Assembly (NCBI GenBank): GCA_902578255.1
Contig: CACHCH010000010.1
Coordinates: 1-42,198, forward strand
Length of the DNA stretch: 42,198 nt
Reading direction: 5' to 3'
Origin: an uncultured Pelagibacteraceae bacterium
Lineage (GTDB): Bacteria > Pseudomonadota > Alphaproteobacteria > Pelagibacterales > Pelagibacteraceae
Positions 1 through 42,198 of this stretch are shown here, piece by piece. Position 1 is the stretch's first letter, and each line of letters opens with the position of its first letter. Made by a program: the position numbers and the translations under genes. The notes beneath the pieces are model-generated. The model worked only from the letters and a program-made list of their open reading frames with translations, was not told the origin of the DNA and did not search any database.

Positions 1-1
1 A

Positions 2-1168
2 GCAAAAATAAAGCATAAATTAAGAGTTGTTCCGTTATTTGAAACGTTAGATGATTTAGTCAATGCAAGTGAAATAATCAAAAATTTGTTTTCAAAAAAA
101 TGGTACAGAAAATTAATAAACAATAAACAAGAAGTAATGATAGGTTACTCTGACTCTAGCAAAGATGCAGGTAAAATATGTGCAAGTTGGCATCAATATA
201 AAGCGCAGGAGCAGATTGTTAAATTAGCAAAAAAATATGGCGTTAATGCCAGTTTTTTTCATGGAAGAGGAGGTTCGCCAGGAAGAGGCGGAGGACCAAT
301 TCAAGCAACCCTAAGATCTCAACCACCAAATTCTGTAAATGGGAAAATAAGAATTACAGACCAAGGTGAAGTTATTCAGCAAAAATATGGTTATGAACCA
401 ATTGCTGAATATAATTTGTGTAGTTACATAGGGGCAGTAACTGAGGCAACATTAAATCCACCACCAAGACCAAAACCTGATTGGAGGTCACTAATTGAAA
501 AAATGTCAGATATTTCAAAAAGTTCATATAGAAAAAATATCAATCAAAGTTCAGAATTTATAAAATATTTTAAAAATGTCACACCCCATCAAGCGCTTGG
601 TAAATTATCTATTGGATCCAGACCATCAAAAAGAAAGAATTTAGATAATATTAAAAGTTTACGAGCTATACCTTGGGTATTCGCATGGACACAGATTAGA
701 TTAATGTTACCTGCGTGGTTAGGTAGCGCTGAAGCTTTAAGATATGCTTATATAAAAAAATTTAGAAGGACTTTAATAGATATGGAAAAAAATTGGCCCT
801 TTTTCAATTCAATGTTAGATATACTTGATATGGTAATTACTAAAGCTGATCCAGAAATTTCAAAAATTTATGAGAAATATTTAGCAGATGAAAAACTAAT
901 AAGAGTTGGAAAAAAACTTAGATTTCAATTTGAAGTAATAAAAAAATTAAATAAAAAAATTACTACAAAAGAAATTTTATTAACACGAAAACAATCTAGA
1001 ACATTAATAATAGTGAGAAATATATATTCAGAAGTACTAAATATCATACAGCCCATTGTGATCCACAAACTTAAAAAAAATAAAAAAATATCTGATAAAA
1101 AAGATTTAAATGATGCACTTTTAACTTCAATTGCAGGTATATCTGCAGCCATGAAAAATACTGGGTAA
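2..1168 (+). CDS. ppc: Phosphoenolpyruvate carboxylase, C-terminal part (5' truncated by window)
   Basis: Carboxylates PEP to oxaloacetate in the cytosol, an anaplerotic reaction feeding the TCA cycle. The frame is open from base 2 with no start, so the N-terminal half lies outside the window; a TTG at 86 is internal. Visible family landmarks are VVPLFETLDDL just inside the window, then GYSDSSKDAG, the mobile catalytic loop FHGRGGSPGRGGG, and the conserved C-terminal end in NTG that closes the active site. About 388 codons are present; full-length enzymes have roughly 900 residues. The TAA stop overlaps the ATG of the next gene (ccdA-like) by one base, so the two are probably co-transcribed and translationally coupled. 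Identification is secure. Confidence 0.96.
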   Translation, partial: AKIKHKLRVVPLFETLDDLVNASEIIKNLFSKKWYRKLINNKQEVMIGYSDSSKDAGKICASWHQYKAQEQIVKLAKKYGVNASFFHGRGGSPGRGGGPIQATLRSQPPNSVNGKIRITDQGEVIQQKYGYEPIAEYNLCSYIGAVTEATLNPPPRPKPDWRSLIEKMSDISKSSYRKNINQSSEFIKYFKNVTPHQALGKLSIGSRPSKRKNLDNIKSLRAIPWVFAWTQIRLMLPAWLGSAEALRYAYIKKFRRTLIDMEKNWPFFNSMLDILDMVITKADPEISKIYEKYLADEKLIRVGKKLRFQFEVIKKLNKKITTKEILLTRKQSRTLIIVRNIYSEVLNIIQPIVIHKLKKNKKISDKKDLNDALLTSIAGISAAMKNTG

Positions 1169-1875
1169 TGTTTGAGTTTTTAATTGCTTTTGGTGCAGGA
1201 TTAATAAGTTTTTTATCACCCTGTGTGTTACCTTTAATTCCAGGATATGTTTCGTATATTTCGGGCCAATCACTTCAAGAAATATTAGAGTCAAAAAAAA
1301 CAAATTTTTTTCCTCTTGTCTTATTTTGTTTAGGGTTTTCAACTGTATTTGTATTATTAGGCGCTTCGGCATCTTTTTTAGGGCAAGCACTTTTACAAAA
1401 CTCTGAAGTTCTAAGAATTATTGCAGGAATAATTATTGTAATATTTTCATTTCAGTTACTAGGTATCATTAATATTTCTTATCTAAATTTTGAAAAAAGA
1501 TTTGATGCAAAAGAGTCTAGAAATATTTTGTTTCCATATGTAATTGGTCTTGCATTTGGTTTTGGGTGGACTCCTTGTATTGGACCTATTTTAGGCTCCA
1601 TCTTAGCTTTAGCCTCTATTGAAGAAACATTATCAAGAGCAATAATATTACTGATATCTTACTCTTTAGGTCTTGCTATACCTTTTGTATTGTCAGGATA
1701 TTTAATTCAAAGATTTTTATTATTTTCTAAAAATTTTAGAAAAAACATAAATTTAATCTCAAAAATAGGTGGAATAACTCTTTTAGTTACAGGTATTTTA
1801 ATTTTAACTAATCAATTACAGGCAATTGGTTTTTATATAATTAAAGTTTTTCCTTTTATGCAAAATTTCGGCTAA
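1168..1875 (+). CDS. ccdA: CcdA/DsbD-type transmembrane thiol-electron carrier
   Basis: A 235-aa inner-membrane protein with about six hydrophobic segments. It carries the family's two Cys-Pro sites, LSPCVLPLIPGY (Cys19) and GWTPCIGPILG (Cys137). Family members pass electrons from cytoplasmic thioredoxin to periplasmic thiol proteins, chiefly for cytochrome c maturation. The ATG overlaps the ppc stop by one base and the next gene follows after 9 bp, so it is embedded in an operon. No periplasmic thioredoxin-like partner is adjacent, so the client is unknown; the exported MsrB at 11244 is one possible recipient, by inference only. The length is normal for CcdA, without the extra periplasmic domains of DsbD. 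Confidence 0.92.
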   Translation: MFEFLIAFGAGLISFLSPCVLPLIPGYVSYISGQSLQEILESKKTNFFPLVLFCLGFSTVFVLLGASASFLGQALLQNSEVLRIIAGIIIVIFSFQLLGIINISYLNFEKRFDAKESRNILFPYVIGLAFGFGWTPCIGPILGSILALASIEETLSRAIILLISYSLGLAIPFVLSGYLIQRFLLFSKNFRKNINLISKIGGITLLVTGILILTNQLQAIGFYIIKVFPFMQNFG

Positions 1876-1884
1876 AAAGAAGAG

Positions 1885-2472
1885 ATGAAAATCTATCAAA
1901 TAGACTCAAGTGCCAGAAAAAAAGGCTCAACCTCAAGAGCTTTAGCCAAAAAATTATTAGATAAAATAAAGAAGCCTGGAGATGAAGTTTTATATAGGGA
2001 TTTAGATGAAGAAATGCTTTTTGTAAGTGGGCTTACTGAGTCAGGGATGAAAATTGATGAAAAAGATCAAACTGAACATCATAAAAAAATGTTTGAATTA
2101 TCAGATCAACTTGTAAAAGAACTTAAGGAAAGTGATATAATTATTATTTCAGCGCCAATTTATAATTATGGTCCACCAGCTACATTAAAAGCTTGGTCAG
2201 ACCTAGCAGCTAGAATTGGAGAAACTTTTAAGTTTAAACCCAATGGAAGAAGAGAAGGACTACTAAAAAATAAACAAGCTTATTTAGTAATCACCTCAGG
2301 TGGCACAAAACTTAACAGTGCTGAAGATTTTTTAACCCCATGGCTTAAATTTATTTTAAATTTTTTTGGAATAGAGAAGGTAGAAGTAATCAGTGCTGAT
2401 CAAATGGCTCTTGATTATGATAAATCGATTAAAGCTGCAGAAGCTCAAATTGAGAGTTTATTCAAAAATTGA
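1885..2472 (+). CDS. FMN-dependent NAD(P)H:quinone/azo reductase (AzoR-like flavodoxin fold)
   Basis: A 195-aa flavodoxin-fold protein. Family members reduce quinones and azo compounds by two-electron transfer from NAD(P)H through bound FMN. The FMN phosphate loop is visible at residues 8-16 (SSARKKGST), the isoalloxazine-binding segment at about 90-104 (APIYNYGPPATLKAW), and a third FMN contact around TSGG (137-140). Length matches AzoR. It starts 9 bp after ccdA with a short AAGAAGAG-like Shine-Dalgarno, so it probably belongs to the same transcript. The natural substrate cannot be told from sequence; a role in quinone detoxification is an inference from the family. Confidence 0.85.
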   Translation: MKIYQIDSSARKKGSTSRALAKKLLDKIKKPGDEVLYRDLDEEMLFVSGLTESGMKIDEKDQTEHHKKMFELSDQLVKELKESDIIIISAPIYNYGPPATLKAWSDLAARIGETFKFKPNGRREGLLKNKQAYLVITSGGTKLNSAEDFLTPWLKFILNFFGIEKVEVISADQMALDYDKSIKAAEAQIESLFKN

Positions 2473-2530
2473 AAAATATAAATTTAAAAATTAACTTTAA
2501 CCAAAATTAATTTGATAGTAAGAGTTCTTT

Positions 2531-3334
2531 GTGAACAATTTAGATAAAAAAAAATACAAAATATTCGCTAATTTTTTAAATCAATTAGCAAAAGATCTTA
2601 CTAATTTTTATTATTCTAAATTAAATAGAACTTTTAAAGTTTCAAATAAACTGAAAGGAAAAGGCTACGACCCTGTAACAACATCAGACAAGGCTTTTGA
2701 AAAATTCATAAGATCAAAAATAAAAAAAAAATTTCCAAATCATCAAGTAATAGGAGAAGAGTTTGGACATAAAAAATCAAAGAGTGAATTTACGTGGGTA
2801 ATTGATCCTATAGATGGTACAAGATCATTCGTAATAGGAAATCCTACTTGGAGTAATCTAATTTCTTTAAATTATAAAGGTACTCCAGTTTTAGGATTAG
2901 CTAATTTTCCAGTTTTAAAAAAATATTATTTAAATTACTCGGATAAATTAGCCTACGTTATAGAAAATGGAAAAAAAAGAAAAATTCACGTAAATAAAAA
3001 AGCTACTTTTAAAAATGTTAGAGTGTCTGCAGCATTTCATGGATCTTTATCTCTTAATAAACAAAAAAAAATTCCCCAAATTTTAAAATTAATACAATTT
3101 CCCTGCAGTGATGCTTTAAGTTATTCACATTTAGCTGAGGGCAGACTAGATATTGTTATTCAATGCTCTAATAAAATTTGGGATATTCATCCATTAATAC
3201 CAGTCATTAAAGCTGCAGGTGGATACTTAAATACTTGGAATAATAAAGACGCAATTAAAGGTGGTAACATTTTAGTTTCCTCGAATAAAACTATTCATCA
3301 AAAATTTTTGAAATTACTAAAACCTGTTAGTTAA
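2531..3334 (+). CDS. hisN: Inositol-monophosphatase-family phosphatase, probable histidinol-phosphatase HisN
   Basis: A 267-aa Mg-dependent phosphatase of the IMPase fold. Metal and catalytic motifs are all present: VTTSDKAFE (Asp53), GEEFG (Glu76-Glu77), IDPIDGTRSF (Asp92, Asp95) and the late WDIHPLIPVIKAAGG. The reading DPIDGTRSF with a following GNPTW resembles the HisN subgroup, which dephosphorylates histidinol phosphate in histidine biosynthesis, more than inositol phosphatases, but that assignment is inferred. The start is a GTG at 2531 with AAGAG upstream; no ATG lies nearby in frame. It sits 58 bp after the azoreductase gene and 15 bp before the DUF952 gene. Confidence 0.82.
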   Translation: MNNLDKKKYKIFANFLNQLAKDLTNFYYSKLNRTFKVSNKLKGKGYDPVTTSDKAFEKFIRSKIKKKFPNHQVIGEEFGHKKSKSEFTWVIDPIDGTRSFVIGNPTWSNLISLNYKGTPVLGLANFPVLKKYYLNYSDKLAYVIENGKKRKIHVNKKATFKNVRVSAAFHGSLSLNKQKKIPQILKLIQFPCSDALSYSHLAEGRLDIVIQCSNKIWDIHPLIPVIKAAGGYLNTWNNKDAIKGGNILVSSNKTIHQKFLKLLKPVS

Positions 3335-3349
3335 TAATTTTAGTCAATT

Positions 3350-3703
3350 ATGAATTTGGAGTATATTTTTAAAATATTACATAAAGAAGAGTGGACTAAA
3401 GCAAAAAATAGCGGTGTTTATTCTGGTTCATCAAAGGATTTAGAGGATGGATATATTCATTTTTCAGAGGAGGATCAAGTTCTAGAAACTTTAAAAAAAT
3501 ACTTCTCTAAACAGAATGATTTAATCTTATTAAAAGTACATACCTTACATCTTGATCATTTGCTTTGGGAGCAAGCCTCTAATGGTGATATGTATCCTCA
3601 TTTATACTCGCCTCTTGATATAAAAAATGTGAAAGATGAATTTGAATTAAACTTGAATGAAAATGGAATTCATCAATTACCAGATAATTTTAGAAACAAT
3701 TAG
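3350..3703 (+). CDS. DUF952 family protein
   Basis: A 117-aa cytosolic protein of the DUF952 family, whose biochemical role is not established. Recognised by the overall pattern: an opening IFKILHKEEW, then DGYIHFSEEDQ, a LLKVHTLHLD stretch, YPHLYSPLDI, and a closing NGIHQLP. Some literature compares the fold with ADP-ribosyl-transferase-like proteins, but no function follows. It begins 15 bp after the hisN-like gene and is the last gene of the plus-strand run; it converges on the minus-strand mini-gene cluster with only 6 bp between the stop codons. Confidence 0.8.
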   Translation: MNLEYIFKILHKEEWTKAKNSGVYSGSSKDLEDGYIHFSEEDQVLETLKKYFSKQNDLILLKVHTLHLDHLLWEQASNGDMYPHLYSPLDIKNVKDEFELNLNENGIHQLPDNFRNN

Positions 3704-3709
3704 AGTTTA

Positions 3710-4045
3710 TTAACCTATTCTCCCCAAATAATTGACCATCACTACACCAATTATAATTAATATTATTCCAATTATCCCATAGATATTTGGAATTTGGTTA
3801 AATTTAAGTACAGCAAATAGAACAACCCCTGTTACAGTTAATCCACTATAAGTAGAATAAGCAAACCCAACGGGAAGAGCAGACATAGCCTTTGCTATTG
3901 AAAACATAGTAATACACATAAATAATATACATAAGAAAGATGGAGTAAATTTTGTAAAACCATCAGAAATTTTAGCAAGACTGTTTGAGGCTATTCCAAA
4001 TATAATCCCATTTGCTAAAAATAAATATCCTAAAAAAGGTTTCAT
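3710..4045 (-). CDS. SMR-like small membrane protein A, catalytic Glu absent
   Basis: A 111-aa, four-helix membrane protein with the size and layout of small multidrug resistance (EmrE-type) transporters: an N-terminal helix, KISDGFTKF, a PVGFAYSTYSGL segment matching the EmrE PTGIAYAIWSG region, and a final helix IIGIILIIIGVVMVNYLG. By register on the Lys and GFT residues, the essential EmrE Glu14 falls on Gly17 here, and Trp63 is a Tyr. Proton-coupled multidrug antiport is therefore doubtful. It is the last gene of the mini-gene cluster, 2 bp after the DUF2798 gene. A similar paralogue (110 aa) lies just upstream at 4275-4607 and may form a heterodimer with it. Confidence 0.85.
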   Translation of the reverse strand: MKPFLGYLFLANGIIFGIASNSLAKISDGFTKFTPSFLCILFMCITMFSIAKAMSALPVGFAYSTYSGLTVTGVVLFAVLKFNQIPNIYGIIGIILIIIGVVMVNYLGRIG

Positions 4046-4047
4046 AG

Positions 4048-4272
4048 TTAATCTATTGTAATTTTATCTATGAGGGATCTTATCATTGGTGCTATTATAA
4101 TAGCAGCTATTAGAGCAACAGGAAAAGCAAACATCCAAGAATAAAACCACCTTCCAAAAAATCCATCTGTTAAACTTGTATTAACAGCTACAACAACACC
4201 ACTCATAATTAAACTCATTCCAAAAGACATTAAGAAAATAAAAACAAATTGTGCATATTTTTTTTTAATCAT
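4048..4272 (-). CDS. DUF2798 two-helix membrane protein
   Basis: A 74-aa membrane protein with two hydrophobic segments, about residues 7-28 and 44-64, joined by a NTSLTDGFFGRWFYSWMF linker. It is recognised as DUF2798, a family without a known biochemical role. It lies exactly between the two SMR-like genes, with 2-bp gaps on both sides, so the three are almost certainly co-translated. That position makes it a plausible third subunit or partner of the SMR-like pair. That is an inference from spacing; no family precedent known to me establishes it. Confidence 0.8.
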   Translation of the reverse strand: MIKKKYAQFVFIFLMSFGMSLIMSGVVVAVNTSLTDGFFGRWFYSWMFAFPVALIAAIIIAPMIRSLIDKITID

Positions 4273-4274
4273 AT

Positions 4275-4607
4275 TTAATTATTTCCTAATAAGTTAACCA
4301 TCAGCACTCCAATGATTATAAGAGCTAATCCAATTAATGAATATAAATTAGGTATTTGATTAAATCTAATAACACCAACAATCACAGTTGCTATAATAGT
4401 CAGTCCTGCAAATGACGCATAAGTTATACCCATAGGTATATTTTTCATAACCAAAGAAAGTGCATACATACAGAGAACTATAGTGATTGCTGTAATGATG
4501 CTTGGAAACAGAAGAGTAAAACCCTCAGCACTTTTTGCAAAACTATTAGAAGTAACACCTAGGAAAACAGCAATTCCTAGAAAAAGGTAGGAAGTAGCGA
4601 GACTCAT
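4275..4607 (-). CDS. SMR-like small membrane protein B, catalytic Glu absent
   Basis: A 110-aa four-helix protein paralogous to the one at 3710-4045. The two share the pattern G-x-x-S-N-S-x-A-K followed by GFT near residues 17-31, and R/KFNQIPN-x-Y before the last helix. The EmrE Glu14 position is again Gly17 and the Trp63 position is Phe, so both partners lack the residues needed for classical SMR proton/drug exchange. SMR proteins often work as adjacent pairs of opposite topology, which fits this arrangement. The cargo is unknown; they may belong to a non-drug branch of the SMR/DMT superfamily. There is a 38-bp gap to the upstream NTF2-like gene. Confidence 0.85.
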   Translation of the reverse strand: MSLATSYLFLGIAVFLGVTSNSFAKSAEGFTLLFPSIITAITIVLCMYALSLVMKNIPMGITYASFAGLTIIATVIVGVIRFNQIPNLYSLIGLALIIIGVLMVNLLGNN

Positions 4608-4645
4608 TTTATGACTTTAAATGATATCTCGCTAAATTTATATAA

Positions 4646-4966
4646 TTATTTAGGTATTGGAGTAGCGCCTGTCTCCAAGCTTGCTATTTTTCCATCTTTA
4701 TATTTGTAAACAGCCATTACAGCTTCAACATTACCATCATTAAATGTTACAAAAGAATGATGGACACCTACTTCATCATTTTCGTAAACTATTCTAACTT
4801 TATCTTGATTAATGTCACCACTCATAGCCCATTTCATTACGTCGCTTTTATTTAAAACATTTCCTGACTTATGCATTGTAAATTTAAAATCATCATGCAA
4901 AAGTTCATTCATTGCTGCTTCATCTTTGTTTTTCAAAGCAGCGCTATATTTTTCTAATATCGACAT
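4646..4966 (-). CDS. NTF2-like (SnoaL/ketosteroid-isomerase fold) protein
   Basis: A 106-aa protein with the compact NTF2-like pattern: an N-terminal helix SILEKYSAALKNKDEAAMNELL, the HDDFKFTMHKSG strand region, and C-terminal strands ending VMAVYKYKDGKIASLETG. Members of this fold are ligand-binding proteins or small isomerases/cyclases, and the sequence does not say which. It is one of two single-domain NTF2-like proteins in the mini-gene cluster (the other at 7069-7452). It begins only 2 bp after the DUF1330 gene, so the pair is tightly coupled. Confidence 0.75.
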   Translation of the reverse strand: MSILEKYSAALKNKDEAAMNELLHDDFKFTMHKSGNVLNKSDVMKWAMSGDINQDKVRIVYENDEVGVHHSFVTFNDGNVEAVMAVYKYKDGKIASLETGATPIPK

Positions 4967-4968
4967 TT

Positions 4969-5259
4969 TTATGCTCCTTGTATTATTATCCCATTAGTGT
5001 TTGCATTAACTAATCGGATTTGTTTTATTGGTTGATATTCTTCCGAATTGTACCATTCCAATGCTTTTTCATAGGAAGGAAACTTTATTACAACAGTTCT
5101 GCTATATTGCCAAGTTCCTTCTATAATTTGGTTTGTACCACCTCTAATTATGTAATCACCACCAAATTTTTCTGCAACCGGTTTAACTTTTTCAACATAT
5201 TCCTTATAATCTTCTGGATTAGTTACCTCTATATTAAAAATAGCATAACCAGCTTGCAT
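4969..5259 (-). CDS. DUF1330 family dimeric alpha/beta-barrel protein
   Basis: A 96-aa protein with the DUF1330 signature: GYAIFNIEVTNPEDYKEYVE at the start, then KFGGDYIIRGG, VVIKFPSYEKALEWYNSEEY and a closing strand. DUF1330 proteins have the ferredoxin-like dimeric alpha/beta-barrel fold shared with small monooxygenases and lyases; no reaction is established. It sits 14 bp downstream of another small barrel-like gene and 2 bp before an NTF2-like gene. Its companions suggest a shared small-molecule role, which is inference. Confidence 0.85.
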   Translation of the reverse strand: MQAGYAIFNIEVTNPEDYKEYVEKVKPVAEKFGGDYIIRGGTNQIIEGTWQYSRTVVIKFPSYEKALEWYNSEEYQPIKQIRLVNANTNGIIIQGA

Positions 5260-5273
5260 TTTTAATTATTAAG

Positions 5274-5564
5274 TTAAAGACTTATCTCTGACATTTCCCA
5301 AAGCTGAGCACTTTCTATGCATTCTTCATAAATTGCTTTAGCTGTTGGATTATTTCCAGATACAAACTCTTTCATTCCAGCCTCATTGTGGACTGTAACT
5401 TTAAACAACATGCCTGTTTTATCAGGCTTCATTGCTCCAATAGTTTTTTCTGGGTAGGCAACGCTCTTTCTCACACCCATGCCTTCGTCAGATTGCATCC
5501 ATCCCATGAAAGTTTCCATTTTACCTTCTTTAAAATTCACTAACACAAGCATTTCTTTATCCAT
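5274..5564 (-). CDS. Uncharacterised small protein, probable dimeric alpha/beta-barrel
   Basis: A 96-aa soluble protein that I do not recognise with certainty. It opens with a strand (EMLVLVNFKEGKMETF), has a GMLFKVTVHNEAGMKEFV middle resembling the second strand-helix unit of ferredoxin-like barrels, and ends in a helix/strand LWEMSEISL. No Cys pair, signal peptide or catalytic motif stands out. The strong Shine-Dalgarno AAAGGAG lies 5-6 bp before the ATG, suggesting good expression. It is the sixth gene of the mini-gene run, following the secreted protein at 5585 by 20 bp. Confidence 0.7.
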   Translation of the reverse strand: MDKEMLVLVNFKEGKMETFMGWMQSDEGMGVRKSVAYPEKTIGAMKPDKTGMLFKVTVHNEAGMKEFVSGNNPTAKAIYEECIESAQLWEMSEISL

Positions 5565-5584
5565 TATTTTCTCCTTTTGTTAAT

Positions 5585-5962
5585 TTAATATAAAGTTTGT
5601 ACTACTTTTTTAACTCGCTCTTCACCGTCTGGAACTGCTGAATTTACAAAAGTATGACAAGCTTCTGTTTTTGCTTCATCATATTTTGAGCCATAAAACT
5701 TATCTACAGCTTTATTAACTCCATCATCCCATTCCTTTTCAGAAATTCCTATTTCTAAAGCATATGATTTAAGAACTTTTACAGATGCCATTGATTTTTC
5801 TTTCATACTGTATTCAAAAGTTTCACCAGATGGCAAAAAGTAGTTAGCCATATAAATACCACTACATTCCCAAGCTTTAGATTTATCGCTATCCGACATC
5901 CCTGCAATTGCAGTTGATGAAAGAAGAGCACTAAATAGTAATATTAATGTCGTTTTTCTCAT
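5585..5962 (-). CDS. Secreted/periplasmic small protein, unknown function
   Basis: A 125-aa protein with a clear Sec signal peptide; cleavage is predicted after AIA at residue 20. The mature part (about 105 residues) is mainly helical and charged and has exactly two cysteines, Cys33 and Cys102, which could form a disulfide in the periplasm. No known family is recognised. A good Shine-Dalgarno (CAGGAG) precedes the ATG. It is followed by a cytosolic barrel-like gene and preceded by a second secreted protein, so the operon serves both compartments. Confidence 0.75.
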   Translation of the reverse strand: MRKTTLILLFSALLSSTAIAGMSDSDKSKAWECSGIYMANYFLPSGETFEYSMKEKSMASVKVLKSYALEIGISEKEWDDGVNKAVDKFYGSKYDEAKTEACHTFVNSAVPDGEERVKKVVQTLY

Positions 5963-5983
5963 TATATATCTCCTGTTTTTTAA

Positions 5984-6457
5984 TTAATAAGTATAATTTC
6001 CACTCATTTGATTTAATGAATGAGCCATTCCAGCTTTACCTTTAATATTTTGTCTGCTTGAGAAACCTGTTCCAGAAATCTTTTCATATTTTCCAGTTCC
6101 ACCAACAATTACAAAATCTCCAGAACCACCTTGGCCTCCAGTACCTTTACCTTTATAATTTATAAAGACTTTTTCACCATCCATTAGGTAAAAAGTACAC
6201 ATACCTGTTTCGTCATCAAATTTACCTGCAACTAATGTTAACCCTCCAATACAGTGCATTGTAGACTTATCAAAAATACTTCCCTCTTTATCGGACAGTC
6301 CAGCATTACCATCATATGTAATACTCATATTTCCATTGCCACCATCCATTACATTTACTGCCCAAGACCCCGCTCCAGAGGCATTAAATTTACCTGTTTC
6401 AGCTAGAGAGTAGGTTGTTATTAGTGAAATTATTAATGTTAATATTGTTTTTTTCAT
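5984..6457 (-). CDS. Secreted Gly-rich beta protein, allene-oxide-cyclase-barrel-like
   Basis: A 157-aa protein with a Sec signal peptide (cleavage near residue 19, after SLA). The mature protein is Gly- and Thr-rich, has two cysteines (Cys69 and Cys87) and is predicted mostly beta. The segment GDFVIVGGTGKYEKISGTG recalls the repeated GGTGxYxxxxG turn of allene-oxide-cyclase-like and dirigent-like barrels, which bind small hydrophobic ligands; this comparison is weak and made from memory. It follows the gene at 6467 after 9 bp and has an AGGAAA Shine-Dalgarno. An extracytoplasmic ligand-binding role is a guess. Confidence 0.72.
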   Translation of the reverse strand: MKKTILTLIISLITTYSLAETGKFNASGAGSWAVNVMDGGNGNMSITYDGNAGLSDKEGSIFDKSTMHCIGGLTLVAGKFDDETGMCTFYLMDGEKVFINYKGKGTGGQGGSGDFVIVGGTGKYEKISGTGFSSRQNIKGKAGMAHSLNQMSGNYTY

Positions 6458-6466
6458 TTTTATTTC

Positions 6467-6754
6467 CTATTTGTTAAAATCGAAAACTTCTTCTTTAACT
6501 TCAGTAAATTGATGAGGTTCAAAAAAATCGTTCATCTGAGAAAGCTGTTCATTAATAGCATCAGTGCTTTCTGCCATCCAATGACAAAACATTGTCATAG
6601 TATCACCCGGAGTGTAATATGTCATTTGGCATTTAGCTTTATCACTAGTGGAAGATTTAATCATATCTTCTCTGGACATGCCGCCTAAAACCTCGTTAAA
6701 TTTGTCTTTCATTTCTTTCGATTTAAAAGTGTGAGTTACCATATAGTATTTCAT
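6467..6754 (-). CDS. Uncharacterised small protein, probable ferredoxin-like alpha/beta fold
   Basis: A 95-aa soluble protein. The order of predicted elements (strand KYYMVTHTF, helix with KDKFNEVLGGM, strand CQMTYYTPGDTMTMFCHWMA, helix TDAINEQLSQM, strand HQFTEVKEEVF) matches a single ferredoxin-like unit of the kind seen in DUF4242-type and related proteins. I cannot assign it to a named family with confidence. Two cysteines, at about positions 42 and 57, lie in adjacent strands. A strong AAAGGAG Shine-Dalgarno precedes the ATG. It sits between another barrel-like gene and a secreted protein. Confidence 0.7.
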   Translation of the reverse strand: MKYYMVTHTFKSKEMKDKFNEVLGGMSREDMIKSSTSDKAKCQMTYYTPGDTMTMFCHWMAESTDAINEQLSQMNDFFEPHQFTEVKEEVFDFNK

Positions 6755-6775
6755 TTTTTCTCCTTTTTTTATTGT

Positions 6776-7045
6776 TTAGTCAGAGCAAACGCTCATTACT
6801 GTTGTCTCTTGTTTGTGTCCTGATTGCTCAATTACTCTGGCATTTTCGGGATCTTGCATGAATTTTTGCATTGTATCTGCCGCAGGTGTTTCCATTACGA
6901 TATGTACTTTATTTGTATTTTCTATTTCATTTCCAACATAAATTGTTTTAATTCCTGCAGCTTCTCTTGCATTAGAATGTTGGTCAAACATTTTTTTCCA
7001 GTGAACCCAATCATCAACTTCAAAGTTACCAATAATTTTTACCAT
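6776..7045 (-). CDS. Uncharacterised small protein, probable ABM/dimeric alpha-beta barrel
   Basis: An 89-aa protein whose opening VKIIGNFEVDDWVHWKKMF, a central KVHIVMETPAADTMQKFMQD and a short C-terminal tail fit the ferredoxin-like small monooxygenase/DUF3764-like layout. No function is assigned. The start is chosen at the ATG at 7045: GGAG lies 6 bp upstream of it, whereas the in-frame TTG twelve bases further upstream overlaps that Shine-Dalgarno and would add only four residues. It is 23 bp downstream of the NTF2-like leader gene of the cluster. Confidence 0.72.
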   Translation of the reverse strand: MVKIIGNFEVDDWVHWKKMFDQHSNAREAAGIKTIYVGNEIENTNKVHIVMETPAADTMQKFMQDPENARVIEQSGHKQETTVMSVCSD

Positions 7046-7068
7046 TATTCGCTCCAAACTATTGTTTC

Positions 7069-7452
7069 TTACTTCTTCATTGCATTGAACATGCTAAGCG
7101 TATCATCAAAAGTCATCATAACTTTTGTTTTTCCCTCGTCACTCACTTCAAAATAGTGACCAAACATAGTATCCATGTTATCCGCAGTTGCATGAACTCT
7201 TGCGAATACTTTATTACCTTCACTTATCATATCTAAAACTTTTAAATGGAAATTTGGCCAAGTAGCTGGGATTTTGGACATTGCAGCCATCATAGCTTGT
7301 TTTCCTTTGTGAACTCCAGAAAGTGGATGTACACCTTCTTTGCCTGGAAATGTCCAAACGATTTCATCATCGATTATATCCTTAAAAAAGGTTTCCATAT
7401 CTCCTGAACTAAATAGTTCATATGCTTTTTTAGTTTGTTCTTTTGCGTCCAT
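7069..7452 (-). CDS. SnoaL/NTF2-like protein, first gene of mini-gene operon
   Basis: A 127-aa single-domain NTF2-like protein. It shows the opening helix KKAYELFSSGDMETFF, DDEIVWTFPGKEG with the acidic/aromatic strand typical of SnoaL-like proteins, HKGKQAMMAAMSKI, and strands KVFARVHATADNM and FGHYFEVSDEGK. Known relatives include polyketide cyclases, ketosteroid isomerases and stress-induced ligand binders; the ligand here cannot be predicted. It is the promoter-proximal gene of the eleven-gene minus-strand run, with an AAAGGA Shine-Dalgarno and a TATAAT box about 25 bp upstream of the ATG. Confidence 0.82.
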   Translation of the reverse strand: MDAKEQTKKAYELFSSGDMETFFKDIIDDEIVWTFPGKEGVHPLSGVHKGKQAMMAAMSKIPATWPNFHLKVLDMISEGNKVFARVHATADNMDTMFGHYFEVSDEGKTKVMMTFDDTLSMFNAMKK

Positions 7453-7475
7453 AGTTTTCCTTTAATTTTTTTAGT

Positions 7476-7481
7476 ATTATA
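7476..7481 (-). promoter_or_regulatory. Putative -10 box for the mini-gene operon
   Basis: On the minus strand a perfect TATAAT lies 23-28 bp upstream of the first ATG of the eleven-gene run (7452). No good -35 hexamer is found at 16-18 bp spacing, so the promoter may need an activator. Upstream, about 7525-7565, is a short GC-richer island with CGTCGTGCGTC, followed by ATATCAAATATG, which could hold an operator. Confidence 0.35.
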
Positions 7482-7644
7482 ATAAATCTATTTTTAGCTT
7501 GATACTGTTACACATTCATTAAAACGTCGTGCGTCAAATGTGTATATCAAATATGCAAAACCTTCATCAACTCACAATTGAAATTTGATTTATTTTCGCA
7601 AAAAATAAAGTGTATTCAAAATCTATCTTTGATATTATTAAAAT

Positions 7645-8061
7645 ATGATTGAAAAATTTAATGGAGTTTTTTATTTAATTCTTTTTTCAATTCATTTTAT
7701 AGGCTTTGCTTATTATGGATTTAGATGTGTTTTCCAAACTCAATCTTTTTTAAATCAATATGGTATGGATGCCACAGGTGCTGGTGTAGTTAGATTTTTT
7801 GGATCTATATTTATTGGCTCAACATTAATGGCAATCTATGTCGGCTTTATAAGACCCAATGGTATAGAAGCAACTTGGGGTTTCTTTAATGTAATTTTCT
7901 TACAAAACTTATGTGCATTTATTGTTGGTTTTTATAGTACCAAAATAAATAAACTTGGGCACACTGATAAAACTTCAGATGAAGCAATTTATGCTCCCTT
8001 AGTGCTAACAATTTTAAGTGGTGTTCTTTGTTACGGATTAGCTGATAAAATATATGTTTAA
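7645..8061 (+). CDS. Uncharacterised four-helix membrane protein
   Basis: A 138-aa integral membrane protein with about four hydrophobic segments (roughly residues 7-27, 47-68, 77-97 and 115-134). Its size and topology resemble DUF4345-like proteins, but I do not recognise a defining motif and leave it unassigned. It is transcribed divergently from the mini-gene operon across a 192-bp spacer, and its 3' end overlaps the cysK stop region by 4 bp on the opposite strand. No Shine-Dalgarno is obvious before the ATG. Confidence 0.72.
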   Translation: MIEKFNGVFYLILFSIHFIGFAYYGFRCVFQTQSFLNQYGMDATGAGVVRFFGSIFIGSTLMAIYVGFIRPNGIEATWGFFNVIFLQNLCAFIVGFYSTKINKLGHTDKTSDEAIYAPLVLTILSGVLCYGLADKIYV

Positions 8062-9059
8062 AACCAATTAGGTATTGGCAGTCCTTTTTCTTCTAAAAAC
8101 TCTTTATTGAACATTTTAGTAGCATATTTATCACTTCTATCACAAAGAATTGTAACAATTGTTTTTCCAGGCCCTAATTCTTTACCCATTCTGATAGCTC
8201 CTGCAATATTAATCCCACAGCTGGTCCCTAAGCTTAATCCTTCATTTTGAATTAAATCATAAAGAATTGGCAAGGCTTCATGATCATTAATTGAATAAGC
8301 GTCATCAATTTTAGCATCTTTAAAATTTGCAGTTATTCTACTAGATCCAATTCCCTCCGTTATTGATCCACCTTCAGATTTTAATTCTCCGTTTTTTATA
8401 TAATTATAAAGAGCAGAACCTTTTGGATCTGAAAGGAAAATTTTTATATCTTTATTTTTTTCTTTAAGAGCATTACTAACTCCTGAAATGGTTCCACCAG
8501 TTCCAGATGAACACACAAATCCATCAACTTTACCATTGGTTTGATCCCAAATTTCTTTACCTGTTCCTTCGTAATGACCTTTGGCATTTGCTGTATTATC
8601 AAATTGGTTAGCCCAAATTACTCCATTATTATTGGAAGGTCTAAGTTCGTCGGCTAATCTCGCAGCGACTTTAACAAAATTATTATCATCCTTATAGGGT
8701 TTAGCTGGAACTAGTTTTAGTTCTGCTCCAAGATTTTTAAGAATATCTTTTTTTTCTTGAGTTTGATTATCATTCATTACAATAATTGTTTTATAACCTA
8801 ATGAATTTCCTAAAAGACCTAAACCAATCCCAGTATTTCCAGCTGTGCCTTCAACGACTGTACCACCTTTAGTAATTAATTTTTTTTCTTGTGCATCTTT
8901 AATTAAAGCAAGAGCTGCTCTGTCTTTTACCGATCCACCTGGGTTTAAAAATTCTGCTTTTCCAAAAATGTTGCAACCAGTAATTTCTGAAGCTGCTCTT
9001 AATTTTATTAAAGGAGTATTTCCAATCCCTGAAATAAAATCATTTTGTAAATCATTCAT
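8058..9059 (-). CDS. cysK: Cysteine synthase (O-acetylserine sulfhydrylase), variant Asn-loop
   Basis: Makes L-cysteine from O-acetyl-L-serine and sulfide using PLP. This 333-aa protein shows the PLP lysine in GGSVKDRAA (Lys45), the substrate-binding Asn-loop EGTAGNTG (70-77), the PLP phosphate loop SSGTGGT, and the late LSLGTSCGIN. The Asn-loop reads EGTAGNTG where classic CysK has E-P-T-S-G-N-T-G; this variant occurs in a known subgroup, so activity is likely. It overlaps the cysE stop by one base, making cysE-cysK a two-gene cysteine operon. The 3' end overlaps the convergent membrane-protein gene by 4 bp. Confidence 0.9.
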   Translation of the reverse strand: MNDLQNDFISGIGNTPLIKLRAASEITGCNIFGKAEFLNPGGSVKDRAALALIKDAQEKKLITKGGTVVEGTAGNTGIGLGLLGNSLGYKTIIVMNDNQTQEKKDILKNLGAELKLVPAKPYKDDNNFVKVAARLADELRPSNNNGVIWANQFDNTANAKGHYEGTGKEIWDQTNGKVDGFVCSSGTGGTISGVSNALKEKNKDIKIFLSDPKGSALYNYIKNGELKSEGGSITEGIGSSRITANFKDAKIDDAYSINDHEALPILYDLIQNEGLSLGTSCGINIAGAIRMGKELGPGKTIVTILCDRSDKYATKMFNKEFLEEKGLPIPNWF

Positions 9060-9637
9060 TATTCTGATTTTTTATCACTATCAGGAGTAATACCATATGG
9101 TTTAAATTCACTGTCTGCCATACCAACATTTTTTGCAGGTATCCCAACCATTACAGCTTTCTCAGGAACATCTTTTGTAATTACAGCATTTGCTCCAATT
9201 TTTGCACAACACCCAACAGTAACTGGACCTAAAACTTGTGCACCTGACCCAATTACAACTTCATTTTCAATAGTTGGATGACGTTTAACATTTCTTTGAT
9301 CATTTGAATTTATACTTGGAGCTATTCCTCCCAAAGTTACCATATGGTAAATAGTTACATTATCACCAATCTCGGAAGTCTCCCCAATTACAACACCCAT
9401 ACCATGATCAATAAATAAATTTTTTCCTATTTTTGCTTTAGGATGAATTTCAATACCAGTCATGAATCTTGAAAATTGTGAAATGATTCTGGCTATCAAA
9501 TGAAATTTAGCGGTACTAAAGAAGTTTGCCACCCTATGAAAAAAAACTGCCTTAACACCAGGGTAAGTTAAAATTAAACTTAATTTTGATCTAGCCGCAG
9601 GATCTCGGTCAATTATTGATTGTAAAAAGTCATTCAT
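9059..9637 (-). CDS. cysE: Serine O-acetyltransferase, short form
   Basis: Acetylates serine with acetyl-CoA to give O-acetylserine, the CysK substrate. The 192-aa protein carries the left-handed beta-helix hexapeptide repeats from about residue 62 onward, including [11 protein letters not shown] (Asp77, His78), TLGG and [10 protein letters not shown], and [22 protein letters not shown] at the end. It lacks most of the roughly 80-residue helical N-terminal domain of the E. coli enzyme, as in many short bacterial CysE proteins. The C-terminal tail ([13 protein letters not shown]) may bind CysK but does not end in the usual Ile. It is coupled to cysK by a one-base overlap. Confidence 0.93.
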
Positions 9638-9705
9638 ATATATGATGGTTGAATTTAAATTTACAGGTTATATAGTAATTATATTCAGTAATTAAAGGAT
9701 AATTT

Positions 9706-10116
9706 ATGTACAAAAACACTAACTGTTTTCACCTAGCAATTCCATGTGGAGACTTAGAAATAGCGAAAAAATTTTATAGTGAAACTTTAGGATGCAGATT
9801 AGATAATTCAGCTCAAGAGTGGGCAGATGTTGATTTTTGGGGAAACGAATTAACTCTTCATAAAAGTGAGCATAAATTGGATAGCGAAAGACATGATGTC
9901 GACATGGGAAATGTTTCAGTTCCACATTTTGGAGTTCATTTGTCTAGAAAAGATTTTGACAGTTTAAAAAAAAGATTAAAAGATAGTGGAACAAAATATT
10001 ACGATGAACCATATTTAAGATTTAAAGGTACAAAGTATGAACAAGAAACTTTCTTTGTTAAAGATCCAAACGAAAATATTTTAGAAATCAAAACTCTTAC
10101 GGCAAATTCGGAATAA
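9706..10116 (+). CDS. VOC (glyoxalase/dioxygenase fold) family protein
   Basis: A 136-aa protein of the vicinal oxygen chelate superfamily with two beta-alpha-beta-beta-beta units: FHLAIPCGDLEIAKKFYSET at the start and PHFGVHLSRKDFDSLKKRLK from about residue 73, ending FVKDPNENILEIKT. Candidate metal ligands are His9, His74 or His78, and Glu127. The substrate is unknown; relatives include glyoxalase I, dioxygenases and antibiotic-binding proteins. A clear AAAGGA Shine-Dalgarno precedes the ATG. It is divergent from cysE across 68 bp, and an AT-only hairpin follows its stop. Confidence 0.85.
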   Translation: MYKNTNCFHLAIPCGDLEIAKKFYSETLGCRLDNSAQEWADVDFWGNELTLHKSEHKLDSERHDVDMGNVSVPHFGVHLSRKDFDSLKKRLKDSGTKYYDEPYLRFKGTKYEQETFFVKDPNENILEIKTLTANSE

Positions 10117-10138
10117 TTATTTTTTAATAATTATTTTT
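10112..10138 (+). terminator. AT-only stem-loop between VOC and LysE-family genes
   Basis: AATAATTATT at 10112-10121 is repeated at 10126-10135 and is its own reverse complement, giving a 10-bp stem with a TTTT loop and a short trailing T run. It starts in the VOC stop codon and ends 1 bp before the next ATG. It could attenuate transcription or mask the weak ribosome site of the LysE-family gene. With only A-T pairs it may equally be chance in an AT-rich genome. Confidence 0.3.
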
Positions 10139-10139
10139 A

Positions 10140-10760
10140 ATGGAATTTTTATTACTTGGTTTTTTTACAGGTCTAAGCTTAATATTAGCTATCGGAGCCC
10201 AAAATATATTTGTAATTGAGCAAGGCTTAAAAAAACAATATACATTTATAGTTTGTTTTATATGCTCAATCTCAGATTGTTTCCTTATATTTGTAGGTAT
10301 TTTTCTTTTTTATTATTTTAATCAATATTTCACTTTAAAAATAGAATTAATTTTTAATATTCTTTTAGTTTTATTTTTAATATATTTTATTTACTCAAAA
10401 ATAAAATTAAGGATTAAAAAAATTGATTTTAATCAAAATTATACGAAAACTTCTTTAGTTAGTATAATTTTTAAAACTTTAGGTTTTACTTATTTAAATC
10501 CTCATGTTTATTCAGATACTGTATTTTTTTTAGGTAATTTTTCAAAAAGTTTTTTGCTTTATGATAAAATAATATTTGGTATTGGAGCTTCTATTGCCTC
10601 TACAGTTTTTTTCTTTTCTATTGGATATGCATCAAATTATTTTTCAAAATACCTAAATAATAAAAAAATTTGGAATATAATTAACTGGATAATAATTTTC
10701 ATTATGTCTGTAATTACTTTATATGTGATAAGAGAAATAATTTATTCAATTAATCTTTAA
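10140..10760 (+). CDS. LysE/ArgO-family amino-acid exporter
   Basis: A 206-aa inner-membrane protein with about six hydrophobic segments and the family opening GFFTGLSLILAIGAQNIFVIEQGL. The GAQNxFV motif in the first helix is diagnostic of LysE/ArgO exporters, which export basic amino acids. TYLNPHVYSDTVFFLG, matching the conserved NPhxxxD region, follows in the second half. The exact cargo (lysine, arginine or another) cannot be set. No Shine-Dalgarno is evident, and a palindromic AT hairpin lies directly before the ATG. The 3' end overlaps the convergent rhodanese gene by 11 bp. Confidence 0.88.
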   Translation: MEFLLLGFFTGLSLILAIGAQNIFVIEQGLKKQYTFIVCFICSISDCFLIFVGIFLFYYFNQYFTLKIELIFNILLVLFLIYFIYSKIKLRIKKIDFNQNYTKTSLVSIIFKTLGFTYLNPHVYSDTVFFLGNFSKSFLLYDKIIFGIGASIASTVFFFSIGYASNYFSKYLNNKKIWNIINWIIIFIMSVITLYVIREIIYSINL

Positions 10761-11115
10761 TTTTATTCCACTCAGCAATACCACCAGAAATATTTTTTAC
10801 ATTTTTTATTCCCATATCCTTCATAGTTTTGGTAGCTAATGTACCTTGTCCACCTACACCACAAAAAACTACATATTCTTTATCTGGATTATCTTTAAAC
10901 ATTTTGTTTTCAAGAGGACTTCCTTCAGCCAAGTAAAATTCAAGTAGACCTCTGTCCATGTGCACAGCATTGCCTATACTACCCTTTGAAAAGCTTTCTT
11001 TGTCCCTAACATCAATAAATTGAACATTTGGGTCATTAATTTTTTTCTTTGCATCTTCTGCAGTTATATTTTCAATCTCGTTACTTACGCTCATTAGTTC
11101 TTCAAATTTTTTCAT
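10750..11115 (-). CDS. Single-domain rhodanese-like sulfurtransferase
   Basis: A 121-aa protein with one rhodanese domain. It shows ITAEDAKKKI, VQFIDVRDKESFSKGSIGNAVHM (the CH2A-type Asp-Val-Arg segment), and the active-site loop FCGVGGQGTLA with Cys85, the only cysteine. Such proteins carry a persulfide on this Cys and move sulfane sulfur; acceptor and donor are unknown here. A strong AAAGGAG Shine-Dalgarno lies 6 bp before the ATG. It is divergent from msrB across 128 bp, which may reflect shared redox control (inference). Confidence 0.9.
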   Translation of the reverse strand: MKKFEELMSVSNEIENITAEDAKKKINDPNVQFIDVRDKESFSKGSIGNAVHMDRGLLEFYLAEGSPLENKMFKDNPDKEYVVFCGVGGQGTLATKTMKDMGIKNVKNISGGIAEWNKIKD

Positions 11116-11243
11116 TATTCTCCTTTGAATTTAATATTTTTAGATTGTAACTAAGATTCTATAAAAGTGAATTATTTAATTATTATTTTTGTTGTGACAC
11201 AGGTGATTATTGAAATAATTAATCTTTTTCGTATTAGTATAGA

Positions 11244-11705
11244 ATGAATAATAAAAGAAACTTTATAAAAATTGTAAGTCTGTCATTTTTTTCATTACTT
11301 ATAGCCCCTTACAAATTTGCTTTTTCAGAAATTAAAAAAATTATCAATAAAAATTTAACTAAAAAGCAAAAAGAAATCATGTTTAATGAAGGAACAGAAA
11401 GAGCTTTTACAAGTAAATTACTTAATGAAAAAAGAAAAGGATTTTACCTTTGTGCTAATTGTGGAGCTAAGTTATTTTCATCTGAGGCAAAGTTTGATAG
11501 TGGCACTGGTTGGCCATCTTTTAGTGAGGCACTCCCAGGTGCTTTTAAAACTAAAATAGATTATTCATTTGGTATGAGAAGAATAGAATACCATTGTGCA
11601 AATTGTGGTGCTCATCATGGACATGTTTTTCTTGATGGCCCAACCGCTACTGGAAAAAGATTTTGTAATAATGGTTTGTGCTTATTGTTTGTTCCTGAAA
11701 CTTAA
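11244..11705 (+). CDS. msrB: Peptide methionine-R-sulfoxide reductase, exported form
   Basis: Reduces methionine-R-sulfoxide in proteins. The zinc-site cysteines are present (C70-A-N-C73 and C118-A-N-C121), as are GTGWPSF and the catalytic Cys141 in RFCNNG. The usual motif continues N-S-x-S-L; here it is NGLCLLF, placing an extra Cys146 five residues after the catalytic one, a possible recycling cysteine. Residues 5-28 form a basic-then-hydrophobic N-terminal segment that looks like a signal peptide or anchor, so the protein probably acts in the periplasm. The 3' end overlaps the HAD-like gene by 4 bp on the opposite strand. Its reductant may come through CcdA, by inference. Confidence 0.92.
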   Translation: MNNKRNFIKIVSLSFFSLLIAPYKFAFSEIKKIINKNLTKKQKEIMFNEGTERAFTSKLLNEKRKGFYLCANCGAKLFSSEAKFDSGTGWPSFSEALPGAFKTKIDYSFGMRRIEYHCANCGAHHGHVFLDGPTATGKRFCNNGLCLLFVPET

Positions 11706-12364
11706 GATTTAAATATATTCTTATTTATTTTACTTACTTCTTTAAAAGCACCATTAAACTTTTTAGACGTGTGAAAATTTCCAGGAAAAATTAAACATTT
11801 CAATTTAGCTTTTATTGCAGAATTGAGACTTTCCTGTGTATCCTCTATTGCAATACACTCTTTGGGTTTTAGCCTAAGTTCTTTTAAAGCCAATTTATAT
11901 ATTTCAGCAGATGGTTTAAGTTTTTTAACTAATTTAGAATTACCAATAAAATCAAAATCTTTTTTATTTAAACTATCCCTTAAACAAAAAAAAATTGAAT
12001 TTATATTATTTTTGGAGGTTGAAGAAACTAAAGCTAGTTTGATTTCTTGTTTTTTACAATATTTTATTATTTCCTTAACGCCACTTCTTAATTTAAGTTT
12101 ATTTTTTTTTAAGTAGCTATTAAATATTTTTGTTTTTAATTTGATTATATTTTTGGAATTAACATTGCTTTTAGTTTTTTTTGCATATCTCAATATTCTT
12201 TCTTCACCTCCAGATTTATTGAGTAATTTTTTATAAATTTCTTTTGTCCAATTCCATTTAAGACCAGCAATTTTAAATGCACTATTAAATGATTTTCTTT
12301 GAATTTCAGACGTTTCAACAATGGTTCCAATAGACCCAAATAATAAAGCCTTATATTTTTTCAA
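11702..12364 (-). CDS. HAD-superfamily protein lacking motif I aspartates
   Basis: A 220-aa protein of the CbbY/beta-PGM-like HAD fold. Motif II (LVSSTSKNN), motif III Lys (KKLKPSAEIY) and motif IV (CIAIEDTQES) are readable. Motif I, normally F-D-x-D-G-T, reads FGSIGT at residues 9-14, so both the nucleophile Asp and the acid/base Asp are replaced (Gly10, Ile12). It cannot use the standard phosphoaspartate mechanism, so it is either a non-catalytic protein or works differently. Its ATG overlaps the stop of the upstream ABC permease by 4 bp, tying it to the importer operon of unknown substrate. Confidence 0.85.
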   Translation of the reverse strand: MKKYKALLFGSIGTIVETSEIQRKSFNSAFKIAGLKWNWTKEIYKKLLNKSGGEERILRYAKKTKSNVNSKNIIKLKTKIFNSYLKKNKLKLRSGVKEIIKYCKKQEIKLALVSSTSKNNINSIFFCLRDSLNKKDFDFIGNSKLVKKLKPSAEIYKLALKELRLKPKECIAIEDTQESLNSAIKAKLKCLIFPGNFHTSKKFNGAFKEVSKINKNIFKS

Positions 12365-13242
12365 CCTTTGATAGCTCCAGCTGTTAGACCACTAATAATT
12401 TGCCGTTGAAAAAACATTACTAATATAAAAAGAGGAGCTGTAGCCGATACTACAGATGATACGGCCCACATTAAATTTCCCTCATGTTGGTTAGTTCCCA
12501 AATAACTTTGTATCTTTGGTACCATTGTATGATTTTCTTGATTTAATAGTAATGCAGTCACCGTGAAATCATTATAGGCTAACATTAAACTAAACAAGCC
12601 TGCAGTTATCACCCCTGGCCACATTACTGGCATTATAATGTGTCTGAAAGTTTGAAAATATGAACATCCATCTATTAAAGCACTCTCATCAAGTTCTCTA
12701 GGTACTGTTTTAAAAAAGGAATATAGAAGCCATAGTGTAAATGGTTGATTTATAGCAACCAACACAACAATTGTTGTGGGTAATATTCCCCAAATTTGAA
12801 GCTCAAAAAAGGGAAATAGATAACCAGATACTAAAGTTATGTGTGGCATTGCTCTAAAAATTAAAGCTAAAATTAATAACCAAAACGCATAATTTCTTGT
12901 AGATCTTGATAGAGCATATGCACCTAGTGTTCCTAGGAATAAAGAAATACTAACTACAAAAATAGTAACAATAACAGTATTTTTTGATGCCTTCCAAAAC
13001 TCTCCTTCAGTCCATGCTTGACTATAGGCGTTTGTAGTAAATTTTCCTCCAGTTTCTATTAAAGTATTAAAAGCTGAAATAGCATACCACCAATCTGATC
13101 TAGAAAAGAAATCAGCTCTTACTTTAAATGATCCCCAAAATGTCCAAATAAATGGAAAGCAAGCAATCAAAAGCCAGACAATTATAAAAATTGTATTGAA
13201 AGTTTTTAAACTTGTCGTTTTTTTATCTAATCCATAATCCAT
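12361..13242 (-). CDS. CUT1-type ABC importer permease (MalG/UgpE-like)
   Basis: A 293-aa inner-membrane permease with about six helices. The EAA loop that docks on the ATPase reads DESALIDGCSYFQTFRHIIMP. Architecture and length match the MalG/UgpE class of sugar and polyol importers. It pairs with the permease at 13245 (2-bp gap), the binding protein at 14323 and the ATPase at 19804. The N-terminus carries an extra soluble loop (about residues 38-85) between the first two helices. The substrate is not deducible. The stop overlaps the start of the HAD-like gene. Confidence 0.92.
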   Translation of the reverse strand: MDYGLDKKTTSLKTFNTIFIIVWLLIACFPFIWTFWGSFKVRADFFSRSDWWYAISAFNTLIETGGKFTTNAYSQAWTEGEFWKASKNTVIVTIFVVSISLFLGTLGAYALSRSTRNYAFWLLILALIFRAMPHITLVSGYLFPFFELQIWGILPTTIVVLVAINQPFTLWLLYSFFKTVPRELDESALIDGCSYFQTFRHIIMPVMWPGVITAGLFSLMLAYNDFTVTALLLNQENHTMVPKIQSYLGTNQHEGNLMWAVSSVVSATAPLFILVMFFQRQIISGLTAGAIKG

Positions 13243-13244
13243 AA

Positions 13245-14273
13245 TTATCTTGCTATCCTAAATTCTTTCCAAGTTCTTATCAAAACTGGAGCTAATAAAA
13301 TTGCTATACCAACTATAGTCATAATGGAAGTTGCTGCAGCAGAGCCGAATAATATTACTTCTTCATTAACTAGATTATCATAAATTAACCATGATAAAGA
13401 TTGTGCGCTACCTTCTGCGCTAAATCCAATTATTGGTTCAAAAACTCTGAAATTATCCATTAAAGAGATCAATGCTACAAAAGTAACTACTGGATATATA
13501 TGAGGCAAAACAATGTGTTTAATTCTTTGAAATCTTGATGCACCATCAATAATAGCTGCCTCTACTGGTTCTTGGGGAACCGTTTGAAGAGCGGCATAAA
13601 ATACTACAAATGCAAAAGGGGAGTGATGCCAAATACCATAAATAATTATTGTAATCCAAGTTAATGTTTTTGAGGACTTTAGGGACAAATAAGGATCATT
13701 CATCAAGTTTTGAATATTTGCACCAATTATTCCTTGAGAATCAATCATCCAAAATAATACTAAAGAACCAACTAAAGGTGTTACTATCATGGGTAAAATT
13801 GTGCCAAAAATTAATGGTCCCCTAATTTTTCTGGCAACTGCATTTAAGCTTAGTGCTATTATAAAACCTAACAAAAGTACATTCGGGGTTACAAATAAAC
13901 AATATGTTAAAGTGAATATTAAAGCTTTATAAAAAGGTAGATTGGTTACTTGATCTATAAAAGCACCAAAACTTTCAGTTTCATTCCAAAATTTTTTGAT
14001 TTCCTCAACTGCCAAATGATTTCTGTCAGTATAAGTTCCAAAACCGTTAAATTTTCCTAGAGGCTTTGCTTCTCTAATTTTAGAGGTTTCCTCATTATCA
14101 ACCACAATTGAAACAGTACAACCAAATGGATCACATTTTTTGACTTCTTTTACTATTTGGTCATGCTGTGCATAAAATGATTGTATGCCAGTTGATATTA
14201 TTGGTAGCCCTATAAACAGGATCATTGCTAAGCCTGTCGGTAAAAAAAACCAAAAAAATGTTTTATTGGGCAT
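13245..14273 (-). CDS. CUT1-type ABC importer permease (MalF/UgpA-like)
   Basis: A 342-aa permease of the MalF/UgpA class. The EAA loop is PVEAAIIDGASRFQRIKHIVLP. Between the first and second helices, at about residues 32-110, lies a periplasmic loop with two close cysteines (KKCDPFGCTVS), likely disulfide bonded, longer than in typical UgpA but shorter than the MalF P2 domain. It might contact the binding protein. A strong stem-loop at 14286-14310 separates it from the upstream binding-protein gene. It is transcribed with the MalG-like partner 2 bp downstream. Confidence 0.92.
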   Translation of the reverse strand: MPNKTFFWFFLPTGLAMILFIGLPIISTGIQSFYAQHDQIVKEVKKCDPFGCTVSIVVDNEETSKIREAKPLGKFNGFGTYTDRNHLAVEEIKKFWNETESFGAFIDQVTNLPFYKALIFTLTYCLFVTPNVLLLGFIIALSLNAVARKIRGPLIFGTILPMIVTPLVGSLVLFWMIDSQGIIGANIQNLMNDPYLSLKSSKTLTWITIIIYGIWHHSPFAFVVFYAALQTVPQEPVEAAIIDGASRFQRIKHIVLPHIYPVVTFVALISLMDNFRVFEPIIGFSAEGSAQSLSWLIYDNLVNEEVILFGSAAATSIMTIVGIAILLAPVLIRTWKEFRIAR

Positions 14274-14285
14274 CTAAATGTTAAT

Positions 14286-14310
14286 TAAGTGGGGAAAAAT
14301 TCCCCACTTA
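14286..14310 (-). terminator. Intercistronic stem-loop after binding-protein gene
   Basis: An 11-bp perfect stem (14286-14296 with 14300-14310, core AAGTGGGG/CCCCACTT) closes a 3-nt loop. It lies between the binding-protein stop and the permease start. On the minus strand no T-run follows, so it is more likely an mRNA-stabilising or attenuating hairpin, raising binding protein over permease, than a full terminator. Confidence 0.65.
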
Positions 14311-14322
14311 TATTTTTAGATT

Positions 14323-15543
14323 TTATAGAAAGCCTTGTTCTTTAGCTTTACTGATATAAGCAGCCTCAACGTCTTTCAATGCTTGTTCAGCTGACTCTTT
14401 ACCTTGTAAAAACTCAACAATCTCACTTCCTAATGCACCATGCATTAATCCCATTTGTGGCAACATTGGGTATGGTTTTGCTTTCATCTTTACAGCTTCG
14501 ATTACACCAATAGATTTTGGTCCTGGAACAAATCCCTCTACTAACCAAACAGCTTGATCAGCAGCGTCAGCTACCATTTTCTTATTTGATGCTGCATGTG
14601 CTAAAGCTCTAAATGTAGCGTCTGCATCTGCATCTGATCTATTTTTCGCTAGAGTAAAACCATCCCACCATAGTGTAGCTGCTGGAATATTTCCTCCACC
14701 AACAGTGGCAGGTCCAGCTAGTTTTGTTGCTTTAGTAATATTAGGATCACCTTCATCATCTAAAAGAGTTCCTGATCTAGATGCCCATAATGTCATTAAT
14801 GCAACATTTCCAGACTCCCATTCTACTTTAATTGCTTCACTATCATGAGTTAAGTAATCAGGATTACTTAATTCAGATAATTTTTTTAACATATTTAAAG
14901 TTGCAACACCTTTAGCGTTATTAATGTTTGGTTCTGCACTTCCAGATTTAAAGAATTCACCACCATGTCCGATAAACATGTTTACAAATTCTTCTGCTAA
15001 GTTCCAGCCAGCTTTATAAGCAGCTGCATATGGATGTTGCATTTTTCCTGAAGCTCTAATTTTTTCAGAAGCTGCAACAACTTCCTCATATGTTTTTGGC
15101 ACTGCTATACCCATATCTTTTAAAATATCTTCTCTATAATACAAATGCTGAGTATTGGCCATAAATGCAACAGCCATTACCTTTCCATCAATTGTAATTA
15201 ATTGAGAGTCTTGAATTCCTTTTCCATATTTTTTAACAAGATCATCTAATGGTCTAATCAAATCTTGGTTCATCAAAGGAACAATCGAACTGTTTGCAGC
15301 AATTCTAGCTGAAAATTCAGATGGATTTGCGGTTAATGCGGGCACTGCGATTTTATTATGCTCAGATGAGTGAGTCACTTTAAACTCAGCATTTCCTTTA
15401 CATTGTTTAGAAGTTTCAACGAAAGTTCTTAATGCAGGAAAATCATTAGCTAAAATATTTATTGAGCCACTTTTAATGTTACAATCTGCAAATGCAGATG
15501 TTCCAAAAAATAGAAACAATAAAGTAACAAGTATTTTTCTCAT
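14323..15543 (-). CDS. CUT1-type extracellular solute-binding protein
   Basis: A 406-aa periplasmic binding protein of the family 1 (MalE/UgpB-type) fold. A Sec signal peptide ends near residue 19 (TSAFA). Later landmarks include VMAVAFMANTQHLYYREDILKDMG, typical of CUT1 binding proteins, and WESGNVALMTLWASRSG. Mature Cys21 and a second Cys near residue 48 could bond. It captures the unknown substrate and delivers it to the permeases at 13245 and 12361. Aromatic residues around LWWDGFTLAK may line the site. The 85-bp upstream spacer holds a TATAAT box on the minus strand and the gene has a GA-rich Shine-Dalgarno, so it may have its own promoter. Confidence 0.92.
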   Translation of the reverse strand: MRKILVTLLFLFFGTSAFADCNIKSGSINILANDFPALRTFVETSKQCKGNAEFKVTHSSEHNKIAVPALTANPSEFSARIAANSSIVPLMNQDLIRPLDDLVKKYGKGIQDSQLITIDGKVMAVAFMANTQHLYYREDILKDMGIAVPKTYEEVVAASEKIRASGKMQHPYAAAYKAGWNLAEEFVNMFIGHGGEFFKSGSAEPNINNAKGVATLNMLKKLSELSNPDYLTHDSEAIKVEWESGNVALMTLWASRSGTLLDDEGDPNITKATKLAGPATVGGGNIPAATLWWDGFTLAKNRSDADADATFRALAHAASNKKMVADAADQAVWLVEGFVPGPKSIGVIEAVKMKAKPYPMLPQMGLMHGALGSEIVEFLQGKESAEQALKDVEAAYISKAKEQGFL

Positions 15544-15628
15544 ATATTCTCTCTCTTTTTTTTGTTTGTTAAATTATAATTTAAGTAAGAAAACTATACT
15601 CACTCCTTATAGGTAATAAAAGTCATAA

Positions 15629-16756
15629 TTAAATCACTTTTGACGCAAGTTCTGAACCCTTTACCAAAGACTCAAGTTTTTTGTAAACTATATTTTCATC
15701 AACATTTCCAAAGCCAGCAAAAGTACTAAATCCACAGTCTGTTCCTGCTAATAATTGTTCTGCATCAATGACTTTAGAAAAAGTTAAAATTCTGTTCTTT
15801 ACAACCTCGGGATGTTCTACAAAATTAGTCGTTGAATCTATTACACCTGGGGCAATTATTTTATCATTTGGAACTTTTAAATTTTCAAAAATTTTCCACT
15901 CATGAGAATGTCTCGGATTAGATGATTCAATTAAGTAGGTTTGAACATTAGCTTTTAATGCAATTGGCATAATCTTTTCTAAAGGAATATCGTGTAAATG
16001 AGGACCTTCATAATTTCCCCAACAGATATGAAGTCTTATGTTAGAACTATCTATATTCTTTATAGCGTTGTTAAGACACTCTATTTGTTTTTCTGCTCTA
16101 ATCAAAAATTCTTTTTCATCCAAATCTTTAAAAGTCATGTGTCTTGCTAGAGCTAAATCAGGACAATCCAACTGTAATTTTATTCCATTTGACGTAATTT
16201 CTTCGTATTCCTCTCTCATTAAATTTGATAAATTTTCTAAATAGTCATCATCGTTTTTATAAAATTTATTTGGTAAAAAAGCAGATATAACACCAGGCGA
16301 CGCAGCATTCATAAAACCAGTTTTATGAGTATTTTTATTTAATGCTTTTTTAAAATTACTAATATCTTTAGTTAAAGATGATTTATCTTTTATTTTGAGC
16401 TCACCAGTACAACATGGTCTTGTATATTTAGGTGTACCGCCGGTTCTTGCAATCCTTTCCTTATAAGATGGAAAGTCATCTAAATCCTTAGGCGCTTTCC
16501 TCTCACTTTCGCCAGAAAAACCGTCTAATCTATCTTTAACATAAGTTGCATAGCTGATCTTTGACATTTCACCGTCACTTACAATATCTATACCTACATT
16601 AATTTGTTTTTTAACTACATCATTTACATCTCTTCTAACTATTTGATCAAATTTATTTAAGTCAATTTTTTGATTTTGGTCTTTCTTAAATAAAAGGTCT
16701 GATAATTCATGTGATCTAGGCAAACTTCCTACATGAGTTGTTTTAATTTTACCCAT
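15629..16756 (-). CDS. MetE-core (cobalamin-independent methionine synthase C-terminal domain-like) methyltransferase
   Basis: A 375-aa protein equivalent to the catalytic C-terminal half of MetE, without the N-terminal domain. The zinc ligands align as His243 and Cys245 (HICWGN), Glu277 (LIESSN) and Cys341 (GTDCGFST), so it should activate a thiol and transfer a methyl or alkyl group. THVGSLPR at residues 7-14 is the usual start of the barrel. Relatives include short methionine synthases and epoxyalkane:coenzyme M transferase-like enzymes; the acceptor here is unknown. Its place between a double-NTF2 gene (3 bp upstream) and the ABC importer suggests it demethylates or dealkylates the imported compound (inference). 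Confidence 0.88.
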   Translation of the reverse strand: MGKIKTTHVGSLPRSHELSDLLFKKDQNQKIDLNKFDQIVRRDVNDVVKKQINVGIDIVSDGEMSKISYATYVKDRLDGFSGESERKAPKDLDDFPSYKERIARTGGTPKYTRPCCTGELKIKDKSSLTKDISNFKKALNKNTHKTGFMNAASPGVISAFLPNKFYKNDDDYLENLSNLMREEYEEITSNGIKLQLDCPDLALARHMTFKDLDEKEFLIRAEKQIECLNNAIKNIDSSNIRLHICWGNYEGPHLHDIPLEKIMPIALKANVQTYLIESSNPRHSHEWKIFENLKVPNDKIIAPGVIDSTTNFVEHPEVVKNRILTFSKVIDAEQLLAGTDCGFSTFAGFGNVDENIVYKKLESLVKGSELASKVI

Positions 16757-16759
16757 AAA

Positions 16760-17722
16760 TCAATTCATTAAAATTTGTTTCCATATAGCCACTTCATCAA
16801 ACAAAACCCATTCTCTTATAACTTTCCCATCACTTATCTCAGCATGATTAATCCCCATTATAAAAATATTTTTATTTGTTGCTTCTCCAAAGTCAGACGT
16901 TTTATTTGAGTGATTCGCATCCAAAAACCATCTTACGGAGGCCTTAGGATTTTTACCTTGCTCCTCTAAATATCCAATATGTTCAATTGAAAATTTAAAA
17001 TTACTAAAAGCTCCCTTTAGTGATTGCCAAAATTTCTCTATATCTTCTCTTCCATGGCCAATTTTATTTCCTGGCCAGTAAATACTTGCTGCCCTTGCGT
17101 AATCAGAAAAATTATAATCATTGGTAAAAATTGTATTGAGTATATTCGAATATTTTACTCCAACTGAGTCTTTGGGTGCAGGATTTGGTCTATATTCTGA
17201 TTTCATGTCAGATTTTAAAGTAAATATTTTTTTAGAATTTTCTAAACCACCTTCGTTTTCAATTATTTTTTGAGCAAATTCTTTAGGAGTAAAACCTATT
17301 TGTCTTACCATAGCTCCTTGATCTCTTACAATCCATTCGTCATAAACTTGATTATTTTTACACGCACAATCAGCAATAACTCTATAATAAATATTTTTAC
17401 CAGATGGTTTTCCATATAAACCATTTCCAAGGTGAGTACCTTTACTTAAAATTCTATGAGATGAATGATAACCATCCTCTGCGTCTTTGTTCCAAATAAC
17501 ATCTTCACCTAGTAATTGTCTATTTGGAAATTCTCTTAAAGTTGCAAATGTTGCATCTATAACTGGCTTATTACCATAGGTTACTCCAAAGGGAGACCTC
17601 ACTGGAATATTTTCAGTATAATAATTAGCAATAGAATTAACGTCTTTACCTTCCCAAATTTGTTTTGTAATTTTAAGAATATAATCAGGAAAACTTTTAT
17701 ATTTTTTATCAAAACCTTTCAT
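16760..17722 (-). CDS. Tandem NTF2/SnoaL-like double-domain protein (minus arm)
   Basis: A 320-aa soluble protein made of two NTF2-like units, about residues 10-150 and 190-318. Unit 1 closes with DEWIVRDQGAMVRQIGF and unit 2 with VIREWVLFDEVAIWKQI, both matching the last strand-helix of SnoaL-like ester cyclases. GREDIEKFWQSLKGAF is the characteristic helix in unit 2. The fold binds hydrophobic or lactone-like small molecules, but no active site can be assigned. It overlaps the bicupin gene by one base and precedes the MetE-core gene by 3 bp. A distant paralogue is transcribed divergently at 18716. Confidence 0.82.
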   Translation of the reverse strand: MKGFDKKYKSFPDYILKITKQIWEGKDVNSIANYYTENIPVRSPFGVTYGNKPVIDATFATLREFPNRQLLGEDVIWNKDAEDGYHSSHRILSKGTHLGNGLYGKPSGKNIYYRVIADCACKNNQVYDEWIVRDQGAMVRQIGFTPKEFAQKIIENEGGLENSKKIFTLKSDMKSEYRPNPAPKDSVGVKYSNILNTIFTNDYNFSDYARAASIYWPGNKIGHGREDIEKFWQSLKGAFSNFKFSIEHIGYLEEQGKNPKASVRWFLDANHSNKTSDFGEATNKNIFIMGINHAEISDGKVIREWVLFDEVAIWKQILMN

Positions 17723-18666
17723 TAGATTTGAGTTACGCAGTTTAATAAACTTTCCTCTTTACTGTCTATACTAATATTTACATTTGAATTTATTGGAATT
17801 GAAATCGTGTCTTTAGAATTAAGATTTACTTCAAAATCTTCAATTTGTATATGCCATGAACCTATTTGTGAAAACATCACTGTTGGCTTTGAGAATTTTA
17901 AATTATTTATTTTACCCTTTTTTGACTTTAAAATTGATAAATTAAATCCAGTATTTTGATTAATAATAGGAGAGAAAGTTTTATTTTGGAAATGGTTACC
18001 AAGTATTTGGGTAATTTTAAAATTTTCATTTAATTTTACTTCATGATTAGTTCTTTTAGAAAACTTGCAAATAAATTTTTCAATCTCGCTTAAGTTGTAA
18101 TTATCAAATTTTTTAATTTCTTCTGAAGATATTGGATTAAGAAGTGTTTTATCTTTAGGAATATTATTTTTGGACAAATCAATTAAAGTGTTATCATTTA
18201 AAAGTGCCATACCAGTTGTTTTTGCTTTTTCTAATACGCTTGGTAGCCAAGTAATTATTCCAGGATCATCTCCGCCAAGCACTACAAACATGGTTCCTTC
18301 CTGATCACCTGCATTTTCAAATCCTCTAAACATATTTGTAGGCATTGAAATAATATCTCCAGCACCTAAAATGGTTTCACACTTACCCTCATTACCCCAA
18401 TAAAATCTCCATTTTCCAGAAAAAATAATAAAAACTTCAGCAGTTGTATGACTGTGTAAGCCAGAGCCATTTCTTGGCATCGCAGAAACAGCACCTAAAT
18501 TAAAACTATGTGGTCTAGAAATTTTAACTGATTGGCTTATATCTTCTGCCACTCCTGGACCTACAATTGAATAGTTTTTTCTATCTCTATGTCCCTCAAG
18601 CTTCCCTTCTACAAATGGAAGTTTACTTGGGACAAGATCTGAAAATTTTGCTAATTTTAAATTCAT
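17722..18666 (-). CDS. Bicupin protein
   Basis: A 314-aa protein with two cupin barrels. In the first, motif 1 reads GLHSHTTAEVFIIFSG (His71, His73, Glu77), a full metal-binding set on that side, while motif 2 reads PTNMFRGFEN, with Arg114 where the fourth ligand His normally lies. The second barrel (about residues 210-310) is degenerate, with a weak LNSKDTISIPINSNV match. Enzyme or sensor roles are both possible. It is the first gene of the minus arm, starting 49 bp from the divergent plus arm, and overlaps the next gene by one base. Substrate unknown. Confidence 0.82.
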   Translation of the reverse strand: MNLKLAKFSDLVPSKLPFVEGKLEGHRDRKNYSIVGPGVAEDISQSVKISRPHSFNLGAVSAMPRNGSGLHSHTTAEVFIIFSGKWRFYWGNEGKCETILGAGDIISMPTNMFRGFENAGDQEGTMFVVLGGDDPGIITWLPSVLEKAKTTGMALLNDNTLIDLSKNNIPKDKTLLNPISSEEIKKFDNYNLSEIEKFICKFSKRTNHEVKLNENFKITQILGNHFQNKTFSPIINQNTGFNLSILKSKKGKINNLKFSKPTVMFSQIGSWHIQIEDFEVNLNSKDTISIPINSNVNISIDSKEESLLNCVTQI

Positions 18667-18715
18667 ATATTTATTTATTTATAAATGTGATAAAGAAATA
18701 TTCCAATAAAAATAT
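18667..18715. promoter_or_regulatory. Bidirectional promoter region of the ABC/NTF2 cluster
   Basis: Only 49 bp separate the bicupin start (minus) and the double-NTF2 start (plus). The stretch is almost pure A+T and includes ATTTATTTATTTATAAAT. Both transcripts of the cluster must start here or within the opposite gene, so co-regulation is likely. No clear hexamer pair or operator can be fixed by eye, and neither gene shows a good Shine-Dalgarno. Confidence 0.4.
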
Positions 18716-19804
18716 ATGCTAATAGAACAATTTGATACAGGATTAAAATCAAAGAAAGATATAAAGGATATTAATCTTTCCCCAAAAGAAAATCACACAA
18801 ACAAACTCTTTGTAAGAAATGAACTTAAAAAAATTTTTTATAGTAAAAATAAAAATCTAGAAAAAAATTTACAAAAACTCTTTGATAAAGATTTAAAAGT
18901 AAATTGTTTTCATCCAATTAATGAATTTGATAGTTTAGATAATTTAAAAAGCAAATTTTATGAACCATTGTTTAAAGCATTTCCAGATTTAGAAAGAAGA
19001 GAATTAATGGTTGTTGGTGGTGCTTTTAGGGATAAGATTCAAGTAGGATCAATTTCAACACTATCTGGAATATTCAAAAATCCTTGGCTTGGAGTTAATC
19101 CAAATTTTAAAATGATAAACTTAAGATGCTGTGAAATTCATGAAATAAAAAATGGAAAAATAATTGAAAGCCATATTCTTATTGATACCCTAGATTTTAT
19201 TCGACAATTGGGGATTTGGCCCATTAATAAATCTAGAGGATCTGAAGGTTCATGGCTTAGTCCATATAATACGGATGGTTTAGATTTTTATGAGGAAGAT
19301 TTTAATGTTTCAAAAAATAATTTAAGACAAGCCATGGAGATGAATAGAAGTTTAAATTATAAGCCAGAATTAGAAAATTTAAGTGATCAAGAATTAAAAG
19401 ATAGACTTTTAAGTCATCCACAAAAAGAATTTTGGCACAAAGATATGATTTGGTATGGGCCATGTGGGATTGGAACATCAAGAAGTTTAGAAGGATTTAT
19501 AGATATGCATCAATTACCTTTTAGAAAGTCTTTTAGTCAGAGGGATTACTTTAAATTAGGCCATTACTGTGAAATAGGAGATGGAAAATTTTCACTTTGC
19601 GCTGGGTGGCACAGCTTAGATGCAAATTATGGAAAAAATGATTGGCTTGGTTATACCGCTGAAAACCAAAATATTACAATGAGAGTCATGGATTTCTACC
19701 ATCATGATGAGGGAAAAATAAGAGAGAATTGGGTCCCTATAGACATCGCCCATATATTAACCCAAATTGGGGTTGATATTTTTGAATTAATTAAAAAATT
19801 ATAA
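18716..19804 (+). CDS. Tandem NTF2/SnoaL-like double-domain protein (plus arm)
   Basis: A 362-aa protein with two NTF2-like units, about residues 55-170 and 225-358. The unit ends HILIDTLDFIRQLGIWP and REDYF-like elements mirror the minus-arm paralogue (IVRDQGAMVRQIGF), and the second ends RENWVPIDIAHILTQIG. The second unit has a Cys-Gly motif WYGPCGIGTSR and many aromatic and His residues (HSLDANYGK, YHHDEGK) that could build a ligand pocket. No signal peptide, so cytosolic. The stop overlaps the ATPase start by one base, linking it firmly to transport of the unknown substrate. Confidence 0.82.
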   Translation: MLIEQFDTGLKSKKDIKDINLSPKENHTNKLFVRNELKKIFYSKNKNLEKNLQKLFDKDLKVNCFHPINEFDSLDNLKSKFYEPLFKAFPDLERRELMVVGGAFRDKIQVGSISTLSGIFKNPWLGVNPNFKMINLRCCEIHEIKNGKIIESHILIDTLDFIRQLGIWPINKSRGSEGSWLSPYNTDGLDFYEEDFNVSKNNLRQAMEMNRSLNYKPELENLSDQELKDRLLSHPQKEFWHKDMIWYGPCGIGTSRSLEGFIDMHQLPFRKSFSQRDYFKLGHYCEIGDGKFSLCAGWHSLDANYGKNDWLGYTAENQNITMRVMDFYHHDEGKIRENWVPIDIAHILTQIGVDIFELIKKL

Positions 19805-20859
19805 TGTCAAATATAAAATTTACCAACATTCATAAATCCTTTGGAGCAAATAAAATAATAAATAATTTTAATCTTCAGGGAAAAGAAGATGAATTTTTAG
19901 TTTTGGTTGGTCCATCGGGTTGTGGAAAGTCTACCTTGTTAAGAATGATTGCTGGATTGGAACAGATAGATGAAGGTGAAATACATATTAATGATCAATT
20001 AGTTAATGAATTACATCCCTCAAAAAGAGAAACTGCAATGGTTTTTCAATCATATGCGTTGTATCCACATATGAATGTCTTCGAAAACATGTCTTTTGGT
20101 CTTAAAATAGAAAAGCGACCAAAGGAAGAAATTGAACAAAAAGTAATGCAGGCTGCAAAAATTTTAAAAATTGAGGAACTGTTAGAGAGAAGACCAAAAC
20201 AGCTTTCTGGTGGTCAACGACAAAGAGTTGCAATCGGAAGAGCTATAACAAGAAATCCTAAAATTTTTTTATTCGATGAACCATTATCTAACCTTGACGC
20301 TGCACTTAGAGCTGAAATGAGAGTTGAAATCTCTAAATTACATAATCAAATCAAAACAAATATGATTTATGTAACACACGACCAAGTTGAGGCAATGACA
20401 CTAGCTGATAGAATAGTTATATTAAATCATGGCAATATTGAACAGGTAGGTACACCTGATGAAATCTACAGTGATCCTGCAAATATTTTTGTTGCTCAAT
20501 TTATTGGAACTCCAAAAATGAATATCCTTAAAATAAGTAGTGATCATATAATCTCAAATAATGAAATTAATTTTTTAGGTAATAAAGTTAAATTAGATAA
20601 ATTAAATTTTTCTAAAAAAGATTATTACCTAGGCATAAGACCCGAACATTTTAATGTATCAGAAAATAATGAATATAATTTCAATCCGAAAGTAGATTTA
20701 ATTGAAAATTTAGGTAATGAAAAAATTGCTTATATTAAAATAGATCAATATGAAATAAGTACTAAAATATCTAGCAAACTCAATATAGAGAATACAATTG
20801 GGTTTAATTCCAAAGATATTTTTGTTTTTGATGAAACTGGAAAAAGAATTAAATCTTAA
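19804..20859 (+). CDS. ABC importer ATPase, MalK/UgpC type
   Basis: A 351-aa ATPase that powers the CUT1 importer. Walker A GPSGCGKST (36-44), Q-loop VFQSYALYPHMNVFENM, signature LSGGQRQ (134-140), Walker B FLFDEPLSNLD (155-165) and switch His192 are all intact. The C-terminal TOBE region, about residues 235-351, is present as in MalK/UgpC. It lies on the opposite strand from the permeases and binding protein but within the same divergent cluster; no other CUT1 ATPase is in the window, so pairing is strongly inferred. The 3' end overlaps the HisD-family gene by 4 bp. Confidence 0.92.
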   Translation: MSNIKFTNIHKSFGANKIINNFNLQGKEDEFLVLVGPSGCGKSTLLRMIAGLEQIDEGEIHINDQLVNELHPSKRETAMVFQSYALYPHMNVFENMSFGLKIEKRPKEEIEQKVMQAAKILKIEELLERRPKQLSGGQRQRVAIGRAITRNPKIFLFDEPLSNLDAALRAEMRVEISKLHNQIKTNMIYVTHDQVEAMTLADRIVILNHGNIEQVGTPDEIYSDPANIFVAQFIGTPKMNILKISSDHIISNNEINFLGNKVKLDKLNFSKKDYYLGIRPEHFNVSENNEYNFNPKVDLIENLGNEKIAYIKIDQYEISTKISSKLNIENTIGFNSKDIFVFDETGKRIKS

Positions 20860-22143
20860 TTTTGAAAGCCATATTTTCTTAATCTAGCATCACCAGTTCT
20901 TGCATGAGCCTCCATACCTTCGTATCTTGATATTCTTGCACAAGCTGCCCCCACAGTTTTTGTAGATTCTTTTGACATTCTTTGAAAACTTAGAGTTTTT
21001 ATAAATTTACCAACAAATAATCCTCCAGTATATCTACCCGCACCTTTCGTTGGCAAAATATGGTTAGTCCCTGAACATTTATCACCGTAAGCAACTGTTG
21101 TTTCTTCACCAATAAATAGCGATCCGTAATTCTTTAATCTTTTGTGATACCAATCAAGATTTTGGGTTTGTACTTCCAAATGTTCAGGCGCATATTCGTC
21201 ACTAATAGTAGCAATTTCCTCATCAGTGTCACATAAAATAACTTCACCATAATCTCTCCATGCTGCACCAGCGTTTTCTCTTGGTAAATCTGGAAGTTCG
21301 GCGATTAATTCTGGAACTCGTTTAATAACATAATCTGCAATTCTTTTACTTTTAGTATAAAGCCATGCTGGTGAGTTATATCCGTGTTCAGCTTGACCAA
21401 CTAAATCAACTGCAACAAGTTCTTCGTCAGCTTTATCATCAGCTATTACTGCTATCTCAGTTGGTCCTGCAAATAAATCAATTCCAACCTTTCCAAATAA
21501 AATTCTTTTTGCTTCTGCTACAAATTGATTTCCTGGTCCAACTAACATGTCTGCAGGTTCGTTACCAAATAATCCGTTAGTCATTGCTGCAATAGCTTGT
21601 ACACCTCCAAGGTTTAATATTGAATCTGCACCACAAAGATCAGCAGTATAAACAATAGAAGGGTGAACTCCTACACCTGGTTTTGGTGAGCTAGCTACAA
21701 TTATGTTTTTTACTCCAGCTACTTTAGCAGTTGTAACACTCATTACGGCTGACGCGATATGAGCATATCTACCAGCTGGCACATAACAACCTGCAGTGTT
21801 AACTGGTATTAATTTTTGGCCAGCATATAAACCATCTGATAATTCTACTTCAAAGTCTTGACCATAATTCTTTAATTGGGCCTCAGCAAATTTTCTTACT
21901 CTTTCATGAGAAAACTGAATGTCATCTTTTGTTTTTTGATCTAAATTTTTTTTAATTTCCTCAATTTTTTCTTTTGAAACAATTACATCTCCTTCATATT
22001 TATCAAACTTTTTTTGAGAGTGCTTTGCAACCTTCTTCTTTAGTTTTTTCTATATCTTTGAGAATATTTTCAACAATTTCCCTAGTCTTAGTATCATCTG
22101 TTGAAGATGTTTTTGGAGATTTTTTTAAATATGTTATTGCCAT
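20856..22143 (-). pseudogene. HisD-family dehydrogenase (HpsN-like), split by a 1-nt frameshift
   Basis: The family oxidises an alcohol to an acid with NAD and zinc. The reading frame starts at ATG 22143 and encodes an N-terminus through KEEGCKALSKK, then breaks; the rest continues in another frame from KFDKYEGDV to the stop at 20856. Removing one base from the T7 run at 22009-22015 (A7 on the coding strand) restores 428 aa, a normal HisD length. Zinc and catalytic residues are kept (QAEHG, PEHLE, GDKCSGTNHILPT, EAHA). The RYTGGLFVGKF segment is unlike true histidine-biosynthesis HisD and resembles HpsN, the sulfopropanediol dehydrogenase. Sequencing error, true mutation or slippage are all possible. 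It lies 60 bp downstream of the Pta-family gene. Confidence 0.78.
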
Positions 22144-22203
22144 TATATTTTTCTAAATAAATTATTTACTTAAATGAATTTAATAAAAATATCAATGAAT
22201 CAA

Positions 22204-23115
22204 TTAGTCAAGAGCAACTACTGCTGCAGCAATAGAAGCCAATCTTGCTGGAGCTTCATCAGATCTACTTGTAATTACCACTGGAACTTTGCCACCAATC
22301 ACAACACCCGCAGCACAAGCACCCATAAAATATATCATCATTTTTACTAAAGCGTTTCCTGCTTCAACACTAGGAACTAATAACACATCTGCTTCTCCTG
22401 CTACTGAATTTTTTATACCTTTTATACTTGCTGATTTTTTTGAAATACTATTATCAAAAGCTAGTGGTCCAAACACATCTGCATTTAAATTTTCTTTTTC
22501 TGCCAATTTTGTGAGTTCTGCTGCCTCTAATGAAGTAGGCACACTCTCAATTACTTCTTCTGTTGCTGATAATATAGATACTTTTGGTCGTGAAATACCA
22601 ATTCTGTGTGAGAAGTCTATGACGTTTTTAAGAATATGCATTTTTGTTTTAATATTAGGCAATACATTTAAGGCACCATCAGTAATAATTAATGGTGCAT
22701 CTTCTTTTTCAATAGTCATGTGCCATATATGACTTAATCGAGTTTTACCCATCAAATTATATTCACGCTTTAGTACTTCTTTCATTAAAATGTCAGTATG
22801 AATATGACCTTTTACAATTATCCTCACTTTATCTTCACTTGCTAGTTTAGCTGCTATAGGGGCTGTATTGTTTTCTACAGGTTCATCAATAATTTCATAT
22901 TTAGAAATATCCCATTTCAAATCTTCAGCACATTTTTGAATTTCTTTTTTATCTCCAATAAAAATTGGCTCTATTAAATTCTCTTTAACTGCATCTTGAA
23001 CAGATAGCATTGGCAAGGGCATTCCTGCATTTACAACTGCTGCTTTAACACCTTTTTTTTTATGCGCCACATCTAGCAGGCTGTTTGGGCAGACAATTTC
23101 TTTATTAGAAAGCAT
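22204..23115 (-). CDS. pta: Phosphate acetyl/butyryltransferase family enzyme
   Basis: A 303-aa enzyme of the PTA_PTB family that interconverts acyl phosphate and acyl-CoA. Family landmarks are IVKGHIHTDILMKEVL, ITDGALNVLPN, KVSILSATEEV and a C-terminal DVLLVPSVEAGNALVKMM with GVVIGGKVPVVITSRSD. In sulfonate degraders such an enzyme converts acetyl phosphate from Xsc into acetyl-CoA; that role fits this neighbourhood but Xsc is not in view. It is also similar to Ptb, so the acyl group is not certain. It is transcribed toward the HisD-family gene and divergently from the BASS symporter across 137 bp. Confidence 0.88.
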   Translation of the reverse strand: MLSNKEIVCPNSLLDVAHKKKGVKAAVVNAGMPLPMLSVQDAVKENLIEPIFIGDKKEIQKCAEDLKWDISKYEIIDEPVENNTAPIAAKLASEDKVRIIVKGHIHTDILMKEVLKREYNLMGKTRLSHIWHMTIEKEDAPLIITDGALNVLPNIKTKMHILKNVIDFSHRIGISRPKVSILSATEEVIESVPTSLEAAELTKLAEKENLNADVFGPLAFDNSISKKSASIKGIKNSVAGEADVLLVPSVEAGNALVKMMIYFMGACAAGVVIGGKVPVVITSRSDEAPARLASIAAAVVALD

Positions 23116-23252
23116 TGGTAATGTTTATTATTAATATATAATTAAAAGTATATAGGCAATTGTTCCTAATTTTACTAACTAAATTTTTCTATAAACATTC
23201 TAATGTATATTTATTTTATTAACCTTTCTCATAGTGCTATGATATTTGTGCT

Positions 23253-24098
23253 ATGGAAATAGTAACAACAATTGCACCAATAGTTTTAGCCCTAATCATG
23301 CTAGGATTGGGTCTTGGTCTTTCAATTAAAGATTTCACAAGAATATTAAAAACCCCGAGGGATTTTATTGTAGGTTTTTTTTCTCAATTAATTTTGTTGC
23401 CAATTGTAGCTTTAATCATTGCCCTAAGTCTCGATCTTCCCTCTGCTATAGCTGTTGGTCTAATGATTATTGCTGCTGCACCGGGTGGTGTTACTTCAAA
23501 TGTTTTAACAAAATTTGCTAATGGAGATGTAGCTTTATCTATTTCTTTAACTGCAGTGACCAGTTTAATTTGTATTATTACAATTCCAATAATTGTAATC
23601 AGTTCTGCTGATATATTGGGTGTTACTATTGCAAAAGAAATCTCAGTAATTGGAATAGCTTTGAAAATGGCTTTAGTGGTTACAGTCCCTGTAATAATTG
23701 GAATGATTATAAGAGGTTTTGCTGAAAATTTTATTTTATCTAAAATTTATTTAATTAATAAATTAACAGGATGGTTATTTGTAATCGTATTTATTGCAAT
23801 ATGGATTGAAGAAAAAGATAATATTTTAACTTATCTTGCTCAGGCGGGTTTAGCGGTATTAATTTTAAATGTTGCGATGATGGTATTGGCATACTTTATT
23901 GCTAAAAAGTTTGTATCAGGGGTAGCACAACAAAAATGTATTGCATTAGAGTGTGGTCTACAGAATGGAACTTTAGCAGTGTTTGTTGCAACATTAATAT
24001 TTGATGAGGTAGCTTATATGGTGCCAACAGGAGCCTATGCACTGCTAATGTATATAACTGGATTTATTTTTATTTATATCTTAAGAAAAAATAATTAA
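23253..24098 (+). CDS. BASS-family (bile acid:Na+ symporter type) transporter
   Basis: A 281-aa inner-membrane protein with about nine or ten helices. The opening MLGLGLGLSIKDFTRILKTPRDFIVGFFSQ and the later AAAPGGVTSNVLTKFANGDVALS (the Pro-Gly crossover and sodium-site region) mark the SBF/BASS family, as does ECGLQNGTLAVFVA. Members move organic acids with Na+, including pyruvate and sulfonated compounds in other organisms; the cargo here is open. Located between the pta-like gene and a regulator, it may be a second uptake or efflux path for the sulfonate region (inference). The 3' end abuts the regulator gene with no gap. Confidence 0.88.
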   Translation: MEIVTTIAPIVLALIMLGLGLGLSIKDFTRILKTPRDFIVGFFSQLILLPIVALIIALSLDLPSAIAVGLMIIAAAPGGVTSNVLTKFANGDVALSISLTAVTSLICIITIPIIVISSADILGVTIAKEISVIGIALKMALVVTVPVIIGMIIRGFAENFILSKIYLINKLTGWLFVIVFIAIWIEEKDNILTYLAQAGLAVLILNVAMMVLAYFIAKKFVSGVAQQKCIALECGLQNGTLAVFVATLIFDEVAYMVPTGAYALLMYITGFIFIYILRKNN

Positions 24099-25091
24099 TT
24101 ATCTCAAGTAACTAGGAATAAAATCATCATCTTCATCTTTACTCGAGTCTATAATTTTAATTTGATTAAATACTTTATAAATAAAACTACTTAAGCTTTT
24201 AATATTTGCATCTTGTAATTCAGAACTTCTTTTTAATACTGTTCCTTGAATATTAATAAAAAGCAGTTTTCTTTCATTAATAGTTAGGTAATTATTATCG
24301 ATTAAATATTTTAATTTTCTAACAACCGTTGGTCTTGGAATTCCTGTGATGTCAGACAAAGACATTGCATTCATACCTCTTTCATCTGAACCCATAACTT
24401 TTTTTTGATATGTTTTTAAGTTTAGGTCCTTTACTTTGAAGCTCTTATTTTCAGATGCATTAAGCATTACCAAAATTCCAATACACATAGTTTCCAGATC
24501 CTTTACTTCTTTTCTCCACCTGTTTGTATAAATAAATATAAATTTATAAAACTGATACCAGCAAAAAGAAAAATTTTCTTTCATAGAGTATGAAATCTCA
24601 TCAACAGTAAAAGCCTTTTCATTTTTTAATAATTTATTAAATTCAAATAACAAAGAACTCATATCTTTTAAGGTGTCTTTAGCTTGGGTAGCAACAAGTG
24701 TGCTCCTATTAACAAACATTTTTTTTCCAGTTTTTTTAATTACACCTTCTTTTTCTAATTCTAAGATTTTCCTTCTCACACTTTCTTTTGGTATTTCTAG
24801 ATCTTTTGAAATGTCGCTTAAATTTATCTTCTCAATTTCTATTGATCTATCTTTGTAAAAAGTATCATAATTTACAACCAACCCGTTTCTTCTAAAAACA
24901 ATCAAATCTTTATTAATTAGGTAAATAATTATTATATATTTATCTATATCTTTATGAACATTGTATGCTCGTATTAACCAATTGCTGATCAAGAAATAGT
25001 AAGCTGGAGCTAATTTGCTAAAATTATTACTAATAACCTTGAAAATTTCTTTTTCGTCAATTTGAGCCGTAACGCTAGGTACTACTGCCAT
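24099..25091 (-). CDS. DNA-binding regulator with two winged-helix segments
   Basis: A 330-aa protein with two separate helix-turn-helix regions: INLSDISKDLEIPKESVRRK, about residues 89-117, and MSLSDITGIPRPTVVRKL, about 243-270, each followed by a wing-like strand (KKMFVNRS and ERKLLFIN). The middle, about 140-210, is helical with FCWYQFYKFIFIYTNRW, perhaps a dimer or ligand domain. I recognise no named family. The start is placed at the ATG at 25091, because GGAG lies 6 bp before it; an in-frame GTG 18 bp upstream overlaps this site. Gene context suggests control of the neighbouring transport and sulfonate genes, which is inference. Confidence 0.78.
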   Translation of the reverse strand: MAVVPSVTAQIDEKEIFKVISNNFSKLAPAYYFLISNWLIRAYNVHKDIDKYIIIIYLINKDLIVFRRNGLVVNYDTFYKDRSIEIEKINLSDISKDLEIPKESVRRKILELEKEGVIKKTGKKMFVNRSTLVATQAKDTLKDMSSLLFEFNKLLKNEKAFTVDEISYSMKENFSFCWYQFYKFIFIYTNRWRKEVKDLETMCIGILVMLNASENKSFKVKDLNLKTYQKKVMGSDERGMNAMSLSDITGIPRPTVVRKLKYLIDNNYLTINERKLLFINIQGTVLKRSSELQDANIKSLSSFIYKVFNQIKIIDSSKDEDDDFIPSYLR

Positions 25092-25193
25092 TGTTATCTC
25101 CTGACCCACTCTGAACTATTATGTAATGAATAGCAACCCAAATTGGACTCAAGGCATATTTCAAATTTTATTACCACATGGTTTAATACATTA

Positions 25194-25391
25194 ATGAATA
25201 ATGAAGGCTTAAATAGAACATCTCACGTTGTTGAAGACCCTACTCAAGAAAATGAAGCTCCTCTTAGAGTGAACGTGGATGTTCTTAAGCAAAGACTAAT
25301 TGAACAAAAAAGAAAAGATAAAGTAAAAAGAACAATTATTTTGTCTACATTATTAGTATCTCTGGGTGCTTTAACTGTATTAACTTATTAA
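25194..25391 (+). CDS. Single-pass membrane mini-protein, paralogue of the one at 37453
   Basis: A 65-aa protein: a polar N-terminus, then APLRVNVDVLKQRLIEQKRK, basic residues, and one C-terminal membrane helix (about residues 43-64). The topology is that of a tail-anchored protein with the bulk in the cytosol. The VNV-x-L-x-x-R-L pattern followed by a Lys/Arg cluster and a terminal helix recurs in the protein at 37453, so they are likely paralogues. The start is set at ATG 25194; an in-frame TTG at 25143 would add 17 residues without a better ribosome site. The 3' end overlaps the LDH2-family gene by 12 bp. Function unknown. Confidence 0.62.
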   Translation: MNNEGLNRTSHVVEDPTQENEAPLRVNVDVLKQRLIEQKRKDKVKRTIILSTLLVSLGALTVLTY

Positions 25392-26384
25392 AACTTCCAA
25401 GTCTTTTTTAATTATATCTGAAATAGGAATTTCTTTTTTAAAATTCTTTTTGTATCTGTAAAACTTGTTTTGTCCTGGATACATTATTTCTCTTACTCCT
25501 TTAATTTTTGGAAGTTTTTTAATTGTTCGAATATTATCTTTAATTCTTTGATTATAATTTTTTTGAAATAAATTTGCTTGAAAGGTGATGAATAAATGCC
25601 CAATGTTTTGTGGACCAGAAAAATCATCGAATGGATCTTTAACTCTTCCTGCATGATTTCCACCTGTAATTACTCCACTTAAAATATCTACCATCCAAGC
25701 GAGACCTGAACCTCTAAATCCTGCAATTGGTAGCTGAACACCTTCCAATGCTTTCTTGGCATCATTAGTTGGTTTACCAAATTTATCTAGTGCAACACCT
25801 TCAGGAATTTTTTGATTGTTTCTTGCTGCAACTCTTATTTTTCCTCTGTTAATCATAGAAATTGATGTATCTAATATAAAAGGAATTTTTGTTCCAGTTG
25901 GAGTTCCAAAACATATAGGATTTGTTCCAAACAAACTTTTTAATGCACCGTGAGGAGCAACCGCTGGTGGTGCATTAGTATAAATCATAGTTATCAAATT
26001 TTTTTTTATCGCTTGCTCAGCGTAATAACCTGATAATCCATAGTGGCCACTTCCTTTAATGGCAACCATTCCAATACCAGTTTTTTGAGCGTGTCTGATA
26101 GCAGTCTTTATTCCAAGATCCGCAGCCACAAAACCTATACTGTTGTTTGCATCAATATGAGAAACAGATTGAGAAATTTTTTTTATTTTAATTTTTGGTT
26201 TAGGATTGATTACTTTTTTTGAAATTCTATCACAATACATCTTAAGTCTTGATAATCCATGTCCATAAGCCCCAACCAGTTCAGCATTAATTAATGCATT
26301 TGCTGAGATTGTTGCATGATCTTTATTTAAGCCAAATTTTTGAAATATTTTTACAACTAGTTTTTTTAAGATTGGGGTCTTCAT
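25380..26384 (-). CDS. LDH2/malate dehydrogenase family NAD(P)-dependent oxidoreductase (ComC-like candidate)
   Basis: A 334-aa protein of the type-2 lactate/malate dehydrogenase family, which oxidises 2-hydroxy acids with NAD(P). It shows ELVGAYGHGLSRLKMYCDR, KGSGHYGLSGYYAEQA with the family His, NAPPAVAPHGALKSLFGTNPICFG and PIAGFRGSGLAWMVDILSG. Family members include (R)-sulfolactate dehydrogenase (ComC), ureidoglycolate and malate dehydrogenases; next to TauABC and an HpsN-like gene a sulfolactate role is attractive but unproven. The start is ATG 26384, 1 bp after the permease stop, with AAAGG upstream; a GTG at 26399 overlapping the permease gene is less likely. Confidence 0.85.
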   Translation of the reverse strand: MKTPILKKLVVKIFQKFGLNKDHATISANALINAELVGAYGHGLSRLKMYCDRISKKVINPKPKIKIKKISQSVSHIDANNSIGFVAADLGIKTAIRHAQKTGIGMVAIKGSGHYGLSGYYAEQAIKKNLITMIYTNAPPAVAPHGALKSLFGTNPICFGTPTGTKIPFILDTSISMINRGKIRVAARNNQKIPEGVALDKFGKPTNDAKKALEGVQLPIAGFRGSGLAWMVDILSGVITGGNHAGRVKDPFDDFSGPQNIGHLFITFQANLFQKNYNQRIKDNIRTIKKLPKIKGVREIMYPGQNKFYRYKKNFKKEIPISDIIKKDLEVLIS

Positions 26385-26385
26385 T

Positions 26386-28311
26386 TTAACCTTTTCCACG
26401 CCAAGGGATAGTTTTGTCTATGATTTTTCTTAAAGTAATATCGAATAACAAACCAAGAAGACCCATAATAATTATCGTTATCCAAATAACCTCCCATTGG
26501 AAGTATTTTTTTGCAACGTTCTCAACAAAACCAATACCAGTAGTCCCGGCTAAAAATTCTGCTGCAACTAATGTTCCCCAACACATTCCAACCGCAACTC
26601 TAATTCCAGTTAAAATTTCTGGGAGTGAATTTGGAAAAATTACATATCTTAAAATTTGTTTTTTTGAAGCTCCTAATGAGTGAGCAGCATGAATTTTTGA
26701 AAGCTGAGTTCCCGAAGCACCAGCCCTTGCTGAAATGATCATAATAGATAAGGAAACCATAAATAATAAAAATACTTTTCCAGAGTTATCAATCCCAAGT
26801 ACAGAAATAATCAAAGGTGCCCAAGCAAGTGGAGGAACTGGTCTATATAATTCTATTAATGGATCAAAGAAACCTCTTGCAAATCTATTTAGACCCATAA
26901 ATAATCCTAATGGAACACCAATAATAATTCCAAAAACTAATCCTAAAAATACCCTCATAAAAGAGTCCCAGATATGTCCGTATGGAACGGGAACTTTAAA
27001 TAATTTAAAATCGCCAGTTACAACTTTTAAGACATTACTTTTAAAATTCTCTTTAACTGTTCCGTCTTTTGTATGAACTGGATATTCCCCTGGTAAGATA
27101 TCGGCTATCAAATCTGGTAAAATGAATCCTATCATTTTACTTACATCAACCATTTCAATCCATAAAAGAGGAACATTTTTATATCCAATACTTGGTTTAG
27201 ACAGCAACACAAACTTATTAAAAGTATCAGATGGTTTCGGCAACCACCTACCTGAACCTTGTTCAGAACAAGTTGCTCCACTAGCTACAATTGTTCCTGA
27301 AGGAAATAAAAGGATATCAATTAATCTTAATCCACCTTGTTCTTTATTTTGCAAACCATCAAATTCTATGATGGCTGCTTGCATTTCATTTAATGCATTA
27401 GGAGGATAAATACTCGCAAATTCAATACGTCTTGCAATTTTAACAATATTTTTTGCATAGTCAGATGTTATCTCCTCACTATCATCTAAACCTTTCCTAT
27501 AAGCTTTAATATCATCTTTTAATTTTTTTATTTCACTTTTGAATAATGGATTATGATTTCTTAATTTAAAAAACTTGTCATTTATTAAACTTAGTTCTTT
27601 TGCAGCTGTATGAAATTTTAAACCTTTTTTAGTTTGTGGTGCTGTAGGTATTTCAATAGTATTTTCAATAGAGCCACTTCCAGAGTCTATTGTGACAATT
27701 CCCCAACCACCTTGTTCATCAATAAGTTTTTGTCTCTCAATTTTTTGAGCATCTGTCTCAAAAGGATAATCTTTCTTTTGAAAATTATTACTAAGCTGCT
27801 TTATTTGCTCAGTCATTTCTTGAATTTTAATTTTGGTATCCATTTCTATTAATTCTTCACTAGTTAAGAGGGGAATTAATTTAGAGGTTCTATCAATGTA
27901 GCTTACAAGGATTGTTTTTTGTTGGTCATTTAGATCTGTAGATCTTTTTATTTCATTTGAAATCTTTATAAGATTTTTATTTTCAATTTTAATAATAGAT
28001 GTGCTTTTGAATTCTCTCTCTTCAATAGGGAACTGATATTTTAATCCTAATAAGGATTCGTTTATTTTAGCAACTTGACATAATTCATTTGCGGATTTTG
28101 GATAAAAACCTTTTGCAATGTCCCATGAATAATAAAGCCATAGCATTAGAATTGCACTACTTCCAACGATTACCCAGTGTGTTCCACCTTTAGCTCTTTC
28201 TGGATTCCCAAAAACAGCATCAACTTTTTCAGTTCTGATTAATCTTCTTCCATAAAGTATGCATCCAATAATAGATACTATAATTAGTATTGTTACGAAT
28301 TGGGTTAACAT
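26386..28311 (-). CDS. tauC: TauC-type ABC permease with large N-terminal extension
   Basis: A 641-aa membrane protein. The C-terminal third, about residues 440-635, is a normal TauC/SsuC permease with VPVPYGHIWDSFMRVFLGL, PLIELYRPVPPLAWAPL and the EAA loop HAAHSLGASKKQILRYVIFP. Ahead of it lies some 400 residues absent from ordinary TauC (about 250-300 aa): two N-terminal helices (4-22 and 48-66) and a long, charged, partly coiled-coil region with Cys79 and a GSGSGSIENTI-like turn. The added part is probably extracytoplasmic. The ATG overlaps the tauB stop by one base, so it belongs to the tauABC operon. The role of the extension is unknown. Confidence 0.88.
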   Translation of the reverse strand: MLTQFVTILIIVSIIGCILYGRRLIRTEKVDAVFGNPERAKGGTHWVIVGSSAILMLWLYYSWDIAKGFYPKSANELCQVAKINESLLGLKYQFPIEEREFKSTSIIKIENKNLIKISNEIKRSTDLNDQQKTILVSYIDRTSKLIPLLTSEELIEMDTKIKIQEMTEQIKQLSNNFQKKDYPFETDAQKIERQKLIDEQGGWGIVTIDSGSGSIENTIEIPTAPQTKKGLKFHTAAKELSLINDKFFKLRNHNPLFKSEIKKLKDDIKAYRKGLDDSEEITSDYAKNIVKIARRIEFASIYPPNALNEMQAAIIEFDGLQNKEQGGLRLIDILLFPSGTIVASGATCSEQGSGRWLPKPSDTFNKFVLLSKPSIGYKNVPLLWIEMVDVSKMIGFILPDLIADILPGEYPVHTKDGTVKENFKSNVLKVVTGDFKLFKVPVPYGHIWDSFMRVFLGLVFGIIIGVPLGLFMGLNRFARGFFDPLIELYRPVPPLAWAPLIISVLGIDNSGKVFLLFMVSLSIMIISARAGASGTQLSKIHAAHSLGASKKQILRYVIFPNSLPEILTGIRVAVGMCWGTLVAAEFLAGTTGIGFVENVAKKYFQWEVIWITIIIMGLLGLLFDITLRKIIDKTIPWRGKG

Positions 28312-29108
28312 TAATTTTCTTTTCCCATTATTTCTTCTTCCATGTTCCAGATCATGGATAAAATTTCTTCTCTAGTAGATGAAAACTCTTTATTTTTTTT
28401 TATTTCTCTCAAATCTTGTTTAAGACCCATTTCTGCAAAAGGAAGATTGTATTCTTTATGTATTCTTCCTGGTCTAGGTGCCATTACATATAATCGTTCT
28501 CCAAGTAAGAGAGCTTCCTCCACAGAGTGAGTAATTAGAATGATAGTTTTTCCAGTTTCTCGCCAAATTTTTAAAACTAAAGACTGCATTTTCTCTCTAG
28601 TTAACGCGTCTAACGCACCTAACGGCTCATCCATTAAAATTAGATCAGGATCATTTATTAAACACCTTGCAAGCGCCACTCTCTGCTGCATACCTCCTGA
28701 TAATTGGTAAGTAGGAGTGTTCCCAAATCCTTTTAAACCAACTATATCTAACCATTCCTCAACTTTTTTTGCTGTTAATCCTGGATCTTTTTTTTTCATC
28801 CTAAGACCGAAGTTCACATTTTCGGCAACTGTTAACCATTCGAATAACGCGCCTTGCTGAAATACCATTCCTCTTTCAACACCAGGTCCATCAATTTCAT
28901 TATTATTTAATGTAATTTTTCCTGAAGTGGGTCTTAAAAACCCTGCAGTGATATTAAGTAATGTTGTTTTTCCACATCCGGAAGGACCAAGAACTGTAAG
29001 TAATTCTCCTTTTTTTAAAGTAAAACTCACATCCTTTAATGCATGAACCGTTTCTCCTTTTGGAGTTTTAAAAATCATATTTAGATTTTGAGAAACAAGA
29101 TCACTCAT
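28311..29108 (-). CDS. tauB: Taurine ABC importer ATPase
   Basis: A 265-aa ATPase of the TauB/SsuB group, energising uptake through TauC. Walker A GPSGCGKT (41-48), signature LSGGMQQR (136-143), Walker B LILMDEPLGALD (156-167) and a switch His in ITHSVEEAL are present. EWLTVAENVNFGLRMK after the Q-loop is typical of the nitrate/sulfonate/taurine subfamily. Overlaps tauC by one base. Between it and tauA lies a hairpin with a T-run (29134-29170) that likely reduces tauBC expression relative to the binding protein. Taurine specificity is inferred from the operon with tauA and the divergent Tpa gene. Confidence 0.9.
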   Translation of the reverse strand: MSDLVSQNLNMIFKTPKGETVHALKDVSFTLKKGELLTVLGPSGCGKTTLLNITAGFLRPTSGKITLNNNEIDGPGVERGMVFQQGALFEWLTVAENVNFGLRMKKKDPGLTAKKVEEWLDIVGLKGFGNTPTYQLSGGMQQRVALARCLINDPDLILMDEPLGALDALTREKMQSLVLKIWRETGKTIILITHSVEEALLLGERLYVMAPRPGRIHKEYNLPFAEMGLKQDLREIKKNKEFSSTREEILSMIWNMEEEIMGKEN

Positions 29109-29133
29109 TGCGTCCTTATATTAGAAGTCTTTT

Positions 29134-29170
29134 AAAAAAAATAGGCACTAATGTTTAAATCAGTGCCTAT
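29134..29170 (-). terminator. Attenuator/terminator hairpin between tauA and tauB
   Basis: On the minus strand AATAGGCACT-type arms (29141-29149 paired with 29162-29170, 9 bp including GGCAC/GTGCC) enclose a 12-nt loop and are followed directly by a run of 7-8 T (29134-29140). This is the form of an intrinsic terminator and would give partial read-through into tauB. No T-run follows on the plus strand, so it acts on minus-strand transcripts. Confidence 0.75.
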
Positions 29171-29194
29171 TTAAAAAGTTTTAAACCTTTAAAA

Positions 29195-30136
29195 TTACAA
29201 AGGTAAGAAACTTGTATCTACGTTTCCTTTTGGAGTTCCCATTCCATCTAAGAAACCACTTAGATTACCATTAGTCATAGATTTTTCTGTTTCTTCTGGA
29301 GTTAAGAATTTAAATCCATCTAAAGTACCTTTCATTTTTCCAACGTCCATTGCAGATGCTTTAGACATAGAATTCATATCGCTTTTACCAGAATTATATC
29401 TTGCATTAGCTTCATGAGTAACTTCAACAAAAGTTCTTACCATGCCAGGATTTTCATTCATAAACTTATTAGTAACAGAAGTAATATCTATACCCATAAT
29501 ACCTCCAGCTTTAGCCTCATCAACTGAAATTAATCTAGAACCAACTTCTGTAGCCGCTGCAATTGAATTACCACCAAATAAACATGCCATTGCAACATCA
29601 CCACTTACTAAAGCCGCAGCCCCGTCTTCTGGTACCATATCAATAACAGTCATTTTACTTGGATCAGCACCAACGATTTCCATACTTGCAGTAAAAACAT
29701 AGTCAGCCATAGTACCTAAAGGCACTGCAACTTTTTTACCTTCTAATTCAGAAGCGTTTGCTTTTGTAATTCCTGAAGCGTTTGATGTAACACATGTAGT
29801 TCCACCCATTCCATATTCCATTGCAATATCAATTAGTTTTATAGGCGCATTAGATTTTACAGCATTAATAAATGGTACTAAACCTTGTGAGTAAGAAATA
29901 TCAATATCTCCTGCTAACATAGCTTCTGTCATTTCTACACCAGTATTGAAGCTCGTCCACTTTACCGGAATACCCAAAGCTTTTGAGTAATTTTTCTTCA
30001 TCATATCCTCTAAATTTGGACTTGGCCATTCTAAGAAATATGCAACTCTTAATTCTTTAGCAGCTGAATTTGCAACTGAAATAGACAGGTTAAGAGCAAA
30101 GATAGATCCTAGAATAAAGCTTAATATTTTTTTCAT
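29195..30136 (-). CDS. tauA: Taurine ABC importer periplasmic binding protein
   Basis: A 313-aa binding protein with a Sec signal peptide, cleavage near residue 24 (VANSAA). The mature protein has the TauA/SsuA pattern: RVAYFLEWPSPNLEDM, GDIDISYSQGLVPFINAV, GKKVAVPLGTMADYVF and VSGDVAMACLFGG. The LEWPSPN start and acidic pocket residues fit amino-sulfonate ligands, but the ligand is inferred from the adjacent tauBC and the divergent aminotransferase and alanine dehydrogenase. It is the first gene of the operon, with AGGGG as Shine-Dalgarno, 211 bp from the divergent tpa start. Confidence 0.9.
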   Translation of the reverse strand: MKKILSFILGSIFALNLSISVANSAAKELRVAYFLEWPSPNLEDMMKKNYSKALGIPVKWTSFNTGVEMTEAMLAGDIDISYSQGLVPFINAVKSNAPIKLIDIAMEYGMGGTTCVTSNASGITKANASELEGKKVAVPLGTMADYVFTASMEIVGADPSKMTVIDMVPEDGAAALVSGDVAMACLFGGNSIAAATEVGSRLISVDEAKAGGIMGIDITSVTNKFMNENPGMVRTFVEVTHEANARYNSGKSDMNSMSKASAMDVGKMKGTLDGFKFLTPEETEKSMTNGNLSGFLDGMGTPKGNVDTSFLPL

Positions 30137-30236
30137 TTATTCCCCTATGTTTAATTAATTAAATTAGACATATTTAAATTCAATTTTATATAGAAGTAAA
30201 ACACTTTATATCGGGATCCAGTATTGCATAGAAATC

Positions 30237-30274
30237 AATTGTACAATTTAAAGTTGTATAATAATGTTGTCCAA
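30237..30274. promoter_or_regulatory. Three tandem TTGTnnAA boxes between tauA and tpa
   Basis: The perfect 12-bp palindrome AATTGTACAATT (30237-30248) contains TTGTACAA. Two further copies follow: TTGTATAA at 30254-30261 and TTGTCCAA at 30267-30274, spaced 15 and 13 bp start to start. Direct-repeat boxes with a palindromic core suit a dimeric regulator, such as a MocR-type TauR, acting on both divergent genes. The link to TauR is inference; no tauR gene is in the window. Confidence 0.45.
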
Positions 30275-30347
30275 TATAGGTCAAAATAAATGTAGTAAAC
30301 AAAACATTTTAGTCTACATATTTTGTTAAAACTAAAATTTAAAAAAT

Positions 30348-31694
30348 ATGAGCTCAGAAAACAGAACTTCGGTACCAAATTCTTTAAATGAACATTGGAT
30401 GCCATTTACTTCCAATAAAGATTTTAAGGCTAATCCAAGATTAATTACCGAAGCTAAAGGAGTTTATTTAAAAACTCATCATGGAAAAACCCAAATTGAC
30501 GCAAGTTCTGGATTATTTTGTAATCCTTTGGGTCATGGAAGAAAAGAAATTACTGAAGCTGTAACTAAACAATTAGAAACTTTAGATTATGCTCAACCTT
30601 TTCAACAGGGTTTTGGTGGATCTTTTGAGTTAGCCACAAAAATTTCAAAACACACTCCAGGTGATTTAAATAAAATGTTTTACACAATTTGTGGATCAAC
30701 AGCTGTAGAGACAGCAATTAAAATTGCAGTAGCTTATCACAGAGCAAAAGGGAATGCTCATAGATTTAGATTTGTAGGTCGTGAGCGTGGATACCATGGT
30801 ATGAATATTGGCTGCGTATCTGTTGGAGGAATGATTAACAATGTTAAAACTTTTGCAAGTATTTTAATGCCAGGTGTTCAACATATGAGACATACACATT
30901 TACCTGAACATAAATTTGTAAGTGGTCAACCAGAGACTGGTGCTGACTTAGCAGATGACTTAGAAAGAATAGCTACAAACTTTGGTCCGGAAAACATTGC
31001 GGCATGTATTGTTGAACCAATAGCAGGATCAACTGGAACCTTAGTACCACCAAAAGGTTACTTACAAAAATTGAGAGAGACATGTGATAAACATGGAATA
31101 CTTTTAATTTTTGATGAAGTAATTACAGGATGGGGCCGAACAGGCTCTGCATTTGCAAGTCACGAATTTGGTGTAACACCTGATATTATGACGATGGCCA
31201 AAGCAACAACAAATGGTGTTGTTCCTATGGGTGTTGTTGCTTGCAAAGATGAAATTTATGATGCAGTGATGGATGCTTCTCCGATGGGATCAGTAGAATT
31301 ATTTCACGGCTATACATATTCAGGAATACCAGTTGCAGTAGCTGCAGCTTTAGCAGTTCAAGATATTTTTGAAAAAGAAGATATATTTGAAAGGGCAAAA
31401 AATTTAGCTCCTTATTTCCAAAAAGGATTATTTTCGCTTCAAGATTTAGAATCTGTGGAAAATATAAGAGGATATGGAATGATGGGTGGAATTGATATGA
31501 AATTAAATACCAAACTAGGTAAAGCAGGGTATGAAACTTTTAAAGCCTGCTATGAAGCAGGAGTGAATTTTAAGGCTACTGGAGACTGCTTAATAATAGC
31601 TCCACAGTTTATATGTGAAAAAAAACATATAGATGAAATTATCGATAAACTCAGAACTGGCATAACTAATTATCAAAAAAACCAAAAAAATTAG
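30348..31694 (+). CDS. tpa: Class III aminotransferase, probable taurine (omega-amino acid):pyruvate aminotransferase
   Basis: A 448-aa PLP enzyme of aminotransferase class III. Catalytic Lys285 is in MAKATTNG and Asp256 in DEVITGWGRTG contacts PLP; LNEHWMPFTSNKDFKANPR at the start is typical of beta-alanine/taurine:pyruvate transaminases, which differ little in sequence. It would turn taurine plus pyruvate into sulfoacetaldehyde plus alanine. Divergent tauA and the following ald gene (26 bp downstream) support taurine as substrate, but beta-alanine or other omega-amino acids are not excluded. No Shine-Dalgarno is clear at the ATG. Confidence 0.87.
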   Translation: MSSENRTSVPNSLNEHWMPFTSNKDFKANPRLITEAKGVYLKTHHGKTQIDASSGLFCNPLGHGRKEITEAVTKQLETLDYAQPFQQGFGGSFELATKISKHTPGDLNKMFYTICGSTAVETAIKIAVAYHRAKGNAHRFRFVGRERGYHGMNIGCVSVGGMINNVKTFASILMPGVQHMRHTHLPEHKFVSGQPETGADLADDLERIATNFGPENIAACIVEPIAGSTGTLVPPKGYLQKLRETCDKHGILLIFDEVITGWGRTGSAFASHEFGVTPDIMTMAKATTNGVVPMGVVACKDEIYDAVMDASPMGSVELFHGYTYSGIPVAVAAALAVQDIFEKEDIFERAKNLAPYFQKGLFSLQDLESVENIRGYGMMGGIDMKLNTKLGKAGYETFKACYEAGVNFKATGDCLIIAPQFICEKKHIDEIIDKLRTGITNYQKNQKN

Positions 31695-31720
31695 TTAATC
31701 TAAGTTAAATAAGAAAACCC

Positions 31721-32839
31721 ATGAAGATTGGCGTACCTAAAGAGATAAAACCTCAAGAGAACAGGATTGGTCTAACTCCCCAAAGTGTCAAAACTTTAGT
31801 TTCTGAAGGCCATGAAGTTATAATTGAGAATAACGGAGGTTTTGAAGCTGGCTTTGAAAATGAGCAATACATAAAAGCTGGTGCTAAAATTGCCAACTCC
31901 GCAGCAGACATTTTTGATGATGCTGAAATAATAGTTAAAGTCAAAGAGCCTCAAAAAGTTGAGGTAGAAATGATTAAAGAAAATCAAATAGTTTACACTT
32001 ACTTACATTTAGCAGCAGCTAAAGAATTAACCGAAGGTCTAATCAAATCAAAAAGTATTAATATTGCATATGAAACTGTGACTGATAATAATGGAAGATT
32101 ACCTCTACTTGCTCCTATGAGTGCGGTCGCAGGGCGTATGTCTGTTCAAGCTGGAGCACATTGTTTAGAAAAAAATCAAAATGGACGAGGTCTTTTACTT
32201 GGAGGAGCACCTGGTGTAACTGGAGCAACTGTTGTTATTTTAGGTGGAGGCGTTGTTGGAGAAAATGCAGCAGTTATTGCAACAGGCATGCAGGCAAAAG
32301 TACATATCGTTGATAAATCATCGGCAAGATTAAAACAGCTTACCAAAATTTTTGGTGATAAAATTATACCAGAACAAAGTGATAAAATTGATTTAACTAA
32401 ATTAGTATCTGAGGCTGATCTTTTAGTTGGAGGTGTTTTAATTCCTGGTGCTGAGGCACCAAAATTGGTTACCAAAGAAATGTTGAAATTTATGAAACGT
32501 GGATCAGTAATTGTTGATGTTGCTATAGACCAAGGTGGATGTGTTGAAACAAGTAAACCTACTACCCATGGAGACCCAACTTATATAGTTGATGATGTTG
32601 TTCATTATTGTGTAGCAAATATGCCAGGGGGTGTACCAAGAACATCAACGTTAGCCTTAAATAATGCAACACTTCCTTTTTTAGTAAAACTTGCAAACAA
32701 AGGTTATCAAAAAGCCTTAGGTGAAGACAAAAATTTTTTAGCAGGATTGAATGTTCACAAAGGTCAAGTAACCTATAAAGCTGTTGCAGATCTATTTGGA
32801 TATAAATATGTAAACCCTATTAATGCTATCTATTTATAA
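31721..32839 (+). CDS. ald: Alanine dehydrogenase
   Basis: A 372-aa NAD-dependent enzyme converting L-alanine to pyruvate and ammonium. Recognised from MKIGVPKEIKPQENRIGLTP, VKVKEPQ, YTYLHLAAAKELT, the Rossmann motif VVILGGGVVGENAAVIATGM and the VDVAIDQGGCVETSKPTTH segment. In the tpa-ald pair it regenerates the pyruvate acceptor used by the transaminase and releases the nitrogen of taurine as ammonium. It follows tpa by 26 bp. The 3' end overlaps the convergent epimerase gene by 10 bp. Confidence 0.95.
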   Translation: MKIGVPKEIKPQENRIGLTPQSVKTLVSEGHEVIIENNGGFEAGFENEQYIKAGAKIANSAADIFDDAEIIVKVKEPQKVEVEMIKENQIVYTYLHLAAAKELTEGLIKSKSINIAYETVTDNNGRLPLLAPMSAVAGRMSVQAGAHCLEKNQNGRGLLLGGAPGVTGATVVILGGGVVGENAAVIATGMQAKVHIVDKSSARLKQLTKIFGDKIIPEQSDKIDLTKLVSEADLLVGGVLIPGAEAPKLVTKEMLKFMKRGSVIVDVAIDQGGCVETSKPTTHGDPTYIVDDVVHYCVANMPGGVPRTSTLALNNATLPFLVKLANKGYQKALGEDKNFLAGLNVHKGQVTYKAVADLFGYKYVNPINAIYL

Positions 32840-33837
32840 TAATCCATATACCAGTTAACAAACTTTTTTATTCCAATATTGTAATCAGTTTTAGGATTGT
32901 AGCCTGCTATTTTTTTTAAAAGAGAGCTATCTGAAAGAGTTGAATGAACATCTCCTTTTTGCATTGGTAGGTATTTTTTTTTAATTTTTTTTTTTAATTC
33001 AATTTCTAGTGATTTTATAAAATCTAACAAATATATTTTTTTTGTATTTCCTATATTCAAAATTCTAAATGGCGCAGCTGGAGATATGCTATCATTTTTA
33101 ATACTTATTTTTTTATTTAAAGAAGGTGCTTTGCTGATTAATTTTATTATACCACTAACAATATCATCAATATATGTGTAATCTCTGTACATTTTTCCTT
33201 TGTTATAAACATCAATCTTTTTTCCATTTAATATATTTTTTGTGAACTTAAAGTATGCCATATCTGGTCTGCCCCAAGGACCATAAACAGTAAAAAATCT
33301 TAAAATCGTAATTGGTATGCCCCACAAACTTGAATAAGAGTGAGCTATACTTTCTGCTGATTTTTTAGTAGCTGCATAAAAACTTAATTGGTGATCAGTT
33401 TTATCTGTTTCTTTAAAAGGAAATTTCTTATTTGCCCCATAAACAGATGAGCTTGATCCGATAATTAAATGCTTTACTTTAATTTTATGTGCAATATTTA
33501 AAATATTAAAACTTCCTAATATATTAGAATTTAAATATTCTTCAGGTTTCTCTATACTATATCTGACACCAGCTTGAGCTGCTAAGTGAATTATAATAGA
33601 TGGACTGAATTTTAATATTGATTTATTTAATAATTTTTTGTTTTCCAGCATTCCTTTAGTAAAGCTAAAGTTTTTATATTTTGTAAGGATGTTTAATCTA
33701 GCCTTCTTAAGTTTAACATCATAATAATTATTCATGGAGTCGTATCCGTGAACTTTTAAACCTTTGTCTAATAATTTTTTGGCCGTATGGAAACCAATAA
33801 AACCTGAGGAACCTGTTATATATATTTTTGATTTCAC
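32830..33837 (-). CDS. NAD-dependent epimerase, UDP-glucuronate 4-epimerase type
   Basis: A 335-aa short-chain epimerase with the NAD loop ITGSSGFIGFHTAKKLL, HGYDSMNNYYDVKLKKARL, SSSSVYGANKKFPF and the catalytic YAATKKSAE. The YDSMNNYYDVKLK pattern and PWGRPDMAYFKFT match UDP-glucuronate 4-epimerases used in surface polysaccharide synthesis, though this is not exclusive. It is on the same strand as the GalE-like gene, 82 bp downstream of it, and may act with it in making cell-surface sugars. Converges with ald. Confidence 0.86.
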   Translation of the reverse strand: MKSKIYITGSSGFIGFHTAKKLLDKGLKVHGYDSMNNYYDVKLKKARLNILTKYKNFSFTKGMLENKKLLNKSILKFSPSIIIHLAAQAGVRYSIEKPEEYLNSNILGSFNILNIAHKIKVKHLIIGSSSSVYGANKKFPFKETDKTDHQLSFYAATKKSAESIAHSYSSLWGIPITILRFFTVYGPWGRPDMAYFKFTKNILNGKKIDVYNKGKMYRDYTYIDDIVSGIIKLISKAPSLNKKISIKNDSISPAAPFRILNIGNTKKIYLLDFIKSLEIELKKKIKKKYLPMQKGDVHSTLSDSSLLKKIAGYNPKTDYNIGIKKFVNWYMDYYK

Positions 33838-33919
33838 TTATATTTCTTATAAATTAATTAGTGTAAAATTATATAAGATTTTATCATTATATACGAATTC
33901 ATATAAAATTAATTTTTAT

Positions 33920-34906
33920 TTATTTAATATAGCTTAATTTTTTTTCCCATTCATAAGCAGTTCTCAATATATATTTTAAACTGTTATACTTAGGTTTCCA
34001 CTTAATATGTTTATGAAATTTTTTAATACACGAGATTGATACCTCAATATCATTTTCTCTTCTCTTACCAAATACAATTGGAATTTTTTTTTTGGAAATT
34101 GAATTCATTTTATTTACTACTTCTAAAATTGAATAACCTTTTCCATAACCGCAATTAAATATTTTAGATTTATTATTCCTAATCAAATATTTAGCAGTCA
34201 AGTAATGTATCTCTGCAAGATCTGATACATGTATAAAATCTCTTACTGGTGTTCCATCTTTTGTGGTATAATTATTTCCGTTAATTCTAAATTTTTTTCT
34301 CTTTCCCGTAGCAACTTCGCATAGTACTTTAATTAAATTTGTTGATGATTTTGAAATTAAACCTGATCTAAGTCTCTTATCTGCTCCTGCGACATTAAAA
34401 TACCTAAGAATTATAAATTTAAAATTTTTAACTTTTGAATTTTTTATTAAATAATTTTCTAGTTTAATTTTTGACTTTGCATATGGATTAATAGGTTTTA
34501 AATTATTATCTTCTTTAACTTTTTTATTATTTGCATTCCCATAAACTGATGCTGTTGAAGAAAAAATTATTTTTTTTAAATTATTTTTAAAGCAAGTATC
34601 TAAAAATATTTTTCCTTTATTATAATTAAAATTATTATACCTTTTTGGGTGTTTAATTGATTCATCTACTTTAACTAATCCAGCAAAATGCATAACTATA
34701 TCAAAATTATTTCCTTTTATAATTTCAGTCACTCTTTTTTGATTTGCAATGTCGCATAAAAAAAATTTAGATTTTTTAGGGATTAGGTTTTTATTACCAG
34801 TAATTAAATTATCAATTATTGATACTTTACAACCTCTATCTAAAAGAAAATTCGCTACATTACTTCCTATATATCCAGCCCCACCTGTCAAAAGAACACT
34901 TTTCAT
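33920..34906 (-). CDS. galE: UDP-glucose 4-epimerase
   Basis: A 328-aa GalE-type enzyme interconverting UDP-glucose and UDP-galactose (or their N-acetyl forms). It shows LLTGGAGYIGSNVANFLL, HFAGLVKVDESI, SSTASVYGNANNKK, NPYAKSKIKLE with the catalytic Tyr-x-x-x-Lys, and TKDGTPVRDFIHVSDLA. The start is set at ATG 34906, immediately before the NAD-binding strand; a frame extending to 35008 would overlap the divergent oxidoreductase gene and add 34 residues unlike the family. Upstream is a 43-bp spacer shared with that gene. Confidence 0.9.
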   Translation of the reverse strand: MKSVLLTGGAGYIGSNVANFLLDRGCKVSIIDNLITGNKNLIPKKSKFFLCDIANQKRVTEIIKGNNFDIVMHFAGLVKVDESIKHPKRYNNFNYNKGKIFLDTCFKNNLKKIIFSSTASVYGNANNKKVKEDNNLKPINPYAKSKIKLENYLIKNSKVKNFKFIILRYFNVAGADKRLRSGLISKSSTNLIKVLCEVATGKRKKFRINGNNYTTKDGTPVRDFIHVSDLAEIHYLTAKYLIRNNKSKIFNCGYGKGYSILEVVNKMNSISKKKIPIVFGKRRENDIEVSISCIKKFHKHIKWKPKYNSLKYILRTAYEWEKKLSYIK

Positions 34907-34949
34907 TTTGTTTACAAATATTAATTCTTTCTTATTATCTTTATAATTT

Positions 34950-37397
34950 ATGAACAACAAAAAATTACCATCATCAGCAAAAGTTGTTGTAATAGGGGGT
35001 GGTGTCATTGGCTGCTCAGTTGCTTATCATCTAACTAAATTTGGTTGGAATGATGTAATTTTATTAGAGAGAGATCAACTAACTTCAGGGACTACCTGGC
35101 ATGCTGCAGGATTAGTTAGTCAATTAGGTCCATCTGCAACAGTAACTAAAATTAGAAAATATACTCTAGACTTGTACAAAAATTTAGAAAAAGAAGTTGA
35201 TCACTCAGCCGGATTAAGACTTAATGGTGCACTTTCTATTGCTCAAACCGATAGTCGCTGGCAAGAACTTAAAAGACAAGCAACAACTGCGCAACTTTAT
35301 GATGTTGAGTTAAGTATGCTCAACAAACAAGAAATTAAAAAAAAATACCCAATGATGAATACAGATGACTTAAAGGGTGGAGTTTTTATGCCAGGAGATG
35401 GTTCAGCTGACCCAACCGGGGTTACATATATGCTAGCAAAAGGTGCAAGTAAAGGAGGAGCAAAAATATACGAACAATCCCCTGTTGAAACTATATTGAC
35501 TAAAAATGATGGAGTTCATGGAGTAAGAGTTAATGGTCAAGTCATTGAGTGTGAGTATGTTGTTTTAGCAACTGGCATGTGGTCAAGACAAATTGGGGAA
35601 AAGATTGGAGTTAGTATTCCTCTTTATCCAGCAGAGCATTTTTATGTAATTACTGAGCCGATAGAAAAGCTATCGCCAACCCTTCCAGTGATAAGAGATT
35701 TTGATAGCAGTGTTTATTTTAAAGAAGATGCTGGAAAATTATTAATCGGAATATTTGAAGGTAAATCTATACCTGCATTTAATAAAACTAATCAAGTACC
35801 TGAAAATTTTTCTTTTGGAGAGTTTCCTGAAAATTTTGAGCACTTTGAACCTTATTTAGAGAAATCGATGAAAAGATTTCCTATACTAGAAAAGATAGGT
35901 GTTAGAAAATTTTTTTCAGGTCCAGAATCGTTTACTCCTGATACTAATTCTTTACTAGGTGAAGTTCCTGAAGTAAAAAATTTATTCGTCAGCTGTGGTT
36001 TAAATAGTATTGGAATTGGAAGCGGAGGGGGTGTTGGAAAAGTCACTGCTGAATGGTTAATGAATGGCCATGTTAATGAAGATATTTTTAATTACGATAT
36101 AAAAAGATTTCAGAAATTTCATTCAGATATAAATTTTATTAAAGATAGGATCACGGAGTCCTTAGGTGATTTGTATGGAATGCATTGGCCTTTCAAACAA
36201 CACAAAACATCAAGAAATATAAAAATTTTACCACACCACGATTTGTTAAAAAGTTTTGGAGCCTGTTTTGGTGTATCGGCCGGATATGAGAGACCTATGT
36301 GGTTTGCTCTTGACGGTGAAAGTACAGAATATGAGTACAGTTATAACTATCAAAACTGGTATCCTGCTGTTGAGTATGAAACAAGTAACACTATAAAAAA
36401 TATTGGTTTATTTGATTTAACACCATTTTCTAAATTTGAAATCAAATCAGATAAAGCTTACGAAAATTTACAAAGAATTTGTTCTGCAAATATAAAAAAT
36501 GAAGCTGGAAAGTGTACTTACACTCAAATGTTAAATGAGGATGGTGGAATAGAAAGTGATTTGACAGTTGTTTGTATAGATAAAAATCATTTTAGAATTA
36601 TTAGTTCTGCTGCAACAAGAGAAAGAGATAAATTTCATATTAAAAAACATTTACCAGATGGAATTGAAATTCATGATGTAACAGATGAATATTGCGTTTT
36701 TGGTATTTTTGGTCCTAAAAGTAGATATTTGATGCAAGAAATAAGCAAAGATGATTTTACTAATCAAAATTTTAAATTTGGTCATGCTAAATACATTCAC
36801 ATTAATAATTTAAAAGTTTGGATCCAACGATTATCATATGTTGGAGAATTGGGTTATGAATTGTATATAAAAATATCAGATGCTAAAAAAATCTATGAGC
36901 TACTTATTGAAAAAGGTAAAGAATTTAATCTTTCTAATTGTGGAATGCATGCATTAGACACCTTGAGAATGGAGAGTGGTTTTTTACATTGGGGTCATGA
37001 TATCTCTCCTGAGGAAAATCAGTATCAATCAGGTCTTGAATTTACAATTAGCAATAAAAAACAAATTGATTTTATTGGTAAGAAGGCATTGAGTAGAATT
37101 AAAGAGAAAAAAGTTGATCGAATATTTGCCATGTTTACTCTTAAGAATAATAAACCAGGCATGCCTTTAATGCTTCATGATGAACCCATTTATCTAAAAG
37201 ATGAAATTATAGGAAGAACTACTTCTGGTAATTATTCTTTTAATTTTAAAAAGAATTTAGCTTTTGGATATATTAAAAATTGTCTATCTAATGATGAGCT
37301 TTTAAAAAGTGAGATATACATTGAAATTGAAAAAAAAAAGTATTTGGCAGATATTCTTTTAAAACCTTTAAAAAAAAGTAATTTTAAAAATATTTAA
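34950..37397 (+). CDS. FAD/GcvT-fusion dehydrogenase (dimethylglycine/sarcosine dehydrogenase-like)
   Basis: An 815-aa cytosolic protein with an N-terminal FAD-binding DAO domain (VVVIGGGVIGCSVAYHL, TSGTTWHAAGLV with His51 as the likely FAD-linking residue), an FAO_M cap, then GcvT and GcvT_C folate-binding domains from about residue 430 (MHALDTLRMESGFLHWGHD). This order is that of dimethylglycine and sarcosine dehydrogenases, which demethylate N-methyl amines and pass formaldehyde to tetrahydrofolate. The exact amine is unknown; glycine betaine breakdown products are likely in this lineage. A TATAAT sits just before the ATG (34942-34947). Confidence 0.88.
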   Translation: MNNKKLPSSAKVVVIGGGVIGCSVAYHLTKFGWNDVILLERDQLTSGTTWHAAGLVSQLGPSATVTKIRKYTLDLYKNLEKEVDHSAGLRLNGALSIAQTDSRWQELKRQATTAQLYDVELSMLNKQEIKKKYPMMNTDDLKGGVFMPGDGSADPTGVTYMLAKGASKGGAKIYEQSPVETILTKNDGVHGVRVNGQVIECEYVVLATGMWSRQIGEKIGVSIPLYPAEHFYVITEPIEKLSPTLPVIRDFDSSVYFKEDAGKLLIGIFEGKSIPAFNKTNQVPENFSFGEFPENFEHFEPYLEKSMKRFPILEKIGVRKFFSGPESFTPDTNSLLGEVPEVKNLFVSCGLNSIGIGSGGGVGKVTAEWLMNGHVNEDIFNYDIKRFQKFHSDINFIKDRITESLGDLYGMHWPFKQHKTSRNIKILPHHDLLKSFGACFGVSAGYERPMWFALDGESTEYEYSYNYQNWYPAVEYETSNTIKNIGLFDLTPFSKFEIKSDKAYENLQRICSANIKNEAGKCTYTQMLNEDGGIESDLTVVCIDKNHFRIISSAATRERDKFHIKKHLPDGIEIHDVTDEYCVFGIFGPKSRYLMQEISKDDFTNQNFKFGHAKYIHINNLKVWIQRLSYVGELGYELYIKISDAKKIYELLIEKGKEFNLSNCGMHALDTLRMESGFLHWGHDISPEENQYQSGLEFTISNKKQIDFIGKKALSRIKEKKVDRIFAMFTLKNNKPGMPLMLHDEPIYLKDEIIGRTTSGNYSFNFKKNLAFGYIKNCLSNDELLKSEIYIEIEKKKYLADILLKPLKKSNFKNI

Positions 37398-37452
37398 TAA
37401 CTGATCATTTATTTAATTGTAAATTATAATTTTAACTGCTTAAATATAAATT

Positions 37453-37662
37453 GTGAAAAAAACGTTTTTAAAAAATATAGATATAAACAACGAAAATAAC
37501 TTAAGCGAAGGAAACTTAAATAAACAGGTTAAAACAACTGACGTAAATGTTTTACTTAATAGAGTAAGGCTTGATAGAAAAAAAGATTTTAAAAAGAAAC
37601 TTTTTATTTCAGTTATATTTGCTTTTTTATTGTGCTCTTTAATTGCATATACCACAATATAA
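37453..37662 (+). CDS. Single-pass membrane mini-protein, paralogue of the one at 25194
   Basis: A 69-aa protein starting at GTG 37453. The first 45 residues are polar and Lys/Asn-rich, with TTDVNVLLNRVRLDRKKDF, and residues 48-68 form a single hydrophobic helix at the C-terminus. The VNV, Leu, Arg and Lys cluster pattern and the tail helix parallel the mini-protein at 25194. It follows the FAD/GcvT gene by 55 bp on the same strand and could be its transcript partner. No family or function is known to me, and the coding call rests on this similarity and on the frame. Confidence 0.6.
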   Translation: MKKTFLKNIDINNENNLSEGNLNKQVKTTDVNVLLNRVRLDRKKDFKKKLFISVIFAFLLCSLIAYTTI

Positions 37663-37706
37663 ATAATTATTAAAAATTAAGTTTTTTAAAATTTGTTTTG
37701 TAGATA

Positions 37707-38429
37707 TTAATTTTTATAAATATAAAGAAAGTTATCCATTATATTTTTATCTGGAAAGTTGTCGTTCTTTACTTCCTGTATTTTTGAAAAAGGTTGTTCT
37801 AAACTAAAAGGTTTTTCCATTAGATTAATTTTTCTATGTTCACCTGTCGAAATTTCTTTATTAATTTTAATACCTTCGTAATTGTTGAATGCATAAAATT
37901 TACAATTAGATTTTTTTAAATTATTTAAAATATTTTGAATATTTTCTATAGGCAAATGAATAAAGAAGTCTCTTAGTAGTATAAAGTCATAATTATCAAA
38001 TTTATTATATTCAGTTAAATCTTCACAAAAAAAATTTACTTTCTGATTTTTTTTAAACTTTTTCTTATTTTTAAGAATTAATTCATTAACAATATCTATT
38101 CCAGTATATTCTATATTCATTTTAAAAAGACCTTCAATCCAAGCACAATCACCACACGGAGCATCTAAAACTTTTTTAACATTATTAGTTAGAAAAAATT
38201 TTTCTAAATTTGTAATTAAATTGTTTGTCTGTTTAGAGTTTGGAATTGAGCCTGGTCCTGAATAAGACTGGAACTTGGGATTAAAATCTTTACTTTTATT
38301 CCAATAATTTGATTTATAAATAGAGTTAAAAACTATTTTATTTATTAATTTTTTACCTAAAATTTTAGATATGAACTTATTTACAAGTATTTTTCTTATC
38401 CAATAATGTATATTTAAATATTTTATCAA
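37707..38429 (-). CDS. Class I SAM-dependent methyltransferase
   Basis: A 240-aa protein with the class I methyltransferase motifs: VLDAPCGDCAWIEG (87-100) binds SAM, YTGIDIV with acidic Asp112, NFFCEDLTEY, and DFILLRDFFIHLP as post-I/IV strand. The Pro-Cys-Gly-Asp motif and IHLP region are typical of small-molecule or sugar methylases rather than of rRNA enzymes. The basic N-terminus with hydrophobic patches (residues 7-25) may associate with membrane. Nearby sugar epimerases suggest surface polysaccharide, but the substrate is unknown. Confidence 0.82.
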   Translation of the reverse strand: MIKYLNIHYWIRKILVNKFISKILGKKLINKIVFNSIYKSNYWNKSKDFNPKFQSYSGPGSIPNSKQTNNLITNLEKFFLTNNVKKVLDAPCGDCAWIEGLFKMNIEYTGIDIVNELILKNKKKFKKNQKVNFFCEDLTEYNKFDNYDFILLRDFFIHLPIENIQNILNNLKKSNCKFYAFNNYEGIKINKEISTGEHRKINLMEKPFSLEQPFSKIQEVKNDNFPDKNIMDNFLYIYKN

Positions 38430-38588
38430 TTTTATTAAGATTTTTTATATACTTTTATATATTTAAGTAAGAGTTTTAAACAATTATCCTAAATCACTTT
38501 TTTCGTAAATAATCATCCAATATCGTATAAATAAATAAAACTATATTGAAGTACAAATTAAAACCATTATAAATCGAGTTTTATTAAT

Positions 38589-38665
38589 GGCGGGGTAGCT
38601 CAGTTGGTTAGAGCGCAGGACTCATAAGCCTGAGGTCAGTGGTTCGATCCCACTTCCCGCTACCA
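38589..38665 (+). tRNA. tRNA with CAT anticodon (tRNA-Met, probably elongator)
   Basis: A 77-nt cloverleaf with 3' CCA encoded. Acceptor GGCGGGG pairs with the 3' arm TCCCGCT through two G-T pairs. The D arm has GCTCAGTTGGTTAGAGC, the anticodon loop CTCATAA gives CAT, and the T loop has GGTTCGATCC. Met elongator, initiator and tRNA-Ile2 (lysidine) all read CAT; base 1-72 is a G-T pair rather than the unpaired end of an initiator, so initiator is unlikely. The base of the anticodon stem next to the loop (A31-G39) is mismatched. It ends just 1 bp before the apt stop. Confidence 0.92.
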
Positions 38666-38666
38666 A

Positions 38667-39194
38667 TTAATGCCCTGGAAATTCAATTAAATTTTCAACT
38701 TTGTAATCATTTTTAATTAGGTTATCTGCACCACCTAAATCAAACAAATTAATAACAAATATGAGAGCGGCCACTTTACTATTTGAAATTTCTACAAGTT
38801 TTGTTGCCGCTTCTGCAGTTCCACCAGTTGCAATTAAATCATCAATTATTAAAACACTATCATTTTCGTTTAAGGAGTCTTTATGAACTTCAATAGTAGC
38901 TGTTCCATACTCTAGCTCAAAATCTATAGAATGAACATCAGCTGGTAGTTTATTTTTTTTTCTCAGCATAATAAAAGGTTTTTTTAAAATATAAGAAACT
39001 GCAGAAGCAAATACAAATCCCCTCGATTCTATTGCAGCAATTTTTGTAAAATTATATTTCTTTGATCTTTCAACTATTTGATTAATGGTTTCAGCAAATG
39101 CATTTTCGTCTTTAATCAGTGTAGTAATGTCTCTAAATAAAATCCCTTTTTTGGGGTAATCTGGAATAGATCTAATAAAATCTTTCAAATCCAT
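38667..39194 (-). CDS. apt: Adenine phosphoribosyltransferase
   Basis: A 175-aa enzyme making AMP from adenine and PRPP. Key segments are IPDYPKKGILFRDITTLI at the start, AAIESRGFVFASAV, and the PRPP loop VLIIDDLIATGGTA (114-127). It is divergent from mtnP across 41 bp, and mtnP releases adenine, so the two genes work in the same salvage route. The stop is 1 bp after the tRNA 3' end on the opposite strand. Confidence 0.95.
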   Translation of the reverse strand: MDLKDFIRSIPDYPKKGILFRDITTLIKDENAFAETINQIVERSKKYNFTKIAAIESRGFVFASAVSYILKKPFIMLRKKNKLPADVHSIDFELEYGTATIEVHKDSLNENDSVLIIDDLIATGGTAEAATKLVEISNSKVAALIFVINLFDLGGADNLIKNDYKVENLIEFPGH

Positions 39195-39235
39195 AATAGT
39201 AAATTATAAAAGTATAAATAAATATATTTTAAATT

Positions 39236-40108
39236 ATGACAACAAATAAATTAGCAATTATTGGTGGAAGTGGTCTATACGATGTTGAGGAATTCAAGGA
39301 AAGAGAATTAATTGAAGTAAATACGCCGTGGGGAAAACCCTCAGATCAAATTTTAAAAACAAATTATAAAAATAAGGAAGTATATTTTTTACCAAGACAT
39401 GGTAGAGGACATTTTATTTCACCTTCTAATATAAATTTTAGGGCTAATATAGATGCACTTAAACAATTAGGTGTTACAGATATTGTTTCAGTTTCTGCTG
39501 TTGGTTCTTTAAAGGAAGATTTACCCCCAGGAAAATTTGTAATAGTTGATCAATTTATTGATAAAACTTTTTCAAGAAAAAAAACTTTTTTTGAAGATGA
39601 AATTGTAGCACATGTTTCAATGGCTCATCCAACTTCTAATGGTTTAATGAATGCATGTGAAGATGCTATAAAAAAATCAAATATAGATTATCAAAGAAAT
39701 GGAACTTATGTTGTGATGGAGGGTCCTCAATTTTCAACATTAGCTGAGTCTAATTTATATCGATCCTGGAAAGCAGATGTAATTGGCATGACAAATATGC
39801 CAGAAGCCAAGTTAGCAAGAGAAGCTGAAATTAGATATGCATCTGTTTCAATGGTAACAGATTTTGATTGTTGGCATCCAGATCATGAAAATGTTGATGT
39901 TCAACAAGTAATTAAAGTTTTATTAGGAAATGTTGAAAAAGCTAAAGTAATGATTAAAAATTTAATAGATAATTTTGAAAATTATATAGATACAAACGAC
40001 CCCACAAATAATTGCTTAGATGTAGCCATTATAACTGCTCCAGAAAAACGAACCCAAAAGACAATAGAAAAACTTAAAACCGTTGCTGGAAGAGCTCTAA
40101 ATAAATGA
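39236..40108 (+). CDS. mtnP: S-methyl-5'-thioadenosine phosphorylase
   Basis: A 290-aa enzyme cleaving methylthioadenosine (and often 5'-deoxyadenosine) with phosphate into adenine and a 1-phosphate sugar. Landmarks are LAIIGGSGLYDV, PRHGRGHFISPSNIN, VVMEGPQFSTLAES, GMTNMPEAKLAREAE and VTDFDCWHPDH, of which the D-F-D-C-W sequence distinguishes MTAP from other purine phosphorylases. The stop overlaps the mtnA ATG by 4 bp. Adenine is recycled by divergent apt; the sugar goes to mtnA. First gene of the four-gene polyamine/MTA operon. Confidence 0.95.
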   Translation: MTTNKLAIIGGSGLYDVEEFKERELIEVNTPWGKPSDQILKTNYKNKEVYFLPRHGRGHFISPSNINFRANIDALKQLGVTDIVSVSAVGSLKEDLPPGKFVIVDQFIDKTFSRKKTFFEDEIVAHVSMAHPTSNGLMNACEDAIKKSNIDYQRNGTYVVMEGPQFSTLAESNLYRSWKADVIGMTNMPEAKLAREAEIRYASVSMVTDFDCWHPDHENVDVQQVIKVLLGNVEKAKVMIKNLIDNFENYIDTNDPTNNCLDVAIITAPEKRTQKTIEKLKTVAGRALNK

Positions 40109-41175
40109 GAATTGACGGAAAAGAATACAGAACGATATGGTATGAAAATAATATTGTTAAAATAATTAATCAAACCAAACTTCCTCATAAGTTTACTGTA
40201 AAAGAACTTAAGACTGTAAAAGAAGTAGTTCGTGCAATTAAAACTATGGAAGTAAGAGGTGCACCTTTAATTGGTGGTACAGCCGCTTATGGAATAGTTC
40301 TCGCAGCTCAACAAAATCATAATCTTGAATTTATTAAAAAAAGTGCAGAAGAATTAATTCAATCAAGACCTACTGCAATTAATTTAAGATGGGCAGTAGA
40401 CCGCATGATGAAAAAATTATCTGGTATCAATAGTGATCAAATTTTAGATATGGCTTTAAAAGAAGCTAAAGAAATATGCGACGAAGATGTAAAGTTTTGT
40501 GAAAACATAGGTATTAACGGATTAAAAATAATTGAGGAAATCTATAATAAGAAAAAAAGTACTGTAAATATTCTTACTCATTGTAATGCGGGCTGGTTAG
40601 CGACAATTAATTGGGGAACAGCAACATCACCAATTTATCATGCTCATAAAAAAGGAATTCCTGTTCATGTTTGGGTAGATGAAACAAGACCAAGAAACCA
40701 AGGAGCGAATTTAACTTCGTATGAGTTAAACGAAGAAGAGATTTCCAATACAATTATCGCAGATAACACTGGTGGTATTTTAATGCAAAGGGGTGAAGTA
40801 GATATGTGTATTGTTGGAACTGATAGAACACTATCTAATGGGGATGTTTGTAATAAAATTGGAACTTATCTAAAAGCATTAGCGGCTTATGATAATAATA
40901 TTCCATTTTACGTAGCTTTACCTAGTTCAACAATAGATTGGGATATAAAAGATTCAAAAAATATTCCTATTGAAGAAAGAAACTCAGACGAATTATCATT
41001 TGTAGAAGGAATTGATGAAAATAACGAAATTAAAAAAGTTTTGATATATCCCAATAAAAGTAAAGCATTAAATTTAGCTTTTGACGTAACTCCTGCAAAA
41101 TATGTTACAGGTTTAATTACTGAAAAAGGAATTGCAAAAGCTTCTTATGATGGTTTACAAAAATTATTTAAATGA
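40105..41175 (+). CDS. mtnA: Methylthioribose-1-phosphate isomerase
   Basis: A 356-aa isomerase, aldose 1-phosphate to ketose 1-phosphate. Catalytic Cys160 (ILTHCNAGW) and Asp240 (VGTDRTLSNGD) fall at exactly the expected numbers of the B. subtilis enzyme. RGAPLIGGTAAYG and WVDETRPRNQGAN are present too. It is overlapped by mtnP (4 bp) and by the aldolase gene (4 bp), so the three are translationally coupled. The same isomerase can also act on 5-deoxyribose 1-phosphate, derived from 5'-deoxyadenosine. Confidence 0.96.
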   Translation: MRIDGKEYRTIWYENNIVKIINQTKLPHKFTVKELKTVKEVVRAIKTMEVRGAPLIGGTAAYGIVLAAQQNHNLEFIKKSAEELIQSRPTAINLRWAVDRMMKKLSGINSDQILDMALKEAKEICDEDVKFCENIGINGLKIIEEIYNKKKSTVNILTHCNAGWLATINWGTATSPIYHAHKKGIPVHVWVDETRPRNQGANLTSYELNEEEISNTIIADNTGGILMQRGEVDMCIVGTDRTLSNGDVCNKIGTYLKALAAYDNNIPFYVALPSSTIDWDIKDSKNIPIEERNSDELSFVEGIDENNEIKKVLIYPNKSKALNLAFDVTPAKYVTGLITEKGIAKASYDGLQKLFK

Positions 41176-41804
41176 AAAATTTAAGAACTGAAATAATAAA
41201 ATATTCAAGAATGTTGAATTCAACAAAATTATCTGCATTAAGATCTGGCAATATATCTACAAGGTATAAAGATGGTTTTTTAATTACACCATCAGGAAAA
41301 AAGTACTCGTCCTTAAAAAATAAAGATATTGTTTTCGTATCTTTAAGTGGAAAATATGATAAAAAAAATGGATTACCATCATCTGAATGGAAATTTCATC
41401 AGGATATCTATAATAACAAAAAAAATGCAAAAGCAATCGTTCATGCACATTCAACCAATGCTACTGCAGTAGCTACTCATAAAAGAGGAATACCACCATT
41501 TCATTATATGGTTGCGATGGCAGGAGGACATGACATTAAGTGTGCAAAGTATGCAACTTTCGGGACTAGAGAACTATCAAATAATATTTTAAAAGCGTTG
41601 AGAGATAGAAAAGCTTGCCTTATAGCAAATCACGGTCAGATTGCATTTGAGGAAAATTTAACAAAAGCTTTTGAGCTGGCTGAAGAGGTTGAAAATATAT
41701 CCCTTCAGTATATAACCAGCCTTAAATTGGGTAAGCCAAAAATTCTTTCTTTAAAAGAGATGAAAAAAGTTATATCCAAGGCAAAAAATTATAAGAAGGG
41801 ATAA
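41172..41804 (+). CDS. Class II aldolase (adducin/FucA fold), MTA/5'-deoxyadenosine shunt candidate
   Basis: A 210-aa zinc aldolase with ligands His91, His93 (HAHSTNA) and His154 (ANHGQ) and catalytic Glu72 (SSEWKFH), closely matching L-fuculose-phosphate aldolase. After MtnA, it could cleave methylthioribulose 1-phosphate or 5-deoxyribulose 1-phosphate into DHAP and an aldehyde. MtnB, the dehydratase of the Met salvage pathway, has the same fold, so it is the main alternative; no mtnC or mtnD is in the window. It overlaps mtnA by 4 bp and lies 3 bp before speD. Confidence 0.85.
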   Translation: MKNLRTEIIKYSRMLNSTKLSALRSGNISTRYKDGFLITPSGKKYSSLKNKDIVFVSLSGKYDKKNGLPSSEWKFHQDIYNNKKNAKAIVHAHSTNATAVATHKRGIPPFHYMVAMAGGHDIKCAKYATFGTRELSNNILKALRDRKACLIANHGQIAFEENLTKAFELAEEVENISLQYITSLKLGKPKILSLKEMKKVISKAKNYKKG

Positions 41805-41807
41805 TAG

Positions 41808-42198
41808 ATGACTAAAGTTGGAGAGCATATAACTCTAGACATTATTGGAACCACACAAGAATACGATCCTTCAGTTTTCGAAAAAGTAATTCACGACATA
41901 GCTAAAGCTGCTAGAGTTACTATACTTAATATCTCTAAATATAAATTTGAACCCCAAGGTTTTACAATTTTAGCTTTATTAGCAGAAAGCCACATCAGTT
42001 TTCATACCTTTCCAGAAAAAGGTATTATTAGTTTTGATTTTTTTACATGTGGAAAAATAAATCCGTCTGTAGCTATAGAAATTATAAGAAAAGAATTTGA
42101 ACATACAAGAATAGTTAAAAAAGAGTTTAATAGAGACACCAAGTCTCTTTATCCTGATATTTACAGCTCACCAGGTCTACAAAAATCTTATGTAGTAA
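41808..42198 (+). CDS. speD: S-adenosylmethionine decarboxylase proenzyme (3' truncated by window)
   Basis: Pyruvoyl enzyme that decarboxylates SAM to supply aminopropyl groups for spermidine; each transfer yields methylthioadenosine, the substrate of mtnP. The self-cleavage site is Glu60-Ser61 in LLAESHISFHTFPE, with His66 and Cys81 (FFTCG) as processing and catalytic residues, as in prokaryotic short SpeD. The frame is open through the last base (130 codons) with no stop, so the protein continues past the window. Since the SpeD domain ends near residue 115-125 and YPDIYSSPGLQKSYVV reads like a linker, fusion to another domain is possible. Confidence 0.93.
   Translation, partial: MTKVGEHITLDIIGTTQEYDPSVFEKVIHDIAKAARVTILNISKYKFEPQGFTILALLAESHISFHTFPEKGIISFDFFTCGKINPSVAIEIIRKEFEHTRIVKKEFNRDTKSLYPDIYSSPGLQKSYVV

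Follow-up and report, generated by a model that had tools for sequence, protein, structure and literature searches.

A divergent nine-gene block in a Pelagibacteraceae genome

We analyzed a 42,198-nucleotide stretch of DNA (the window) from an uncultured Pelagibacteraceae bacterium (assembly GCA_902578255.1, contig CACHCH010000010.1, positions 1 to 42,198 of the forward strand). The genome is 82% complete. The original prediction had placed nine divergently arranged genes at 11702-20859. All nine reading frames are open at these positions and lie in two arms on either side of a 49-bp spacer (Table 1). Overlaps of 1 to 4 bp or gaps of a few bases had been predicted between most neighbors, and five junctions fit this description: overlaps of 4 bp (HAD/permease) and 1 bp (NTF2a/bicupin and NTF2b/ATPase), and gaps of 2 bp (permease/permease) and 3 bp (MetE-core/NTF2a). 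Wider gaps occur only around the gene for the solute-binding protein (SBP), 49 bp to the permease gene and 85 bp to the MetE-core gene, and these two junctions fall outside the claim.

Table 1. Genes and spacer of the divergent block, in window coordinates
Feature	Position	Strand	Evidence
HAD-family phosphatase, beta-phosphoglucomutase-like	11702-12364	-	HAD_2 84.9 bits
CUT1 permease, MalG/UgpE-like	12361-13242	-	BPD_transp_1 66.5 bits; 65% identity with Ruegeria cluster permease
CUT1 permease, UgpA/MalF-like	13245-14273	-	BPD_transp_1 54.1 bits; 55% identity with Ruegeria
Periplasmic solute-binding protein (SBP)	14323-15543	-	SBP_bac_1 59.6 bits; 50% identity with Ruegeria
MetE-core, core methionine-synthase-like methyltransferase	15629-16756	-	Meth_synt_2 65.5 bits
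NTF2a, double NTF2/SnoaL-like	16760-17722	-	SnoaL 71.5 bits, two stretches
Bicupin	17722-18666	-	Cupin_2 37.3 bits
Divergent intergenic spacer, 49 bp	18667-18715	.	gene coordinates
NTF2b, double NTF2/SnoaL-like	18716-19804	+	SnoaL 71.2 bits, two stretches
Importer ATPase, MalK/UgpC-type	19804-20859	+	UgpC subfamily model 467 bits (cut-off 432)

The predicted gene families were borne out by profile searches. For the CUT1 importer, the SBP and both permeases scored above the Pfam cut-offs and the ATPase above that of the UgpC subfamily; a MalK-type C-terminal OB domain on the ATPase scored 22.4 bits, below the OB_MalK cut-off of 27, and no curated equivalog matched the SBP or the permeases at cut-off. 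The SBP has weak sequence matches to sugar-binding proteins, including SmoF, and seven residues (W180, W253, W292, W293, W333, E185 and D294) are invariant among 13 aligned proteins. Its predicted structure (pLDDT 35) leaves the ligand class unconstrained. The HAD protein scored 77.8 bits with the beta-PGM subfamily model, below the cut-off of 153.

Both double-NTF2 proteins score above the SnoaL cut-off of 28.4 bits. NTF2a is 44% identical to the Ruegeria 'ester cyclase' EC1, and NTF2b is 30% identical to the Ruegeria ester cyclases EC2 and EC5. The bicupin assignment is also supported. In its N-terminal cupin, H71, H73 and E77 are kept among 37 aligned proteins and the usual last histidine is replaced by R114, leaving the 3-His-1-Glu metal site incomplete at what we take, from the motif, to be the fourth ligand position. 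In Foldseek, a bicupin model of moderate quality (pLDDT 68.8) matched quercetinases (quercetin dioxygenases) best, at TM about 0.5, closely followed by seed globulins and oxalate decarboxylases. The three proteins that we scanned against phage families gave no match.

The layout is conserved in SAR11

We retrieved 80 SAR11 loci using MetE as the query. The divergent pair was kept in all 69 loci holding both genes, with a spacer of 38 to 51 bp. The 1-bp overlap between the bicupin and NTF2a genes was found in 71/71 loci, and a distance of 0 to 5 bp between NTF2a and MetE in 73/73. Because the same pairings recur across the 80 loci, the layout reflects more than chance. At the thresholds used, HAD was detected in 69/80 loci and the MalK/UgpC-type ATPase in 46/80. 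The original prediction had named no described pathway with this gene set, and our literature searches found none. The nine genes apparently form a conserved and so far undescribed SAR11 operon.

MetE-core retains the residues of methionine synthase

MetE-core is a protein of 375 amino acids consisting of Meth_synt_2 alone, without the N-terminal folate domain. The zinc and homocysteine residues are intact: H243, C245, E277 and C341 align with H647, C649, E671 and C732 of canonical MetE, and S11, E63 and D197 with S439, E490 and D605. The catalytic and homocysteine residues are among the positions that are at least 97% invariant in 31 aligned proteins. Curated methionine-synthase models were not reached (best 114.9 bits; cut-off 406), and no corrinoid or MesX (DUF1852) domain was found among ten window proteins scanned.

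The MetE family is broad, with matches in 119 of 385 genomes of the class at E≤0.001. In a phylogenetic tree, 29 of the 30 rows that we had ourselves labeled as cluster members fell in one clade (support 98/93). We also read 40 further MetE loci, hand-picked mostly from the upper part of the match list and excluding loci already in hand. Their contexts were varied and NTF2 genes were mostly absent; none of the 40 matched the panel of NTF2 proteins, and we dropped the idea of MetE and NTF2 as a universal pair. One of these loci (L247) is a cluster, with no NTF2a match within the 10 kb read, and two (L255 and L258) have a nearby gene that looked SnoaL-like by eye.

MetE-core could instead be an alternative methionine synthase of SAR11, with import supplying a methyl donor for methionine rather than carbon. 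SAR11 is reported to need an outside source for its methionine: the amino acid itself, DMSP or, presumably, glycine betaine (PMC12478193). In the window genome, the MetE family is matched once and PF02574 (homocysteine S-methyltransferase family, BhmT-type) not at all, and the operon lacks downstream oxidoreductases, as this explanation would expect. Against it, comparison of lists by eye placed a PF02574 protein in 29/29 high-quality SAR11 carriers of the operon versus 64/98 non-carriers, which is not a pattern of replacement; a role as the sole methionine synthase of methionine-poor SAR11 was likewise rejected. In addition, the window genome is incomplete, MetE-like matches lie in reading frames roughly 760 amino acids long in some other genera of the family, and Rhodobacterales clusters carry catabolic downstream enzymes. 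We regard a methionine-synthase operon as improbable. The same source describes a Phaeobacter core-MetE homolog, not necessarily of this clade, that fails to rescue methionine auxotrophy (PMC12478193).

The same MetE family occurs in O-demethylation loci

In three sphingomonad loci, an NTF2 gene and an IclR gene come after a gene of the same MetE family, with a DesA/LigM-type (GcvT-like) gene and MetF no more than about 10 kb away. PurU is present in two of the three, and in the single locus scanned the demethylase scored above the cut-off of the curated DesA model. L258 is a fourth such locus, with no match to the NTF2 panel. The sphingomonad NTF2 proteins gave no match to NTF2a or NTF2b at E 0.01. 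A hydrolase of these loci is 32-34% identical (about 107 bits) to that of the Ruegeria cluster. The presence of this MetE family in loci for syringate O-demethylation is the strongest new argument for a methylated substrate, though an indirect one.

Larger clusters in other Alphaproteobacteria

A search of other genomes for the same gene neighborhood, as the original prediction had proposed, found it conserved far beyond SAR11; since homologous clusters occur there, the prediction does not fail on a neighborhood conserved nowhere else. We examined 35 non-SAR11 loci, each chosen for holding a query gene. NTF2a-type and cupin genes were found together in 32 of them. These 32 clusters are bigger than the SAR11 operon and carry additional genes: a HisD-like dehydrogenase (30/32), a LacI regulator (25/32), an SDR (22/32), a hydrolase (21/32) and an RraA aldolase (18/32). 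MetE was present in 25 and missing from seven otherwise alike clusters, and some absences may be edge effects (L123 and L132 are short stretches). The clusters of Ruegeria conchae and Marinovum algicola include MetE, and that of Paracoccus alcaliphilus is one without it. In one locus, L120, a HAD gene (52% identity) follows the SDR gene inside the same cluster.

Several features of these clusters would suit an ordinary non-phosphorylative pathway for a sugar or sugar acid, in which oxidation by SDR and HisD, lactone opening, dehydration and retro-aldol cleavage lead to pyruvate and the MetE-like protein is an accessory or repurposed TIM barrel. Besides RraA and a PcaD-like hydrolase, the Ruegeria cluster encodes an amidohydrolase resembling fuconolactonase (123 bits; cut-off 400); HpaI/GarL-like aldolases, scoring below cut-off, occur in Pantoea and Novosphingobium variants; related cupins adjoin otnK and its partners in Thioclava, Vibrio and Ensifer; a LacI regulator with a CUT1 importer is typical of sugars; and the seven clusters without MetE fit as well. 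However, a repurposed barrel need not retain the zinc and homocysteine residues that MetE-core has kept. The oxidation and aldolase genes of the relatives are missing from the window operon, and MetE is present in 79 of the 80 SAR11 loci, a count biased by the use of MetE as query. We consider a sugar pathway of this kind unlikely, though the strongest of the alternatives. The original prediction, which we find partly supported, had also allowed for a lactone-type substrate; lactonase-like proteins (the PcaD-like hydrolase and the amidohydrolase) occur in the larger relatives and are missing from the SAR11 operon. An IolD-type ring hydrolase in Thalassospira and Priestia variants was dropped from consideration, as the TPP enzyme there scored 306-307 bits against the IolD cut-off of 715.

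The neighboring HisD gene probably belongs to a sulfonate block

The window gene at 20856 encodes a HisD protein of the HpsN type (435 bits to 8v35 over 303 amino acids), with a GRYAH motif whose terminal histidine is present. Pta, sulfolactate-dehydrogenase-like and TauABC-like genes lie downstream. Given the HpsN motif and the fit to this sulfonate block, we rejected this gene as a member of the operon. The sulfonate-recognizing residue of HpsN is His126 (PMC11382572).

The nine genes might themselves be part of this dihydroxypropanesulfonate/taurine block, which adjoins the operon in many SAR11 loci. The HisD motif test had already weakened this explanation: the dehydrogenases of the relatives' clusters have GKFPM/GKYPL-type motifs, without the histidine, in all 28 readable loci of the 30 with HisD (the motif pattern found no match in L132 or L144). 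Moreover, a different transporter intervenes in many SAR11 loci, and sulfonate genes were not annotated inside the Rhodobacterales clusters read. A common sulfonate function is thus highly unlikely. In Octadecabacter, one TauD/TfdA-family gene and one Ldh-family gene are part of a separate operon near the cluster.

A proposed pathway for a methylated ring compound

We consider it about an even call that the nine genes are a catabolic operon coupled to its own importer, in which the CUT1 system takes up a small sugar- or cyclitol-like ring compound bearing a methyl group, and this group passes to homocysteine. What we observed are gene families, a conserved layout, intact MetE residues and a shared clade; from these we infer every reaction, and also that the substrate is methylated and what it may be. 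The methyl group would be on oxygen, or less likely on nitrogen or sulfur. MetE-core would take it off either the substrate itself or an intermediate that the NTF2 proteins produce, and pass it to homocysteine, giving methionine. The double-NTF2 proteins may catalyze dehydration, tautomerization or deformylation, so that the methyl group can leave or the ring is aromatized or opened. The bicupin would act on the ring after demethylation, and the HAD enzyme may remove phosphate. In Rhodobacterales and Rhizobiales, a HisD-like four-electron dehydrogenase (acting on a CH2OH group), the SDR and the PcaD-like hydrolase could complete the route, with the RraA aldolase yielding central metabolites. 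Pelagibacter would have a short version comprising uptake, demethylation and the ring-processing core. In favor of this reading we counted the SAR11 layout, the larger homologous clusters, the intact MetE residues and single clade, the sphingomonad loci with their related hydrolase, the quercetin dioxygenases as nearest fold of the bicupin, and the NTF2-family deformylases of methoxyaromatics. We counted several points against it: the clusters without MetE, the breadth of the MetE family, PF02574 in carriers, the Phaeobacter result, the ambiguity of the bicupin metal ligand and fold, and the low pLDDT of the SBP model.

A candidate substrate, which we put forward as a long shot, is a sunscreen of the mycosporine/gadusol type, meaning a methoxy-cyclohexenone that carries a tertiary CH2OH carbinol. 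Going by the chemistry of these compounds and of LigK-type aldolases, homocysteine would receive the enol-ether methyl group through MetE-core, and in the relatives the HisD-like enzyme would convert CH2OH to COOH. Ring cleavage between the dione carbons, by the bicupin or the hydrolase, would then yield 4-carboxy-4-hydroxy-2-oxoadipate, which RraA would split into pyruvate and oxaloacetate. Literature searches found no genes for the turnover of phytoplankton sunscreens. If the candidate is correct, roseobacters and SAR11, one of the most abundant bacterial groups in the sea, would be consumers of these compounds.

With an intact core MetE in an importer operon of its own, SAR11 would have a further route to methionine. 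The same core in Rhodobacterales and Rhizobiales marks what would be an undescribed turnover route for a dissolved compound that is probably common. The substrate can be tested directly, given the conserved SBP and named plasmid-bearing relatives, among them Ruegeria conchae and Marinovum algicola.

Comparison with known systems

The importer resembles MalEFGK, UgpABCE and SmoEFGH in having an SBP_bac_1 protein, two separate permeases and a UgpC-subfamily ATPase. Among known core methionine synthases, MesA-MesD (PMC7857596) share with MetE-core the catalytic barrel alone, the HCEC zinc set and the homocysteine residues; the window gene differs in its neighbors, which encode an importer, NTF2 proteins and a bicupin, with no MesX (DUF1852) partner found. 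The Ruegeria cluster dehydrogenase is closer to HpsN than to HisD (385 versus 237 bits), but it lacks the His126 motif, and the window operon has no such gene.

LdpA and PcfL are NTF2-family deformylases of methoxyaromatics, members of this superfamily that act in the catabolism of methoxylated rings with loss of formaldehyde (PMC12997858). The likeness of the window NTF2 proteins to them is at the superfamily level only. In the CUT1 clusters that we read, the annotation showed neither a DesA/LigM-type demethylase nor LigAB or folate genes, unlike the syringate/vanillate loci. These loci nevertheless share the MetE family (44-46% identity to the window protein and 53-54% to that of Ruegeria), an NTF2 gene adjoining MetE and a related alpha/beta hydrolase, with the LigK and LigI families as parallels to RraA and the amidohydrolase.

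Conservation of the operon within SAR11

The operon lies in a SAR11 (Pelagibacteraceae) genome that is 82% complete, its 1,009,246 bases being split over 31 contigs. The window is one of these contigs, 42 kb long. Frame and family searches found that all nine genes of the original prediction are open frames of the families claimed, and the divergent spacer measured 49 bp, as stated there. The tight spacing also described held for the overlaps and small gaps, but not around the binding-protein gene, which is flanked by 49 and 85 bp.

Scanning species-level genomes with the MetE-core protein gave 247 candidate stretches and 198 relatives, of which we retained the best 80. All 80 had titles of Pelagibacteraceae or Candidatus Pelagibacter, and the closest were uncultured Pelagibacteraceae genomes. 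With presence scored at 50% identity and 95% length, these 80 loci contained MetE (79), the permeases (77 and 73), the binding protein (75), the double SnoaL/NTF2 proteins NTF2a (74) and NTF2b (69), the bicupin (71), HAD (69) and MalK (46); many of the missing genes reflect contig ends. No MalK match was found beside NTF2b in SAR11 loci L044-L049, L051 and most of L064-L081 (excluding L068, L070 and L076). All 69 scorable loci retained the divergent pair, and the spacer ranged from 38 to 51 bp. A one-base overlap joined bicupin and NTF2a in 71 of 71 loci, while NTF2a lay 0-5 bp from MetE in 73 of 73.

Of the family's 297 genomes, 30 had strong MetE matches (E below 1e-90), and every one of these belonged to the window's genus; 29 of these carriers are among the family's 127 high-quality genomes. 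Matches in 26 other genomes were weaker, several lying within ~760-aa frames, as of full-length MetE. In many SAR11 loci (L007-L043 and related ones), a second permease gene set, 27-30% against the permeases of the cluster, sits between HisD and MalK and shares the strand of MalK.

Relatives outside SAR11

In plasmid protein searches, these families co-occurred in Ruegeria, Octadecabacter, Paracoccus, Marinovum, Rhizobium and Ensifer; the archaeon Halobellus had a variant of the gene set. In the neighborhood comparison proposed with the original prediction, the gene set recurred in other SAR11 and in Rhodobacterales (Ruegeria, Octadecabacter and others). Identities between the window and Ruegeria conchae were 65% and 55% for the permeases, 52% for MetE, 50% for the binding protein, 44% for NTF2a, 43% for the ATPase, 33% for the bicupin and 30% for NTF2b. 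NTF2a had matches in 32 of 385 genomes of the class (29 strong) and the bicupin in 22 of 299 of the phylum (15 strong, four of these outside the class).

We compared 35 loci, 27 stretches around NTF2a matches and eight plasmid loci, using BLAST over 60 bits as the measure of homology; gene starts are approximate. NTF2a-type and cupin genes were both present in 32 of these loci, all chosen for holding a query gene, and in 30 of the 32 they lay on the same strand within 250 bp. The pair was absent from L085 (Halobellus), L143 and L145. The 32 paired loci also carried HisD (30), another NTF2 (28), permeases (27), MetE (25), LacI (25), binding protein (25), ATPase (22), SDR (22), hydrolase (21) and RraA (18). 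A similar divergent arrangement occurs in the closest loci outside SAR11 (L120-L122; MetE 65-67%), where a Ruegeria-type HisD (73-74%) directly follows NTF2b; the oxidative end of the pathway was therefore probably lost in Pelagibacter.

In Klebsiella, Pantoea and Deinococcus, more distant cupins stand beside HisD, SDR, alpha/beta hydrolase and an aldolase/citrate-lyase-family gene. Their neighbors in Novosphingobium are an amidase and an ester cyclase, and those in Thioclava, Vibrio and Ensifer are sugar-acid genes (otnK and partners). Two module aldolases that we scanned resemble HpaI/GarL, with scores below cut-off. Because the transporter type varies between modules (CUT1, TRAP, MFS), the data point to a catabolic module open to feeding by several uptake systems. 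Four loci (L147, L148, L165 and L167, from Klebsiella, Pantoea, Deinococcus and Novosphingobium) have a HisD-SDR-hydrolase-aldolase-cupin module with MFS or ABC genes nearby, apparently another undescribed catabolic module.

Neighboring dehydrogenase and sulfonate genes

The window HisD carries a GRYAH motif. The last residue of this motif, His126 in Cupriavidus HpsN, recognizes the sulfonate (PMC11382572). The cluster dehydrogenases of relatives have GKFPM, GKYPL and similar motifs in 28 of 28 readable loci. Given these motifs and the HpsN match, the window HisD fits the sulfonate block next to it (Pta, sulfolactate-dehydrogenase-like, TauABC-like), and the cluster dehydrogenase of the relatives most likely has a different substrate. 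Within the block, the sulfolactate-dehydrogenase-like and TauABC-like genes scored below equivalog cut-offs; the omega-aminotransferase AptA and alanine dehydrogenase both scored over cut-off. In this genome the HpsN-type gene appears to carry a frameshift or an assembly error, because its 5' part sits in another frame than the remainder. Among 33 motif-readable SAR11 loci (from within L002-L081), HpsN-like neighbors had GRYNN in 18 and GRYAH in 15, possibly a change of substrate within a sulfonate enzyme.

Features located in the window and in the Halobellus limi locus
Feature	Sequence	Positions	Orientation	Content or evidence
HisD, HpsN-type	window	20856-21782	head-on (end to end) to ATPase gene	HpsN structures best match, 435 bits
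Sulfonate block	window	20856-32839		HpsN-type HisD, Pta-like, bile-acid-symporter-like, HTH, sulfolactate-dehydrogenase-like, TauABC-like ABC, AptA, alanine dehydrogenase
5' part of HpsN-type gene	window	~22000-22150		separate frame
GcvT-half protein, 815 aa	window	34950-37397		TMAO demethylase and sarcosine oxidase models matched below cut-off; possibly another demethylase
Ester cyclase/MetE-core genes	L085	8760-15153		four long and one short ester cyclase genes, then MetE-core; downstream of ABC importer and aldehyde dehydrogenase; no cupin or HisD

The MetE-core protein and proposed methyl transfer

In an alignment with the full-length MetE of L170, from the same bacterial family, the window MetE-core retains the zinc residues H243, C245, E277 and C341 and the homocysteine residues S11, E63 and D197, their roles being those in E. 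coli and Thermotoga MetE; the folate tryptophan was not seen in this alignment. The seven residues are identical in all eight family members compared and are among the positions invariant at at least 97% in 31 aligned proteins. In a MetE tree of 77 rows, 29 of the 30 rows labelled as cluster formed one clade (support 98/93), L126 being the sole exception. L144, also outside the clade, had been labelled 'other' beforehand though among the 32 paired loci (genes 28-58% alike).

Sphingomonad relatives of the MetE-core (L155, L175 and L176; 44-46% against the window protein and 53-54% against that of Ruegeria) are followed by a small NTF2 gene and an IclR gene. All three loci have a GcvT-like demethylase gene and MetF within ~10 kb of MetE-core, and two have PurU; one demethylase scored 839.9 against a DesA cut-off of 800. 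The trio stands near syringate-vanillate O-demethylation genes. This context is the best, indirect, evidence suggesting that the substrate is methylated and ring-shaped. Against a methylated substrate, 40 further MetE-family loci have many different contexts. Also against the main reading, in which MetE-core would move a methyl group from the imported compound to homocysteine, MetE is absent from 7 of 32 clusters, and PF02574 occurs in 29 of 29 high-quality MetE carriers and in 93 of 127 high-quality genomes overall. The main rival explanation is a sugar-acid route without methyl transfer.

A proposed pathway and its precedents

The N-terminal cupin of the bicupin keeps H71, H73 and E77, with R114 in place of the usual last histidine; this missing metal ligand counts against the main reading. 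A bicupin model (38 sequences, pLDDT 68.8) came closest in fold to quercetin dioxygenases, with seed globulins, oxalate decarboxylases and salicylate dioxygenase ranking next, all at TM ~0.5; at most, the model suggests a bicupin fold. A search of solved structures found no close relative of NTF2b (best E 0.048).

The data establish gene families, residues and layout only. In the most likely mechanism, the CUT1 importer would take up the substrate and MetE-core would pass its methyl group to homocysteine. The NTF2 proteins would carry out ring dehydration, tautomerization or deformylation, the bicupin a ring step, and HAD phosphate removal. In the larger clusters, HisD and SDR would oxidize CH2OH and ring alcohols, and the ring-opened product would be hydrolyzed and then cleaved by an aldolase.

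The operon is widespread, present in SAR11 and directly testable through its binding protein. The original prediction knew of no described pathway with this gene set, and our literature search likewise found no description of it. The parts are of known kinds; the literature we found describes neither their combination nor the dedicated MetE clade. For the NTF2 chemistry, LdpA and PcfL, of the NTF2 family, remove formaldehyde in methoxyaromatic dimer catabolism (PMC12997858), a precedent for the chemistry of the operon proteins rather than a sign of kinship.
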